Source: an uncultured Colwellia sp.
GTDB lineage: Bacteria; Pseudomonadota; Gammaproteobacteria; Enterobacterales; Alteromonadaceae
DNA length: 64,000 bases
Direction of reading: 5' to 3'
NCBI GenBank assembly: GCA_913062815.1
Contig: CAJXWZ010000027.1
Coordinates: 1 to 64,000 of the forward strand
The position numbers and the translations under genes were made by a program. Below are positions 1 through 64,000 of this stretch, piece after piece (the stretch's first letter is position 1; every line of letters starts with the position of its first letter). The notes below the pieces were generated by a model that was not told the origin of the DNA, ran no database searches, and worked only from the letters and a program-made list of their open reading frames with translations.

Positions 1-165
1 TGTCAAAATATGCTCAAAGAGCGAACCCGACCAGAGATAAAGAAAAAGGACGATTAAAATGCGGCCTGAATCCAATGATCTCTTAATGTCCAACCTATGA
101 ATAGCCGTTAGTTATTCGCGCGATTAAAATCCCGCCTACAAATAACTGAATAAGAGTAACGGTTT
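1..165. other. Intergenic start of window, no gene seen
   Basis: No convincing reading frame or RNA gene. It contains two related short stretches, CGATTAAAATGCGGCCT near 52 and CGATTAAAATCCCGCCT near 121, which may be decayed repeat fragments. The dispersed repeat of the next entry follows directly. Confidence 0.5.
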
Positions 166-254
166 ACCACCGAGCCGCGATGCTTCACCGAGGGCTCTTC
201 GAGCCTACACAGAGGATTTATTGTTTTCTATGTAGTCTCGGTGATCTCTGTGGT
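166..254. repeat. Dispersed CACCGAG...CTCTGTGGT repeat, copy 1
   Basis: The unit opens with ACCACCGAGCCGCGATGC and closes with CTCGGTGATCTCTGTGGT, so its ends form an imperfect inverted repeat (ACCACCGAG against CTCTGTGGT/CTCGGTG). Three further copies lie between serB and the PilZ gene. It has no coding potential and looks like a small palindromic intergenic repeat of the REP/MITE kind. Confidence 0.7.
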
Positions 255-301
255 CAAAAATATTTAAACTAAATGAATACCTTAACAACAGCTAATGCTC
301 G

Positions 302-994
302 TTAGTGATGATTAATGGCCGACTTGGGCATTCTAAAACCTTGGCGGCTGAATCGGTTTAATCCTCTTGTCAGTAAAAAACCAATTAAACCGGCAATAAT
401 TAACAATACTCTAAAAAGAGCTTGTCTATCATGGCTTTCTTGCTCTAAAACCGCCGTTAACAGTGACTTTTCAATGGTGATGCGCAAATAGCCCTTTAAC
501 TGCTCTTGACGAATTTCCTCAATAAAAGGAGTGTACTTATCACTTTTATCAAGCGTTTTTTGTGTTTGTTCAATACCAAAAAGTGTTTTAATTGATGAGG
601 ATGAATAATTTTCATGCTTAGCTTCGAGTATCAATAAGCCTGTTGCATCATATAAATGAATGTCTCTAACAAAATCAGCTTGCGCCATGTTATTAAGGTA
701 GTTTTGTAATAAAGCGTAGCGATTTTTTTTATTCACTGGCACTGAATTTTCTTCAAGAAGTGTTGATGTACCGGCAATAGCCTGCTGCAAAAATTTATCG
801 GCCGTGTGCTTAAAGTGCTGCGTTATTATCTGCTGACTTTTTTCAACACTGGCAACCCAAATAGCCATTAAAACAACGATAAGCAAAATAGCACTAACTA
901 ATTGCAGAATCTTATTATAAATTGGCGATAATTTAGGGTATAAAGGCTGTTCTACTGGGTTCATAATAAATTTGCCTAGACTATTTATATTCAT
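302..994 (-). CDS. YtjB/Smp-like (AhpA-type) membrane protein
   Basis: Protein of 230 residues with one transmembrane helix near residues 29-49, a periplasmic-type region and a second helix near 193-209 followed by a basic tail. This two-helix architecture and the position divergent from serB match the E. coli smp (ytjB) neighbourhood, which is the main ground for the call; the molecular function of that family is poorly known. The ATG at 994 lies only 14 bases from the serB start, so the promoters of the two genes must overlap the coding regions. An in-frame ATG at 964 would give a slightly shorter product. No catalytic motif is seen. Confidence 0.7.
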   Translation of the reverse strand: MNINSLGKFIMNPVEQPLYPKLSPIYNKILQLVSAILLIVVLMAIWVASVEKSQQIITQHFKHTADKFLQQAIAGTSTLLEENSVPVNKKNRYALLQNYLNNMAQADFVRDIHLYDATGLLILEAKHENYSSSSIKTLFGIEQTQKTLDKSDKYTPFIEEIRQEQLKGYLRITIEKSLLTAVLEQESHDRQALFRVLLIIAGLIGFLLTRGLNRFSRQGFRMPKSAINHH

Positions 995-1008
995 AATAGA
1001 GAGTTAAC

Positions 1009-1040
1009 GTGTCTTTTTCTACTAAAGTGTCTTTTTCTAC
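1009..1040 (+). repeat. Short direct repeat at the serB start
   Basis: GTGTCTTTTTCTAC occurs at 1009-1022 and 1027-1040 (period 18 bases, in frame). Each copy starts with GTG, so two potential starts exist. The upstream one has the better ribosome binding site. Confidence 0.8.
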
Positions 1041-2028
1041 CAATAAATTGTCCTTATCACTTGAATCTTACTTTGCTCAGCATCAAGTTCATGACGATTT
1101 ACCTATTAGCGTCTCATTAAATAACGAAACATTAACGCTTGCAGAACAAGTGGTGCAAGTGAGCTCAAATAAAGAGCTAGTAGTTTTTTCCGATTTATCT
1201 ATTGCTAACTTAGCCGCTTTACAAACCGTTAGTCATCTTAGTATTAATGCCCTAACGGCCATTAATACTCGTAATAATCAAACGAGCTATCGCTTTAATA
1301 TCAGCTGTGATGATTTTATTGTCGCTCGCAAGTCGCTGGCCGACTTTGCACTAGAGCAAGGCATTGAAGCGGCTTTAATTGCAGATGCGCCAAGACTTAA
1401 TGAACCCGGTTTATTAGTGATGGACATGGACTCAACCACGATTGAAATTGAGTGTATTGATGAGATAGCTAAATTAGCGGGTGTTGGTGAGCAAGTGGCC
1501 GCCGTAACTGAGTTAGCCATGCAAGGTGAATTAGATTTTGCTGAAAGTTTACATCAACGCGTTGCCACGCTTAGCAATGCGCCAGAAACAATACTGGCTG
1601 ATGTCGCTAAAAACATTCCCTTAATGGCTGGTTTAGAAACCTTAATAGCAGAACTTAAAAAACACAACTGGCGCATTGCGGTTGCTTCAGGTGGTTTTAC
1701 CTATTTTGCCGATCACTTAAAGAATTTACTCAACCTAGATGCTACTTTTGCCAATGTTTTAGAAATTTCAGACGGTAAGCTCACTGGCAAGGTTTTAGGC
1801 TCAGTGGTTGATGCACAAGTAAAAGCTGATTCATTAACATTACTGGCTAAACAATATGAAATACCCGCTAAGCAAACGGTTGCCATGGGTGATGGCGCTA
1901 ATGATTTAGTGATGATGGCAGCAGCCAGTTTCGGGGTTGCTTTTCATGCCAAACCGATTGTTTTAGCGCAAGCAGATAGCGCTATTAACCAGCAAGGATT
2001 AGACTGCTTATTGCATTGGTTGGCTTAA
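1009..2028 (+). CDS. serB: Phosphoserine phosphatase SerB
   Basis: Catalyses the last step of serine synthesis, phosphoserine to serine, in the cytoplasm. The four HAD motifs are intact: DMDST with nucleophile D139 and acid D141, S227 in ASGGF, K272, and GDGAND with D295 and D299. The first ~120 residues are a variable N-terminal ACT-like region as in other gammaproteobacterial SerB proteins; 339 residues is normal for the family. The start is a GTG preceded by GAGAG at a good distance. The first 14 bases are duplicated 18 bases downstream (1009-1022 and 1027-1040), giving the repeated peptide SFST. In E. coli serB is followed directly by radA; here the PilZ gene and repeats intervene. Confidence 0.97.
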   Translation: MSFSTKVSFSTNKLSLSLESYFAQHQVHDDLPISVSLNNETLTLAEQVVQVSSNKELVVFSDLSIANLAALQTVSHLSINALTAINTRNNQTSYRFNISCDDFIVARKSLADFALEQGIEAALIADAPRLNEPGLLVMDMDSTTIEIECIDEIAKLAGVGEQVAAVTELAMQGELDFAESLHQRVATLSNAPETILADVAKNIPLMAGLETLIAELKKHNWRIAVASGGFTYFADHLKNLLNLDATFANVLEISDGKLTGKVLGSVVDAQVKADSLTLLAKQYEIPAKQTVAMGDGANDLVMMAAASFGVAFHAKPIVLAQADSAINQQGLDCLLHWLA

Positions 2029-2062
2029 TACCAATTGCACTAACTAAATAAAAGTAACAGTC

Positions 2063-2201
2063 TACCACCGAGCTACCACCGAGACGCGATGCTACTCAGA
2101 GGATTTATTATGCTCGGTGTAGTGCGCAGCAAGACCTACATGGATGTAGGTCACTTAGATTATGCATGGAGCATATAACCTGCCTCTGTGTTCTCTGTGG
2201 T
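2063..2201. repeat. Dispersed CACCGAG...CTCTGTGGT repeat, copy 2, with inserted palindrome
   Basis: This copy opens with a doubled ACCACCGAG/ACCACCGAGACGC and ends CTCTGTGTTCTCTGTGGT. Compared with copies 3 and 4 it carries an extra ~55 bases that include the perfect inverted repeat GACCTACA-TGGA-TGTAGGTC (2133-2152). This suggests one repeat inserted within another. Confidence 0.7.
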
Positions 2202-2237
2202 AGAAATATTTAATGCTGAATAAGGACGTTATTGCTC

Positions 2238-2322
2238 ACCACCGAGCCGTGATGCTATTCAGAAGGCATTATTGTTCTCGGTGTAGTATGGTGGCCTTTG
2301 TACTCTCTGTGTTCTCTGTGGT
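2238..2322. repeat. Dispersed CACCGAG...CTCTGTGGT repeat, copy 3
   Basis: Nearly identical to copy 4, which follows with a period of about 121 bases including flanks, so copies 3 and 4 probably arose by tandem duplication. It runs from ACCACCGAGCCGTGATGC to CTCTGTGTTCTCTGTGGT. Confidence 0.75.
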
Positions 2323-2358
2323 AAAAACATTTAATGCTGAATAAAGACGTTATTACTC

Positions 2359-2442
2359 ACCACCGAGCCGTGATGCTATTCAGAAGGCATTATTGTTCTC
2401 GGTGTAGTATCTGGCCTTTGTACTCTCTGTGTTCTCTGTGGT
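2359..2442. repeat. Dispersed CACCGAG...CTCTGTGGT repeat, copy 4
   Basis: Near-perfect tandem duplicate of copy 3, differing by a handful of bases. Copies 2-4 account for most of the 450-base gap between serB and the convergent PilZ gene; no gene is seen in the gap. Confidence 0.75.
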
Positions 2443-2475
2443 GAAAAATTGTAGACTAAATAAAGACCTTTTTGG

Positions 2476-4923
2476 TTAACTTTCAGTCGCTAAACCATGG
2501 CTAAGTAAAGCATCTTTGGTAACATCAAACACTTGAATAACCCCCACGACACTCCATATATCTTGCTCTATTTGTTTACCGCGATGAATAGCATAAGCGC
2601 TAATATAACTTAACTCGGTATTTAAATATTCCATATCGGGCTCATTAGTGCGGGATATCGTTAATTGTAAACAATAAAATTGTCCGCGCTTTAAAGCCTT
2701 TTTCATGAAAAACTGCCGTAGCTCAGGCGTATTTAACTCACTATCAAGTGCTACACTCACCGATTTATCAACCTTTTTCTCATTCGGGTTAACGGCGAGG
2801 TAAATTAATTGCGTAATGGGATCTTCATTGGTGAGCAAGGTTTTTAAACTCTGCTCAAGGGCGTTATTAGTCTGTAACTTTGTTAATAAGGGATAGAGAT
2901 TATAAAAACGCTGTCTATCACTTAATCGCTTCATTTGCTGCAATAATTCACTGTCACGATCATTGCTCGCTAACACTTCTATTTTGTAGCGACTACCACT
3001 GGTTTGTACTACCAGTGTTGGTATTTTCATGTTTTTTACATAACAAGTGCGTAAGGCTGCTGATAAGCCGGGCGTTAGCATGGCATATTCATCGGTGGTT
3101 AATTTATCGCGGTTTTTATTAATCAATAACTTAAAGAATGCTCTGCCAATATGTTGATGCTCTTTAACGTGAACTCGCAAGTTAATAATGGTTTTCTTTT
3201 TATTAATGCGCACCACTTCATAAGGTAGCTGTTTAAGATCAAACGCTGAGGTTATTTTTTGTAAGTTGGGGAAAGTGAGATAAACAATATCGCCCATCGA
3301 CAACACAGCATCGCTATCTAACTGAATTTTTAAACCTGACACTGAAAAGTCTTGTGACTTACCCGTCCACTTAACTTTTTCACATTCAACAACAGCCTCG
3401 GTATGATAAATAAAACGTAGCTCTTGGCGTTGATTTTTATAACTAATACCTAATTCATCAACCACCAGTGGTTTTTTCAAACGCTTATGACCATATAGCT
3501 TCAGCTTGGTGGTATCAATTTTTTCAGAGGAGACTTGTTGATACTGTTCGACAAAACTTAGTTGGGTGACATCACTGGCCACAATAATATTGGGCAAAGG
3601 CGCTAAGCACGATTTAACTTCATCAGAGGGCGGTAAATTGATGTACTGGTTTTTTATCGTTTGAGTATTAGCAACCGTAAAAGGCGCGTAGGCGCTATTT
3701 TCATCGATACCAAGGCAAGTTAGCTCGGTAATAGCAAAAGAAGCCTTGTTAGCCGCAAAAGTTAAAAACGCGCTAAAAAAAGCATCATTTTTAGGTAATT
3801 GCTGTTCATCAAGACTGTAAAAAAAGCTCTTCCCTTGGTGTTGATGAATAAAACTGTACACTAGCAGTGATTTTTGCTGAGTTTTTTGTGCTTTTAAACG
3901 CGCTAAACGCTCTTCACTTAACAAGCAATGTAAGGTCGAATGTCCCGCTTCGTCTTGCCAATACTGAAAAACAGCCTGATTATTATTCGTTGTTAAGGCG
4001 TAACGTGGTATGAGTTTTTTTGACTCTTGTATGACAAAAACGGGCAATTCATTAATTTTAGGCAAAATATATTGTTCATAACTTCTTGCCTGTAACGCCT
4101 TAATAGTATTATCAAGATTAACCTTGTAACGACGCTTATTTCCTTGAATATAGGCATGCAAAAATCGCTTAAAGGCATCTTTTTCTGGCGCATCAATACG
4201 CTGACAACCAAGCAGTTGTGTGTCACCATCTTGGTGACTATTTTTAACTTGAAAAGTAAAAACATCACTACTGCCAAACTGAAACTCTTGCTCTAAGCCA
4301 GTAAACTTTATGCTTATCATGTCACCAATGGCGAGTAACGACTGCTCAGTAACACGAAATTTACAACCATTGACACTGAGATCTGAACTCGTTGCCGGGA
4401 TTTGCTGATTGTTTTCAAGGGTGATTATTAGATTAATAGCAAAATTCATTCGCTCTTCAATACGATCAAAATAATCAGCAAATTGGTATAATTTTGCCGG
4501 GCACTGCAGTTTTTCTGGAGCTTTTTTTATCGTTTCAACCGCAGGCTGTTTTATACCCGCTTGTTCTTTTTGATAAATGACTCTAAAATTATTTTCAGTA
4601 TTTTTAACGGCTTCATAGACGCCAAAGGTATAAGCACCATAAAGCTCAACATTTTCTTCAAACGCTTTAATGGCAACACTGTCTAAAAAATGATTCTGCC
4701 CTTGGTGTTCATAAACGTTACAGTTGCCATCCACTAAACCACGCAAGTCGATAGAGCGGGTACAAGCAGTGGCTAAACGCTTTAATTCCATCTTTAACAA
4801 GAAAGACTCGGTTTTAGCAAGTTTGTTAGTGTTTGCTGAAAATTTTTCAGCAAAATTACTTTTATTCACTTGCCCGCGAAAACTGTTTATCAAGGTTTGA
4901 TGTTTAGAGAAGTCTGTATTCAT
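2476..4923 (-). CDS. Protein with two PilZ (cyclic-di-GMP binding) domains
   Basis: Cytoplasmic protein of 815 residues without signal peptide or membrane helix. Two PilZ signatures are visible: RIEER (154-158) followed by DLSVNG (181-186), and RQELR (499-503) followed by DFSVSG (525-530). Both fit the RxxxR plus (D/N)xSxxG pattern that binds cyclic di-GMP, so both domains could be ligand-competent. The segments between and after them are unlike any enzyme I recognise. Related long PilZ proteins sit beside serB/radA in other Alteromonadales (from memory). It is transcribed alone, divergent from radA. A role as a c-di-GMP effector for surface behaviour is inferred from the domain only. Confidence 0.88.
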   Translation of the reverse strand: MNTDFSKHQTLINSFRGQVNKSNFAEKFSANTNKLAKTESFLLKMELKRLATACTRSIDLRGLVDGNCNVYEHQGQNHFLDSVAIKAFEENVELYGAYTFGVYEAVKNTENNFRVIYQKEQAGIKQPAVETIKKAPEKLQCPAKLYQFADYFDRIEERMNFAINLIITLENNQQIPATSSDLSVNGCKFRVTEQSLLAIGDMISIKFTGLEQEFQFGSSDVFTFQVKNSHQDGDTQLLGCQRIDAPEKDAFKRFLHAYIQGNKRRYKVNLDNTIKALQARSYEQYILPKINELPVFVIQESKKLIPRYALTTNNNQAVFQYWQDEAGHSTLHCLLSEERLARLKAQKTQQKSLLVYSFIHQHQGKSFFYSLDEQQLPKNDAFFSAFLTFAANKASFAITELTCLGIDENSAYAPFTVANTQTIKNQYINLPPSDEVKSCLAPLPNIIVASDVTQLSFVEQYQQVSSEKIDTTKLKLYGHKRLKKPLVVDELGISYKNQRQELRFIYHTEAVVECEKVKWTGKSQDFSVSGLKIQLDSDAVLSMGDIVYLTFPNLQKITSAFDLKQLPYEVVRINKKKTIINLRVHVKEHQHIGRAFFKLLINKNRDKLTTDEYAMLTPGLSAALRTCYVKNMKIPTLVVQTSGSRYKIEVLASNDRDSELLQQMKRLSDRQRFYNLYPLLTKLQTNNALEQSLKTLLTNEDPITQLIYLAVNPNEKKVDKSVSVALDSELNTPELRQFFMKKALKRGQFYCLQLTISRTNEPDMEYLNTELSYISAYAIHRGKQIEQDIWSVVGVIQVFDVTKDALLSHGLATES

Positions 4924-5116
4924 GAATTAATCATTCTAATTACTGCTTAGCTGGTTATTTATTTGATAATGCTTAGACAAAAAACATAAAAACATTATAA
5001 TTTAATATCATAAAATAAAGCAATTATTATGCCTGTATACTCTAGCCACTTCAAAAGATAGATTTTTCGGTGGTAAAGTTATACAACGGCTAAGTCACTT
5101 TTTAACAAGGCAAAGT

Positions 5117-6487
5117 ATGACAAAAAGTAAAACGGCTTATGTGTGTACTGACTGCGGCTCTGAGTATTCACGCTGGCTAGGTCAATGCGCTGACTGTAAA
5201 GCATGGAATACCATCTCAGAATTTAGACAAGCAAAACTACCTGCCCGTGGTGGTAACTTTGCAGGGTTTGCCGGTGCAGCCCTCAATAGTGAAGTAAAAG
5301 TTCAAACCCTTGACGCTATAGACCTAACCGACTTACCACGCTTTTCTGCTGGCTTTGCTGAATTTGATCGGGTACTCGGTGGTGGTATTGTCCCCGGCAG
5401 CGCTATTTTAATTGGCGGTGAACCCGGCGCAGGTAAAAGCACCTTGTTATTACAAACCATGTGTTCATTAGCCGCGAATATGTCCGCACTATACATCACC
5501 GGAGAAGAGTCATTACAACAAGTTGCTATGCGAGCCAAGCGTTTAGGTTTGCCGACAAATAAACTCAAAATGCTCTCAGAAACCAGTGTCGAAAATATTT
5601 GCCACATAGCCATTAAAGAACAGCCTAAAATCATGGTTATTGACTCTATTCAAGTGATGCACATGAGTGACGTGCAATCAGCACCAGGCAGTGTTTCACA
5701 AGTAAGAGAAAGCGCCGCGTATTTGACGCGCTTTGCCAAGCAATATCATGTTGCTATTTTGCTGGTCGGCCATGTCACCAAAGATGGTTCATTAGCAGGG
5801 CCAAAAGTATTAGAGCATTGTATTGACTGTTCTATCATGCTTGAAGGTAGTACCGATTCACGTTATCGCACTTTACGGGGCAATAAAAACCGTTTTGGTG
5901 CAGTTAATGAGCTTGGTGTGTTTGCTATGACGGGTACTGGCTTGAAAGAAGTTAAAAACCCATCTGCTATTTTTCTTAGCCGCAGCGAAGAGCAAACTCC
6001 TGGCAGTATTGTGATGGTATTATGGGAGGGAACTCGCCCTTTACTGGTAGAGATTCAAGCCTTGGTTGATCACTCTGCGTTAGGTAACCCACGCCGTGTT
6101 GCGGTTGGTGCCGATCAAAACCGTTTGTCTATGCTGTTGGCTATTTTACATCGCCATGGCGGCTTACAGTTAAACGATCAAGACGTTTTTGTTAATGTTG
6201 TCGGCGGCGTAAAAGTCACTGAGACTAGTATTGATTTAGCCTTGATCCTTGCATTGGTTTCGAGCTTTAAAGATAATGCGCTACCACAAGATTTAGTCAT
6301 TTTTGGTGAAGTGGGTTTGTCGGGTGAAATTCGCCCCGTTCCTAGTGGCCAAGAACGCCTTAATGAAGCGGCTAAACATGGTTTTAAACGCGCTATTGTG
6401 CCTTTTAATAATATGCCAAAAGAGCCAATATCGGGCATGGAAGTTATTGGCGTAAAAAAACTCAGTGATGCTTTAGAGGTTATTTAG
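5117..6487 (+). CDS. radA: DNA repair protein RadA
   Basis: RecA-like ATPase that helps process recombination intermediates by promoting branch migration. The protein has the N-terminal four-cysteine zinc finger (C10, C13, C24, C27), Walker A at 100-109 (GGEPGAGKST), the RadA-specific KNRFG motif at 257-261 and a Lon-protease-like C-terminal domain. Its 456 residues match the family. The ATG is preceded by AACAAGGCAAAGT, which offers an AAGG binding site. The gene is complete, in contrast to the broken recA 19 kb away. Confidence 0.97.
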   Translation: MTKSKTAYVCTDCGSEYSRWLGQCADCKAWNTISEFRQAKLPARGGNFAGFAGAALNSEVKVQTLDAIDLTDLPRFSAGFAEFDRVLGGGIVPGSAILIGGEPGAGKSTLLLQTMCSLAANMSALYITGEESLQQVAMRAKRLGLPTNKLKMLSETSVENICHIAIKEQPKIMVIDSIQVMHMSDVQSAPGSVSQVRESAAYLTRFAKQYHVAILLVGHVTKDGSLAGPKVLEHCIDCSIMLEGSTDSRYRTLRGNKNRFGAVNELGVFAMTGTGLKEVKNPSAIFLSRSEEQTPGSIVMVLWEGTRPLLVEIQALVDHSALGNPRRVAVGADQNRLSMLLAILHRHGGLQLNDQDVFVNVVGGVKVTETSIDLALILALVSSFKDNALPQDLVIFGEVGLSGEIRPVPSGQERLNEAAKHGFKRAIVPFNNMPKEPISGMEVIGVKKLSDALEVI

Positions 6488-6606
6488 CATTAGCTATTGA
6501 TAATATGAGCTAACATTATGATTTATCAGCGCTACTTCACAACAAAATTTAACAAAGTGCTTGCTATTTAACACGCATTTACTATAAAGAGACTCTTCAA
6601 TTTCCT

Positions 6607-8853
6607 ATGAAAAAACTTTTAAAAAAAGCACTGCTCGCTTTCAGCTGCTCTGTGCTTATACTCAGCAATGCTAACGCCGAACAACTCTCTATTGAGCGTA
6701 TTTATAGCTCGCCATCATTAAACGGACAAACCCCAAAGTCACTAAAATTTTCTCCTGATGGTAGCCGAGTCACCTATTTACAAGGTAAAAAAGATGATCT
6801 TAACCGCTATGACTTATGGGAATATAATTTAGCCAATAAAGAAAATAAACTCTTAGTTGACTCACAAGATCTTTTCAGTGGCACAGAAACTCTTTCTGAT
6901 GAAGAAAAAGCCCGTCGAGAGCGCCAACGTGTATATGGCTTTGGCATCATAGAATATAAATTCTCTAGTGATGGCAGTGCACTATTGTTCCCACTTAATG
7001 GTGATATTTACTACTACCACTTAGCCACAAAAAGCGCCAAACGTTTAACCAAAACCGACGCCTTTGAAACCGATAGCAAGTTTTCTCCTCAAGGTAACTT
7101 TGTTTCTTTTATTCGTCAGCAAAATATTTTTATCCTTAATATTGCTAGCGGTGAAGAAACACAATTAACCCAAGACGGCGGCAGTGCTAACTCGGCCAAT
7201 AAAAATATTAAAAATGGCATGAGCGAATTTGTTGCCCAAGAAGAAATGGGCAGAATGACGGGGTATTGGTGGGCTCCCGATGAAAAACATATCGCTTTTC
7301 TACGAGTTGATGAAACCCCGGTACAAACGGTTATTCGTAATGAAATTTATGCTGAAAAAATAGAATTAATTGAGCAAAAATATCCGGCAACGGGCACAAA
7401 CAATGTCACTATTAAGTTAGCCGTAACGGATATTAAAGGCAAAAAAATACGTTTCATTGATACTGGCAAAAATACTGATATTTATATTCCTAGGGTAAAG
7501 TGGTTACCTGATAGCAAAAATTTATCTTATCAATGGCAAAGCCGCGATCAAAAAACCTTAAAGCTTAAAAGCTATAATCTAAAAAAACGCCGACAAAAAA
7601 CCTTATTAACCGAACAGTCAGCTCACTGGCTAAACCTACATCATGATTTAGTGTTTTTAAGTGATAGTAAATCATTTATTTGGGCATCAGAACGTGATGG
7701 TTTCAAACATTTATATCACTTTAGCAATAAAGGAGAGTTAATTAATCAACTCACTAAAGGTAACTGGATTGTTGATGCCATTAAGCATGTAGATGAAGAC
7801 AAAGGGGTTATTTATTTTACTGGCCGTGCTGACACGCCACTTGAGCGTCATTTATACCGCGTACCATTAACGGGTAAATCACCTGAGCATGTGGCTCGTT
7901 TAAGTAAGCGCAATGGTTTTCATAACATAAACTTTAGTAACGATAGCCAAAGTTATATTGATAGTTTTTCTAATATCGACACCCCTAAACAAGTCAGCTT
8001 ACACCAAGCGAATGGCGAGCACATTACCTGGTTAGCAGAAAATAAAGTCAATAATGACCACCCTATTAGCCCTTACTACGGTGATTTAATTCAACCAAAG
8101 TTTGGCACATTAACCTCCGATGATGGCGAAGCAACACTCTATTACAAATTGTACAAGCCTAAAAACATGGCGCCGGGTAAAAAATATCCAGTTATTGTTA
8201 ATGTTTATGGTGGCCCACATGCGCAACGCGTTAGAAACATCTGGCAAGGAGCCGACTTTACCCAATATATGCTGCAACAAGGTTATATTGTATTTCAGCT
8301 GGATAACCGCGGCTCAAACTATCGTGGCACCGCATTTGAGTTCCCTATCTATGAAAAGTTAGGGCAAGTTGAAGTTGATGACCAAGTAACGGGCGTTAAA
8401 TATCTGCACACATTACCTTTTGTTGATAAAGAGCGTATTGGCATTTATGGTCATTCTTATGGTGGTTATATGGCGCTAATGGCGCTATTTAAAGCAGGTG
8501 ATTATTTTAAAGCTGGCGTCAGTGGTGCCCCCGTAACCGACTGGTTATTATATGATACCCATTATACTGAGCGTTATTTAAACCATCCTAAAGTCAATGC
8601 TGATGGTTATGAGCAATCGAGTGTCTTTCCTTATATTACCGGTTTAAGTGGCCCTTTAATGGTTTATCATGGCATGGCCGATGATAATGTACTGTTCACT
8701 AATACCACTAAATTAATGAAAGCGTTGCAAGATAACAATAAGCAATTTGAATTAATGACCTACCCGGGTAGTAAGCACAGTATGCGGGGTAAAAAAGTAA
8801 AAGTGCATTTGAACAATACCATTATCAGCTTTTTTGATAGGCATTTTAAGTAA
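6607..8853 (+). CDS. Secreted S9 family dipeptidyl peptidase (DPP IV-like)
   Basis: Serine peptidase predicted to remove N-terminal dipeptides, usually after proline or alanine, from oligopeptides. A signal peptide (KKLLKKALLAF...SNANA) directs it to the periplasm or outside. Residues ~90-490 form the DPP IV N-terminal beta-propeller region. The C-terminal alpha/beta-hydrolase domain carries GHSYGG with S617, D692 in MADDNV and H724 in GSKHSM, a complete triad. Length (748) fits the family. It stands alone behind a ~120-base intergenic region and ends at a strong stem-loop terminator. Likely role: use of external peptides. Confidence 0.93.
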   Translation: MKKLLKKALLAFSCSVLILSNANAEQLSIERIYSSPSLNGQTPKSLKFSPDGSRVTYLQGKKDDLNRYDLWEYNLANKENKLLVDSQDLFSGTETLSDEEKARRERQRVYGFGIIEYKFSSDGSALLFPLNGDIYYYHLATKSAKRLTKTDAFETDSKFSPQGNFVSFIRQQNIFILNIASGEETQLTQDGGSANSANKNIKNGMSEFVAQEEMGRMTGYWWAPDEKHIAFLRVDETPVQTVIRNEIYAEKIELIEQKYPATGTNNVTIKLAVTDIKGKKIRFIDTGKNTDIYIPRVKWLPDSKNLSYQWQSRDQKTLKLKSYNLKKRRQKTLLTEQSAHWLNLHHDLVFLSDSKSFIWASERDGFKHLYHFSNKGELINQLTKGNWIVDAIKHVDEDKGVIYFTGRADTPLERHLYRVPLTGKSPEHVARLSKRNGFHNINFSNDSQSYIDSFSNIDTPKQVSLHQANGEHITWLAENKVNNDHPISPYYGDLIQPKFGTLTSDDGEATLYYKLYKPKNMAPGKKYPVIVNVYGGPHAQRVRNIWQGADFTQYMLQQGYIVFQLDNRGSNYRGTAFEFPIYEKLGQVEVDDQVTGVKYLHTLPFVDKERIGIYGHSYGGYMALMALFKAGDYFKAGVSGAPVTDWLLYDTHYTERYLNHPKVNADGYEQSSVFPYITGLSGPLMVYHGMADDNVLFTNTTKLMKALQDNNKQFELMTYPGSKHSMRGKKVKVHLNNTIISFFDRHFK

Positions 8854-8881
8854 ACTTAATTTGCTTGAATAGACTTGAAAG

Positions 8882-8916
8882 CGGAGTGTCATTCATGAAT
8901 GACACTCCGTTTTTTT
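8882..8916 (+). terminator. Rho-independent terminator after the S9 peptidase
   Basis: A perfect 28-base palindrome runs from 8882 to 8909 (arms CGGAGTGTCATTCA / TGAATGACACTCCG) and is followed by seven T residues on the plus strand. The minus-strand side lacks a T run of similar quality, so it mainly serves the peptidase gene. Confidence 0.92.
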
Positions 8917-8945
8917 AATCATTTTCTAAATTACTGAACATTCAC

Positions 8946-9545
8946 TTATAATGCGCGACGTCTTAATAAGATCATCATGGCGGCAATAACTAGAATGAAA
9001 GTACTTGGCTCAGGCACTGCAACGCTATTCGCTACGGTAAAGCTTGCACCTGCTGCTTGCACACCAATAAAAGAAGAACCAAATTCATCACCTACCGTGG
9101 CATTAGCAAAATTTAATGAACCTACGCCTGATTGCAATACGTTGAAATTCACCGTTGCCAACACAAATTGGCTTAATCCACTTTGCGCAAAAAACAAGTC
9201 AAAATCAAACGCCTGTGCTACTTCTTGTATAAATAAGTTTCCCGACGACGCTAAATTAGTATCTTGAAAGCTGGCAAAAAATGGGTCTGGATCAACATCA
9301 AGTTTATCACCGAAAGTAACATTATCGAATGCTAACAGTGAATCATCAAACAAGAAATTAGTATTAAAACTGGCGACAAGTTTATCAAAGCCAACCGCAT
9401 CTAATTCTATATCAGAGATAACAATATCAGCACTTAACACATCGCCAACTTGGTAATCGGTATTATCTAAATCAACACTCAATAGAGTCGCCTGAGATGA
9501 AAGTGTGACCAACGTTAGCATTAACATGGTTATTAATTTTTTCAT
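8946..9545 (-). CDS. PEP-CTERM surface protein with cohesin-like domain
   Basis: Small exported protein of 199 residues. It has a signal peptide at 1-19, a beta-rich region ~20-170 (LLSVDL..YQVGDVLSADIVI) that resembles a cohesin domain, and a classical PEP-CTERM tail: VPEP at 177-180, a hydrophobic helix and RRR. PEP-CTERM proteins are sorted by an exosortase and go to the cell surface or exopolysaccharide; no exosortase gene is in the window. It lies 88 bases downstream of the nuclease gene, on the same strand, and that nuclease ends in a dockerin. The two products are therefore candidate binding partners. The cohesin call is from sequence pattern, not from a profile search. Confidence 0.8.
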   Translation of the reverse strand: MKKLITMLMLTLVTLSSQATLLSVDLDNTDYQVGDVLSADIVISDIELDAVGFDKLVASFNTNFLFDDSLLAFDNVTFGDKLDVDPDPFFASFQDTNLASSGNLFIQEVAQAFDFDLFFAQSGLSQFVLATVNFNVLQSGVGSLNFANATVGDEFGSSFIGVQAAGASFTVANSVAVPEPSTFILVIAAMMILLRRRAL

Positions 9546-9570
9546 TATAGTTCCTAATTTTTTAGTAAAG

Positions 9571-9585
9571 ATCAGCTTACATGCC
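9571..9585 (-). promoter_or_regulatory. Possible sigma-54-like element before the PEP-CTERM gene
   Basis: Read on the minus strand this is GGCATGTAAGCTGAT, 26 bases before the PEP-CTERM start. It resembles GGCATGTAAATTGAT at 40973, upstream of the exopolysaccharide unit (13 of 15 bases). Both have GG-N10-GA rather than the canonical GG-N10-GC, so the call is tentative. Confidence 0.25.
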
Positions 9586-9633
9586 GCAAACTGATCTATT
9601 TATGTTTTATTGGTTAAAGGTGTTTATGCAGGT

Positions 9634-12600
9634 TTAGATTGCGCAACGAGTACGAGTACACAAAGACATTAATGATCTAACATCACTGGTGTTCACTGTG
9701 CCGTCATTATTAAAGTCATATTGGCTATCTACTGGTTCCCCGCTACGTAGCAATAATATAAATTGACTTATATCATTGCGGTCAATATCTTCATCGTTAT
9801 CAAAATCACCCAATAACTGACTTTCTGATTGGAAGTTCAACAAAATAACAATGGGATCGTGATCTGATGCACGATAAACACCGTCATCGAAATATTTAAC
9901 CTGCTGATCTTCCGACTTAAATTCAGTGTTGTAATCAAATATACGTGGTTCATCAGCATTGATATGCCAAACCGTAGTATCGGCTACTTTCCCAGCAAAT
10001 TCAGCTGAAGCCAGTGCGTGGTCTAAATACCCCATTTCACCGCCAAAGCTATACGAATATGCGCTATGGCCTAAGCTTTTCGCGACTAAGTTTTGGTAAG
10101 CTTGCTCAGTTAGGGCATTGATAGGGTCTTCTTTACCGTAAGCATTTAAATCACCGATGATTAATACATCGCTATCATTAGTACCCGTTGGTTTAGTGTT
10201 CAACCAAGAGACTAATGAGCTAGCGGCTTGAGTTCTTAACTCATTCCAACAACCTTGACCATCGTTTTGGTCTTGGTTATTGCCAGTAGCACTGCCACAA
10301 CTGCCTTTAGATTTAAAATGGTTTACCGCGACAGTAAAGGTTTCATCACTGGCAATATCTTTAAAGGTTTGTACTAAAGGTTGACGATTACCAAAATCAA
10401 ACGGCTGTTGGTTAGTGGTAATTGCTGAGCCCACTAAAGCAATAGTCGCTGGCTTATAAAGTAAACCGACCGCGATTGCATCATCACCGACTTTATTTTC
10501 TTCAAGGCTTACGTAAGCATAAGTATTGTCACCTAGTTGCTGGTTTAATTTATTAACTAAATCAGCAATAGCACTATTGTCAGCAAAGCCATCATTTTCT
10601 AATTCCATTAAGCCAACAATATCAGCATTGATATCAACAAGTGCCGCAACAATTTTACTACTTTGACGGATAAACTCTTCAAGATTGTCAGCGCCGCGCT
10701 CTGTCGGAAATCCTCCTTCGAAACCATCACCATTAAAGTAATTAAGTACATTGAAACTTGCTACTTTTACGGTGCCTTCACCATTAAGTTGTGGCATTTC
10801 AGGTCGGGCGTTACTGACCGAAAACTGTGGCTCTAAGGTCGGTAAAACACGATACTCACTGAAGCTATAATCCAAAACACCAGTCAGACCCGCAACCGAA
10901 TCACCTAATCGTAATGCATTTTGGTAGCTTAAACTTGGTGCAGGAAAAGGAACATCTTCAGGATTTTGAGCATTGTTCATGTCATCTAACATAATGCGAT
11001 TACGGCTATTTTTATCTGCTAAGGCCAGCGCTTGCTCGGTACCGGCAGTAAAAATATTAGTCGGAATGAGCAAACGACCATTCGATAAGGTTAGTTGTCC
11101 GAAGCGCGCTAAATTATAAGTATCAGTTACTTGTAGTTCACTCGCAAAGTTCACTAACATACCTTCATAGTGCTCCCAATTATCAGTGCTTTCAATCGGC
11201 AGTGCCATAGAGGCGGCAACAATAACATCACCTGCACCACAATCAATAAAATCAAGGTCTGTTGCTATTTGTGTACGGCCAAACGTTTCACCAACTGTAC
11301 CTAATACGCGTACTTTATGACCCAGTGTCGGCTGAGTGACAAGATTATTAGCAGCAACAAAAATACCTTCTGATGTTTGGGCATTATCATCATAATTTGA
11401 TGCTATTTCTTGCACGAAATAACCATTTAAACTTGCTACTACTGAGGTTACTACAGCTTCAATGACTTTAACTTCACCAACAACTGGCGAAGTAAATTCA
11501 GCACCTTGAATATCATGAATGCTATCTGATAGGTCAGTACATTGACCAATAACTATCTCATCAACTGGTTCGCCAGGCTCTCCGGGCTCAACAGGTGTGT
11601 CGTCCGACAGATGAGAGCCAAGAAAGCTAAAGGTATCTCTGTCATAAGCTAACCATTGCTCATCACGGATAAAAGCAACATTTCTGTCGCGGCTACCAGT
11701 ATTAACTTCAGGTTTTCTCACTAAAGTAACATCTTTACCCCAGTTTTCTCTGACAGCAAAAAAACCTAAGGTATCAATAATAGTATCGTTATGAACAAGC
11801 TCAACGTAGTCATCGCCGTTAAAATTAACAGCGCCGTTAGCTTGATCAATATAGGTAATTAATTCGCTGGCATCACTAATTTGTGTTGAGCCTAATACCA
11901 GTACATCATTGCCGAGTATTTCACCCGCAAGATTGTAAACAGCAGTAGCGGCATCACTGCCATTAGAATAAAGCTTGAATTGGTAACCCGTTAAATCAAC
12001 GGTATTATTGCTAGGGTTATATATTTCAATAGCCTTATTAAAGCTGCTACCTTCAACATATTCAGAGAAGAATAAATCAATTTCTGGATTCGTTGGTTCA
12101 GTTGGATCTACTGGTTCCACCGGGTCTACCGGATCGACAACATCTGAGCAGCTTTGCTCAAATATTTTAGTTATCCATTCTGGATGATCAATAAATGGGT
12201 TTCTATTGCCTTGAAATTCATATATTTTATCGTTTCGATTTCTTTCAAAATCATCAACCGGATCACTCTCACTCCAGCTTAATAGCGTGCACAGTTTTCC
12301 TAGTTTGGCCTCACCTGTTGACGTCAGGTAATCAACCACTTGAAGATCTGGTGTCACTGAATCTAAACCTTCATATCTGACATCCATATAAAAGATAATA
12401 CGAGCAACATCACCCTTAACAGCATCGCGTGGCTCGAAAGAATCGCTGTCGACGCGGTTTTCTGGTGATTCAGCTAAAGGTGCGTCACTGTTATCAAAAT
12501 CAAGATTTCCCCGTGATGAATTCACAGAAATATCAGTAGGTCTTAAATGATGAATATCTGAATAAGCGTAGGCACTAGTACTTGGGAAACCATGACTTTT

Positions 12601-13587
12601 GGCCCAAACATGCTCTCGGTTCCAGTTATCAGGGTTTGTTGACTGACTGCCGCTACCATTAGCAAGCTTAGCTTTACTAATACCACGATAAAACAGAATA
12701 ACATTGTCACTATCCATCGGGTCTTCATCAGTAACCGTTAAAGCAGTCCAAGCCTCTGAATAAGATAACCGGTGATGATTTTCTGAAATGATGTTACTAA
12801 GTTGCAAACGAATGACTGAATCATCTTGATTATCATTGATTGCCCCATACGCATTAGCATAATAACTTGCATCATCAAAATCAGCCGCATTAGCGACTTT
12901 TGATAAGTCTGGACAATTAAAACAGGCATCAGTGATTATATCGCTATTATCACCTTCATCATCCCCGCCACCATCAGCTTCGCCAGCGGTAACGACAATA
13001 TCATCTAAACGTAAATATTCAGAGCCTGCGCCATTTTGCATAGACACTTTAATACGCAAGTTTGTACCTTCAGGTATCGCTTGCACAATAGTACTTGAGG
13101 TGAAATCATCAATTAAACTATGGCTTGCATCGCCTTTTCCTTGCCAGTTGATGGCTTTAATGAATTCTGCGCCATCAACAGAGTAAGACAAATCAAAATA
13201 ATCATCTGATTCATGAGTACCTTGCTCTGTTGCTAATAAGGAAATACTGACATTCTGCTTGTTGGCAATATTAATTGACTCAGAAAGCCAATCAACTTGT
13301 CCATCTACATCTCTTGCTTCCATCATACCGTTATTGACTTTAAACCAATCAGAATCAGCGGTTAACGAGGCATTGCTGATGTCAATTGACCAGCGAGTAA
13401 CGCCAGACAGATCAAAGTTTGCATTTTGTGCGCCTTTGTTATCTAACTCTGCCGCATTGAAGTCTTCTGACCAAACGTTTTCAGCTTGTACTTGACTGAC
13501 ATAGAGGCTAGATAAAATGCATAACGCTGCATATTTTTTCTTGCCTCTACTTTTGCTGTATTTAAAGGGGGGCTTTTTCATATTCAT
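9634..13587 (-). CDS. Secreted dual nuclease: endonuclease I + ExeM/NucH-type nuclease + dockerin
   Basis: Exported protein of 1317 residues with several modules in order. After the signal peptide (~1-35) comes a beta-sandwich region (~37-200). An endonuclease I domain (~245-480) has NREHVWAKSHGF with H326. A Pro/Asp-rich linker leads to a lamin-tail domain (~505-620). A NucH-type OB-fold region (~685-900) precedes an endonuclease/exonuclease/phosphatase domain (~940-1250) with FNVLNYF, MELEND, GDLNAYG and SDHDP intact. The C-terminus is a dockerin-like pair of calcium loops (DFDNDEDIDRND, DFNNDGTVNTSD) followed by a Cys pair. ExeM proteins are typically ~850-900 residues, so the N-terminal nuclease looks like an added module. 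Likely role: digestion of extracellular DNA. Confidence 0.9.
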   Translation of the reverse strand: MNMKKPPFKYSKSRGKKKYAALCILSSLYVSQVQAENVWSEDFNAAELDNKGAQNANFDLSGVTRWSIDISNASLTADSDWFKVNNGMMEARDVDGQVDWLSESINIANKQNVSISLLATEQGTHESDDYFDLSYSVDGAEFIKAINWQGKGDASHSLIDDFTSSTIVQAIPEGTNLRIKVSMQNGAGSEYLRLDDIVVTAGEADGGGDDEGDNSDIITDACFNCPDLSKVANAADFDDASYYANAYGAINDNQDDSVIRLQLSNIISENHHRLSYSEAWTALTVTDEDPMDSDNVILFYRGISKAKLANGSGSQSTNPDNWNREHVWAKSHGFPSTSAYAYSDIHHLRPTDISVNSSRGNLDFDNSDAPLAESPENRVDSDSFEPRDAVKGDVARIIFYMDVRYEGLDSVTPDLQVVDYLTSTGEAKLGKLCTLLSWSESDPVDDFERNRNDKIYEFQGNRNPFIDHPEWITKIFEQSCSDVVDPVDPVEPVDPTEPTNPEIDLFFSEYVEGSSFNKAIEIYNPSNNTVDLTGYQFKLYSNGSDAATAVYNLAGEILGNDVLVLGSTQISDASELITYIDQANGAVNFNGDDYVELVHNDTIIDTLGFFAVRENWGKDVTLVRKPEVNTGSRDRNVAFIRDEQWLAYDRDTFSFLGSHLSDDTPVEPGEPGEPVDEIVIGQCTDLSDSIHDIQGAEFTSPVVGEVKVIEAVVTSVVASLNGYFVQEIASNYDDNAQTSEGIFVAANNLVTQPTLGHKVRVLGTVGETFGRTQIATDLDFIDCGAGDVIVAASMALPIESTDNWEHYEGMLVNFASELQVTDTYNLARFGQLTLSNGRLLIPTNIFTAGTEQALALADKNSRNRIMLDDMNNAQNPEDVPFPAPSLSYQNALRLGDSVAGLTGVLDYSFSEYRVLPTLEPQFSVSNARPEMPQLNGEGTVKVASFNVLNYFNGDGFEGGFPTERGADNLEEFIRQSSKIVAALVDINADIVGLMELENDGFADNSAIADLVNKLNQQLGDNTYAYVSLEENKVGDDAIAVGLLYKPATIALVGSAITTNQQPFDFGNRQPLVQTFKDIASDETFTVAVNHFKSKGSCGSATGNNQDQNDGQGCWNELRTQAASSLVSWLNTKPTGTNDSDVLIIGDLNAYGKEDPINALTEQAYQNLVAKSLGHSAYSYSFGGEMGYLDHALASAEFAGKVADTTVWHINADEPRIFDYNTEFKSEDQQVKYFDDGVYRASDHDPIVILLNFQSESQLLGDFDNDEDIDRNDISQFILLLRSGEPVDSQYDFNNDGTVNTSDVRSLMSLCTRTRCAI

Positions 13588-13638
13588 TACTTTATCTCCA
13601 AATAGTGTTTATCTTGAGTGTATGATAGGACTGCAAAT

Positions 13639-13656
13639 GTGACGAGAATGTTACAA
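13639..13656 (-). promoter_or_regulatory. Possible Pho box upstream of the nuclease gene
   Basis: On the minus strand the sequence TTGTAACATTCTCGTCAC, 52-69 bases before the ATG, keeps the key TGTnA and GTCAC bases of the E. coli PhoB box CTGTCATAAAACTGTCAC (11 to 12 of 18 match). Control by phosphate would suit a nuclease that scavenges phosphate from DNA. This is suggestive only. Confidence 0.3.
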
Positions 13657-13775
13657 AACGGTTAAACTCTAATTAAATTTAACCATTTGGTCAACTTCAT
13701 AACGACTATATTTTGATATAAGCACTTAAAAAATCAGCAAACATAACAATAAACACTTAAATATCAAAAGCTTGA

Positions 13776-14024
13776 GTGAGTTCAAAAAACGTTCAATATT
13801 CGGGTATTGTTCGGATGCGGATAGCAGAATTGTTTTTATTAAAAACAAATAAAAGTTATAAAATAGGCTATTTACGAAGAAGTTCTAGGAAAATCAACTT
13901 AAACAATGGCGAGTTTTGCGAAGAGCTAGCTATTAAGGTGGATAAAAAGCTGATAGCTATATTAGCAGCCCGTAACGATGAACGTTACGGGCAAGTGAAA
14001 GGGCAAATGAAGGGGTTTGACTAA
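13776..14024 (+). CDS. Small open reading frame, doubtful
   Basis: An 82-codon frame starting at a GTG without a clear ribosome binding site. The product is basic and has no signal peptide, membrane helix or motif I recognise. The 3' part includes the hairpin at 13968-13992. It fills the gap between the divergent nuclease gene and the 3' end of metH, where a random frame of this length is quite possible. I see nothing else in this 440-base gap. Confidence 0.2.
   Translation: MSSKNVQYSGIVRMRIAELFLLKTNKSYKIGYLRRSSRKINLNNGEFCEELAIKVDKKLIAILAARNDERYGQVKGQMKGFD
13968..13992 (-). terminator. Stem-loop beyond metH
   Basis: GCCCGTAAC and GTTACGGGC form a 9-bp stem around a 7-base loop, 38 bases beyond the metH stop. 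No T run follows on either strand, so it may be a weak or Rho-assisted terminator or merely an RNA 3'-end stabiliser. Confidence 0.4.
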
Positions 14025-14029
14025 AGAGT

Positions 14030-17000
14030 TTATTCAGGTTCATAATCCAAGTTAGCTGACAACCAACGCTCAGCTTGCTCAACCGTCATGCCTTTACGTG
14101 CGGCATAATCAAGCACTTGATCTTTAGCGAGTTTCGCCACGGCAAAGTATTTAGACTCTGGGTGGGCAAAATACCAACCACTGACCGCAGCTCCCGGCCA
14201 CATGGCATAACTAGAAGTCAGCTCCATGCCAATATTTTTTTCAACATTAAGTAACTCCCATAACAAACCTTTTTCGGTATGTTCAGGACAAGCTGGGTAT
14301 CCTGGTGCTGGGCGTATTCCTTGGTAGTTTTCTCGAATCAAGTCATTATTATCTAGGTTTTCATCGGGTACATAGCCCCAATACTCTTTACGTACTTTTT
14401 CATGCAAGTATTCAGCACTGGCTTCCGCTAACCTATCGGCAACAGCTTTAAGTAAAATGGAGTTGTAAGCATCATGGTCACCGTCATACACTTTCACTAG
14501 TTCATCGACGCCAAAGCCAGAAGAAACCGCAAAGGCTCCCATATAATCAGCAATACCTGAGTTTTTATCTGCAACATAATCCGCTAAACAACGGTTAAAT
14601 TGACCCGCTGGCTTTTTACTTTGCTGACGTAATTGATGCAAATTCATCAACGTTTCACTGCGTGTGTCATCGTTATAAATAAGTAGATCATCAACATCAC
14701 TATTAGCAGGAAATAATCCAAAAACGGCTTTGGCAGTGATCTTTTTATTATTAATAACATCATCTAACATGGCATTCGCATCATTAAATAGCTTAGTTGC
14801 TTCGACGCCAATCACTTCATGTTTTAAGATCAAGGGGTATTTACCCGACAACTGCCATGTCATGAAAAAGGGTGTCCAATCAATATATTTACGCACTTCA
14901 TTCAAATCAAGATCATCGAGTACGGTAATACCTAGTTTATTAGGCTTTTTCGGTGTGTAATCGTCAAAGCTAATGGGGGTGCAATTAACGCGAGCATCTT
15001 CAAGGCTTATCAAACTTGAACGTGGGCCTTTTTTATAATGACGAACTCGTACGCGCTCATATTCTTCTTTAGTGTCGGCAAAGAATTTTGCTTTGTGTTC
15101 ATCAGACAATAAATTACTAACGACTGACACAGCGCGCGAAGCATTTGACACATAAACCACGGGATGGTCGTATTGCGGTTCTATCTTAACGGCAGTATGC
15201 GCTTTTGAGGTAGTGGCACCACCAATAAGTAGTGGTAATTCAATACCCTGGCGCTTCATTTCTTTGCCAACGTGAACCATTTCATCTAGTGATGGCGTGA
15301 TTAATCCCGAAAGGCCAATAATATCAACGTCTTCCTCTTTCGCGACTCGCAAAATATCTTCACAAGACACCATCACGCCAAGGTCAATAATTTCATAGTT
15401 GTTACATTGCAACACCACACCAACAATGTTTTTACCAATATCGTGGACATCACCTTTTACCGTAGCGAGTAATACTTTGCCGTTGGTGCTCACTTCCTGT
15501 TTTTCATCTTCAATAAAGGGATTTAAATACGCGACGGCTTGTTTCATCACCCGCGCCGATTTAACCACTTGTGGTAAGAACATTTCTCCGGCGCCAAATA
15601 AATCACCAACGGTATTCATACCGTCCATTAGCGGCCCTTCAATAACATCTAACGGACGAGCGGCAACAAGACGCGCTTCTTCAGTGTCTTCAATAATAAA
15701 TTCATTGATGCCTTTGACGAGTGAATAAGACAGCCTTTCATTAATAGCAAGTTCTCGCCAAGCTAGATTAGCTTTAGATTGCCCACCGCCTTGGCCATTA
15801 GCTAATGAAGAGTATTCCTGAGCGAGATCAAGTAAACGTTCGGTGGCGCCATCATCACTATTTTGAATAACATCTTCAACGGCAATACGCAGTTTTTCGG
15901 GGATATCAGAATAAATAGCTAACTGCCCGGCATTCACAATCCCCATATCCATGCCATTTTTAATAGCATGGTATAAAAACACCGCATGAATGGCTTCACG
16001 CACCGGGTTATTGCCACGGAACGAGAATGAAACGTTAGATACTCCCCCTGAGATCATCGCATAAGGTAAGTTTTCTTTGATGTCAGCAACTGCTTCAATA
16101 AAGTCAACGGCATAGTTATTATGCTCATCAATACCGGTAGCAACAGCAAAGATATTGGGATCAAAAATAATGTCTTCTGGTGGAAAGCCTATTTCATCAA
16201 CCAACATAGTGTAAGCACGCTTACAAATTTCATATTTGCGTGCCCGAGTATCAGCTTGGCCTTCTTCATCAAATGCCATCACAATCATTGCTGCGCCATA
16301 ACGACGTACTAATTCAGCCTGTTGACGGAAATTATCTTCACCTTCTTTTAAGCTAATTGAGTTGACTATGCCCTTACCTTGAATACATTGAAGCCCAGCC
16401 TCAATAATGTCCCATTTTGATGAGTCGATCATAATTGGCACTTTGGCAATATCGGGCTCACCAGCAATAAGGTTTAAAAAGCGAACCATGGCCTCTTTTG
16501 ACTCCAACATGCCTTCATCCATGTTGATATCAATAATTTGCGCGCCATTTTCAACTTGCTGTAACGCTACGGCAATGGCTTGATCGTAATTTCCTTCTTT
16601 GATCAAACGCTTAAACATAGCAGAGCCCGTAACATTGGTACGTTCACCGACGTTAAGAAATAAGGTATCTTCTTGAATAGTTAACGCTTCTAAGCCAGAT
16701 AGACGACAGGCGATCTTACGCGCTGATATTGTCCGTGGGGTGATATTAGCCACGGTATCAGCCATGCCTTTAATATGCTCAGGCGTAGTACCACAACAGC
16801 CACCAATAATATTTAAGAAGCCTGAACTTGCCCATTCTTCAACGTGAGTATTCATATCGGCAACGGTGAAGTCGTACTCACCAAAAGCATTAGGCAAGCC
16901 AGCATTAGGGTGAGCAGAGACAGCAACATCGCTGATACGACTTAACTCTTCTACATATTGGCGAAGTTCAACAGGTCCTAGCGCACAGTTCAAACCAAAA

Positions 17001-17731
17001 GAAATAGGTTTTGCGTGACGCAATGAGTTATAAAAAGCTTCTGTGGTTTGCCCTGAAAGCGTACGGCCAGAAGCATCGGTAATAGTGCCCGAAATCATTA
17101 CTGGCAAACGAATTTGTAATTGTTCAAACACGGTTTCAACGGCAAAAATAGCGGCTTTAGCATTTAAGGTATCGAAAATAGTTTCGATTAGGATAATATC
17201 ACTGCCGCCTTTTATTAATGCTGTGGTCGACTCAATATAAGCATCTTTTAACTCATCAAAAGTCACATTACGAAAGGCTGGGTCGTTAACATCGGGCGAT
17301 ATTGAACAAGTACGGTTAGTTGGCCCTAATACTCCGGCAACAAAACGCGGTTTATCAGGTGTTTTTTTATTGTATGCATCGGCAGCAGCACGAGCGATTT
17401 GTGCAGCCACTAAATTAATTTCAGCGCTATACTCTTCCATGTCGTAATCAGCCATGGCAATGGTAGTGGCATTAAAAGTATTGGTTTCTAAAATATCCGC
17501 GCCCGCGGCAAGGTATTCATCATGAATGGCTCTGATAACATTGCCTTGAGTTAACACCAGTAAATCATTGTTGCCTTTTACATCTGTATGCCAGTCAGCA
17601 AAACGTTCACCACGAAAGTCTTGCTCTTCAAACTTATACGCTTGGATCATAGTGCCCATAGCACCATCTAATATTAAAATATTCTTTGCTAATTGCTGCT
17701 CAAATAAAGCAAATGAAGGAGATTTTTTCAT
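14030..17731 (-). CDS. metH: Cobalamin-dependent methionine synthase MetH
   Basis: Transfers a methyl group from methyltetrahydrofolate to homocysteine through methylcobalamin. All four modules are present in 1233 residues. The homocysteine domain has zinc ligands C249, C312 and C313 (GLNCALG, GGCCG). The pterin-binding domain follows. The B12 domain has DVHDIG with H763, equivalent to E. coli H759. The C-terminal AdoMet reactivation domain is intact ([12 protein letters not shown]). It lies 67 bases downstream of metA on the same strand with no evident terminator between, so co-transcription from the MetJ-controlled metA promoter is likely. Confidence 0.98.
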
Positions 17732-17798
17732 GAGATTACCGACGTTATAAAAGTAAAATTTTCAAACCAAAATAATTAGTTAATGGAACGGATATAAC

Positions 17799-18746
17799 TT
17801 AAATTATAGTATCTGGATGGATAGCGTTAATATTGGAAGAGTCCAATTTATATGGCGTTATTTGATAGACATAATAATTAAGCCAGTTAGTAAATAATAG
17901 ACTACCGTGGCTTCGCCATGAGCCTATCGGACAATTATTGGCATTATTATGTTTATAATAATTTTCTGGTAGTGTCGTTGTCGCGTCACTTTTGCTATCT
18001 CTAAGGTACTCTTCATGCAATGTACTGGTGTCATACTCTGGATGCCCGGTTAAATAGACTTGCCGCTTATTTTTACTGGCAACCAAGTAAACCCCGGCAT
18101 CACTAGACTCCGCGAGTATTTGTAATTGCTCGACACTTTGATAGTCCGCTTTATTGATATAGCCATAACGAGAATGCGGGACATTAAAGCTTTCATCAAA
18201 GCCCCGAGTTAATAACTCTTTACTATCAAGTAATGTATGTTGAAAAACCCCTGATAATTTGTTTTTCCGCAAGGTACGGTTTAAACCATAGTGGTGAAAT
18301 AGAGCCGCATGAGCAGCCCAGCATGAAAACATGGTTGAGGTAACATTTTTTTCAGCCCAATCAAATACTTCACAAATTTTATCCCAAAATGTTACTTGAG
18401 AATAATCTAATAAAGCTAATGGTGCCCCGGTAATAATTAAGCCATCGTACTGTTTATGCTTAATATCATCAAAAAGGCAGTAAAAATTATCTAAATGCTC
18501 GGTAGGGGTATTTTTAGACTCATTGGCATGAATGCGGACAAACTCAACATTTATTTGTAATGGCGTATTAGACAACACACGTAAGATTTGTACTTCAGTT
18601 TCTATCTTATTCGGCATTAAATTTAAGATCGCCACTTGCATAGGGCGAATTTCTTGACTGATAGCACGATGCTCAGACATCACGAAAATATTTTCTTTAT
18701 CTAAAATAGATAACGCAGGTAGTTGATCAGGAATTTTAATGGGCAT
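17799..18746 (-). CDS. metA: Homoserine O-succinyltransferase MetA
   Basis: Activates homoserine for methionine synthesis (acyl transfer from succinyl-CoA or acetyl-CoA; the acyl donor cannot be told with certainty from what I see). The 315-residue protein has the nucleophile C142 in FSCWAAH and the H235/E237 pair in TGHPEYD, as in the MetA family. The start ATG is chosen as the first in frame. The gene heads a probable metA-metH unit and lies behind tandem Met boxes. Confidence 0.96.
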   Translation of the reverse strand: MPIKIPDQLPALSILDKENIFVMSEHRAISQEIRPMQVAILNLMPNKIETEVQILRVLSNTPLQINVEFVRIHANESKNTPTEHLDNFYCLFDDIKHKQYDGLIITGAPLALLDYSQVTFWDKICEVFDWAEKNVTSTMFSCWAAHAALFHHYGLNRTLRKNKLSGVFQHTLLDSKELLTRGFDESFNVPHSRYGYINKADYQSVEQLQILAESSDAGVYLVASKNKRQVYLTGHPEYDTSTLHEEYLRDSKSDATTTLPENYYKHNNANNCPIGSWRSHGSLLFTNWLNYYVYQITPYKLDSSNINAIHPDTII

Positions 18747-18818
18747 AGCAGATAACCTAATAAGAAATTAAAGTACTTATTGTCTAGGTAATCATGTTAC
18801 TTAGATTGCTAGAGATGT

Positions 18819-18842
18819 CAACTTCTAAACGTATAGACGTCT
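18819..18842 (-). promoter_or_regulatory. Tandem MetJ operator (Met boxes)
   Basis: A perfect Met box AGACGTCT at 18835-18842 is followed on its left by the abutting octamers AAACGTAT (6 of 8 matches) and CAACTTCT (5 of 8). The array lies 73-96 bases upstream of metA, the usual arrangement for cooperative MetJ binding. It implies repression of metA, and probably metH, by MetJ with S-adenosylmethionine. The rest of the ~335-base gap to the LysR gene shows no gene. Confidence 0.85.
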
Positions 18843-19081
18843 AAACAATACATTCTATAGCGAAACTTTTAGCTATAAAAAGCGCTCCTACGCCCAATAC
18901 CTAAATCAATAGCTTAGGCCATTAGACCGTATGATACTTAACGGTTGTTGGTATGATTTAACTTGTATAAGTGGTTCAACCACGAAGTTTTCGAGAATAA
19001 ATACCACCTAAAAAGACATTTAAATCAATAAGTAACATCAACAAAAACAATAACAACAATTATTCACTACATAGCCATAGC

Positions 19082-19948
19082 TTAAAGTAACTGCTCTGCT
19101 AAGTAGTCAACCAGGAGTCTTATTTTGGGTGATAAATGTCTATTTTGAGGATAAACCGCCCATATTCCTTCATCAGGCACACGATAACTATCTAACAAGG
19201 TAACCAGCTCACCGCTTTGTATATGTGGCTGAACATAATAATCAGGTAATTGTACTATTCCTAAACCTTTTAGTGCCGCATCTATTAGGCTATAACCACT
19301 GTTGTATCGCAATCTACCTGTTACACGGATATTTTTTTCTCTGCCAAAGTCCCTAAAATTCCAATAGTCTATAGTGCCTAACAAACAACTGTGTTTATTA
19401 AGTTCTGATAGTGAATGTGGTACGCCATGTTTATCTAGGTAACTTGGTGATGCGCAAACATAACTTGTTCTCTTGCCTAGTTTTTTTGCCATCATTGTCG
19501 AGTCACTTAACTTACCAAGACGAATAGCTAAGTCATAGCCCTCTTCAACTAAATCAATTTGACGATTGCTTAAATAAGCAGACATTTCAACATCGCTATA
19601 TTGCTTTATAAAATTATTTACTAGCGGTAATATATGTTGTTCACCATAAGCGACTGGAGCTGTTAACTTAATTTTTCCTTGAGGCTTAGATTGTAAGTTT
19701 GTGATAGCTCGTTCAGCAGCTTCCAAACCATCGAGTACGCTGCGACAATGCTGATAAAAAACACGCCCTTCTTCAGTTAACGCTACTTTACGGGTAGTAC
19801 GATAAAATAATTTTATATTAAGTCGCTTTTCTAGCGCACTGATCTGTCGACTCACTTGAGCTGTTGAAATTGCCATTTTTTTTGAGGCTTGAGTAAAGCT
19901 CTCATTCTCAGCAACAAAAACAAATTCGCTGATACCGTCCCATTGCAT
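19082..19948 (-). CDS. LysR family transcriptional regulator
   Basis: Protein of 288 residues with the N-terminal winged helix-turn-helix typical of LysR (FTQASKKMAISTAQVSRQISALEKRL) and a periplasmic-binding-protein-like effector domain. It is divergent from the SMR transporter gene with 180 bases between, the standard layout for a LysR regulator and its target. The adhC-fghA pair lies beyond. Control of the transporter and possibly the formaldehyde genes is inferred from position. The effector is unknown. Confidence 0.9.
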   Translation of the reverse strand: MQWDGISEFVFVAENESFTQASKKMAISTAQVSRQISALEKRLNIKLFYRTTRKVALTEEGRVFYQHCRSVLDGLEAAERAITNLQSKPQGKIKLTAPVAYGEQHILPLVNNFIKQYSDVEMSAYLSNRQIDLVEEGYDLAIRLGKLSDSTMMAKKLGKRTSYVCASPSYLDKHGVPHSLSELNKHSCLLGTIDYWNFRDFGREKNIRVTGRLRYNSGYSLIDAALKGLGIVQLPDYYVQPHIQSGELVTLLDSYRVPDEGIWAVYPQNRHLSPKIRLLVDYLAEQLL

Positions 19949-20128
19949 TATTGTTACCTATATGTACAAGTGATTTTCCAAATTAGCATATTATCATTTC
20001 TTTAGAAACAAATATAATAGCAGCCATCAAAACAGCGCGCTGTGACTTAGCCAATCCATGGCGGCTCACCCAGAAAACGTGGTATTGCTTAAGCGACAAC
20101 AGCCTGCATAACATTATAGGAAACAAAT

Positions 20129-20455
20129 ATGAGTTGGTTATTTCTTTTTTTAGGTGTCGCCGCAGAAGCGATGTCTCATGTAGCCTTAAAAGCAACCGAT
20201 GGTTTTACCAACCCCATTCCAAGTGTACTGGTTTTGTTAGGGCACTTAGCGGCGTTTATGTTTTTAGGACAAGCAATGAAGGGTATGCCTATTGGCATCG
20301 TTCATGCCTTATGGGCTGGTCTTGCCGTTATTACAGTAACATTATTGTCGACAGTGATTTACCGCCAACATCTTGATTTAACCACTTGGCTTGGTATGGC
20401 ATTTGTTGCGATAGGGGTTGGCGTGATCAACCTTTCACAAGGTCACAGTCATTAA
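20129..20455 (+). CDS. Small multidrug resistance (SMR) family transporter
   Basis: Inner-membrane protein of 108 residues with four predicted helices. The membrane glutamate needed for proton-coupled export in the SMR family is present as E13 (GVAAEAMSH), and HALWAG keeps the conserved tryptophan region. The protein should work as an antiparallel dimer exporting cations or guanidinium-like compounds. An AGGA site lies upstream of the ATG. It sits between a divergent LysR gene and the formaldehyde genes, separated from adhC by ~215 bases. The substrate is not known. Confidence 0.88.
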   Translation: MSWLFLFLGVAAEAMSHVALKATDGFTNPIPSVLVLLGHLAAFMFLGQAMKGMPIGIVHALWAGLAVITVTLLSTVIYRQHLDLTTWLGMAFVAIGVGVINLSQGHSH

Positions 20456-20656
20456 AGTGAAAGAATTATTGTGTACTGTTTACCCATAAAATATAAGCAA
20501 TTGACTGTTAACTGGTGATTGAACACTATTATTACCCGTTAGCAAAAGTGATTTACGTAATAGACGTATTATCATGTTTAAATAAACCGATTAGACTAGA
20601 CTATAATGTAAAGCACACGTCTACGTTCCATAGCCATTAAAATAGCTACCAACTGA

Positions 20657-21802
<1,146 letters not shown>

Positions 21803-21909
21803 TCATTTTAATAAGTAACCATTTTGACAAGTTTACATTTTAACAAATAATAACTATCCAACTTTCTCATCATGTTATTAACATGTTGAGGAAGCCCAAA
21901 GGTACTGAA

Positions 21910-22761
21910 ATGACCATTGATTATTCAATAGAAAACGTAAGTGTAAACAAAAGCTTTGGCGGCTGGCATAAACAATATAGTCATCACGCCAAAACACTAA
22001 ACTGCAATATGCGTTTTGCAATCTACTTGCCACCGCAGGCATCAAATGACGAAAAGGTGCCAGTACTTTACTGGCTTTCAGGCCTGACCTGCACCGATGA
22101 AAACTTTATGCAAAAGGCAGGTGCTCAACGTATTGCTGCTGAATTGGGTATTGCCATTGTTGCTCCTGATACCAGCCCCCGCGGTAATGATGTCGCCGAC
22201 GATGACAGTTATGACTTGGGTCAAGGCGCAGGGTTTTACGTCAATGCTACTCAAACCCCATGGAGTCGTCATTACCAAATGTACGATTATGTGGTTAACG
22301 AGCTACCCCAGTTAATTGAATCGACCTTTCCAGTATCAAATAAACGTGCTATTTCGGGACATTCGATGGGCGGACATGGCGCGCTAACCATTGCAATGCT
22401 AAACCCTGATCGTTACAGCTCAATGTCGGCATTTAGCCCAATTAATAATCCTATGGATTGTCCTTGGGGGAGAAAAGCATTTACCGCCTATCTTGGTAAG
22501 GACAAAAAAACTTGGCGCAACCATGATGCCAGCGAGCTAATGCGACAAGCCGAGCAGTTTATTCCTGCTAGGGTTGATCAAGGTGGCGCCGATGATTTTC
22601 TGGTGGAGCAGTTAAAGCCAGAAGCATTAGCAGCCGCAGCAAAAGCTAGTGGTTACCCTTTGGAATTGCACCTTCATGAAGGCTATGATCACAGTTACTA
22701 TTTTATCTCGAGCTTTATTGAAGAGCACCTACGCTTTCATGCAAGTCATTTGAAAAAGTAA
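21910..22761 (+). CDS. fghA: S-formylglutathione hydrolase
   Basis: Hydrolyses S-formylglutathione to formate and glutathione, the second step of formaldehyde detoxification. The alpha/beta-hydrolase nucleophile is S152 in SGHSMGG, and the histidine lies in GYDHSYYF near the C-terminus. An open frame starts at 21883, but the ATG at 21910 has AAAGG at the right spacing and gives the usual family start (about 283 residues). It is co-directional with adhC, with a ~105-base gap. Confidence 0.96.
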   Translation: MTIDYSIENVSVNKSFGGWHKQYSHHAKTLNCNMRFAIYLPPQASNDEKVPVLYWLSGLTCTDENFMQKAGAQRIAAELGIAIVAPDTSPRGNDVADDDSYDLGQGAGFYVNATQTPWSRHYQMYDYVVNELPQLIESTFPVSNKRAISGHSMGGHGALTIAMLNPDRYSSMSAFSPINNPMDCPWGRKAFTAYLGKDKKTWRNHDASELMRQAEQFIPARVDQGGADDFLVEQLKPEALAAAAKASGYPLELHLHEGYDHSYYFISSFIEEHLRFHASHLKK

Positions 22762-22783
22762 GGCTATGACAGTGATACTATGA

Positions 22784-22808
22784 TGGCCGTTGAACCATTC
22801 AACGGCCA
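22784..22808 (+). terminator. Stem-loop after fghA
   Basis: TGGCCGTTGAA and TTCAACGGCCA form an 11-bp perfect stem with a 3-base loop, 23 bases after the fghA stop. There is no T run, so it may be a weak terminator. Its position argues against translation of the bestrophin from the upstream TTG at 22790, which is inside the stem. Confidence 0.5.
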
Positions 22809-22873
22809 CTTCTCCCTTAGTTGACAATGATTTAATCTTATTGATATTGATAGAAATAACGCAGGAGGCCATT

Positions 22874-23800
22874 GTGATTGTTCGAAATAAACCTAATGCA
22901 TTCCAGCTCTTTTTTATTATACGTGGTTCAGTTGTGCCACTTATTTTTCCGCAAATAGCATTTATAACTATGTTAGGGGCAGTTGTAGCAGCTACTCAAC
23001 ATTATTATCCTGAAATATTTCCACGCTTTACATTAGCCCCACTCGCGTTATTGGGCGTTGCATTATCTTTGTTTCTCGGCTTTAGAAACAATGCCAGTTA
23101 TGATCGTTGGTGGGAAGCTCGTAAGCAATGGGGACAACTTATTGTTGATTCCCGTAGCTTATCCCGTCAGGTAACATCATATATCGATGGGCAAACTAAA
23201 GGGGGAGCTGAAGTACAAAAACGCATGATATACCTGACTATCGCTTTTAATCATGCGTTAAGACATAAACTAAGAAAGTCTGCGCCTTGGAGTGATATTA
23301 AAAAATACCTTGAGCCTGACGATATTGAGCCGCTACGTCAGTCGCAAAATTTACCTGACGCGCTATTACGCCTGATGGGGAAAAAGTTGGGTACCTGTCG
23401 CCATAAAAATTTATTATCTGACTTTTTAATACAAAGTCTCGACGATCATATTACCTCAATGGCATCAGTTCAGGCCGCATGTGAGCGAATTCAGAGTACA
23501 CCACTGCCATTTGCTTATATGTTACTTGTTCAGCGCACAGCATACCTTTATTGCTTAATATTACCGTTTGGTATTGTCACCTCACAAGGTTTGTTTACCC
23601 CGTTATTTTGCGCAATAGTTGCCTACACTTTTTTTGGTTTAGATGCATTAAGCGAAGAATTAGAGGAGCCATTTGGCCTGTCTGCCAACGACTTAGCCTT
23701 AAGTGCAATGTCTCGTGGTACTGAGATAAATTTGTTAGAAGTTTTAGGTGAAACAAATTTACCCGATGCCATTCAACCTATAAAACACCGTCTTGAATAA
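22874..23800 (+). CDS. Bestrophin family (YneE-like) membrane protein
   Basis: Predicted chloride or anion channel of the bacterial bestrophin group. The start is taken as GTG at 22874 because GGAGG lies just upstream; this gives 308 residues beginning MIVRNKPNAFQLFFIIRGS, typical of the family. Family hallmarks seen are FLGFRNNASYDRWWEARKQWG near the second helix and GLDALSEELEEPFG near the C-terminus. The physiological role in bacteria is largely unknown. It is followed within 20 bases by a YqhA-type gene, probably in one transcript. Confidence 0.9.
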   Translation: MIVRNKPNAFQLFFIIRGSVVPLIFPQIAFITMLGAVVAATQHYYPEIFPRFTLAPLALLGVALSLFLGFRNNASYDRWWEARKQWGQLIVDSRSLSRQVTSYIDGQTKGGAEVQKRMIYLTIAFNHALRHKLRKSAPWSDIKKYLEPDDIEPLRQSQNLPDALLRLMGKKLGTCRHKNLLSDFLIQSLDDHITSMASVQAACERIQSTPLPFAYMLLVQRTAYLYCLILPFGIVTSQGLFTPLFCAIVAYTFFGLDALSEELEEPFGLSANDLALSAMSRGTEINLLEVLGETNLPDAIQPIKHRLE

Positions 23801-23818
23801 CTAATGAAAGGTTTAAAA

Positions 23819-24343
23819 ATGAAAGAAACATTTAATATATTTAGATTTATTAGCTGGGTAGCCATTATATGTTCGCTGTTAGGGTCTGTTTTATTGTTTA
23901 TTGTTGGAGCAATGAAGACCTATTCAGCCTATACGACCGTGCTTTTTGCTCAAGTTACCAATGAGAGTCTATCTCATCTTGATACATCTGAAGTTGCAAC
24001 GACCTATTTGATTAAATCATTAGATACTTTTCTCATTGCGCTGGTATTATTTATTTTTGCTCATGGCGTATTTACCTTATTCATCTCTGATAAGAAAGTT
24101 GCCAATAAAACATCCGTCCTCAAATGGATAAGCACGCCAAACATCGGCCATTTAAAGAACATATTGGGCGAAGTCATCGTCATTATTTTATTTGTTAAGT
24201 TTCTCGAAATAATATTGATTAATTTAAATAGCCTCAAGTGGGAGATATTAATACTGCCTATTTCTATTCTTATGCTTGCTCTGAGTTTAAAATTTTTAGG
24301 GCTGGGGCGTGAAGACAAAAAAGATGGCAGTGACGATATTTAA
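23819..24343 (+). CDS. YqhA/UPF0114 family membrane protein
   Basis: Small inner-membrane protein (174 residues from the ATG at 23819, chosen because AAAGG lies seven bases upstream; an ATG at 23804 is also in frame). Helices are visible at the N-terminus (FISWVAIICSLLGSVLLFIVGA), in the middle (TFLIALVLFIFAHGVFTLF) and near the C-terminus. The pattern matches the uncharacterised YqhA family; no function is established. It is convergent with the recA fragment and shares its terminator. Confidence 0.85.
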   Translation: MKETFNIFRFISWVAIICSLLGSVLLFIVGAMKTYSAYTTVLFAQVTNESLSHLDTSEVATTYLIKSLDTFLIALVLFIFAHGVFTLFISDKKVANKTSVLKWISTPNIGHLKNILGEVIVIILFVKFLEIILINLNSLKWEILILPISILMLALSLKFLGLGREDKKDGSDDI

Positions 24344-24450
24344 ATTTTATCAGGAAATTAGCTGATTATATTCCGTTCTACCCAGTGAGATTAACGATAT
24401 TTTCCAAATATCGAATTATAAATTAACTATTTTTTGGCACCTATCGTGTC

Positions 24451-24485
24451 AAAAAAAAACCTTTGTCGTTTAACAAAGGTTTTTA
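24451..24485 (-). terminator. recA terminator, usable from both sides
   Basis: AACCTTTG and CAAAGGTT (24458-24465 and 24474-24481) form a stem flanked by nine A on one side and T-rich sequence on the other. For the minus strand it gives a stem followed by nine T, a strong terminator for recA. In the plus direction it can serve the YqhA-family gene. Confidence 0.9.
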
Positions 24486-24510
24486 TTAGCTAGATAAGTC
24501 TACCTATAAT

Positions 24511-25047
24511 TTATTCTGAAACTTCTACTTCTTTCTCTTTTGAAACATCATTTTTATTTAAAAACATTTCTCGTAATTTAGCATCAACATCTTTAGCCAT
24601 TTCAGGATGTTCATCTAGGTATTTCGCGGCATTGGCCTTACCTTGACCTATACGTTCACCGTTACAGCTGTACCATGCGCCAGCTTTTTCAACAAAACCA
24701 TTTTTAACCCCTAAATCAATTAGTTCACCTAGGTTGTTAATACCTTCACCATAAAGAATTTGGAATTCAGTTTGTTTGAATGGTGGCGCAATTTTATTTT
24801 TAACCACTTTGACACGCGTTTCATTACCGACAATTTCATCGCCATTTTTCACGGCGCCAATACGGCGAATATCTAAACGCACAGAAGCATAAAATTTTAG
24901 CGCATTACCACCTGTTGTTGTTTCTGGGTTACCAAACATCACCCCTATTTTCATACGGATTTGGTTGATAAAGATAAGCATGGTGTTTGATTTTTTCAAG
25001 TTACCCGTTAACTTACGCATAGCTTGCGACAACATACGTGCTTGCAA
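24511..25047 (-). pseudogene. recA: RecA, C-terminal half only (truncated by an element)
   Basis: The 178-179 codons match RecA from the segment equivalent to E. coli residue ~166 to the C-terminus: [44 protein letters not shown] and an acidic tail. Similarity ends exactly at the TTG codon at 25047, where family members continue upstream with GDSHVG; here the next codon is AAT. Walker A, Walker B and the L1 loop are missing, so this piece cannot be a working recombinase. No damage is seen within the remaining part, which suggests a recent break. The 5' half is not found in the window. Either recA is disrupted here, or a second recA exists elsewhere. Confidence 0.95.
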
Positions 25048-25213
25048 ATTTTATCTAGGACTAAAAATGAAGGGTAATAGGCTCACCATCAAAAAAAACA
25101 ATAAACCACTAAAAATTATAACATTAATTAATAAACAGTCATCTTCAAATAGTAAATCACAAAAAACAGGTGTAAGATAGAAAAATTATAAAAGTGAAAG
25201 ATAAGAGTTATAC

Positions 25214-27148
25214 ATGGCAAAGGGACCTCAACTTGTAAATGACATTCATAGCTACAAAGTTTTGCCTCATCGCTATGCGTCAAATTTGAATGATGCTTTA
25301 AAAATAATAAGTAAAGGGAAGGAATACTCGTATAAAACTAAAAGAGCTAGATTATTATCCGAATTTATTGAATTTTGTTTTAATGAAGACTTAGTCATCA
25401 AAAATGGAACCGATGTGGCTCTGTGTTTCTCTGCATGGCAGGAAGAACATTTTAGTGGTTCTAAAGAAATCAATGCCGAAACGTTAATTTCTTACTCTAG
25501 GGTATTGTGGTCTACCTTGTCAAAACTCTGTCATATAAGCGTATTAGGTCTTCCAGAGACAAACTCGATTCCCCCCCCTCGTCGGCTTAGCACTATTGTA
25601 TATTCTGATACAGACACTTCGAAAACAAAAATCCTCGGTGGTTTTGACCTAACTAAGAGTCAAAGTGATCAATCACTAACCTTAACGTTAGAAGAAGACG
25701 TAGATACTTTCATCAAAAACCTCATAAATAAAATGCGTAAGCACAGAGATGTAATTTACAAGATCTCAAAAAAATATCTAGCCGATGCAACAAATAGGTA
25801 TGAATTCGCTCAAAATGTGACAAAGGAAATAAGTAGTGAATACTTTAAAGATAACCTAAAGCTGCAACACCCAAAACAAAAAGCTATTGATAGTGGTCAA
25901 TATTTAAGTCTCTTTTCTAAGTATTTAAGGGATGGTGAGTGCGGGTATTCAAACTTAATTGCCTATATCAATCATTGTCATCATGGTCTAATTACTCGCC
26001 ATTTTCCTGGCGGAAACAATCATTTATATCGATTTACAAACAACCAGTATGAACTTAGAGAGCATTTCGGCCTATCATCTCTATCAGCAGTTGCTGCTAG
26101 CAATATTATCATTGTAGAGTCAGGTATAAATGTCGATAGCCTTAGAAAACTTTCCTTAACAGCTCAAGGTACGATGACTAATTTTTTTGAGCCTAAAACC
26201 AATGGCTTTGAAATTAGTTATCGCAAATCAAGAGCAAGAGCACATAAAAGCCGTAATTTAAAACATTTAAATGCCGATGATTCTTATATAGAAAGTGCAT
26301 TTGATTATTTGGCTTTAGCCACATCACATCATCGAACTATGATTAAAGGGAAATTAGCGTCTAGACTATTTATTCATGACTCAGCCCAAAAAACAGGCCT
26401 ACCTATCGTCATGAGTGATTTTCCATTAAAGCATGGTTTTAAGCGTTTACTTGTCGCGGCAAGAGATCTACTCACAAAGGATCCTGATTGGTGTGCTGAT
26501 GTCACCATCCAATGTATTGATGAAGTGTTAGCTCATAACCCTCATGCCAAGGCTTTACGTGCTACAGAAAGCATCATTAGATGGTTTGATAGTGGTGGTA
26601 ACCCTGCTGTTGCCGCTAAATACCTTGGTAATACTGAAACTGTAGCAATTAAAAATTACCTACCTAAAGAATTACAATTAGCCGTATATAACCAACGAAT
26701 CAGGCGATTCCAAAATGTTCTTATAGCAAGTGCAACAAACAGGAAAGACTATCAAATTAAGGCCCTCGATCTAAAAGATGAGAAGGAGCTAAAGGAATAT
26801 TTATTAAAGCTAGATAAACGCGTTCCTCATTGGCGCACTGTGGTTAAAGAGTTATCCAAAGACTCCTCAACCCGAATGAATAGAAGTAAAAAAGTGACCC
26901 TTAATATCTGCCCAGAAAATGTAGCAGTTATGAAAGCTTGTTATGTAAAACAGACTGAGCGTGATATCAAAAACATCAAAATAGAAGACTGTATAAAGGA
27001 TCTTTCACATGTATATCTGGGATTAATTACCTATTTAAAGAAAAATCCAGATAGACGGTTAAATAGAACAATTCTAAAGGGTGAAAAGCTTTATGACAGT
27101 AATACAAATAACTATCTACAAGTACAAATAATTAAGCAAGAGGACTAG
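25214..27148 (+). CDS. Large tyrosine-recombinase-fold protein with degenerate active site
   Basis: Protein of 644 residues, first gene of the module. The C-terminal catalytic-domain pattern can be aligned: box I R311 (VDSLRKL), a basic beta-strand region (YRKSRARAHKS), the second arginine R449 (ALRAT), and Y482 (KNYLP). The position of the first histidine of HxxR is K446, and the second histidine (GHxS) is N473. R449, N473 and Y482 have the canonical spacing. Two of the six usual catalytic residues are therefore changed, which suggests an architectural or DNA-binding subunit rather than a strand-cutting enzyme. This resembles the inactive recombinase-fold partners known in other multi-recombinase elements. 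It ends two bases before the next gene. Confidence 0.8.
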   Translation: MAKGPQLVNDIHSYKVLPHRYASNLNDALKIISKGKEYSYKTKRARLLSEFIEFCFNEDLVIKNGTDVALCFSAWQEEHFSGSKEINAETLISYSRVLWSTLSKLCHISVLGLPETNSIPPPRRLSTIVYSDTDTSKTKILGGFDLTKSQSDQSLTLTLEEDVDTFIKNLINKMRKHRDVIYKISKKYLADATNRYEFAQNVTKEISSEYFKDNLKLQHPKQKAIDSGQYLSLFSKYLRDGECGYSNLIAYINHCHHGLITRHFPGGNNHLYRFTNNQYELREHFGLSSLSAVAASNIIIVESGINVDSLRKLSLTAQGTMTNFFEPKTNGFEISYRKSRARAHKSRNLKHLNADDSYIESAFDYLALATSHHRTMIKGKLASRLFIHDSAQKTGLPIVMSDFPLKHGFKRLLVAARDLLTKDPDWCADVTIQCIDEVLAHNPHAKALRATESIIRWFDSGGNPAVAAKYLGNTETVAIKNYLPKELQLAVYNQRIRRFQNVLIASATNRKDYQIKALDLKDEKELKEYLLKLDKRVPHWRTVVKELSKDSSTRMNRSKKVTLNICPENVAVMKACYVKQTERDIKNIKIEDCIKDLSHVYLGLITYLKKNPDRRLNRTILKGEKLYDSNTNNYLQVQIIKQED

Positions 27149-27150
27149 TT

Positions 27151-29166
27151 ATGGAATTAATCAACATTGAAAACAGTAAGTTGCTTGAAGGTAAAAACTG
27201 GTCATATCAATCAAAAAAAACTAGCGAATGGTATTTTCCTTGGTTACTTTGTGACTTCAAAGCCAAACAATGGAAAATAAAATCTGAGGGTGAACTTGCT
27301 ATAACAATACCTTTCGATGACTACATCCCTTCAACAGGTGAGACTTTAGCACATCCTAAATATAGGTTAATTGTTAATGTAATCAAGAAAGTGATCGCTC
27401 TATCTAGAACTGGTCATTTAGCAATTCAAAATGGTAATGATTTAATAACCACGCGCGCGCAGAGAATGCATTCAAATGCCACATCATTGAAAACACTTGC
27501 ACTATTTCTTATTAAAATTTATGGTGAAAAATCTGTCTGCGAAGAAGGTTTTAATTTGCTAAAAAAAGCTGATATAAATCAATTTCACCTCGATATTGCA
27601 ACAGGACGGGCGGATAAAGCTACAGGGCTGAAAGATGCTATATTTAAAAAAATTAGTTATTTTGATCATGAAAGTATTTCAGCTTTATTGAATACCTGTA
27701 GCAATCCTCAAGATAATAAAATTAATATGAGTCAGTTTCTTGAAAAAATTTCAATTGGTAAAACTTCTATATCAGAAACTACAACGGCTCAAGTAATAAA
27801 TTTTGTGATAGAGCTATTTCCTGACTTATCTATTGTTCTTGGGGAAAAAAAATTAAGAAAGAAAAATGAGTTCCCTAATGCTTGTCCTCCAAAAATATCC
27901 ACCTGTGATGACGGAATTGGTACTACTACTTTTAACTCTCTTACTAACGGTCCCGCCCTTTTGAGCCGTTATCACTTATATCTACCAGAATTGAATAATT
28001 ACTCAAACCCTAGTGTAACTGTGAGCGAAGTTTTCACAAATAAGTATATTAAAATAAAAGAAAGAACCCCCAATATTCCAACAGATCTAACTCTAAATTA
28101 TCTAAATGAATCGATAAAATTAGTAACGGTCTATGGTAAACATATTATGGAAACAAAGCAGCATTGTGATATGGAAATGATGCGGCTTCATGAAAAATAC
28201 CCAAAGCTACGCAGATGTGCAATCTTAGAACCTCCAAGAGTAAACCAATTAACAATACCTAAAAATAAATTCACAAAAGACTATAACGTTACCCGATACA
28301 ATGAACTTCCCTCAAATGCTTCATCTGATGAGAAACGTGAAAATGTCACGGTATTGTTTGCTTATAAAATGCTTAGAGCAGCAACATACATTTTAATTCA
28401 TACATTTTGCATTAAGCGTATAAGTGAAGTGCTCGGATTAAAAGAATCTAGTTTAGAGCATGGCCTGTGGGGTGGTTATGATATTTTTTTTGGAATAAGA
28501 AAAGCTGCCCCCACTGATAACTCGCTTTTACTAACTGGTAGGCCAATACCAAATATTGTGTCAGAAGGATATAGCTATTTAATTGATGCCAATGAGCATT
28601 TTTTTGAAGAGGATGAAGATATCTTCTTATTTTTAAAAAACGCTACCATTAAAGGCGATGGTACTGTACCAAATAATGAGAAAATGTCCTCACCAGCAAT
28701 GATAAACAACCTGATGGACTTTGCTGATTTCATAAAGCTTCCAACAATGATAGTAAATGGTGTTGAATCAAGGTATTACCTATCTCGAACTCATGTCCTC
28801 CGTAGGTTTGGAGCTAAAGCATACTACTCACTTAGCGATTTGAGTGATTTTCCAGCCCTATCCTGGATGATGGGGCATCGTAATACACAAGAAACATGGG
28901 AATATCTACTTGAAGAAGTTACCAATGATGAGCTAAGTGAGGAAGAGGCTTCGGCGATTGTTGATGCACTTTATAAGCCAGATATAAATACATCAAACAT
29001 AGAAGATGATATCAATACTGCCTTTGGATACAAGTTCAATAATCTATCTCCTGATATGGTAAAAAATTATATACAAGAGCAAATTAGAAATGGAGCCAAG
29101 ATATACGCATACACAAATCAAGAGACCAATGAAAGAATATTATATATGGAGTCAATTGATGAATAA
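27151..29166 (+). CDS. Large tyrosine recombinase, intact active site
   Basis: Protein of 671 residues. The catalytic set is complete: R423 (IKRISEVLGL), H548 and R551 (THVLRR), H576 (GHRN) and Y585 (WEYL), with the nine-residue H-to-Y spacing normal for the family and a lysine-containing strand (FGIRKAAP) between. The N-terminal ~350 residues are unlike phage integrases and presumably bind DNA. It may correspond to GmtY of the Gamma-Mobile-Trio, judged by size and by gene order with the next two; this is from memory and unverified. It overlaps the coiled-coil gene by eight bases. Confidence 0.85.
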   Translation: MELINIENSKLLEGKNWSYQSKKTSEWYFPWLLCDFKAKQWKIKSEGELAITIPFDDYIPSTGETLAHPKYRLIVNVIKKVIALSRTGHLAIQNGNDLITTRAQRMHSNATSLKTLALFLIKIYGEKSVCEEGFNLLKKADINQFHLDIATGRADKATGLKDAIFKKISYFDHESISALLNTCSNPQDNKINMSQFLEKISIGKTSISETTTAQVINFVIELFPDLSIVLGEKKLRKKNEFPNACPPKISTCDDGIGTTTFNSLTNGPALLSRYHLYLPELNNYSNPSVTVSEVFTNKYIKIKERTPNIPTDLTLNYLNESIKLVTVYGKHIMETKQHCDMEMMRLHEKYPKLRRCAILEPPRVNQLTIPKNKFTKDYNVTRYNELPSNASSDEKRENVTVLFAYKMLRAATYILIHTFCIKRISEVLGLKESSLEHGLWGGYDIFFGIRKAAPTDNSLLLTGRPIPNIVSEGYSYLIDANEHFFEEDEDIFLFLKNATIKGDGTVPNNEKMSSPAMINNLMDFADFIKLPTMIVNGVESRYYLSRTHVLRRFGAKAYYSLSDLSDFPALSWMMGHRNTQETWEYLLEEVTNDELSEEEASAIVDALYKPDINTSNIEDDINTAFGYKFNNLSPDMVKNYIQEQIRNGAKIYAYTNQETNERILYMESIDE

Positions 29167-29872
29167 GGGTGTATCAAGTAAAAAAGTATCAGAGAACCAT
29201 ATATCTGCTTCCCTTAGTGATGAAACCATGAAGCAAATAAAGCTACGAATAAATCTATTAAACGACTTTCTTAAAGATGGTATTACAGATGGATTTGATG
29301 CTCATAAATTGCAATCAACTTTTTTAGCCTATTCTAACGGAAAGGGAATAATATCACGAAGTAGACCTGCTATTGCCGATAAAAATTGTCCTGTAGGTGA
29401 AATTGATCCTCAATATAAAATTGATCCCACTAAAATTGTAAATTGCCTTGATTATATAGAACTGAAGCGAAAGGAACTCATCAGCCAACAGCGAACAATA
29501 AAATCTATTGAAGCAGATAATAATGAAAATAACGTTGAAACCAAGATCGCATTAAAAACTATAACAAAGGGGAGACTTAAACAGGTTATCAATGAACAAG
29601 CAGACTTAATTAGATCACTTGCACGCGAACTTTTATTGCAACGAAGTGCAAATAATAATTTAATCTCTCTTATCAAAGAGGCTGATCATCGTCACCAAAT
29701 GACTTTGAGACCATACTACGCAAACCATCAAGATGAACTGTTAAAAACCAGAAAAAAAAATAGCTCTCAGTTGAGTGATGTTATTTCTACCCTTAAAGAT
29801 GTTTCAGAAGAACTTAATGCGTTAACTGTAAGCACAACCGACAATATCGTTTCTATGTGGGCAAAGAAATAA
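29159..29872 (+). CDS. Coiled-coil protein between the recombinases (GmtX-like position)
   Basis: The frame is open from 29090, but the ATG at 29159 overlaps the previous stop and has GGAG upstream, giving 237 residues. No catalytic motif is visible. Much of the protein is charged and helical, with probable coiled coils around DYIELKRKELISQQRTIK, INEQADLIRSLARELLLQR and the C-terminal SQLSDVISTLKDVSEELN. Its place between two recombinase genes, with overlaps at both ends, indicates an accessory role such as bridging the recombinases. The Gamma-Mobile-Trio has a comparable middle protein, GmtX. Confidence 0.75.
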   Translation: MNKGVSSKKVSENHISASLSDETMKQIKLRINLLNDFLKDGITDGFDAHKLQSTFLAYSNGKGIISRSRPAIADKNCPVGEIDPQYKIDPTKIVNCLDYIELKRKELISQQRTIKSIEADNNENNVETKIALKTITKGRLKQVINEQADLIRSLARELLLQRSANNNLISLIKEADHRHQMTLRPYYANHQDELLKTRKKNSSQLSDVISTLKDVSEELNALTVSTTDNIVSMWAKK

Positions 29873-29874
29873 TT

Positions 29875-31344
29875 ATGCCCTTTGAAGACTTAAAAATAGA
29901 TGTAAAAAGTGTCTTTACTCCTGAAGGATCAGAAAGTGCAAAAGATTCTTGCGTTTTTTTGTATGGCAATAACGACATTAACTGGTTTGCAACAGACTAC
30001 TTAATGTCAGATTCTGTACCTGAAGGCTCTAAAAATGTTACTAAAGGGATGATAAGGTATTTTTTAGAATACCTTAATAATTATGAAAATTGGCAACATG
30101 GGACTGCTTTGGTTAAGCCGGTTCCAATGGGAGAGGTTACTGATAAACATCTATTCAACTTCGTAGGCTATATTGAAGATGATATAGGATTAAATCGTAA
30201 TGGTATTGTGCGAAGAGTAAAATCTGCTTTAAGCCTTCTAGAGTTCATACAAAATACTTACAACCTTGATTATAAACTGATCTCTATTTCTTCAAATAAT
30301 GAATATATTGAAAAAGGATTAACTAATGCTAAATGGCTCATTAACCAATTCACAGGAAAGAGATACCTGCATCATGAGTGTCTTCCAGACATTGAAGACT
30401 ATCCTAGCAGAAACCCTATAACAGAAGAAGCTATTGAAAGCTTATACGATGATCTAGACAAATTGGCTGAATCGGGTCAAGAGCTAAAACATGAAATGTT
30501 GACGGCTCTTATCGGTCTTCTAGAAAAAACAGGTATCAGAGTTAGTGAGGCAGCAAACATTGATGAACATACAATTGAATTATTACGATTACAATTAACA
30601 TCTTGGCTAAATGGGACACCTATAGATTTAACTGAACTTGCAAAAGCTGCCAAATTGACTATTGATAAAAAAAGTTTAAAAGCTGCAGAAGCTATTTACC
30701 GTAGATCAAAAATTAGTAAAGGAAGTCACGATCTCGTATGGATACCAATCAAAACGACCAAAGGTAAAAAGAAAAACAAAATTAGGCTAATCCCTATTCC
30801 AGTAGCTTCTGCACAGTATCTTGTTAGGTTTTATGATGACTATATTGTTAATGAACTGGACAGGGTTAGAGCAGGTGAACACAAGATTAATAGGAAGAAA
30901 CATAAGAAGTTATTCATTCAACCTGAAACTCACGCACCGATGACCGGAGTGATGCTTTCTAGTTTGTTCTATGACGTATTTAGTCGTCAATATAAGAGTG
31001 CTAAGCACAAACGTTCCCCTCATTTATTTCGTCATCGCTTCATCACATGTTTGGTGCTACAACAACTTAAGAGCTTAAACTCCAAATTTGGGGGTCAACA
31101 ACTAGCCAGTTTAATACTAAAACGTATACAAGGATTAACTGGACATGCTTCCATCGCAACCATGCTTCACTATGTTGAGCTAGCGGAGGCGGAGATACAA
31201 GATCCTGATGAAAAGTCAGAAGATATTGCATTTGACGATGAAACCCGTGAAGTACTAATCGAAAAATATGGTGAAGATGAAGTAGCCATCATTGAATATG
31301 AAATAATAAAAAAGAGAACAGAGAACAGAGAACAGAGAAAATAA
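29875..31344 (+). CDS. Tyrosine recombinase/integrase, intact active site
   Basis: Protein of 489 residues from the ATG at 29875, immediately after the previous stop (a GTG at 29857 is also in frame). The catalytic residues are complete: R222 (TGIRVSEA), a lysine-rich beta hairpin (TTKGKKKNK), H383 and R386 (HLFRHRF), H424 (GHAS) and Y433 (LHYVEL). It is the most integrase-like of the three and would correspond to GmtZ if the trio identification is right. The C-terminus is highly charged, ending in a repeated ENRE peptide. The 600 bases after it hold no recognisable gene. Confidence 0.88.
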   Translation: MPFEDLKIDVKSVFTPEGSESAKDSCVFLYGNNDINWFATDYLMSDSVPEGSKNVTKGMIRYFLEYLNNYENWQHGTALVKPVPMGEVTDKHLFNFVGYIEDDIGLNRNGIVRRVKSALSLLEFIQNTYNLDYKLISISSNNEYIEKGLTNAKWLINQFTGKRYLHHECLPDIEDYPSRNPITEEAIESLYDDLDKLAESGQELKHEMLTALIGLLEKTGIRVSEAANIDEHTIELLRLQLTSWLNGTPIDLTELAKAAKLTIDKKSLKAAEAIYRRSKISKGSHDLVWIPIKTTKGKKKNKIRLIPIPVASAQYLVRFYDDYIVNELDRVRAGEHKINRKKHKKLFIQPETHAPMTGVMLSSLFYDVFSRQYKSAKHKRSPHLFRHRFITCLVLQQLKSLNSKFGGQQLASLILKRIQGLTGHASIATMLHYVELAEAEIQDPDEKSEDIAFDDETREVLIEKYGEDEVAIIEYEIIKKRTENREQRK

Positions 31345-31952
31345 AAAACATTAACTGCAAGTTTCTCTCAATATTAACCAAATTTTGATTCAACTAATTG
31401 CTGTTCGCATGATGAGCTACTCAAGCAACAAGTGAAGTCATGAAAATCATAACTTTAGCGTTTCAATTTGGCACCAAATGTTACTGATAAATAGATCTGA
31501 GTTCTGAATTATCAGAACAATAGACTTCACGTTCATATACACTATCTTCAAGATAGCTGACATTAGAATATATACTCTATGGCCCTTTCGCCCCCATTGA
31601 GAGATAGGACTAAACAATCACTAATGTTGCAGATCAACCTGCACGCTAGAAAATTTAAACGTCAACTTCCCTATCCGAAGCTTTTTTGTAGAATTATGCC
31701 AAAGTATAAGTAATGTATTAACAGGTCGTTTTATCGTTGTCCAAAGTTTGTTACGTTGTGTAAACACACTTTTAGTATAGTTATCCTCCTTAAGTCGATG
31801 GATTTCTTTTTAATCATATCAATGACTTTTTCATAAATAGAAGTTATAACTATAATATGGTGTTATTTTTGATATCTAAATAAATCATGTTAGATAATCG
31901 ATAATAATGGATAAGTAGTACAATTCAATAAAATAAATTAAAAGGAATAATT
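31345..31952. other. 608-base intergenic region after the recombinase genes
   Basis: No coding frame, RNA gene or recA 5' sequence is seen on either strand. It contains TAGGACTAAA (31605-31614), which also lies just inside the left end, the hairpin-like GTTCTGAATTATCAGAAC near 31500, and CTAGAAAATTT at 31646. It probably holds the right end or internal control region of the element and the promoter of the signalling operon. Confidence 0.5.
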
Positions 31953-33263
31953 GTGTCAGAGATAAATACCGAGCCACATCCATACTCAGACATGACCCTT
32001 TTATGTGTTGATGATGAGGCAAGTATTTTAAGAACAATGCAACGTTTATTTCGCAATAAGCCTTACGAAATTGTCATTGCTGAAAGTGGCGAACAAGCGT
32101 TACTTATTATGCAAGAACAACCAATTGACTTGATAATATCAGATATGAGAATGCCGGGAATGGACGGCCCCACTTTATTAGAAAAATCTGCTCAATTATA
32201 TCCAAAAATGTGTCGTATAGTACTGAGTGGTTATGCAGATTTCGAATCTACAGTAGCCGCAGTTAACTTAGGAAAAATAAATAGATTTATAAATAAACCA
32301 TGGAATAATAATGAATTAATTAATGTTGTTGAAGAATGTTTAGAAAGTATAAAATTAAAGAAAGAAAACAATCAATTAAAATTAAAAATAAGCCAAAAAA
32401 ACGAGCAACTAAAACTTTGGAATCAAGAGCTTGAAGAGAAGATAAATTTACGAACCAAACAAATACTCGCTTCACTAAAGCGAAACGAAAGGAACAACAA
32501 AGCTACCGAAAAGATGCTTTTCAATTTTATAGCGATCAATTCAAACCTTAATGGTGACTTTGCAAAAAATGTCGGAAATTTAGCTGGACGGATGGCCAGT
32601 AAGCTTGGTTTAGATAAAAGTGATATCAATGATATTCGCCTTGCCGGTTTCCTCACTGAAATTGGCATGTTGGGTTTGGATGAGAAAATTTGCACTACAC
32701 CATATAACCTGTTGAATTATGATCAAAAAACAGAGTTCTTAGGGCAAGGGAAAATTGCACAACAAATCCTCTCCCCTGCCCATCATATGAATAATGTTCT
32801 TGATATGATTTGCAATCAATACGAATCACTCGATGTAATAGCAACGTTAGGTAATAATGTTGCTCAGCAAGGAAGTCGAATTTTAAGAGTTGCTCGAGAT
32901 TACTGGCGCTACGCGTACGGTAAAATTGCACCTGAAAAATTGGAATATCGACATGTTTGTATCGAATTAAACAAAGGCAAAAATATAAAATATGATCAAG
33001 AACTATTAGGTATTTTAGAATCAAATCCTGAGTTGGTAGAAGACGGAGTGGTGGAACAAGGTATTAACTCCCAACAACTTTTAGCAGGTATGTTACTAAA
33101 ACATAATTTGTATAGCACAAACCGCTTGTTAATTTTGGCTGAAGGCCATGAATTTTCTGAATCTTCTATTGATAAATTAATAGAGTACGAAATCAATCAA
33201 AAACATATATTTTCGATTGTAATCGAAAAATTTACTAACCAACAGAAGTTAATTAAGGATTAA
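31953..33263 (+). CDS. Response regulator with degenerate HD-GYP domain (HnoD-like)
   Basis: Protein of 436 residues: an N-terminal receiver with acidic pair D20/D21, phospho-acceptor D64 (ISDMRMPG) and KPWNN, a coiled-coil linker (~130-165), then an HD-GYP-related domain. In the latter the metal-binding LHDIGK signature reads LTEIGML and the GYP motif is gone, so phosphodiesterase activity is not expected. This matches the HnoD type, which modulates a partner phosphodiesterase in Shewanella H-NOX signalling. It starts at GTG with AAAGGA upstream. It is three bases from the H-NOX gene, so it belongs to the same operon. Confidence 0.85.
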   Translation: MSEINTEPHPYSDMTLLCVDDEASILRTMQRLFRNKPYEIVIAESGEQALLIMQEQPIDLIISDMRMPGMDGPTLLEKSAQLYPKMCRIVLSGYADFESTVAAVNLGKINRFINKPWNNNELINVVEECLESIKLKKENNQLKLKISQKNEQLKLWNQELEEKINLRTKQILASLKRNERNNKATEKMLFNFIAINSNLNGDFAKNVGNLAGRMASKLGLDKSDINDIRLAGFLTEIGMLGLDEKICTTPYNLLNYDQKTEFLGQGKIAQQILSPAHHMNNVLDMICNQYESLDVIATLGNNVAQQGSRILRVARDYWRYAYGKIAPEKLEYRHVCIELNKGKNIKYDQELLGILESNPELVEDGVVEQGINSQQLLAGMLLKHNLYSTNRLLILAEGHEFSESSIDKLIEYEINQKHIFSIVIEKFTNQQKLIKD

Positions 33264-33266
33264 AAG

Positions 33267-33815
33267 ATGCAAGGTTCTGTATTTACTTCTTTTTCAGATA
33301 TGGTTATTGAAAAAATGGGCATAGTGACATGGAATGAATTATTAATTAAGGTGAAACCTTGCTCTAAAGGAATTTATACGAATGCTATGTTATACCAAGA
33401 TTCAGAACTAATGGACTTGGTCACAGAGTTGTCGAAAAAAATGAAAATAGAGGTTGAAGATTTGCTTAGAATTTTTGGCGGTTACCTTTTTATTCGTTTA
33501 TATAATGCCAGTCCTGCAAACCTAACTAAAGTTGATAACCTTAAAGATTTTTTACTTATAATTGACTCGGTCATTCACAAAGAAGTTAAACGTGTATACC
33601 CAACTGCTTATCTTCCTACTTTTGATTACGCTGAAAATGCGCAAGGTGATTTGGTGATGCATTATCAGTCAAAACGAAAATTATGTCATTTAGCCGAAGG
33701 GTTAATATTAGGTGCTGCCGAACATTTTAATCAAATTATAACCATTCAACAACAAGAGTGCATGCACAATGGTGCTGATAAATGTAAGTTAACCATTTCT
33801 TTTAAGGAAAAGTAA
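33267..33815 (+). CDS. H-NOX heme nitric-oxide sensor protein
   Basis: Stand-alone H-NOX (HNOB) protein of 182 residues. The proximal heme ligand is H104 (SVIHKEV) and the heme-propionate motif YxSxR is Y133-S135-R137. C140, C165 and C173 occur where Shewanella and Vibrio H-NOX proteins have their zinc or redox site, though the expected histidine ligand near 162 is a glutamine. It should bind nitric oxide through ferrous heme and control the kinase that follows. The TAATG overlap with the kinase gene shows tight coupling. Confidence 0.95.
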   Translation: MQGSVFTSFSDMVIEKMGIVTWNELLIKVKPCSKGIYTNAMLYQDSELMDLVTELSKKMKIEVEDLLRIFGGYLFIRLYNASPANLTKVDNLKDFLLIIDSVIHKEVKRVYPTAYLPTFDYAENAQGDLVMHYQSKRKLCHLAEGLILGAAEHFNQIITIQQQECMHNGADKCKLTISFKEK

Positions 33816-34753
33816 TGAATGAGGAGAATGCGTATAAACTTGCTTATGAACGAGAAAAAAGTGCCCGATTACTCGCCGAAAAACTTCTTGAGAAAAAAAC
33901 ACGAGAATTATACGATAATGTTTTGAATCTTGAAGGTGCTGTTTCAGAGCTAAAATTAACGCAATCACAACTCATTCAATCAGAGAAAATGGCCTCATTA
34001 GGGAAAATTACTGCGGGTATCGCCCATGAAATAAATAATCCTATTGGCTACTCATATAGCAACCTCTCTTGCTTAGCAGAAAATTTAATAGACTATTTTA
34101 GTTTAGACAGTATCATACAAAATTCGAATGTCCTTCAAGAAGATCCGTCTTTCGTATTAAAGAAATACCGTCAAAAACATAAACAAATCAATGCAAACTA
34201 TATTATTAAGGATTGTCCTAGTTTACTCTGTGATTCGCTCGAAGGTTTAGATAGAGTGAAGAGTATAATCAATAATTTGAAAAAAATATCTTATAAAGGC
34301 AACAACGAGTTTATTTCCTGCAGTATCAATGAATGTATTAATGATTGTATTAAAGTGGTAGACAATGAGTTTAAATATTCGATGGACGTTAATTTAGAAC
34401 TTGAAGACTGCGCTAATATTTGTGGACAGCCAGCAGATCTAATCCAAGTCTTTATTAATTTATTTATAAATGCTTCACATGCCTGTAGTGAAAATGGATT
34501 ATTGAGTATTAAATCTCACCAAGAGAACCGTCATATAATTATCAGAATAAAAGATAACGGCAAAGGCATTAACGAAAGCATCCAACAGAATATATTCGAC
34601 CCTTTCTTCACAACTAAACTTGCTGGGGAAGGTACCGGATTAGGTTTGTCTGTATCCCACGGTATTATTGAAAAACATGGTGGAACAATAAAAGTACAGA
34701 GTGATGGACATGATGGAACTTGTTTCATCATTAAGCTTCCTATTGAAGAGTAA
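33815..34753 (+). CDS. Soluble H-NOX-associated histidine kinase
   Basis: Cytoplasmic kinase of 312 residues with no membrane helix or sensor domain of its own. An N-terminal coiled coil leads into the phospho-acceptor H71 (GIAHEINNPI). The ATPase domain has the N-box, DNGKGI and GEGTGLGLSVSHG. As in the HnoK family, its input is probably the H-NOX protein encoded just upstream, with nitric-oxide-bound H-NOX inhibiting autophosphorylation. The upstream response regulator is the obvious phosphate acceptor, and other regulators may be too. Confidence 0.9.
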   Translation: MNEENAYKLAYEREKSARLLAEKLLEKKTRELYDNVLNLEGAVSELKLTQSQLIQSEKMASLGKITAGIAHEINNPIGYSYSNLSCLAENLIDYFSLDSIIQNSNVLQEDPSFVLKKYRQKHKQINANYIIKDCPSLLCDSLEGLDRVKSIINNLKKISYKGNNEFISCSINECINDCIKVVDNEFKYSMDVNLELEDCANICGQPADLIQVFINLFINASHACSENGLLSIKSHQENRHIIIRIKDNGKGINESIQQNIFDPFFTTKLAGEGTGLGLSVSHGIIEKHGGTIKVQSDGHDGTCFIIKLPIEE

Positions 34754-34897
34754 CTATAATTAACGTTGATTAAAACAATTAGCTATTTTGAACATATATA
34801 TAAGTCAATAAAATCTGAATAAATAAAGCATATTTACAGCCTTAGAACTAATTATGCGAATTTAATCGAGTGTAACTTTTATTATTTAAGGATATTC

Positions 34898-36136
34898 ATG
34901 TTAATGGTACTGTTAAACATTTCCAATAAAGGTAAATTTGCCTTTTGTTTAGTCGCACTTTTTGTTTTTTCTTGGCCTATATCTGCCCAGCAGCGATATA
35001 GAATTTACCTAGATGCTGATTTTTCCAGTACACAAGCCTCAAGTAACTCAATAAAACAGGGTATTGAAGTGGCACTAGCTGAAGAGAATTTTCAAATAAA
35101 TAGTTTTATTTTTGAGCTAGTTACTAAAGACCATCATGGAAACTCCTTACGAAGCAAACGTAATTTAGAGGCGTTCGTTTCTGATCAGCGAGGGTTAGTA
35201 GTTTTCTCTGGCTTACATTCGCCTCCTTTACTGGCTAATAAGGAGTTTATTAATCGCAACAATATATTGATGCTAGTTCCTTGGGCCGCTGCCGGACCAA
35301 TTACTCGCAGTGGCGATGATGAAAACTGGATATTCAGATTATCAATTGATGACAGTAACGCCGGTACTTTTATTACCGAGCAGGCTTTGAAGGAAGGGTT
35401 TAAAAAACCTTTACTTTTGTTAGAAAATACAGGCTGGGGGCGCTCGAATGAGCATACCATGACTCAAGCGCTACAACAAAAAAACATTAAGCCTAGTAAT
35501 ATAAAATGGTTTAATTGGGGGCTAGGTATTAATCAAGCCAAATTGTTGTTACGAGAAGCAAAATTAGATAATAGTGACGTAATTTTTTTTGTTGGTAATG
35601 CCAATGAAGGAAAAGTATTCATAAAAGCAATGGCTGAGTTGGAGAGTGATATAATACTACCAATTAGAAGTCACTGGGGAATAACTGGAGGAAATTTTGC
35701 AGAAACAATTAGTGTAAAACAAAGAGAAAATATAGACTTGCAATTTATTCAAACTCGATTTTCATTTTTAACTCAGCCAAAGACAGCGTTAGCAAAGCAA
35801 GTTTTCAAACAAGCCTCCTCTCGATATTCAATGATAAAAAGCCCCTCAGACATAAAAGCACAAACCGGTTTTATCCATGCGTATGATTTAACCAAAATAT
35901 TGATTGAGGCAATAAAAAGTGCGTCCTTAAGTGGTGATAGGGAACGCGATAGTCAAGCAATAAAAGAAGCTTTAGAAAATTTACAAAACCCCGTTAAAGG
36001 TTTAATTAAAACCTATGACAAGCCTTTTTCTCAATACTCAGCAAGTAATGCCAACGCACATGAAGCTCTATCTATTGCCGATTATGTAATGGCATATTAT
36101 AACGACAACAATAACATCGTATTATTAAAAAAATAA
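34898..36136 (+). CDS. Periplasmic substrate-binding protein (ABC-type, amino-acid/urea-like fold)
   Basis: Exported protein of 412 residues with a signal peptide ending near SAQQ. The mature part resembles type I periplasmic binding proteins of the branched-chain amino-acid family (peripla_BP_6), with FSGLHSPPLLA, a hinge region and NTGWGRSNEH. No permease or ATPase genes are near. The next gene, 31 bases on, is a membrane histidine kinase, so the likely job is ligand sensing in the periplasm rather than import. The ATG has AAGGA upstream. The ligand is unknown. Confidence 0.85.
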   Translation: MLMVLLNISNKGKFAFCLVALFVFSWPISAQQRYRIYLDADFSSTQASSNSIKQGIEVALAEENFQINSFIFELVTKDHHGNSLRSKRNLEAFVSDQRGLVVFSGLHSPPLLANKEFINRNNILMLVPWAAAGPITRSGDDENWIFRLSIDDSNAGTFITEQALKEGFKKPLLLLENTGWGRSNEHTMTQALQQKNIKPSNIKWFNWGLGINQAKLLLREAKLDNSDVIFFVGNANEGKVFIKAMAELESDIILPIRSHWGITGGNFAETISVKQRENIDLQFIQTRFSFLTQPKTALAKQVFKQASSRYSMIKSPSDIKAQTGFIHAYDLTKILIEAIKSASLSGDRERDSQAIKEALENLQNPVKGLIKTYDKPFSQYSASNANAHEALSIADYVMAYYNDNNNIVLLKK

Positions 36137-36167
36137 TACCTACTATAAAGCAATATTTAATGACATT

Positions 36168-37973
36168 ATGAAAAAAACCAGTATTTCATTCGCACTTGCC
36201 AGCTTTGTTTTTGTTAGCAGTTTTGTGCTTGCTGCTTTTTCCACTGTATTAGTAATTAATCATATTGTAGATACAGAAAATAAACAGCAAACACAGCTTA
36301 TCAAAAGAGAAACCAATACTATCATCAATAGTTATCACTTGTTTTTTCAACATAGGTTAACCCTACTCACCGAACAAGCTAACTTCCCAATGATGTTGCA
36401 AGCGGCTATGCAGCCAGAAGCTAATATTAGTAAATTAAAGGATTTTATGGCCGATATTACTCTTTTAGGTGAACGCTATCAGCAAACACTTTTAGATTTT
36501 GAAGGAAATCATCTTTATTCCAGTATAAATAGCGATGTTCCTGATTATAAGGTGAAACCTTGGCTGAATAATCTAATCTTACAGGACGAAGATAATTATT
36601 TAGGTGTTGAACAATTAAATGGGCAATATTTTTGGGTTATGGCAATGACTATTCGTTATAACAAGTCTACCGAAGGATTTTGGGTAACTTTGCTCCCAAT
36701 AAAAGAAATAGACGAAACAAAGCATTCAAAAGAACAATTAAACGGCTTAATGATTGAAGTACACCACAAAGAAAAACTAATCATACGTTTTGGCCAACAT
36801 TTAGAGGGGCAAAGCTATGTTATCAATTGGCAACATATGTCTGTTGCATTTAAATTTACATTTGACAATTCTGTAATGAATCAAGAACTTTATAGTGCTG
36901 CTTTGAAATTTAGTTCCCTCATTATTCTCGCACTTATTCTGATCAGCACGTTAGCCTATTTTTATGGTTATCGTTACTTTGTTAAACCGCTATTACTTTT
37001 ATCTCAAGCGACTGGAGAGCTTGATAAAGGGAGTGAATATACTAAGCTACAAGAAAACTTAAGGATTAAAGAGTTAGACGAATTATTTGTAAAGTTTAAT
37101 CAAATGACAAAAAAGGTTCATCGAAGAGAACAAGCACTAAAGAAAAGCTATGACAAATTATCCAAAGCTAATGAAAACTTAATACTAAGTGAATCTCAAT
37201 TAATACAATCTGAAAAACTAGCCAGTATTGGTATGTTATCTGCTGGGGTAGCTCATGAAATTAATAACCCGATAAGTTTCGTGAAAAGTAACTTAGAGAT
37301 ACTGAAAGGTTACTTAGATGATATAGAAGCTTATCGCCATGAAATTGAAGGTCAATTTACTTCTCAAGTACAACAATACCTTCTGCAATCAATTGCCAAA
37401 AAATACGATATTCAATTTATTATAGACGATAGTAAACCTCTTTTAGATAACAGTATTGAGGGAACTAAAAAAATTACTGAAATAGTGAGTAATTTAAAAA
37501 CTTTTGCGAGAACAGAGCAAGAGACTAAAACTTTAACTGATATCAACGAAGGACTTACTGCCACTATAAATATGGTATCAAATGAACTTAAATATACTTG
37601 TAAATTACATATCGATTTAGCGCCTTTACCAAATATTTATGCGTTTCCGAGTAAATTAAATCAAGTATTTATGAACTTGTTAATGAATGCTGGACAATCA
37701 ATAACAAATAAGGGGGATATTTTTATCAGAACATTTCAAAAAGATCTCTATATTGTTATAGAGATTAAAGATAACGGTAGTGGCATTGCAGCTAACGTAT
37801 TACCCTATATTTTTACCCCTTTCTTCACATCTAAACCGGTAGGTGAAGGTACAGGTCTTGGCTTATCAATCAGTCATGGAATTATTGAACAACATAACGG
37901 CAGAATAGAGGTCATATCAGAAGAAAATAAAGGTAGTTGCTTTTCTGTTTATATTCCTACCAAATTAAAATAA
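36168..37973 (+). CDS. Membrane sensor histidine kinase
   Basis: Protein of 601 residues. A membrane helix at ~8-30, a periplasmic sensor region, a second helix at ~245-268 and a HAMP-like segment lead to a coiled coil. The phospho-acceptor is H363 (GVAHEINNPI), and the ATPase domain has DNGSGI and GEGTGLGLSISHG. The phospho-acceptor region is strikingly similar to that of the H-NOX kinase (both have LIQSEK...AS.G and AHEINNPI). It is paired with the binding protein upstream. Its response regulator is not adjacent; the sigma-54 activator at the end of the window is a candidate. Confidence 0.92.
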   Translation: MKKTSISFALASFVFVSSFVLAAFSTVLVINHIVDTENKQQTQLIKRETNTIINSYHLFFQHRLTLLTEQANFPMMLQAAMQPEANISKLKDFMADITLLGERYQQTLLDFEGNHLYSSINSDVPDYKVKPWLNNLILQDEDNYLGVEQLNGQYFWVMAMTIRYNKSTEGFWVTLLPIKEIDETKHSKEQLNGLMIEVHHKEKLIIRFGQHLEGQSYVINWQHMSVAFKFTFDNSVMNQELYSAALKFSSLIILALILISTLAYFYGYRYFVKPLLLLSQATGELDKGSEYTKLQENLRIKELDELFVKFNQMTKKVHRREQALKKSYDKLSKANENLILSESQLIQSEKLASIGMLSAGVAHEINNPISFVKSNLEILKGYLDDIEAYRHEIEGQFTSQVQQYLLQSIAKKYDIQFIIDDSKPLLDNSIEGTKKITEIVSNLKTFARTEQETKTLTDINEGLTATINMVSNELKYTCKLHIDLAPLPNIYAFPSKLNQVFMNLLMNAGQSITNKGDIFIRTFQKDLYIVIEIKDNGSGIAANVLPYIFTPFFTSKPVGEGTGLGLSISHGIIEQHNGRIEVISEENKGSCFSVYIPTKLK

Positions 37974-37993
37974 TTCTATTCCTGATATCATTA

Positions 37994-38004
37994 TTGCTTT
38001 GCAA
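37994..38004 (+). promoter_or_regulatory. Inverted repeat TTGCTTTGCAA, candidate enhancer site A
   Basis: TTGC-TTT-GCAA, the first of three exact copies in the exopolysaccharide region. It lies 59 bases upstream of a sigma-54-type promoter element, where an NtrC-type activator would bind. Confidence 0.55.
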
Positions 38005-38062
38005 TATGCGACAACGTCTTCCCTTCCCACAATAACCATATGATTATAAAGAAAATATAAAA

Positions 38063-38078
38063 AGGAACACTCCTTGCT
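38063..38078 (+). promoter_or_regulatory. Sigma-54-type promoter before the LruC gene
   Basis: AGGAACACTCCTTGCT keeps GG-N10-GC with TTGCT at -12; the -24 part is weaker (AGGAACA against TGGCACG). Transcription would start ~38089, 23 bases before the chosen ATG at 38112. Confidence 0.55.
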
Positions 38079-38111
38079 ATATAACTAATAAACATGTCAG
38101 GAGTTATTTGT

Positions 38112-40199
38112 ATGTGGTATTTAAAAAACCTTCAACGTTGCTTTTTCGCTTATTTAATAATTTTTCAAGTATCTTTGAATGCGAGTCCTTTCGAGAGTTG
38201 TCCTTCAAATGCATTTTTAATGCAACAAACAGTTGCACAACTTTATGGCGTAAACCTAGTTACGGGAGAGTACTCTTTATTATCAGACAATTTAGGCACT
38301 AATGATAAAATCAATGCCATCGGCTTTAATTTTCATGATAATTACATTTATGGTTGGGGATATGAATGGGGCACTTTAGTTCGTATTGGGGATGACTATC
38401 AAGCCACACCAATTGTACTAGAAAATAACCCTGGAATAAATTTTTTTGTTGGTGATGTCGCAATCAATGAAAACAGCTATTATTTTTATAAAAAAGGTGT
38501 GAGTTACGGTTTATATAAAGTTTCCTTAAATGAACAGTCAAACGAATATTTACAAGTAAAAAAAATTATTAATGGGCAAAGTCTGTCGATCCCTATTTTT
38601 GATTTTGCTTTTCATCCTGATAATGGTTTTGCTTACACTGTAGATAAAAATGGGCAACTTTATCAAATAAACGTCACTAACGGTAACTTAACTGCCTTAG
38701 GTAATGTAGGGGAATCAGGTACCTTTGGCGCCGTTTACTTTGATGTTGAGGGCAATTTCTATATTAGTCGTAACAATGATGGTTTTGTCTTTATTATTAA
38801 CATTGATGATGTAACCCCAAAAGCGACATTTTTTGCCTACGGCCCTAACGCGTCACAAAACGATGGTGCACGTTGTGCTGTTGCCCCTGTTATTGATGAA
38901 TCTATTGCTGCAACAACTGACTATGGTGATGCTCCAGACAGTTACGGAACTACACTTTTTAGTAATGGTGCAAGACACGGTATCAGCAATGTCTATCTAG
39001 GCAATAATATAACCACTGAGCATAATGCTAATGTCTACCCTAAAGTAGACCAAGATGACGGTATTATTTATTTAACACCTTTATTAGCAGGCAGTGACAG
39101 TCTCATTCAAGTAAAAGCTACAGGTGCTGGCTACATAAATATATGGGGTGACTGGGATCGTGATGGTAAGTTTTCACAAGAAGAAAAATTAATTTCAGAT
39201 AAATATATGGATAATACAACCGAAGTGTTCCTTGTCAATACACCAGTAAGTGCTTTAAATGGTTTTACTTGGACAAGAGCTAGATTCACTTCAATAGCTT
39301 CAATAGTCGCTAGTGGTGGTGTCCCTGATGGTGAAGTTGAAGATTATAGAGTACTAGTAACTAACTCTGGTAATAGCCAAATTCAAGATACACCGTACTA
39401 CATTGCCTTTGAAGATAGCTGGCCGGAACAAGGTGATTACGATATGAATGATGTTGTTATGTTACAGAACTCTTCATTATTATTAAACGATGCATTCGAA
39501 GTAAAACAAATTGAATTTCAAGGTGAATTAAAAGCACTAGGCGCCTCTTATCACAATGGATTTGCTATCCAATTAGACAATATCCTACCTAGTAATGTAA
39601 ATAGAGATCTAGTACGTTTTGAAATCAATGGTGTTTTACAAGAAACTAATGCAATAGAAGAAGATACACAATATTTAGTAATTAAAATCACTGATGATTT
39701 ACGTAGTCATATTCAACTAAATGAAAGTTGTTCTTATTATAAAACAGAAGCAAATTGCAGTAATGCATCTCAAATGAACTTCAGCGTAACAGTGCCGTTT
39801 ATTAACCCCATATCATTAGTTCAGTTTCCTGAAGCACCTTATAACCCATTTATATTTGCCAAAGAAGCTACCTATCATGGTGATCTATTTTATCACCCTG
39901 GTAGAGCTCTAGAAATCCATCTAAAAAACAAAATACCAACGTCTAAAGCTGATTATAATATGTTCGGTGTAGCTGACGATAAAACTCAAATTTCGGTTAA
40001 TTATAACTATCAAAATAGTAATGGTTTACCTTGGGCGTTAGCTATAAATCCAGGCTCTCTAGAGGAGTGGAAACATCCCCGTGAAATGGTTGACATATTA
40101 CAAGCATATCCTAACTTTCAATTATTTGTAGAAAGCAATGGTAATAAAGAAACCAGCTGGTTCTCTCAAAATAATGCAGTTAATTCAAAACTTTATTAA
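38112..40199 (+). CDS. Secreted LruC-domain protein
   Basis: The frame opens at 38094, but the ATG at 38112 has AGGAG eight bases upstream and yields 695 residues. A signal peptide ends near LNASPF. Residues ~20-280 form a repetitive beta region (NLVTGEYSLLS) like DUF6923. A GEVED-type segment follows (DYGDAPDSYGT, VDQDDGI, GDWDRDGKF). A C-terminal LruC domain then carries the hallmark FEDSWPEQGDYDMNDVV. LruC proteins are surface-exposed or secreted calcium-binding-like proteins of unclear function. It is followed by a lipoprotein gene and shares sigma-54-type control with the exopolysaccharide genes, so a matrix role is plausible. Confidence 0.85.
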   Translation: MWYLKNLQRCFFAYLIIFQVSLNASPFESCPSNAFLMQQTVAQLYGVNLVTGEYSLLSDNLGTNDKINAIGFNFHDNYIYGWGYEWGTLVRIGDDYQATPIVLENNPGINFFVGDVAINENSYYFYKKGVSYGLYKVSLNEQSNEYLQVKKIINGQSLSIPIFDFAFHPDNGFAYTVDKNGQLYQINVTNGNLTALGNVGESGTFGAVYFDVEGNFYISRNNDGFVFIINIDDVTPKATFFAYGPNASQNDGARCAVAPVIDESIAATTDYGDAPDSYGTTLFSNGARHGISNVYLGNNITTEHNANVYPKVDQDDGIIYLTPLLAGSDSLIQVKATGAGYINIWGDWDRDGKFSQEEKLISDKYMDNTTEVFLVNTPVSALNGFTWTRARFTSIASIVASGGVPDGEVEDYRVLVTNSGNSQIQDTPYYIAFEDSWPEQGDYDMNDVVMLQNSSLLLNDAFEVKQIEFQGELKALGASYHNGFAIQLDNILPSNVNRDLVRFEINGVLQETNAIEEDTQYLVIKITDDLRSHIQLNESCSYYKTEANCSNASQMNFSVTVPFINPISLVQFPEAPYNPFIFAKEATYHGDLFYHPGRALEIHLKNKIPTSKADYNMFGVADDKTQISVNYNYQNSNGLPWALAINPGSLEEWKHPREMVDILQAYPNFQLFVESNGNKETSWFSQNNAVNSKLY

Positions 40200-40231
40200 T
40201 ACCAAAATAGCGATATAAGGGAGTAGAAGTG

Positions 40232-40711
40232 ATGAAGAACAATTTAATTACACTCATAATGTTAAACATAACTATATTAATTACGGGTTGCGGTGGAGGT
40301 GATGAAAAAGGAAATAATTCATCAACAGAATCGGTTGAAAGCCCTTCCCCAATTGAAATATCAACACAAAACACTATCGCCACAAGCGATTTAATGAGTA
40401 CCCCAGATTTTGATTTTATATCAGATGCTAATTTGGAAGTTACACTACCCATTTCTCCATCAACCGCCGTCAGTTACTTTATAAATATATGCACCGATTT
40501 CTCTGATGAAAATAATAAGGTTAAAATAAATTATGACAGTTGTAAGTTAAGGACATTACTTACAACTCAAGAGCAACTATTCAATTTATCCTTAAGTACG
40601 GCTGAATTCCGGTTATTAGCTCAAATTTGGCCTATTGAAAATAGCGCAAAACCAATAAATATTTACTGGGATATATCCAAATCAGGTAAAAGATGGAAAA
40701 TAACTATTTGA
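40232..40711 (+). CDS. Lipoprotein, unknown function
   Basis: Predicted lipoprotein of 159 residues. The signal peptide ends in the lipobox LITGC, with C20 as the lipidated residue, followed by GGGDEKG. The mature part has a low-complexity linker and a small C-terminal domain with two cysteines (NICTDF, DSCKLR). I do not recognise the family. The ATG at 40232 is preceded by AGGGAG. It lies 30 bases after the LruC gene, so both are probably co-expressed and the product may accompany the LruC protein. Confidence 0.75.
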   Translation: MKNNLITLIMLNITILITGCGGGDEKGNNSSTESVESPSPIEISTQNTIATSDLMSTPDFDFISDANLEVTLPISPSTAVSYFINICTDFSDENNKVKINYDSCKLRTLLTTQEQLFNLSLSTAEFRLLAQIWPIENSAKPINIYWDISKSGKRWKITI

Positions 40712-40876
40712 ATAGCAATTAGCATCACTCCTCTTCCACAAAACTGTAAAAACCAACTACTTAGTTATTAATTAGAAGGTTTTTACTTTCAAATAACTAT
40801 CAACCTAAACTAACTTTCAAGTAAAAATACAGCCAATATTAAAAATGAAACTATTATTAATGGAACTGTTATGACT

Positions 40877-40892
40877 TGCATTTTGAAATGCA
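40877..40892 (+). promoter_or_regulatory. Palindrome upstream of exopolysaccharide unit B
   Basis: TGCATTT-TG-AAATGCA, 80 bases upstream of the sigma-54-like element. It shares GCATTTTG with sequences before unit C (46855) and before the activator gene (63647). It is a possible variant activator site. Confidence 0.35.
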
Positions 40893-40971
40893 TAACGAGA
40901 AAAAAACCATCTAATTTCGGCAAATAAAAAAAAACACAATAAAACGTCTTAAAAAACAATGACAAATGATT

Positions 40972-40987
40972 TGGCATGTAAATTGAT
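40972..40987 (+). promoter_or_regulatory. Sigma-54-like promoter before exopolysaccharide unit B
   Basis: TGGCATGTAAATTGAT matches the -24 half very well and has TTG at -12, but the invariant C is an A (GG-N10-GA). It lies 38 bases from the ATG at 41025, a suitable distance. It is weaker than the other sites. Confidence 0.4.
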
Positions 40988-41024
40988 ATTACTACTGTAG
41001 TATTAGAAAAAAAGGCATTTAGAC

Positions 41025-41483
41025 ATGAAACAAACTTCATTATACTGCATTTTTATTATGATTATTTTTATTTGTACAGGTTGTGTTTCTACATCGATAT
41101 ATGAGTCATTAGCATTAATCGAACAAGAAGATAACGTCGAAAACAATAAAACGGTAAATAAGCGTGTATTGACGAGCATCCATGCTTTACTTATTTCAAA
41201 GAAAGTAGCAGAACAACATCACACTTTTACTTATAAAGTGAATAATACAGAATTAAATTACAATGATAAAACAAAACTCACCAGTCTAGTAGCCAAACAA
41301 AACCAAAATATTACTATTACAATTGCACTTGCTAAAGGGACAAATAAACTCGACCAACTGGCGCTTTCGATGACACGGGCCAAGGTACTGCGACTATATA
41401 TTAGTCACTTTAATAATAAAGTAACTATTAAATTTTCTCCTAAATTGTCAACTGACACCATTAACTTAGTTATAGGTGCATAA
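41025..41483 (+). CDS. Small lipoprotein heading the exopolysaccharide operon
   Basis: Predicted lipoprotein of 152 residues with lipobox ICTGC (C20). The mature part is mostly alpha/beta with a C-terminal stretch (TRAKVLRLYISHFNNKVTIKFSP) faintly like the end of OmpA-type domains, but I cannot assign it. Its stop is one base before the ATG of the Wzz-like gene, so it belongs to the same operon and may be part of the export apparatus. Confidence 0.75.
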   Translation: MKQTSLYCIFIMIIFICTGCVSTSIYESLALIEQEDNVENNKTVNKRVLTSIHALLISKKVAEQHHTFTYKVNNTELNYNDKTKLTSLVAKQNQNITITIALAKGTNKLDQLALSMTRAKVLRLYISHFNNKVTIKFSPKLSTDTINLVIGA

Positions 41484-41484
41484 G

Positions 41485-42948
41485 ATGAACACATCAGTAA
41501 TCATAAATATTCACCTCTTTTTAGCAGCGGTTTGGCGACATAGATATTTAATCTTATTTCCAGTAATAGTATTGCCGATTATTGCTGTAATCATTTGCTT
41601 TATCGCTCCTAGGACTTGGCAAGCTTACACCACAATATTAGTACAAGAAAGTGCCAAAATGAATCCTTTTCTTGAAGACTTATCTGTATCAACTGATTTA
41701 GAAAACAGAATGACCACCCTAGATACTTTACTCCATAGCCGACATACGCTAATTAATGTCGCGCAAGATTTAGCACTAATTAATGAGGAGTCTACAGATT
41801 TTCAAAAAGACCAATTAGTTAAAGAATTATCTGCGGCACTTAAGGTCAAGTTAATAGGTAAAGATCTCGTAAAACTTATTTACCAGACTGACTCACCCGA
41901 AAATATCGTTAATGTGCTCTTAGCGGTTAGGGAAAGGTTTTTGGAAAAACTTTTGGCTCCAGAATTGTCAGCAATTGATGCATCTGAATCATTTTTAACA
42001 ACCCAATTAACATTAAAAACAGCTGATTTACAAGAATCAGAATTTAGGTTAGCTAATTTCAAACAGTATAATGCTGAACACTTGCCTAGACTTTATAGCA
42101 CAAATAGCAATCGTGTCAGTCAATTAAGCATTTTACTCGAACAGAAAAAAATCGAATTGTCGGGTGCTATTGCTGCTAAAAGAACCATTCGTACTAGGCT
42201 CGCTCAAGTTGACCCTGTGATGAGTGAAATAGAACAAAGCATAGTAAAAACTAAAAGTGAGCTGGCTATTTTACGCTCACGTTATACAGATCAACATAGT
42301 AAAGTTGAAACATCACTTAGAAAATTATCACAGCTTGAGAACGAACGAGAATCTCAAAGTAAAGCGTCATACAAGATAACTGAAGTTGACCTAAATCGTT
42401 TATGGGAGATTGCGAGTAGTATGCAAGAGGGTGAAATTGATAATAGTCAAAATCTATTATTAGTCTCACAATTGCAAGAATTACAACTCGCAGACAGCCA
42501 TGTAGAGAAAATCAAAGAGGAGATCAACTCTATTGAAAAGCAAGCTAAGACATTAAAAGCATCGCTTGCCGGAACAGCTGAAATGGAAAGGAAGTTATTA
42601 ACACTAGAGAGAGATCTTAAGGTTAAACGTGGTTTATACAGTGATTTACTATACCGCTATGAAAAAGCAAAAATAACTGGTGCACTTGGTAAATTTGAAC
42701 AACCAGAAAGAATAAAAATAATCGATGAACCATACCAACCTACCGCTCCGACAAACTTTCCAATTTCTATTTTTTTATTTGCCGGCGTTATTGGTGGTAT
42801 ATGTTTAGGTTGTGGATTAGCTTTATTCTCAGAATTAACAGATACATCGATCCGTGCAAGGTATCAACTAGAATTAATCACTTCAAGTCCAGTCATAACT
42901 CGACTGCCACGAATTATGACGAAGAAATATGTAGGAGATAACTTATGA
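41485..42948 (+). CDS. Wzz/GumC-type polysaccharide chain-length protein
   Basis: Inner-membrane co-polymerase of 487 residues that sets polymer length and connects Wzy with the outer-membrane exporter. One helix lies near residues 17-38 and one near 426-447; between them is a long periplasmic region with extended coiled coils. There is no C-terminal ATPase; that part is encoded separately at 50295. The ATG at 41485 follows AGG in the preceding gene's end; a GTG at 41476 is also in frame. It overlaps the next gene by four bases. Confidence 0.9.
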   Translation: MNTSVIINIHLFLAAVWRHRYLILFPVIVLPIIAVIICFIAPRTWQAYTTILVQESAKMNPFLEDLSVSTDLENRMTTLDTLLHSRHTLINVAQDLALINEESTDFQKDQLVKELSAALKVKLIGKDLVKLIYQTDSPENIVNVLLAVRERFLEKLLAPELSAIDASESFLTTQLTLKTADLQESEFRLANFKQYNAEHLPRLYSTNSNRVSQLSILLEQKKIELSGAIAAKRTIRTRLAQVDPVMSEIEQSIVKTKSELAILRSRYTDQHSKVETSLRKLSQLENERESQSKASYKITEVDLNRLWEIASSMQEGEIDNSQNLLLVSQLQELQLADSHVEKIKEEINSIEKQAKTLKASLAGTAEMERKLLTLERDLKVKRGLYSDLLYRYEKAKITGALGKFEQPERIKIIDEPYQPTAPTNFPISIFLFAGVIGGICLGCGLALFSELTDTSIRARYQLELITSSPVITRLPRIMTKKYVGDNL

Positions 42949-44039
42949 AAAAAGTCATTGTTCATGTTGTACAACACTTAAAGCCAGGTGGTATCGAAAG
43001 CTTTGTACTGGAGTTTCAACGAGCCGCACAACCATTTTTTGATGTACATATCATTTCTTTAGAAAAACAAAACATTAAATATTACTGGAATAATATTGAT
43101 GGTTTTAAAGATTTCATCCACATGTTAGACAAAAAACCTGGTTGGCAAGCAAACATTTTTACTCAGTTAAAGTTATTCTTCAATAAAATTAATCCTATGT
43201 ATGTACATACCCACCATATTGGCCCATTAATTTATGGTGGTATCGCAGCAAGGCTTGCCAATATTAATAATATTATACATACAGAGCATGATGCATGGCA
43301 TTTAGCTAAATTAAAACCTAGGATACTACAGAGGTTTTTCGTTACTTTGATTCGCCCTATTTATGTTGCAGACGCTGAATTTGTTGCCACACAAATAAAT
43401 CACTTAATGCCATCATTGAATCCGGTTGTAATTACTAATGGTATTGATACTACTAAATTTAAACCATCGACAGTGAGTAAACAAAAGCTACTAAAAAATG
43501 CGGGTTTACCTACAAACCTTAAATTTATTGGCTGTGCTGCTAGATTAGAGTCAATTAAAGCTCATGATGTATTAATCAAAGCACTACACAATTTGCCTGA
43601 TAATATTGGTTTATTGCTCGCTGGTACTGGTAGTTTAGAAAATAAACTAAAACAATTAGTTATTAACCTAAGTTTAGAAAAAAGAGTTTTCTTTTTAGGT
43701 CATATTGATGATATGACTACATTTTATCCATTAATAGATGTTTTTTGTCTTTCATCAAGTAACGAAGGACTTCCTTTATCCCCAATGGAAGCCCAAGCTT
43801 GTGGTGTACCTGCTGTATTAACAGATGTTGGCGGGTGTAAGGAAGCCATCTGTAGTGAAACTGGTATGGTTGTGCAACCTAATAACCCGACATTACTATC
43901 ACACGCGCTTCTATGTTCATTAAATCAAAAGACAAATCATTCCCCCAGAGCATTCATAGAAAAACAGCGCTCAATCAACAGCATGATTAAACGATATGTT
44001 TCATTAACTCGATCTGATTTAAGGAGAAAGCTATGTTAA
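42945..44039 (+). CDS. Glycosyltransferase family 4
   Basis: GT-B fold retaining glycosyltransferase of 364 residues. It begins with HVVQHLKPGGIESFV, a typical GT4 N-terminus, and has the EX7E motif at E274 and E282 (NEGLPLSPMEA). It probably adds a sugar to the lipid-linked repeat unit at the cytoplasmic membrane face. ATGA overlap with wzz. Donor and acceptor cannot be inferred. Confidence 0.9.
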   Translation: MKKVIVHVVQHLKPGGIESFVLEFQRAAQPFFDVHIISLEKQNIKYYWNNIDGFKDFIHMLDKKPGWQANIFTQLKLFFNKINPMYVHTHHIGPLIYGGIAARLANINNIIHTEHDAWHLAKLKPRILQRFFVTLIRPIYVADAEFVATQINHLMPSLNPVVITNGIDTTKFKPSTVSKQKLLKNAGLPTNLKFIGCAARLESIKAHDVLIKALHNLPDNIGLLLAGTGSLENKLKQLVINLSLEKRVFFLGHIDDMTTFYPLIDVFCLSSSNEGLPLSPMEAQACGVPAVLTDVGGCKEAICSETGMVVQPNNPTLLSHALLCSLNQKTNHSPRAFIEKQRSINSMIKRYVSLTRSDLRRKLC

Positions 44040-45217
44040 ACATTATACTGATATGTATCTTTATTTTGGCAATATTTTTAGTGACCTATCATCATGTTTT
44101 TTATCCCGTGATGCTTAAATTAGTTACTAAGAATAAAAAAATAGATAAACCTACAATTACAAACCGTCATTATACTTTTAGCGCAGAAGATAAAAAGCTA
44201 ACTTGTTTTTCTATCATTATTCCTGCATTCAATGAAGCTAAATTTATTGCAGAGAAAATTAGAAATTTGAGTTTCATTGACTATCCGAGTGACCGATATG
44301 AATTTATTTTGCTTTGTGATGGTTGTCACGATGATACTCATGATATTGCTCTGCAAACTTTCACTGAACTTTCCTGTCATGATTTAAAGTACCAATTGAT
44401 AAACTTTAAAGAAAATAGAGGCAAAGTGGCGGTTATTAAAGATGGTGTAACAAGAGCAAAATTTGACAATATCGTCTTTAGTGATGTTTCGGCCTTATTA
44501 CCAGTTAATAGTTTACTTATGTTGGACAGCCATTTTAAAAACCCTGTCGTTGGTGCTGTTTCGGGTGGATACAAATTTGCTCAAAAAGGAACCGCTGGTG
44601 AGCAATGTTATTGGCGATATCAATCTATGATTAAATCAAGAGAAAGCTCTATTGCTAGTGTTCTAGGAGCTCACGGTGCTTTTTATGCATTGAAGAAGTC
44701 TTGTTACGAAGATATTCCAACCGATACCATTAATGACGATTTTTTGATCCCCATGAATGTGATTAAACTCGGGTACCGTGTGATATATGAGCCTAGGGTT
44801 GTTGCCATAGAGCTTGAACAAGTTAATCTAGATCAAGATATGAATAGGCGTTTAAGAATAGCTGCTGGTAATTTTCAACAACTTGTTTATTTATTGCCTT
44901 TGTTATCACCTAAATATGGCTGGAATGCGATAAATTTCGCATCGGGTAAAGCATTAAGAGCAATAATGCCTTTTATATTCGTATTTATCTTGGTTTGTAA
45001 TATTTATCTTGTGCCAGTTCATCTCTTTTTTATGTTGTTATTGGCCTGCCAAATTTGTTTATATAGCTTTGTTATGCTCATTAATCTATTTCATTTTTCT
45101 CCCAAATTGAGTGCGTTAAAACTGATCTGTTATATGGTTAATGGTTACTGGTTTGCTTTAAAGGGGTCTTTAAAATACATATTTGGTTTACAAGAAAAAG
45201 TTTGGACTAAAATTTAG
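44033..45217 (+). CDS. Membrane glycosyltransferase family 2
   Basis: Processive-type GT2 protein of 394 residues. There is an N-terminal helix, then the catalytic GT-A domain (IIPAFNEAKFI, CDGCHDDT, FSDVSA, QVNLDQDMNRRLR), and three or more C-terminal helices. It resembles cellulose- or hyaluronan-synthase-related enzymes of exopolysaccharide clusters but acts here within a Wzy-type locus. It overlaps the previous gene by seven bases. Confidence 0.9.
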   Translation: MLNIILICIFILAIFLVTYHHVFYPVMLKLVTKNKKIDKPTITNRHYTFSAEDKKLTCFSIIIPAFNEAKFIAEKIRNLSFIDYPSDRYEFILLCDGCHDDTHDIALQTFTELSCHDLKYQLINFKENRGKVAVIKDGVTRAKFDNIVFSDVSALLPVNSLLMLDSHFKNPVVGAVSGGYKFAQKGTAGEQCYWRYQSMIKSRESSIASVLGAHGAFYALKKSCYEDIPTDTINDDFLIPMNVIKLGYRVIYEPRVVAIELEQVNLDQDMNRRLRIAAGNFQQLVYLLPLLSPKYGWNAINFASGKALRAIMPFIFVFILVCNIYLVPVHLFFMLLLACQICLYSFVMLINLFHFSPKLSALKLICYMVNGYWFALKGSLKYIFGLQEKVWTKI

Positions 45218-45225
45218 GGGATATT

Positions 45226-45867
45226 ATGAAACACAGTAGCTTTGTTCACCCAAGAATTTTGGTATTTAAAAGAGCTATTGATTTAGTATTTTCAATAGTA
45301 TGTTTAATACTAACGTTCCCCCTCTTTATAGTGATTGCATTAATGATAAAATTTACGTCACAAGGAAGCGTATTTTATTGTCAATTAAGAGTGGGGAAAT
45401 TAAATTCAAAAAAATTAGTTCATTTCAATATGATCAAATTTCGCACCATGGTTAACAATGCAGAAGCTATTTCGGGCGCTGTTTGGGCATCACACAATGA
45501 CAATCGACTTACCCCCATCGGTAAGTTACTTAGAAAATTTCGCCTTGATGAATTACCTCAACTTATTAATGTTATAAAAGGTGATATGTCGCTTATTGGA
45601 CCTAGACCTGAAAGACCTGAAATAGTGATAGAGCTCGATAAAAAAATCCCATTCTATTCTGAGCGTACTTACGATATAACTCCTGGAATTACAGGTTTAG
45701 CACAAGTAAATCAAGGATATGATACCTGCATTGACGATGTTAAAAATAAAATATCTTACGACTTTGCATACTCGTTATCACTTACTCAACTACATAGGTG
45801 GTTATTAATGGATTTAAATGTATTTTTTAAAACACTGCTTATTATGATGTTAGGACGTGGATTGTAA
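45226..45867 (+). CDS. Undecaprenyl-phosphate sugar phosphotransferase (WcaJ/PglC type)
   Basis: Initiating enzyme: transfers a sugar-1-phosphate from a nucleotide sugar to undecaprenyl phosphate. The 213-residue protein has the single N-terminal re-entrant helix (FKRAIDLVFSIVCLI), the catalytic region KFRTM, FRLDELPQLINVIKGDMSLIGPRPERPE and PGITGLAQV. It is the short monotopic form without the large N-terminal domain of WbaP. The location between glycosyltransferase genes fits the first step of repeat-unit assembly. Confidence 0.95.
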   Translation: MKHSSFVHPRILVFKRAIDLVFSIVCLILTFPLFIVIALMIKFTSQGSVFYCQLRVGKLNSKKLVHFNMIKFRTMVNNAEAISGAVWASHNDNRLTPIGKLLRKFRLDELPQLINVIKGDMSLIGPRPERPEIVIELDKKIPFYSERTYDITPGITGLAQVNQGYDTCIDDVKNKISYDFAYSLSLTQLHRWLLMDLNVFFKTLLIMMLGRGL

Positions 45868-45899
45868 TACGACATAATATAGAAGGATAAGTCTAACCT

Positions 45900-46781
45900 A
45901 TGACAGATATTAATGTGACTTGTATTGGTGGAGGACACGGTTTAGGCCACCTATTATCAATTATCAATGATTTTAACTTTGTTAATTTAACTGGCATTGT
46001 TACTACTACAGATAATGGTGGCTCTACCGGCCGTTTAAGAGATAGCTGCGATACAATCTCTTGGGGAGATATTCGTTATTGCTTATCAAAGCTCAGTAAA
46101 AAATCATCAACTAAAGCACTCCTGTTTGAATACAGGTTTGATAAATCAGGCGATTTATCAGGGCATAGTTTAGGAAACTTAATGTTTTGCGCCGTTGATT
46201 CCCTTTGTCTCAGACCTACTGAAACTGTGCAGGTGATGCGTGAATATCTAGACATAAAAGCAAATGTTTTACCTATGTCAGATACGGTAACTCATCTTGT
46301 AAGTCATTCATCAAATCATTCCTACTTTGGTGAAATTGCAGTTGATGATCATGCTAACCAAGGGGTGAAGAACTTGGCATTAACGCCAGCGGTAAAACCA
46401 AGTAAAGAAGTTTTAGACACTTTAAAAAATGCCGATATTTTATTTCTAGGTCCTGGAAGCTTTTATACGAGTACTCTACCTAGTTTATTAATGGGGGCAG
46501 TGATAGATGTCATTAATCAAAATACGGATCTAAAAGTCTATTTTATAACCAATGTAGAAAATGAGTTTAACAACCAATATGACGAAACACACTACCAACT
46601 CGAATTTATTAGAAAGCTTGGATTAACGAAAACAGTTCATTCATTAATTCCCCACCATCGTATATCTCATGTCACTGACCTATGTAAACCATATACCATC
46701 GCAGACCTTCCTGCCGATATTAACGGTAGACATCAACATCAATTCTTTCAAGAACAATTACTTGAACTAATTAAACTATAA
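45900..46781 (+). CDS. YvcK/GlmR-like (CofD-family) protein
   Basis: Protein of 293 residues with the CofD/YvcK nucleotide-sugar-binding fold: IGGGHGLGHLL near the N-terminus, TTDNGGSTGRLRDS, HSLGNLM and FLGPGSFYTS. Bacillus YvcK/GlmR binds UDP-GlcNAc and stimulates GlmS, steering carbon into amino-sugar synthesis. Here the gene closes an exopolysaccharide operon whose locus also has glmS, 12 kb downstream. A true CofD role in F420 synthesis is unlikely in this setting. Regulation of amino-sugar supply for the polymer is my inference. Confidence 0.85.
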   Translation: MTDINVTCIGGGHGLGHLLSIINDFNFVNLTGIVTTTDNGGSTGRLRDSCDTISWGDIRYCLSKLSKKSSTKALLFEYRFDKSGDLSGHSLGNLMFCAVDSLCLRPTETVQVMREYLDIKANVLPMSDTVTHLVSHSSNHSYFGEIAVDDHANQGVKNLALTPAVKPSKEVLDTLKNADILFLGPGSFYTSTLPSLLMGAVIDVINQNTDLKVYFITNVENEFNNQYDETHYQLEFIRKLGLTKTVHSLIPHHRISHVTDLCKPYTIADLPADINGRHQHQFFQEQLLELIKL

Positions 46782-46854
46782 CAACAAATTCACTATCTAT
46801 ATCCATTGTCAGTCTTTACCAATAGTTTTTTAAATTTATCACTTACTTTTCATT

Positions 46855-46870
46855 ATTCGCATTTTGCATT
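46855..46870 (+). promoter_or_regulatory. TTCGCATTTTGC-type element upstream of unit C
   Basis: ATTCGCATTTTGCATT, ~75 bases before the sigma-54-type promoter of the STAS-ompA-wza unit. The core TTCGCATTTTGC recurs exactly upstream of the activator gene (63647-63658), which makes it a candidate activator site. Confidence 0.4.
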
Positions 46871-46942
46871 CCATTTTGATTCCCAATGAAGCAGCAGAGT
46901 CCACGACGATAGCAACACATTGATATTGTTAGATATTATTAA

Positions 46943-46958
46943 TGGCTTAATCTTTGCA
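46943..46958 (+). promoter_or_regulatory. Sigma-54-type promoter before the STAS-ompA-wza unit
   Basis: TGGCTTAATCTTTGCA has TGGC at -24 and TTTGCA at -12 with exact GG-N10-GC spacing. Transcription would start near 46969, 28 bases before the ATG. The preceding ~160 bases contain no gene. Confidence 0.75.
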
Positions 46959-46996
46959 AATCATAATAGTGAATTAACTTAAAAGGTGGAACTGTT

Positions 46997-47347
46997 ATGT
47001 TAAAAGAAACTTATACTCTAAATAACGATTTTATTATTACACTCATTGGAAACTTTGATGCCGATACAGTAAATATCATGAAAGATGATATTGAAAAATA
47101 TAGTAAATTAAGTACAAATATCGTCTTCGATCTTAAACAAGTTCCTTTTATCGACTCGTCAGGCATTGGCGCGATCGTCTTTTTATATAAAAGAATGGTA
47201 GCCAAAGGTTTTAGTGTCAGCGTTACTGGATTAATGCAGCAACCGCTAGAGTTATTTCAAATGCTCTTTTTAGATAGCACTATAAATTGTTATCAAAGTA
47301 TCGATTGTTACTTAGAAACATCGCCCAACTTACAAGTTGCTAGCTAA
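46997..47347 (+). CDS. STAS-domain protein (anti-sigma-factor antagonist type)
   Basis: Single STAS domain of 116 residues. The loop FIDSSGIGA holds the serine (S54/S55) that is phosphorylated in SpoIIAA-type antagonists. No partner kinase or anti-sigma factor is nearby. It is the first gene of the export unit and overlaps the OmpA-type gene by one base (TAATG), so it may sense or adjust exopolysaccharide output post-translationally. The partner is unknown. Confidence 0.88.
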   Translation: MLKETYTLNNDFIITLIGNFDADTVNIMKDDIEKYSKLSTNIVFDLKQVPFIDSSGIGAIVFLYKRMVAKGFSVSVTGLMQQPLELFQMLFLDSTINCYQSIDCYLETSPNLQVAS

Positions 47348-48192
47348 TGATTATCCAGCCTAGTTTGTTGTTCTTATGCACTGTCATATTGCTAACAGGC
47401 TGTAGCTCATCCAACAAAGTCGATAAAGATATTAGTTTATTTGCTAATGGTGGCAGGTCGTCAAGTTTAGGCAAAACTCAAATGCAAATGTATATTTCCA
47501 ACGCAGAGTCACAACTGATGCTATTGGAGCAACAAGAGTCTAAACAGTGTATTTCTGGTCAGTTAGCTATTGCATACACATATTTATCGCGTGCTACAGC
47601 TGAACATAATGCTGATATGGAAAAAGATGCCTTTATAACATTGGTCGATTTGGATCGGCAATTTCGTAAAATTCGCTGTATAAATCAATATATCAATGGT
47701 CAGTTAGGCTGTGCTTATACGAATAAAAAAACAGTGCTAAAAAGCTGGTATCGTGAAGGTGACTTTAACCAGTGCACAAATACATCGATGCAAAAAAGCA
47801 GTATGAGTAATAAACACGTTTTGATCACCGAAACTCTGCATGACTTTGATCAAAATGAAATAAAACCTATCTATTATCAATCTTTAAACAAACTTATTGA
47901 TTTACTAAAAGACCATCCCAACTCAAAACTACTCATTAGTGGCCATACTGATAGCAAAGGCAGTGATGTATATAACATGTTGTTAAGCCAAAAAAGAGCT
48001 AATAGCGTGGCAAAATACTTTACCGATAGAGGGGTTGTTGCAGCACAATTAAGTATTCAAGGTCAAGGAGAAAACAATATCAGGGAATTAGAAAAAAGTG
48101 ATGTGTCTAGAGTGTTTAATCGCTATACATCTCTGACCTTGCTCTTAAATAAGCGTGGAAACAATACTATAAAGGATGTTGACCATGACTAA
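47347..48192 (+). CDS. OmpA-family outer-membrane lipoprotein
   Basis: Lipoprotein of 281 residues with lipobox LLTGC (C19) and a C-terminal OmpA-like peptidoglycan-binding domain (~158-275: HDFDQNEIKP, ISGHTDSKGSD, LSQKRANSVAKYF, GQGENN). The central part (~50-140) has three or four cysteines. It should sit in the outer membrane and anchor to peptidoglycan, stabilising the exporter whose gene follows with a short overlap. The last two codons of this gene cover the ribosome-proximal region of the next. Confidence 0.88.
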   Translation: MIIQPSLLFLCTVILLTGCSSSNKVDKDISLFANGGRSSSLGKTQMQMYISNAESQLMLLEQQESKQCISGQLAIAYTYLSRATAEHNADMEKDAFITLVDLDRQFRKIRCINQYINGQLGCAYTNKKTVLKSWYREGDFNQCTNTSMQKSSMSNKHVLITETLHDFDQNEIKPIYYQSLNKLIDLLKDHPNSKLLISGHTDSKGSDVYNMLLSQKRANSVAKYFTDRGVVAAQLSIQGQGENNIRELEKSDVSRVFNRYTSLTLLLNKRGNNTIKDVDHD

Positions 48193-50293
48193 ATTATTAA
48201 TAAATTCTTTGTTGTGTCTATTTATTAGCATGAGTCAAGCCCAAGAGTTCGACGTTATCATTAAGCCAGGTGATGTATTACAAATTGAAATACCAGGAGA
48301 AATTGATTTCGAAAACAGTTTTCAAGTAAAGCGGGATGGCACGCTCAATTTGCCTGAAGTAGGTAAAGTTTCAATTGTTGGTAAAACACTTACTCAAGTA
48401 AACGAAGACCTAGCTAAACTATTAGGCAAAGAATATCGCGCTATAAATAATTTTAAGGTTTATTTGATTGAAAGGCGAGTACCGATTCAAGTGTTAGGCT
48501 TTGTTGAAACTCCTGGAATGATAGATTTACCTCAAGACGGAAATATACAAATGGCACTGCAAAAAGCAGGAGGTGCCGTAGCAGGTGCTCAACTCGATAG
48601 GATACAGCTGAACCGTCAAGGTAAGGTAACTGTCTTTGATTATAAAAAATATTTAGACACAGGCAACTTTGCAATTCTACCTAAAATTGAGCCCTTAGAT
48701 GTAATATTTGTACCTGCCTCGCCTTTAATTGGTAATGTTCAAATGGATTTCGATGCAGCAACCTTATCAGCTAGTGGTGATGGTTCCGAGGCAAAAACCG
48801 CAATTAAGGTATTTGGTGAAGTACTTAAACCTGGTGTATTTTCTTTTAAAGAAGGTAATACCGTTGTTGATATGTTGATGCGAGCTGGTGGCGTAACACG
48901 CTATGCCGGCGTTGAACATATTCGCGTAATTAACAATGGTACACCTGAGTTTTTTGACCTAAAAACATATTTAGATACCGGTGATGCTTCTCATATGCCA
49001 AAAATCACTGCAGGGTCAACCTTATTTATTCCTATACAAGAAGAGGAAGTTAAAAGCGGCCTACGGACGGTTTATGTCATGGGAGAAGTCTTTAAGCCAG
49101 GAGCATATGAAGCGCCCGCAGGCACTAAATTTTTTGATATATTAGCCAATGCGGGAGGTCCCACTCGATTTGCCGAGTCTAGAAAAATTAGAATTATTCG
49201 CACAACAGGTAAGGTTGATGCTTTTGACTTACAAGCTTATACAGAAGGATTAACACAAGTCGAAATTCCCACGATATCGCCAGGAGATGCACTTTTTATT
49301 CCTGAAAAAACCGACATGAATGAAAAATCTTGGCTTAAGATCACCCCTGATAGAGCTATTAAAGTAATAGGGGCGGTGAAAAAACCTGGTCGATATGAAT
49401 GGGGCGATGAAATGAGTTTTCTTGATATTTTAGCTCATGCTGGTGGACCCACTCAAGATGCTGACATGTCTCAAATAATAGTACTTAAGAAAGATCAAAA
49501 GAAACGGATGCCGCCTTTCGATTTAGACAGTTTTGTCGCAGAAGGAGGTGATTTTTCTTTATTACCCAAAGTATCGGCCGGAGACACTATTTTTATCAGT
49601 GAACGGCCACGTGATGTTATCGATAATAAAGCTCGGTGGTTACGTCAATCTCAAGAGTCTTCAATTTATGTCTTTGGGCAGGTAGGCCAACCAGGGCGAT
49701 ATGCTTTTAATAATAAATTACACTTTTTAGATATACTTTCAGCCGCTGATGGGCCGAACCAACACGCCGATATTCACAATATAAAAATTACCCATCGTAA
49801 TAATTTTGAAAGTAAGGTCAGCACGCTTGATTTAGGTTTGTACTTCGAAACAGGCGATGAAACCCTGTTACCCTTAGTGAAATCGGGTGACACTATTTAC
49901 GTACCAGAGAGAAACAAACCATGGTTCGACAATAAAAAAGAACAAACGGTTCGAATAATAGGTGCAGTAGAAAAACCTGGACGCTACAAGTTCAGCTCAG
50001 ACATGACAATATTAGATATATTGGCTGAGTCAGGAGGCCCAACTCAAACAGCTTATTTAGAAAAGATTATGGTTGTAAATATCTCTCGAAGTTATTCAAA
50101 AGAAAATGTCAGTAAAGTTTTTGATTTAGAAATGTTTATTGAACATCCTGATTTTACCAAATTACCCATGGTGCGTGTTGGAGACACAATATTTGTACCT
50201 GACATATCTCAAAGTAATTGGAATGTATTTATGTCTAATGTCAAAGACATGCTAAGTGTAGTTTCGCTTGTTGCCATTGTTGGAGGGTTATAA
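48185..50293 (+). CDS. Wza-type polysaccharide exporter with six SLBB domains
   Basis: Outer-membrane polysaccharide export protein of 702 residues from the ATG at 48185 (AAAGG nine bases upstream; an ATG at 48176 lies too close to that site). A signal peptide ends at SQAQ, followed by a Poly_export domain (IIKPGDVLQIEIPGE, VKRDGTLNLPEVG). Six SLBB repeats follow, each with the core (G).V..PG.(Y/F) and a ...DIL..AGG turn; the usual E. coli Wza, of ~380 residues, has far fewer. The C-terminus is a short amphipathic helix like the pore helix of Wza. It would form an unusually long periplasmic conduit. Confidence 0.92.
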   Translation: MTKLLINSLLCLFISMSQAQEFDVIIKPGDVLQIEIPGEIDFENSFQVKRDGTLNLPEVGKVSIVGKTLTQVNEDLAKLLGKEYRAINNFKVYLIERRVPIQVLGFVETPGMIDLPQDGNIQMALQKAGGAVAGAQLDRIQLNRQGKVTVFDYKKYLDTGNFAILPKIEPLDVIFVPASPLIGNVQMDFDAATLSASGDGSEAKTAIKVFGEVLKPGVFSFKEGNTVVDMLMRAGGVTRYAGVEHIRVINNGTPEFFDLKTYLDTGDASHMPKITAGSTLFIPIQEEEVKSGLRTVYVMGEVFKPGAYEAPAGTKFFDILANAGGPTRFAESRKIRIIRTTGKVDAFDLQAYTEGLTQVEIPTISPGDALFIPEKTDMNEKSWLKITPDRAIKVIGAVKKPGRYEWGDEMSFLDILAHAGGPTQDADMSQIIVLKKDQKKRMPPFDLDSFVAEGGDFSLLPKVSAGDTIFISERPRDVIDNKARWLRQSQESSIYVFGQVGQPGRYAFNNKLHFLDILSAADGPNQHADIHNIKITHRNNFESKVSTLDLGLYFETGDETLLPLVKSGDTIYVPERNKPWFDNKKEQTVRIIGAVEKPGRYKFSSDMTILDILAESGGPTQTAYLEKIMVVNISRSYSKENVSKVFDLEMFIEHPDFTKLPMVRVGDTIFVPDISQSNWNVFMSNVKDMLSVVSLVAIVGGL

Positions 50294-50294
50294 T

Positions 50295-50990
50295 ATGCAA
50301 GAATTACCCATTCATTATGCAGAAGTTGAAGCCATTTATAATCAAACGATTGGTTCTGGTTATAAAACCTTAGCAATTAGCTCTGCTAAACCTGGAGAAG
50401 GTAAAACGACGGTTGCACAAGCTATAGTTGAACGAGCGCAAGTTGTTGGTAAGAATGTTCTGCTGGTTGAAATGAATACTTTCAATCCTGTTTTATCCAA
50501 AAGATTACGTATGTCAATGACAAGCCCTGTTACTGAAAATAAAATTATTTCTATTGAAGCTAAAGGTTATAGTTTACTCCCTGCTCCTCAAAATATTCGT
50601 GATGTTTTGCAATACCGTGAAAGTAATTTACTACTTGAATCCATTAGCCAATGGTTAGTTAATTTCGACTGTATTATCTTTGACACATCAGCATTAACCT
50701 CACTAAACCAAAGCAATATACCTGCAGAGATCATTTGTGAAGTGTGCGAAGGCACTGTATTGGTGATTGAAGCAGGAAAAACACCAGCAAGCTCGATACA
50801 AGAGAGTATTGAAAAGCTGAAAGTCAAAAAGGTTAACTTAATCGGCTCGATAATAAATGATAAATGTAATCCCTCGCTGTTAACTGAATTGCAAAGAGAA
50901 AGCTATCGCCTTAACCGGATATTTCCTAAGTTAATGGCTAAGTTTAGAAAGAGGTTAGCAAATATGGTTTTACTCAACATATCTGTCTAG
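50295..50990 (+). CDS. CpsD/Wzc-type P-loop protein, kinase motifs degenerate
   Basis: Cytoplasmic ATPase of 231 residues from the ATG at 50295 (GGAGG upstream; the frame opens at a TTG at 50268). Walker A is intact (SAKPGEGKTT) and Walker B is IIFDTSA. The Walker A' motif of bacterial tyrosine kinases, normally VLLIDxDxR, reads VLLVEMNTF, and the C-terminus lacks a tyrosine cluster. It is therefore probably a regulatory ATPase rather than an active autokinase, partner of the separate Wzz-like protein. It closes the export unit and is convergent with the next gene. Confidence 0.88.
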   Translation: MQELPIHYAEVEAIYNQTIGSGYKTLAISSAKPGEGKTTVAQAIVERAQVVGKNVLLVEMNTFNPVLSKRLRMSMTSPVTENKIISIEAKGYSLLPAPQNIRDVLQYRESNLLLESISQWLVNFDCIIFDTSALTSLNQSNIPAEIICEVCEGTVLVIEAGKTPASSIQESIEKLKVKKVNLIGSIINDKCNPSLLTELQRESYRLNRIFPKLMAKFRKRLANMVLLNISV

Positions 50991-51002
50991 AAACTCGTGT
51001 CA

Positions 51003-51938
51003 TTAATATTTGAAATCAACTTTAGTTTTTACGGCAAAATGATCTGACCAATTGAACTTTTCAATTCGTTGTCTTGAACAAATTGTTGCTGGTTTTGATA
51101 CCCAGAAATGATCAATCGCTAAACCCAAAAATTTAAAAACGTAATGTTTATTCGGCCATGAATTTACAAACTCTGTATTCATCTCATGCCCTAATAGCTT
51201 TATTCTACTTGAATTTTTTGAAAGATTTAAGTCACCTACCACTACCTTAACTTTCAAAGAAGACCTATTAATAGCATGTTTTAATTGATAAATTATTTTA
51301 TTCCTGGTTTGCCATAGTTTTTCATTACGTGGTGATGGCGGATGTAATGTGTACAAACTGATGTTACTAAAAGGTAGCTGCCATTGGCTGTTAATTAAAA
51401 ATGAGTTGTTGCCACTTTTATAATATTTAATATTATGAAAGCCATAATGACTAAACAGAAGTTGGTCACTATAAATTTGTCGATGTTCACTTTCGCCAAG
51501 AATAAAATGAGGGTAATAAGGGGATAACTTTTCGACAATCTGCCGTTTTGATCGTTGGCTTACTCCTTGTAACGTAATTAAATGATATTGCCCTTCTACA
51601 AGGTGCTCGATCAATTCATTTATTTCATATTCCCCTTCGTTATATTTCATGTTGAATTGAAAAAAAACAATGGGATCATTACAAGTGCCTTTACTTAAAG
51701 TGACGGTATTATTTAAAAGTATTGCCAGAATAAAATTAATTAAGAAATAGCCTAAGCAATGTAAATAAGAAACAAAGTAAATAAGCGTTAACATTAAAAT
51801 ACAATAAAAAACTAGGATAATAAAAGAGGTTGATAAAGCGTTTTCAAGCCACCAAGGTGAGTGAACCTGTTTCAACAACAACCAGATAATACTTGGCATT
51901 AATATAAGTATTAATGGTATTAATAATCTTGTTTTCAT
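51003..51938 (-). CDS. Membrane-anchored endonuclease/exonuclease/phosphatase-fold protein
   Basis: Protein of 311 residues from the ATG at 51938 (frame open to a TTG at 51950). Two or three N-terminal helices precede an EEP domain with FNMKYN, GDLNLSKN, DHFWVS and WSDHFAVK. The glutamate that binds metal in active members (usually LQE) is glycine here: LITLQGVSQ. Activity is therefore doubtful. It is the only minus-strand gene inside the exopolysaccharide block, convergent with the CpsD-like gene. Role unknown; alternatives include a phospholipid or lipid-linked phosphatase-like function. Confidence 0.75.
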   Translation of the reverse strand: MKTRLLIPLILILMPSIIWLLLKQVHSPWWLENALSTSFIILVFYCILMLTLIYFVSYLHCLGYFLINFILAILLNNTVTLSKGTCNDPIVFFQFNMKYNEGEYEINELIEHLVEGQYHLITLQGVSQRSKRQIVEKLSPYYPHFILGESEHRQIYSDQLLFSHYGFHNIKYYKSGNNSFLINSQWQLPFSNISLYTLHPPSPRNEKLWQTRNKIIYQLKHAINRSSLKVKVVVGDLNLSKNSSRIKLLGHEMNTEFVNSWPNKHYVFKFLGLAIDHFWVSKPATICSRQRIEKFNWSDHFAVKTKVDFKY

Positions 51939-52038
51939 CGGTTTTACCAACGCAGCATAATAAAATCTCTTCTATAGATTTTAGCTTAAATTTAAACCTT
52001 ATTGATTACCTCACATTTAATTCGCAATATTTACTAAT

Positions 52039-52049
52039 TTGCTTTGCAA
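52039..52049 (+). promoter_or_regulatory. Inverted repeat TTGCTTTGCAA, candidate enhancer site D
   Basis: Second exact copy, 88 bases upstream of the sigma-54-type promoter of unit D. Related half sites TTCGCAAT (52021) and TACGCAAT (52063) flank it. Confidence 0.55.
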
Positions 52050-52136
52050 TACTCCATCAATTTACGCAATTTGAGAATAAAAATACAATTCCATAAATAA
52101 ACGGCTATTTATAGGGGGTTAAACCGTATTTTCAAC

Positions 52137-52152
52137 TGGCCTACTTTATGCA
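52137..52152 (+). promoter_or_regulatory. Sigma-54-type promoter before unit D
   Basis: TGGCCTACTTTATGCA, with exact GG-N10-GC spacing, TGGC at -24 and TGCA at -12. It lies 37 bases before the ATG at 52189. The surrounding 230-base gap holds no gene. Confidence 0.72.
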
Positions 52153-52188
52153 AACTCAATATATGGTGCGTTTATTAATAGGTTTATT

Positions 52189-53229
52189 ATGACGACTGAA
52201 AATCTAAACATTGTTTTATTACTTGATAGTAAAAATTATGGAGGTATAGAAACTCATGTTGCTAACCTTGCCAAAGGCCTTCATAAATCAGGTCACAACG
52301 TAAAAATCATTTTATTAAATAACTTTGGTGAGCATCCCGTATTTGAATCAGAACAATTTCTTCAATCAATATTAATTAAATTAAACGGTGGCTTCAAAGA
52401 GCTTTTAATATTGTTAAAAAAGTCAGATATCAACCTTGTACACACTCATGGTTATAAAGCCGGTATTATCGGCCGAATTTGCTGTAGATTATCGAATAAG
52501 CCAGTCGTTTCAACCTTTCATTCTGGCGAAAAAGGTAATATAAAAATTAGGTTATATCGCTGGATAGACTGTCTAACGGCTCAATTTTCAACCTGTATCT
52601 GTGTATCTGAACAAATCAAAAAAACAGCAAATTTAACCGCTGACGTGATACAAAACTTTGTTGAATTACCCACTCAATTATTTAAAACAACGGAGCAATC
52701 AACTCAAGTAGCTTTTGTCGGTCGATTAAGTTTTGAAAAGGGCCCTGATGTATTTCTTCGTCTAGCGAAGCAATTACCCCAATACACTTTTTCAATATAT
52801 GGCGATGGACCGATGTTAGCGGAAATAAATGCTACCGCAACTAACAACGTCAAATTAGTGGGGCATGTCACTTCAATGAAACCATACTGGGCAAAGATTA
52901 ATTTGTTATGTATTACCAGTAGAGAAGAAGGGTTACCTCTGGTTGCAATTGAAGCACTCGTTAGGGGGATTCCTGTCATTAGTTTTGATATTGGTGGCAT
53001 CTCATCGGTTGTAATCAATAACCTTACCGGCTGGCTAATAACACCATTTAATGAAGCTGACTTTATTGAATCAATTAAACGGAGCCAGACGTTATCAATA
53101 AAACAGCGAAATGATATGTCTTTATTTGGCTATTCGCATATTAGAAAAAACTTTTCTTGTGACGCGGTTATTCCTCTAATTTTCAATGTTTACCGCAAAG
53201 CACTAATAGGTGGCTCACATGTTAAATAG
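52189..53229 (+). CDS. Glycosyltransferase family 4
   Basis: GT-B enzyme of 346 residues. N-terminal NYGGIETHVANLAKGL and the EX7E pair E247/E255 (REEGLPLVAIEAL) are typical. First gene of unit D; it overlaps the flippase gene by 11 bases. Probably adds one sugar of the repeat unit; specificity unknown. Confidence 0.9.
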   Translation: MTTENLNIVLLLDSKNYGGIETHVANLAKGLHKSGHNVKIILLNNFGEHPVFESEQFLQSILIKLNGGFKELLILLKKSDINLVHTHGYKAGIIGRICCRLSNKPVVSTFHSGEKGNIKIRLYRWIDCLTAQFSTCICVSEQIKKTANLTADVIQNFVELPTQLFKTTEQSTQVAFVGRLSFEKGPDVFLRLAKQLPQYTFSIYGDGPMLAEINATATNNVKLVGHVTSMKPYWAKINLLCITSREEGLPLVAIEALVRGIPVISFDIGGISSVVINNLTGWLITPFNEADFIESIKRSQTLSIKQRNDMSLFGYSHIRKNFSCDAVIPLIFNVYRKALIGGSHVK

Positions 53230-54529
53230 TCGATATAAAAACTTGTTAAATCAATCTGCACTTTATGGCCTAAGCATTTTTCTTATGAAAGGAATTTCTT
53301 TAATCATGCTACCTATTTATACCAGTTATCTAATGCCATCAGATTATGGCCGATTAGAGGTACTCGTAGTATTTTCTAATATAGTTTCAATTATTTTAGG
53401 TTTTGGTCTTATTGAAGCATTATATCGTTTTGTAGGTTTAGCTGATGGCATTGAAAAAAAGAAACTTCACGCCTCTGAATGTTTATTTGTAGCTGGAATA
53501 ATTACTATTATTTCATATGCAACTTTTCATTTTTATTCTAAAAATTTATTGATTTATTTACCTGGAGGTATAAAAGAGAATGAACTCTATTTACTTGGCG
53601 TAGCACTTTCTGTTGGGGGCTTAATTAATATTCCATTAGCATGGTTACGGATCACTGACCGAGCAGGATTATTTTTTACTGTTTCGATGTTGAAGGTTTT
53701 ATTGCAAGTTTCACTCACTTTTTATTGGCTGAACAAGGGATGGGGTATCACTAGTATTTTAGCAGCTGGGGCTGTATCTGCGATAGTTGTGGCAATAATA
53801 TTATGCGTTATTCAACTAAAAGAAACTTACATCAGTTTTTCAATGAAACATCTTAAGCACATTATCTATTATTCAGGCCCTATTTTTATTGGTGGTGCTG
53901 CTACATTTACATTATCAGGCATGGACAGATGGTTACTCGCAGAGCACTTTGGGGCCATAGAAATTGCTGCATATGCTATAGCAATCAAGTTTGCTTTAGT
54001 TCCTACCCTTCTTATTCAGCCTTTTACGTTATGGTGGTTTCCTAAGCGGTTCTCAGTACTTAAAGAACAAGATGGTAAAAACATAAATGCACATTTCGCA
54101 GTACTTGGCGGTATTCTTTCAGTTGTTATATGTGGTGCTATTGGTTTATTAGGCCCAATACTTATTCAATATTTAACACCTAAAGATTACCACACCGCTA
54201 TTGTTATTCTACCTTGGTTACTGCTTTGTACCTTATTAAAAATGTTAACTGATCTATTAAATCTGGGGTGTTTCGTAGAAAAAAACTCACAAGTTCAAAT
54301 GAATATTAATTTAATCGCTTGCGGTATTGGTGGGCTTTTATTGGTCATGTTGATACCGGTATTTAAGGTGCAGGGTGCACTTACTGCGCTTATTGCTGCG
54401 AATATGATACGCATGGGGCTTTTCTACTATTTTAGCCAAAAAAAGGTCTACCTTCCTTACAAGTTCGGGTACCTATATTCAGCAATTAGTGCCGCAATTG
54501 TTGTCACTTGGTTTGGTCAAATTAGTTAA
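53219..54529 (+). CDS. Wzx-type polysaccharide flippase
   Basis: Polytopic inner-membrane protein of 436 residues with about 12 helices, belonging to the MOP/polysaccharide-synthase group. The N-terminus LNQSALYGLSIFLMKGISLIMLPIYTSYL... is characteristic. It should flip the undecaprenyl-linked repeat unit to the periplasm. Start ATG at 53219, with AGG upstream and overlap with the previous gene; a GTG at 53210 is in frame. Confidence 0.92.
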   Translation: MLNSRYKNLLNQSALYGLSIFLMKGISLIMLPIYTSYLMPSDYGRLEVLVVFSNIVSIILGFGLIEALYRFVGLADGIEKKKLHASECLFVAGIITIISYATFHFYSKNLLIYLPGGIKENELYLLGVALSVGGLINIPLAWLRITDRAGLFFTVSMLKVLLQVSLTFYWLNKGWGITSILAAGAVSAIVVAIILCVIQLKETYISFSMKHLKHIIYYSGPIFIGGAATFTLSGMDRWLLAEHFGAIEIAAYAIAIKFALVPTLLIQPFTLWWFPKRFSVLKEQDGKNINAHFAVLGGILSVVICGAIGLLGPILIQYLTPKDYHTAIVILPWLLLCTLLKMLTDLLNLGCFVEKNSQVQMNINLIACGIGGLLLVMLIPVFKVQGALTALIAANMIRMGLFYYFSQKKVYLPYKFGYLYSAISAAIVVTWFGQIS

Positions 54530-54537
54530 GGGGATTT

Positions 54538-55884
54538 ATGACTTATACACCGCTAAATATGACAAGCATGTTAGTTATATTAATGCTAATAACATTAGGG
54601 TTATATTATTTCCCTCACCCCATAACCCTTGTTGTTATAGGATTAATACCCTTTGCTCTTTGGGGTATAGTTAATTTCTCTTTTTATATCGTTTTAGGTT
54701 TTGTAATATTTTCTTTCTTTCGTATTCATGAGGTTTTTCCTTTTCTAGAGCCATTAAAGTTACCTCTATTACTGGCATTAGCCTCTCTATTTGTTATTTT
54801 CCTGCGGACAACAATTAGCCAAAACCTTCATCCTTATTGGTGCCCACAATTTAGTTTCTTAATATTGTTTTTTTTATTAGTAACACTTGGTATCCCTTTC
54901 TCTAGTAATGTATCTGTAGCAACAAAAGCTTGGACAGGTGTTTACAGTAAAATAATATTAATGACGTTTGTTATTGCCTGGATGATGCACAAGGAAAATC
55001 ATTTTATTACGGCAAGCCGAGCATTTATTTTTTCAGGCGCTTGTGTTGGACTGGTCGCCTTATTTAACAAATTCAATAATATTGGCTTGGTTGAAGGTAC
55101 TAGGGTCACTATTGGAAGAAATATTGGTTCTTTACTTGGCGATCCAAATGATTTAGCCCTAGTACTTTTGTACCCCATGGCTTTCGCTATAGCCACTTTT
55201 CTAGAAAAATCACTCTCTAAAATTGAACGTTTATTTAGTTTCAGTACTTTTTGCATTTTACTTTATGCTCTGCTAGCCACTCAAAGTAGAGGAGGTTTGT
55301 TGGGATTTTTAGCTGTAGCGAGTATATTTGCCTACAATCGCATACGATCCAAAGTTTTATTGTTTTCAGGTGGTGCAATTTCAATAGCCATTTTATTTAT
55401 CGTTGCAGGGATCAGTGAAAGAGCATCCGGAGGGGCTGCAGAAGAAGGGATAGACGAGTCAGCAATGGGACGACTGTATGCTTGGGAAGCTGCTTGGAAT
55501 ATGGCACTAGACAACCCTGTTTTTGGTGTAGGTATCAGCAATTTTTATTACAATTACTTTTCCTATAGCACTCATTGGGATGGATTGAACCACGCAGTAC
55601 ACTCTACATGGTTTGGTGTTCTGGCGGAATCTGGCTTTGTTGGCTTTATATTATTTGTTTCATTAATTGTCAGTACTTTACTCATATCTTTAAAAATGTT
55701 GAAAAAAGTCAACCTTGAGCATCATTCACCAGGCATAAGGGTAGCAGTCAATGCCGCCCCCGCAGGTATTATTGGTTTTATCGTTTCTGGAACGTTTTTA
55801 ACACAAGGCTTTATCTGGCCAATTTATTTACAAGTAGCTTTAGTTATCGCATTAAACCGTTATCTTCATTCCCAAAACGTTTAG
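54538..55884 (+). CDS. Wzy/O-antigen-ligase-family polymerase
   Basis: Polytopic membrane protein of 448 residues with about ten helices and a large periplasmic loop. The family signature region GRLYAWEAAWNMALDNPVFG ... HAVHSTWFGVLAESG matches Wzy_C proteins. In a locus with Wzx, Wzz and Wza it is most likely the repeat-unit polymerase. It lies eight bases after wzx. Confidence 0.9.
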   Translation: MTYTPLNMTSMLVILMLITLGLYYFPHPITLVVIGLIPFALWGIVNFSFYIVLGFVIFSFFRIHEVFPFLEPLKLPLLLALASLFVIFLRTTISQNLHPYWCPQFSFLILFFLLVTLGIPFSSNVSVATKAWTGVYSKIILMTFVIAWMMHKENHFITASRAFIFSGACVGLVALFNKFNNIGLVEGTRVTIGRNIGSLLGDPNDLALVLLYPMAFAIATFLEKSLSKIERLFSFSTFCILLYALLATQSRGGLLGFLAVASIFAYNRIRSKVLLFSGGAISIAILFIVAGISERASGGAAEEGIDESAMGRLYAWEAAWNMALDNPVFGVGISNFYYNYFSYSTHWDGLNHAVHSTWFGVLAESGFVGFILFVSLIVSTLLISLKMLKKVNLEHHSPGIRVAVNAAPAGIIGFIVSGTFLTQGFIWPIYLQVALVIALNRYLHSQNV

Positions 55885-55930
55885 TACGCAAACTGCAACC
55901 AATAGCAATAGCAATTAAAAGGAAGTGAAA

Positions 55931-57196
55931 ATGTCTGATACTACAGAACAAAATAAAATGTTTAAACCGCGTATTCTATATGTTCACTATGGCGATGACT
56001 GGATTAGAGGAAGTGAAATTGTTTTATTGGATCTACTTAAATCAGCCAAAGAAAACCATTACGAGCCTATACTTTGGTGTAATAGCGATGCTTTAGCAAA
56101 ACAGGCGTTGAATTTGGGCGTTGAAGTTATCAAAGATAATTTTGTTTGCCTTGGCTACTGGACCTTGCCTCGATGGAAGTTAGGACAATTCTTTAAATTA
56201 CTTACTAAAGCTAAGAAGTTAATAAAAGACTACAAAATAAATTTAGTGCATTCTAATAATGGTGCTCCTTGTCAATGGATGATACCTGTATGTAAGTTTA
56301 CAAATACGCCAATATTACTCCATTTACATGCTCGTTATATGTATAAAGACAGACTTACATTATTGTTTCATGGCGCTGATCACATTGTAGGTGTTAGCCA
56401 TTCAGTTATTGATCTATTCAAACAAAAGGAATTCAGAAACCAGCAAGTAGATGTTATTTATAATGGTATTAATCCAAAGCGAGTGCTTTGTTCTCACCCA
56501 TATGATATTCGAGCAAAAGTATCGGCAAAAAACACTGATTTTGTCATTTTGTATATAGGGTCATTAATCCCTAGAAAATCAGTGCATCAATTACTATATG
56601 CTTTAGATAAATTAAAAGAATGCTATAGCGTAAAACTTGCCATTATTGGCTCAGGAATTGAAGAAGCTAAGCTAACTCATTTAGTTTCTCAGCTAAATTT
56701 AAGTGACAAGGTTAAATTTTTTTCAGCTACCGAAACCGTAGCCAAATACTACTCAAGCAATGCAGACTGTTTCATTTCAGTGCCTGTAGAAGAGGTTTTT
56801 GGTCTAACGTTGGCCGAAGCAAGCCTTGCTAAACTCCCCATCATCACTAGTAATGTTTCTGGCATTGATGAGATTTACACTGATCAAAAAAGTGCGCTAT
56901 TAATCTCTCCCAACAATACTGATGAGTTAGTAGAAGCAATAATATCTTTAATTGAAAGGCCTGATTTAAGAAAGAGTCTAGCTGATAATGCACAAAAACA
57001 TATAGTAAAAGAGTTTTCTTTAAAGCAACAATTTATGGCTTTCAACCTGATTTATCAAACCTTGATGCTGCGTGAAACCAAATATAGTGTAACGCAACTT
57101 GTTACTTTACACGCTAAAACAGTCTTTATGGCTTTTTTAAATAAGACCTATAAATACTTTACCTTGAAATTTTCATGGGGGAAACATCATGACTAA
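55931..57196 (+). CDS. Glycosyltransferase family 4
   Basis: GT4 enzyme of 421 residues from the ATG at 55931 (AAGGA upstream; a GTG at 55925 is in frame). The core shows LYIGSLIPRKSVHQLL and the EX7E pair E288/E296 (EEVFGLTLAEA). It has an extra C-terminal segment of ~50 basic residues, possibly membrane-associated. It overlaps the next gene by eight bases. Confidence 0.9.
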   Translation: MSDTTEQNKMFKPRILYVHYGDDWIRGSEIVLLDLLKSAKENHYEPILWCNSDALAKQALNLGVEVIKDNFVCLGYWTLPRWKLGQFFKLLTKAKKLIKDYKINLVHSNNGAPCQWMIPVCKFTNTPILLHLHARYMYKDRLTLLFHGADHIVGVSHSVIDLFKQKEFRNQQVDVIYNGINPKRVLCSHPYDIRAKVSAKNTDFVILYIGSLIPRKSVHQLLYALDKLKECYSVKLAIIGSGIEEAKLTHLVSQLNLSDKVKFFSATETVAKYYSSNADCFISVPVEEVFGLTLAEASLAKLPIITSNVSGIDEIYTDQKSALLISPNNTDELVEAIISLIERPDLRKSLADNAQKHIVKEFSLKQQFMAFNLIYQTLMLRETKYSVTQLVTLHAKTVFMAFLNKTYKYFTLKFSWGKHHD

Positions 57197-58292
57197 ACGA
57201 GTATTGATTTATGACCCAGTCCCTTTTAAGGGAGGCTCAAAAAAAGTGATGAAAACAATAATAGCGGAATTACCCAGTAATATTGAGATGTGGGTAATTT
57301 CAAATGATAGAGATTCATGGTGCTATGGTTACGAGAGTAATATTCGCTTTCTTAAGTTGTTCTCTCCTAGTTTTCTGCAAAATCAAACAACTGGGATCTT
57401 TTACTTTTTAAAGCATTTTGTTTATTTACTTTCTCTAATAAGCAATTTGATAAAACTAAAAAGGTTCACCAAAATAATCGGTTTTTCAGGACCATGCGTT
57501 GATTTTTCTCTATACCTACTCAGTGAAATAATTAACATAGATATTATTCAACTTATTCAAGGGGATATTACTAATTCTAAGATTTCCAGTTTTGGTTTAA
57601 TACGAGCAAAAAAGGTATTTTATTTGCCATCCACTCATGCTTCTATCTTATACGCCTTGAAATGTCATAATTATAATGAAAACCTAGCGAATAAAAAATT
57701 TATCCCTTTTGTTAATGGCATTAATTGTTCTTGCATAAAAGTAAAAGATAACAACAACAAAATTGGCTTTTTATGGGCCGCCTCTTTATTAAGATGGAAG
57801 CGAGTGGAGCTATTTATTGCTGCTATGACTGAGCTTAATAATAAGTATGAAGACTTTGATAAATTTTTTGCCAACGTTTGTTATATTGAGCCACAAACTG
57901 ACTCCTATTTGGACGTAGCGAACGTTAATAAAGTTGATAATATTCACTGGTTTCCCGATCCTAATAATTTAAATGATATTAGAGCTAGTTCGTCAATATT
58001 TATCTCTACTTCAGAAAATGAACCTTTTGGCCTATCAATTCTAGAGTCGATGGCAGCCGGACTAGCAGTAGTAATTCCTGCTGATAATGCTTATTGGGAT
58101 CAACACTTAACTGATGGGTATGATTGTGTAAAATATACCCCAAATAACGTAAAAAGTTTAGTTCAAGCATTAACTCGATTAATCAATAACCCCACGTTCT
58201 TATTAAAAATAGCACAACACGCTAAGCATTCAGCACAACAATATTGTCATATACGCTGTTATTCTAAAATTCTCAAATGTATTCCGAATTAG
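57189..58292 (+). CDS. Glycosyltransferase family 4
   Basis: GT-B enzyme of 367 residues. The N-terminus YDPVPFKGGSKKVMKTI and the motif STSENEPFGLSILESMAAG identify the family. Last gene of unit D. The cluster has five GT4-type genes plus one GT2 and the initiating enzyme, implying a repeat unit of roughly five to seven sugars. Confidence 0.9.
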   Translation: MTKRVLIYDPVPFKGGSKKVMKTIIAELPSNIEMWVISNDRDSWCYGYESNIRFLKLFSPSFLQNQTTGIFYFLKHFVYLLSLISNLIKLKRFTKIIGFSGPCVDFSLYLLSEIINIDIIQLIQGDITNSKISSFGLIRAKKVFYLPSTHASILYALKCHNYNENLANKKFIPFVNGINCSCIKVKDNNNKIGFLWAASLLRWKRVELFIAAMTELNNKYEDFDKFFANVCYIEPQTDSYLDVANVNKVDNIHWFPDPNNLNDIRASSSIFISTSENEPFGLSILESMAAGLAVVIPADNAYWDQHLTDGYDCVKYTPNNVKSLVQALTRLINNPTFLLKIAQHAKHSAQQYCHIRCYSKILKCIPN

Positions 58293-58298
58293 CAACAC

Positions 58299-58309
58299 TT
58301 GCTTTGCAA
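58299..58309 (+). promoter_or_regulatory. Inverted repeat TTGCTTTGCAA, candidate enhancer site E
   Basis: Third exact copy, seven bases after the end of the previous gene and 58 bases upstream of the sigma-54-type promoter of glmS. Confidence 0.55.
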
Positions 58310-58366
58310 ATTGCAATTAAAGGTCAACAACAAGAATAAACAACTGATTTTATAGGTGAATTTTTT

Positions 58367-58382
58367 TGGCCTAATAACTGCT
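58367..58382 (+). promoter_or_regulatory. Sigma-54-type promoter before glmS
   Basis: TGGCCTAATAACTGCT, with exact GG-N10-GC spacing. It lies 41 bases before the glmS ATG. Confidence 0.7.
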
Positions 58383-58422
58383 AAGTATTAGAGTAGGTTA
58401 ATAATATAAAGAGGTAATTATT

Positions 58423-60219
58423 ATGTGTGGAATTATTGGGGCAGTAGCAGAATCAGCAATTAAACCAGTATTAGATGGCTTAGGCAGACTTGAATATCGC
58501 GGTTATGACTCTTCTGGTATTTCAATATTATCTAATAATGAAATTCAAACCATAAAAGCAAGAGGTAAACTTAACAACCTTAAGCAAAGATTATCTATGC
58601 AAGCGTTAGAGGGAAAGTGTTGCATAGGGCATACACGATGGGCAACACACGGTAAGCCCAATGAAACCAACGCTCACCCTCATCAATGCGGACAAGTATC
58701 TGTTGTACACAATGGAATTATCGAAAATTACCTGGAACTAAAGCGAAAATTGGTTCAATGGGGTCATCACTTTAATAGTTCGACTGACAGTGAAGTCGTA
58801 CCACATTTAATCAATCATTACCTTAGTCAGCAAATGACACAAGAAGAGGCCATTGAAAAAGCTATCACCCAATTAAAAGGGAGCTATGCCCTCGGTATAT
58901 TAATTAATGGCTCTAGCAATAACCTTTACGCAATTAAACAAGACAGTCCTTTAGTTATTTCACAGGGTAACAATGGGTTTTATATGGCCTCTGATGCCAT
59001 GGCTTTAGGCGCTGACAGCGCCAAAATTTATTATCCTAAAGATAATGAAATATTTCAGTTAAACAGCCACGAAATAAAGCTATGTGGTAATTCAATAAAT
59101 AAAAAAATTCATTATATTAATAACCAAAATAGCGCAAAATTAATATCAAAAGAAGGACATAACTCTTTTATGGAAAAAGAAATATTTGAGCAAGTGGATT
59201 TACTTAAAAGGCTGTCAGTTAATAGCCACGCCAACAAATATTCAACAATCAATTTTAAAGAACTAAAAAAAATCACCATTATTGCGTGTGGCACCTCATA
59301 CTATGCAGCTTCAGTAGCAAAAACTTGGTTTGAAAAATACGCCCATATATTGGTTGAAATAGATATAGCCTCAGAATATCGCTATCGCTCCCCTATTGTT
59401 ACAGACAATGAATTGGCTATTTTTGTTTCACAATCAGGAGAAACAGCTGACACATTGGCAGCCCTACGTTATGCAAAAAGTAAAAAAGCACAAACTCTCG
59501 CTTTAGTTAATGTAGCCAACAGTACTATTGCGCGAGAGGCAAATTTTACATTTGAGATTTACGCGGGTCCAGAAATTGGTGTAGCTTCAACCAAAGCATT
59601 TAGCTGTCAGTTAGCTATATTTTATAAAATGGCAATAGAAGCAGCAAAACAAAGAGAGCTCATAAATAATGCTGAGTTAAAACAGTTAATATTTAGTTTT
59701 GCTCAATTGCCTTATATCATGGAAAAGGTTTTACAACGCTGTACTGATATGAAAGCAATGGCGAAAAAAATATGTAAATATTCAAACGTCCTTTTTCTCG
59801 GTCGTGGAGCACTTACCCCTATCGCACAAGAAGGTGCTCTTAAGCTGAAAGAAATTAGCTATATCCATGCCGAAGCTTATGCCGCCGGCGAGTTAAAACA
59901 TGGGCCAATTGCTTTGCTTGATGAACAAATGCCTGTACTGGTTATTGCGCCTAAAAATAACCTGACAGATAAACTGCTCTCAAACATTCAAGAAGTCCAA
60001 GCCCGAAATGCACCACTCTTTATTATTGGTGATAAAAGTATTAGAGAATATATCAACCTACAAGAAGATGACTTCTTTGAATTACCACCTATGCCAGAAG
60101 CCATACTCCCCATAATCAGTGTTATCCCAATGCAATTACTCGCATTATACAGTGCCCAAATACTAGGGAAAAATGTTGATCAACCCAGAAATTTAGCTAA
60201 GTCGGTGACAGTAGAATGA
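58423..60219 (+). CDS. glmS: Glutamine-fructose-6-phosphate aminotransferase GlmS
   Basis: Makes glucosamine-6-phosphate, the entry to UDP-GlcNAc. The N-terminal nucleophile C2 (MCGIIGAV), the glutaminase motifs RWATHG and HNGIIENY, two SIS sugar-isomerase domains (SQSGETADT, GRG) and the C-terminal PRNLAKSVTVE are all present in 598 residues. Gammaproteobacteria normally keep a housekeeping glmS elsewhere, so this is likely a second, pathway-dedicated copy supplying amino sugar for the polymer. Own sigma-54-type promoter; ATGA overlap with the acetyltransferase gene. Confidence 0.97.
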   Translation: MCGIIGAVAESAIKPVLDGLGRLEYRGYDSSGISILSNNEIQTIKARGKLNNLKQRLSMQALEGKCCIGHTRWATHGKPNETNAHPHQCGQVSVVHNGIIENYLELKRKLVQWGHHFNSSTDSEVVPHLINHYLSQQMTQEEAIEKAITQLKGSYALGILINGSSNNLYAIKQDSPLVISQGNNGFYMASDAMALGADSAKIYYPKDNEIFQLNSHEIKLCGNSINKKIHYINNQNSAKLISKEGHNSFMEKEIFEQVDLLKRLSVNSHANKYSTINFKELKKITIIACGTSYYAASVAKTWFEKYAHILVEIDIASEYRYRSPIVTDNELAIFVSQSGETADTLAALRYAKSKKAQTLALVNVANSTIAREANFTFEIYAGPEIGVASTKAFSCQLAIFYKMAIEAAKQRELINNAELKQLIFSFAQLPYIMEKVLQRCTDMKAMAKKICKYSNVLFLGRGALTPIAQEGALKLKEISYIHAEAYAAGELKHGPIALLDEQMPVLVIAPKNNLTDKLLSNIQEVQARNAPLFIIGDKSIREYINLQEDDFFELPPMPEAILPIISVIPMQLLALYSAQILGKNVDQPRNLAKSVTVE

Positions 60220-60944
60220 ATACTTTTAATATACATCACGCTAAGCAGTGGGCTAAAACAAGTGATAGCTTTTTGGCTCAGTTGATAAATAAACTATGGT
60301 TCAAAATTAAAACGATAGAGATGCCGAATATCCCTTTTGTATTTAAGCTACTTTATTTTATTCACGTAGTTTTTAAACAGACAATTGCCGATGTACTTCG
60401 CATCACTTATTACACACCTTTACTTAAATCTAGGCTCAAAAATACCCCTAAACAACTCTACTTATATGGCGGCTTGCCCGTCGTGATTGGCAGTTTAGAT
60501 ATTGTTATGGGAGATAAAGTCAGATTAGCTGCAATGACAACAATCAGTGGCCGTGCTGTCGGACATAATATTCCTCAATTAATAATTGGCGATAATGTGG
60601 GTATTGCTTGGCGTACTTCAATCTCGGTAGGCAAAACAATTACCATTGGCAATAATGTTCGTATTGCTGGAGATTGCTATTTAGCTGGCTATCCTGGGCA
60701 CCCAGTTAACTCTAAATTACGCGCTTTAGGTAAGCCCGATATAGAAGAGCAAGTGGGTGATATTACTTTAGAAGACGACGTATGGCTAGCTACTGGAGTA
60801 AAAGTAATGCCAGGGGTAACAATTGGTCGTGGCACCATCGTAGCTGCAGGTAGTATTGTTACCAAAGATTTGCCCTGCTTTGTCTTAGCCGCTGGTGTAC
60901 CAGCAAGAGTTTTAAAGTCAATTAAGGAGGAAAGTCATGATTAA
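60216..60944 (+). CDS. Hexapeptide-repeat acetyltransferase
   Basis: Left-handed beta-helix acyltransferase of 242 residues. Hexapeptide repeats are clear from ~115 onward (IIGDNVGIA, ITIGNNVRIA, VKVMPGVTIGRGTIVAAGSIVTKD), ending with the usual GVPARVLKSI. It resembles WbbJ/maltose-type O-acetyltransferases and probably acetylates a sugar of the polymer. The ~100-residue N-terminal helical extension is longer than in simple family members. Eight-base overlap with the next gene. Confidence 0.88.
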   Translation: MNTFNIHHAKQWAKTSDSFLAQLINKLWFKIKTIEMPNIPFVFKLLYFIHVVFKQTIADVLRITYYTPLLKSRLKNTPKQLYLYGGLPVVIGSLDIVMGDKVRLAAMTTISGRAVGHNIPQLIIGDNVGIAWRTSISVGKTITIGNNVRIAGDCYLAGYPGHPVNSKLRALGKPDIEEQVGDITLEDDVWLATGVKVMPGVTIGRGTIVAAGSIVTKDLPCFVLAAGVPARVLKSIKEESHD

Positions 60945-62157
60945 TTCATCACCTTCAGTATCCGTAAGCAAAAATAGACCTCTAATTGTTTTTGGCGAAG
61001 ACTGGGGAGCGCACCCTAGTTCAACTCAACATATAATGAAGGTGCTCGGTAAGAGCAGGTCTGTTATTTGGCTTAACTCAATTGGTTTAAGAAAACCAAA
61101 ACTAACGATGCACGACTTTACAAGACTCTTTAACAAAGTTAAAAAATTCATTGTTAATAAACCAATGAACAAAAATTTTAACGAGGAAGGTAACAAACAG
61201 CTCATCATTAACCCTTTAGTTATCCCATGTGCAGATAGTTGGCTTTCTTTAAAGTTAAATAAGATCATTTTAAAATGGCAACTAAAGTTAGCATGTAAAA
61301 AACTAGCGATAACAAATCCTATTATTTGGACTTCTTTGCCCACGTCTGTTGATTATTTAGAACTGATTGGTAAAACCTCTTGCGTGTATTATTGTGGAGA
61401 TGATTTTAATAGCCTTGCCGGTGTTGATCACCAATTTGTATCGCAAAAGGAGAAAGAGCTAGTCGAAAAATCTCGTTATATTTTTACCGCCAGTGAAACG
61501 CTGTTAAATAAATTCCCTCGTTTTAAGTCAGTCAATATTCCACATGGCGTCAATTTCTCACTGTTTAGTGACCAAGTGGAGTGTGCTCCTTGCGATTTAC
61601 CCCAAGGTAAGCCAATAGCCGGATTTTATGGAAGTATTTCGACCTGGTTAGATCAAGATTTACTAGTTCAAACCATTAAGAAATTACCTGATTGGCATTT
61701 TGTTTTTATCGGCAAAGTAGACTGCAATGTAGATAAACTGAAACCGTTTTCCAATGTTTTTTTTCTAGGAAGTAGGCCCCATAATGACCTACCTCAATAC
61801 ATACAAAATTGGAATGTTGCGATCTTACCTTTTGTAAACAATAAACAAATTCAAATGTGTAATCCTCTGAAATTAAGAGAGTATTTAGCTAGCGGAACGC
61901 CTATAGTTACTACAGACTTCAACGCCTTAGATGGTTATCGAAAATATCTGCAAGTCGCAGACGAAAGTAAACCATTTTTTCAAGCTATATTGCTAGCTAA
62001 TGCAGAAATAACCCCCTTGATTGACTTTGAAAAGCTCGAAAGTATGAATGATTTACTTGCAATCACTCAAGTTAAAAATTCGAGAAAAGAATCTGTTATT
62101 GATGAATCATGGGAAAATAGAGCTATGGATGTTCAGCGTTATCTAGCCATGTGCTAA
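60937..62157 (+). CDS. Glycosyltransferase (GT-B, family 4-like)
   Basis: Protein of 406 residues. It begins RPLIVFGEDWGAHPSSTQHI and later shows GFYGSISTWLDQDLL, FIGKVD and PLKLREYLASGTPIVTTDF, a C-terminal GT-B pattern with the conserved glutamate in REYLA. Last gene of unit E, convergent with the activator gene after 19 bases. Specificity unknown. Confidence 0.85.
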   Translation: MINSSPSVSVSKNRPLIVFGEDWGAHPSSTQHIMKVLGKSRSVIWLNSIGLRKPKLTMHDFTRLFNKVKKFIVNKPMNKNFNEEGNKQLIINPLVIPCADSWLSLKLNKIILKWQLKLACKKLAITNPIIWTSLPTSVDYLELIGKTSCVYYCGDDFNSLAGVDHQFVSQKEKELVEKSRYIFTASETLLNKFPRFKSVNIPHGVNFSLFSDQVECAPCDLPQGKPIAGFYGSISTWLDQDLLVQTIKKLPDWHFVFIGKVDCNVDKLKPFSNVFFLGSRPHNDLPQYIQNWNVAILPFVNNKQIQMCNPLKLREYLASGTPIVTTDFNALDGYRKYLQVADESKPFFQAILLANAEITPLIDFEKLESMNDLLAITQVKNSRKESVIDESWENRAMDVQRYLAMC

Positions 62158-62176
62158 GCTATTATCGATACTTGGT

Positions 62177-63598
62177 TTACCAACTTTGTTTTTTTCGATA
62201 AAGTGTTGATGGGCTAACCTCAAGTAATGCAGCGGCTTTCGGAACATTCCCTTGACAATGATTTATCGCATTCTCAATAGCGTTCTTCTCCATCAACCAT
62301 AAAGGTATTATTTCAGGATGATTGTTACCTGTTATAACATTCGATGAGCCTTCAAATCGAGCTTCAGGCACAAGTTTATTTAACAGACCAAGGGTTGTAG
62401 ATAAAGCTTTGATTATCATCTCGCTAGTGAGCTTATCGCCTGTATTTAATATAACCATCCCATGAATAATATTTTCTAGTTGTCTGATGTTACCTGGCCA
62501 ATCATATTGGCAAATAATTTGTAAACAGCCCTTTGAAAACCTAATAAATGATTTGTTTTCAATTTTGCTATATTTCTTAAGGAAATAACGGGCAATTAAT
62601 ACGATATCTCCACCACGCTCTCTTAAAGGGGGTAAACAAAAAGTAATAACGTTTAAACGGTAATAGAGATCTTCCCTAAAGTCTCCGTCTAATACTGCTT
62701 GCCTTATTGAATTTGAAGAGGCGGAGATAAGTTGCGCACGAAATATTTCTAATTTATTAGTACCCAGTGGCGTAAATTCACGTTCTTGAACCACTCTAAG
62801 CAACTTAGCTTGTAGTGTTTTTGATAAAGTTGTAATTTCATCTAAAAACAACATACCTGATTTAGCTGCAGCAAACAAACCTTCCTGTGAGGAAGTGGCA
62901 CCTGTGAAAGCGCCCTTAACATGACCAAACAACTGAGATTCCATCAAATTTTCGGTAAAGTTAGCACAATTAACGGCAATAAAAGGCTGATCTTGTTGAA
63001 AACTTTCTTTATGACAAGCCTTGGCCACCAACTCTTTACCCGTACCGGTTTCACCAGTAATAAAAATAGGTGCATTCGTTGTCGCTGCATGACGAATACT
63101 AACAAATAGCTCTTTCATCGCTTCATCGGCTGCGACAATGCCATGAAAATTTATAGGTTCATTGATAAAATCTTTCTCAGCTATTTCTGTACTTTTCAAT
63201 GGAGCCTTATCTAATGCTTTATCAACAATGAATCTTAGCTCTTTATTGTTCCACGGCTTACAAATAAAGCGATCGACTGTACCAGAATTAAACGCCATAG
63301 ATATTTTGTCGAAATCTTGATGTGCAGACAAAATAATACGCTGAGATTGGGGCCATAATGATTTTATTTCGTTTAAAAATGCACACCCTTCTATTTCTGG
63401 CATCTGTTGATCAGAGATAACAATTTCGGGTTGGTTGTGTTGACAGAAGTCCAATGCTTCAATAGCAGAAGTAAAACTTCGAACATTTATATTTAAACCA
63501 CGTAAAACTCTCTCTAAAGCAGAAAGCACCTTTGGTTCATCATCAACTAACACAAGCAGAGGTAATAGTGAGTATTGATTTTCTTTGGCTATATCCAT
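62177..63598 (-). CDS. NtrC-family sigma-54-dependent response regulator
   Basis: Enhancer-binding activator of 473 residues. The receiver has acidic D19/D20, phospho-acceptor D63 (ISDQQMPE) and KPWNN. The AAA+ domain has Walker A GETGTGKE (182-189), the sigma-54-contacting GAFTGA loop (229-234) and the arginine-finger region. A C-terminal Fis-type helix-turn-helix ends at NVPKAAALLEVSPSTLYRKK. All parts needed for activation are present. It lies at the edge of the exopolysaccharide locus whose units carry sigma-54-type promoters, so it is the obvious activator. No kinase is adjacent. PrsR of exosortase loci is a functional analogue. Confidence 0.93.
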   Translation of the reverse strand: MDIAKENQYSLLPLLVLVDDEPKVLSALERVLRGLNINVRSFTSAIEALDFCQHNQPEIVISDQQMPEIEGCAFLNEIKSLWPQSQRIILSAHQDFDKISMAFNSGTVDRFICKPWNNKELRFIVDKALDKAPLKSTEIAEKDFINEPINFHGIVAADEAMKELFVSIRHAATTNAPIFITGETGTGKELVAKACHKESFQQDQPFIAVNCANFTENLMESQLFGHVKGAFTGATSSQEGLFAAAKSGMLFLDEITTLSKTLQAKLLRVVQEREFTPLGTNKLEIFRAQLISASSNSIRQAVLDGDFREDLYYRLNVITFCLPPLRERGGDIVLIARYFLKKYSKIENKSFIRFSKGCLQIICQYDWPGNIRQLENIIHGMVILNTGDKLTSEMIIKALSTTLGLLNKLVPEARFEGSSNVITGNNHPEIIPLWLMEKNAIENAINHCQGNVPKAAALLEVSPSTLYRKKQSW

Positions 63599-64000
63599 GT
63601 TAATTTCTTATCTAGGTATCTGTTATACTTAAGCCTAGAACATTTTTCGCATTTTGCTAAATATTCTTTGCAATATAAGAATAACTAACAGTCATCAAAT
63701 ATTTTTAAAGTCCCATATTAATATTTCAAGGTAATTTATTAAGGTAAAAGTTACTCTGTTCTTTTTTGATAACCCTCATTCAAAATCATTGAATGGAATA
63801 GTGAAATATACCTATAGATGGCCAGAGGAAAGTTTAAAATTATTGCGGGAAGCTAAAAAGGGTAAATACGTTTGTTAACAAAAACTAAACATTGAAGATA
63901 AAATAGTAGTCCCGAGGAGCTGTGGAGTTAAATCCACAGCCACACAGAAAGCTTGTTTAACAATTAAAATGTAAAACTGTCTGAAATATAGTTATGAGTT
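63599..64000. other. Non-coding tail of the window
   Basis: The promoter region of the activator gene contains TTCGCATTTTGC (63647-63658, same core as at 46856) and ATTCTTTGCAA (63664-63674, 9 of 11 matches to TTGCTTTGCAA), suggesting autoregulation. Further on, an open stretch without a start codon ends at TAA 63876-63878 and reads like the end of a decayed gene. A hairpin GCTGTGGA-GTTAAA-TCCACAGC lies at 63919-63940. No intact gene is seen. Confidence 0.5.

Follow-up and report, generated by a model that had tools for sequence, protein, structure and literature searches.

A Colwellia recA gene split at a conserved site beside the recombinase end of a putative recA mobile element

The window analyzed here, 64,000 nucleotides from an uncultured Colwellia (positions 1-64000 of contig C27, 66,722 bases, in bin G000 of 5.15 Mb and 70 contigs), contains a recA gene that stops halfway, next to a set of recombinase genes. 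How did recA come to be cut at this point, and what became of the function that the cut gene encoded? The initial annotation of this locus had proposed either that recA serves a mobile element as its insertion target, at the cost of homologous recombination and SOS induction in the host, or that the host keeps a second recA. Our analysis indicates that the window very probably holds one end, the one with the recombinase genes, of an integrative element that is about 51.4 kb long and resembles those described in Vibrio as recA mobile elements (RMEs). This element would sit in recA and carry a likely replacement recA, here called recA_e, at its other end. The features are listed in Table 1.

Table 1. 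Features of the split recA locus, of the element and of related insertions (plain numbers refer to the window in the upper part and to the named genome in the last two rows)
Feature	Position	Strand or orientation	Basis or remark
Host flank, metH	14030-17731	-	name by eye; downstream of recA on C7
Host flank, metA	17799-18746	-	name by eye; downstream of recA on C7
Host flank, UPF0114 membrane protein, between metA and recA	23804..24343	+	mostly absent in haplotype X
Intrinsic-terminator-like hairpin of recA and T-run	about 24450-24487	-	by eye; conserved in haplotype X
Host recA 3′ half, codon ~164 to stop	24511..25047	-	Pfam RecA 159-262 and RecA_C
TTTGCA on the recA strand	25043..25048		base 25048 common to TTTGCA and the inverted repeat
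Terminal inverted repeat, module end, ATTTTATCTAG	25048..25058	.	
Element, visible part	25048..64000	.	
Gene A, 644 aa, degenerate tyrosine-recombinase-like	25214..27148	+	motif by eye, three aligned proteins
Gene B, 671 aa, large tyrosine recombinase with R, HxxR, GH, Y	27151..29166	+	7-protein alignment
Gene C, 237 aa from ATG at 29159 (ORF from 29090, 260 aa)	29159..29872	+	
Gene D, 489 aa (ORF from 29857), ordinary-type tyrosine recombinase	29875..31344	+	
Cargo inside the window	31345..64000	.	identical in G022:C52; runs past the window end
Response regulator with HD domain	31953-33263		cargo; further signalling genes after it
Periplasmic binding protein	34898-36136		cargo; then polysaccharide synthesis/export cluster
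recA_e, complete, 346 aa	C52:227-1267	orientation of host gene	Pfam 1-262 and RecA_C
126-aa gene, then Gabija gajB/gajA	C52:1830-5827 (Gabija pair)		element end, near recA_e
G309 recA_e, complete	1008591-1009616		
G404 recA_e, complete	158008-159039		

The split recA gene and its locus

The TTG codon at 25047 marks the start of RecA similarity, and from there the frame is open to the stop at 24511 (178 aa), matching positions 159-262 of the Pfam RecA model (E 3.8e-53) as well as RecA_C. The hairpin and T-run that follow agree with the earlier observation that the remaining half is otherwise undamaged and keeps its terminator, and the spacing of 167 bases between the end of the recA fragment and the first recombinase gene at 25214 was likewise confirmed. 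In the native Colwellia frame, the cut falls at codon ~164, about nt 489-494, just after loop L1. The TTTGCA motif at 25043-25048 appears to occupy the place of the overlap TCTCCA of the V. parahaemolyticus RME, and the exact crossover bases are predicted from the sequence. The repeat at the module end, ATTTTATCTAG, is matched in 10 of 11 positions, in mirrored orientation, by ATTTTATCGAG at the far element end (C52:1-11 of G022, a related Colwellia assembly); a 10/11 match is found at 2 of 39,976 positions (first 20 kb of C52, both strands).

A misassembly at 25047 that joined an unrelated recombinase contig to recA could in principle create such a picture, the more so as the name of G022 points to a metagenome-type scaffold, reads may be common to the assemblies, and a run of 11 N bridges recA and the element exactly at the junction in C52. 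However, two assemblies cross the junction without a gap (G000:C27 and G031:C96, the latter with a recA 3′ half 100% identical to that of the window), and in C52 the recA half of a second haplotype, X, 12% different, passes into the ATTTTA of the element end ahead of the N run. The join also coincides with the terminal inverted repeat and with the published RME site. The initial annotation had proposed to look for the same junction elsewhere; it recurs in these further assemblies, and we consider a misassembly extremely improbable. A further Colwellia contig, G021:C214, stops exactly at the recA insertion site (10663; ..CATATGGGGCT), which may mark another insertion or be coincidental.

The fragment might also be a captured partial copy of recA carried on the element, with the native gene intact elsewhere. 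The bin indeed contains an intact recA on contig C7, 86% identical to the window 3′ half over 498 bases with mostly silent differences. The genes around the fragment, however, track the C7 recA locus: three pieces of C27 within 335-18845 match C7 61462-75446 with conserved order and 71-79% identity; metH, metA, and radA (names by eye) are among them, and the C7 recA lies directly next to these. Relative to C7, C27 has about 5 kb of additional genes between metA and recA. Since its neighbors keep the gene order of the C7 recA locus, the window fragment is evidently the cut native recA gene itself. Moreover, metH is found twice in G000 (C7 and C27), once each in G022 and G025, and in G031 as a single copy apparently split over two contigs, plus the C96 piece. 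Because metH is doubled in the bin and single in G022 and G025, C7 and C27 most likely represent the native recA loci of two different Colwellia genomes, and the intact C7 recA thus says nothing about the organism of the window. Searches of G022 detected no recA besides recA_e and the 3′ half. The captured-copy reading is accordingly very unlikely, and neither it nor a misassembly was borne out wherever the contigs allowed a test; the proposal of a mobile element that targets recA is supported. An intact second recA is present in the bin, but its assignment to the host was rejected, as it most likely belongs to the other Colwellia genome. More generally, finding an uninterrupted recA somewhere in a bin does not show that the organism behind any one contig possesses the gene.

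The recA 5′ half, which had been reported missing from the window, was absent from both the window and the whole G000 bin, where a PF00154 search matched the intact recA on C7, the window fragment, and three weak RecA-family sequences. G022 likewise yielded neither the host 5′ half nor a mutS match, so the border beside recA_e is known there as a contig end; the contigs do not extend past the far border of the element.

Relative to G022:C52, C27 switches haplotype near 15.8 kb. The two contigs do not differ near 15.0-15.9 kb, as far as C27:15886, or in the preceding 500-base windows; from C27:15886 to the recA junction, matching windows are 86.7-94.8% identical (98% in the breakpoint window), with 87.6% identity in the recA 3′ half. 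The two windows spanning 23001-24000 have no match in C52 because haplotype X has 63 bases in place of C27 22876-24245. Contig C96 of G031, 9,383 bases long, is identical to C27:15780-25162, and its overlaps with the shared sequence amount to about 106 and 111 bases, as expected if haplotypes X (C52) and Y (C27, C96) join one element in the assembly graph. Judged from contigs rather than reads, an identical element seems to be present in both Colwellia haplotypes.

The far end, recombinase module, and cargo of the element

The element continues past the window, and contig C52 of G022 gives access to its other end. All 41,671 bases of C27:25052-66722 are identical in C52, which is free of N from 51375 to 1; since C52 starts at a terminal repeat matching the ATTTTATCTAG end, the whole element measures about 51.4 kb. 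Its G+C content is 34.4-34.5%, versus 39.3% in the flank. Contiguous with the element in G022, recA_e lies about 51.4 kb from the recA split, outside the window, and was not found in the G000 bin. It starts 226 bases from the inverted repeat at the C52 start and retains the Walker A, Walker B, L1, and L2 motifs, including ETTTGG. In a RecA tree of 43 rows, from which the C27 fragment and three other partial or odd rows were left out, recA_e groups with ten native Colwellia RecAs (support 100/99), the nearest being 90% identical at the protein level.

These observations suggest how the locus may have arisen. The four-gene module would have recognized a conserved recA site (codon ~164, after L1), where the element would then have inserted, leaving the recA 3′ half beside the module and, presumably, the 5′ half with its SOS promoter at the other end. 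Located just inside that far end, recA_e would be transcribed from the host promoter and replace the lost function. Loss of homologous recombination and SOS induction, which the initial annotation had anticipated, need not follow, because the element carries a complete recA.

Some phages rebuild their target gene by supplying a replacement 3′ part, as at icd, and the element might in the same way form a hybrid recA with the host 5′ half. A complete recA at the far end, oriented as the host gene is, would fit such a scheme. Yet recA_e is evenly diverged from the ten native Colwellia genes (77-82% nucleotide identity in either half) and has its own start, 226 bases inside the inverted repeat, and in the related genome G309 described below the host 5′ remnant and a complete recA_e stand side by side. 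On the even divergence and the G309 arrangement the hybrid gene was rejected, and we attach next to no credence to it.

At the crossover, recA_e encodes GLAARMM where native genes encode GLQARML or GLQARMM (CAAGC to GCCGC), and it may hence be a poor target for its own element. Such a change could allow recA_e to escape the element, a form of target immunity. GLAARMM is also the E. coli sequence, so the crossover change may be ordinary variation.

The four module genes differ in how clearly they can be assigned. Gene A retains one arginine and the tyrosine of the recombinase motif (read by eye in three proteins, two of them close kin), whereas in the gene B alignment R, HxxR, and Y are present in all seven proteins and the second histidine in six. 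The small protein of gene C had no accepted family match. Gene D matched Pfam Phage_integrase (8.2e-7) and possesses R, HxxR, GH, and Y; searches of solved structures with D and B returned nothing useful. Gene A was detected in 3 of 61 relatives, namely the genome itself, G022 (100%), and G025 (28-30%), and, of 394 genomes in the order, six have gene B, the genome itself and five at 24-27% identity. No relative of gene B was found among the viral contigs searched. On plasmids, relatives of B and A are 24-28% identical, those of gene A being hypothetical proteins of two Pseudomonas putida plasmids (26-28%). On these large soil plasmids (L135 and L136), an A-like gene is followed by a B-like gene, in the same order as on C27; one plasmid adds a small third gene, and the other has an insertion sequence after the second gene.

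Cargo occupies the remainder of the element. PADLOC identified gajB and gajA with E values of 5.9e-239 and 5.4e-295, respectively, and a Pfam scan of 10 cargo proteins (two taken from window coordinates and eight from C52) assigned several to polysaccharide synthesis or export (Wzy, flippase-like, Wzz, SLBB export, sugar transferase, and glycosyltransferase).

Insertions at other recA sites in Alteromonadaceae

Relatives in other Alteromonadaceae sit at two further conserved recA motifs, the P-loop and L2. The three genomes described here (G404, G309, and G224) were chosen through odd scores and a protein search rather than an even screen, and no rates are given for this reason. In the single-contig genome G309, the order is LexA box, a recA 5′ piece of codons 1 to ~64 that ends ahead of the P-loop, recA_e, module (671/750/156/402 aa), cargo, and the 3′ remainder, which resumes from the P-loop. 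This element spans 16.6 kb, has TTAATAACGG at both ends as identical 10-bp inverted repeats, and shows a G+C content of 42.2% versus 43.2 and 46.0% in two flanking stretches. In G404, recA is cut in L2 (GSP / ETTTGG) and the 3′ remainder lies on a second contig (C14:6850-7308); the module (696/751/181/408 aa) is followed by a contig break past an IS21-like pair (by eye), and the element ends have only short repeats in common. Preceding the G404 3′ remainder are helicase, small-protein, and resolvase genes whose products are 38, 25, and 39% identical to their G309 counterparts. Between G404 and G309, proteins A, B, and D show 24-27% identity, with no match for C, and B alone is detectable, weakly, between these modules and that of C27. 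Gene A of G404 occurs in 5 of 395 genomes of the family, G404 included, and had no relative among the plasmids searched.

The third genome, G224, carries a decayed (fossil) insertion whose foreign recA survives: at C23:628124-630890, a complete recA_e (628554-629639) has a native 5′ piece of about 117 codons on one side and, on the other, 3′ pieces starting again at the L2 site. Genes read by eye as metA and metH lie downstream, and no recombinase module was seen at the locus. The RecAs of G404 and G224 lie on long branches, and their joining in the tree is unsafe.

Across the order, 4 of 394 genomes (G000, G057, G437, and G696) have two RecA C-terminal domains. Judged from the hit table, the G057 match is a fragment at the start of its single contig, and that of G437 lies at a contig end. 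G696 has a decayed native recA beside mutS (by eye; C4:119062-119936) and a full, diverged second recA (C12:83820-84902) in an apparent polysaccharide/nucleotide-sugar cluster; no recombinase module was recognized in the stretches fetched. Separately, four genomes, G394 (L083), G121 (L082), G356 (L084), and G274 (L086), show small deletions or frameshifts around the recA L2 region and gave no uninterrupted recA; mutants, scars, and assembly faults are indistinguishable among them.

The expression of recA_e can be addressed by comparing upstream regions. A CTG-N10-CAG box precedes all ten native Colwellia recA genes and each of the three truncated native genes whose 5′ part is seen (G404, G309, and G224), placing the recA_e of these three genomes behind a host LexA-controlled promoter. 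No LexA box was found just before recA_e itself in any of four cases (226 bases scanned in C52, 142 in G404, 126 in G309, and 84 in G224). Lacking such a box and oriented as the host gene, recA_e is probably transcribed from the host's SOS-controlled recA promoter. Reliance on that promoter does not hold for RMEs in general: the recA of the V. cholerae element (VcRME) comes with its own LexA box, and laboratory insertions of VcRME occurred in both orientations (PMC4405046).

A broader reading is that recA serves as a general docking site, in which distant modules have settled at at least three conserved motifs (P-loop, the helix after L1, and L2), each with a full recA devoid of a LexA box behind the host SOS promoter, so that host recombination and SOS would become dependent on the element; decayed elements would leave their recA behind, which would explain foreign recA in native loci. 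We see this generalization as evenly poised between right and wrong.

Comparison with known site-specific elements

Tn554, named by the initial annotation as a relative that targets a repair gene, has the genes tnpABC and the target att554 in radC, and we know of no replacement target gene in this transposon. It has three genes and, in the available text, no counterpart of the degenerate partner, whereas the Colwellia module has four genes and a recA target, on which grounds membership was rejected. The combination of tyrosine recombinases with a small protein is common to both (PMC10214605), and Tn554 holds as a distant analogy, the close precedent being the Vibrio RME.

The strand-biased circularizing elements (SE) share two catalytic recombinases, a degenerate partner, one further protein, and inverted ends with the Colwellia element, and SE-6283 sits in bcp with a bcp homolog aboard (PMC10214605, PMC5991714, PMC9345347). 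Their gene order, as given in the accessible text, is intA-tfp-intB-srap, in contrast to degenerate, large catalytic, small, and ordinary catalytic in Colwellia, and SE membership was rejected on this difference in order rather than by protein comparison. GInts also carry a four-gene tyrosine-recombinase operon at one end, are site specific, and have variable cargo, but their small gene, ginD, is last and ginC is degenerate, while in Colwellia the small gene is third and the ordinary recombinase last; recA is nowhere mentioned in the available GInt text (PMC5385486). GInt membership was likewise rejected on gene order.

Two Vibrio elements are much closer. VcRME is a 32.8-kb island (32,787 bp) in the recA of V. 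cholerae S24 at nt 494 that carries its own recA, excises as a circle, inserts into plasmid-borne recA, and protects recA-deficient E. coli against UV (PMC4405046). The RME of V. parahaemolyticus 090-96, VpRME, spans about 30 kb and cuts recA at nt 491 with a 6-bp overlap; it has four genes of 650/674/243/435 aa (table coordinates) beside the recA 3′ half and a complete recA that is 24% diverged (PMC4334540). In the literature searches, limited to the text they returned, the recA replacement strategy and the name "recA mobile element" were found for Vibrio only; among the papers examined on integration into recA, one on Acinetobacter has such wording in a reference and one on Yersinia ruckeri deals with allele types, and no paper was found that combines Gabija, an integrative element, and recA.

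With this kind of element recognized in the window, what looked like a destroyed recA becomes an instance of target-gene replacement, and the known range of recA mobile elements grows beyond Vibrio to include Colwellia and other Alteromonadaceae, with comparators at two further recA sites. Takeover of the host SOS promoter by an element and a foreign recA becoming the sole recA are now testable, and such replacements can mislead when recA is used as a marker for typing or phylogeny.

As far as the available descriptions go, the Colwellia element differs from VcRME in its size of about 51.4 kb, in a cargo of a polysaccharide cluster and Gabija instead of umuDC and other DNA-processing genes, in a recA_e without a LexA box, and in its host, and from VpRME in its cargo. 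It agrees with VcRME in sitting inside recA, with a complete diverged recA and the integrase at opposite ends, inverted repeats at the termini (those of VcRME measure 9 bp), and a G+C content below that of the host. Its module genes (644/671/237/489 aa) match those of VpRME in number, order, and length, the measures by which this likeness was judged rather than sequence, and likewise lie beside the recA 3′ half. Of the two host halves that flank an RME, the 3′ half is present and the 5′ half was found in neither G000 nor G022; the insertion site near nt 491-494, the element's own complete but diverged recA, and the placement of recA and module at opposite ends between inverted repeats are all found in Colwellia. 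With its architecture and recA position as in Vibrio, the Colwellia element very probably belongs to the already published RME kind.
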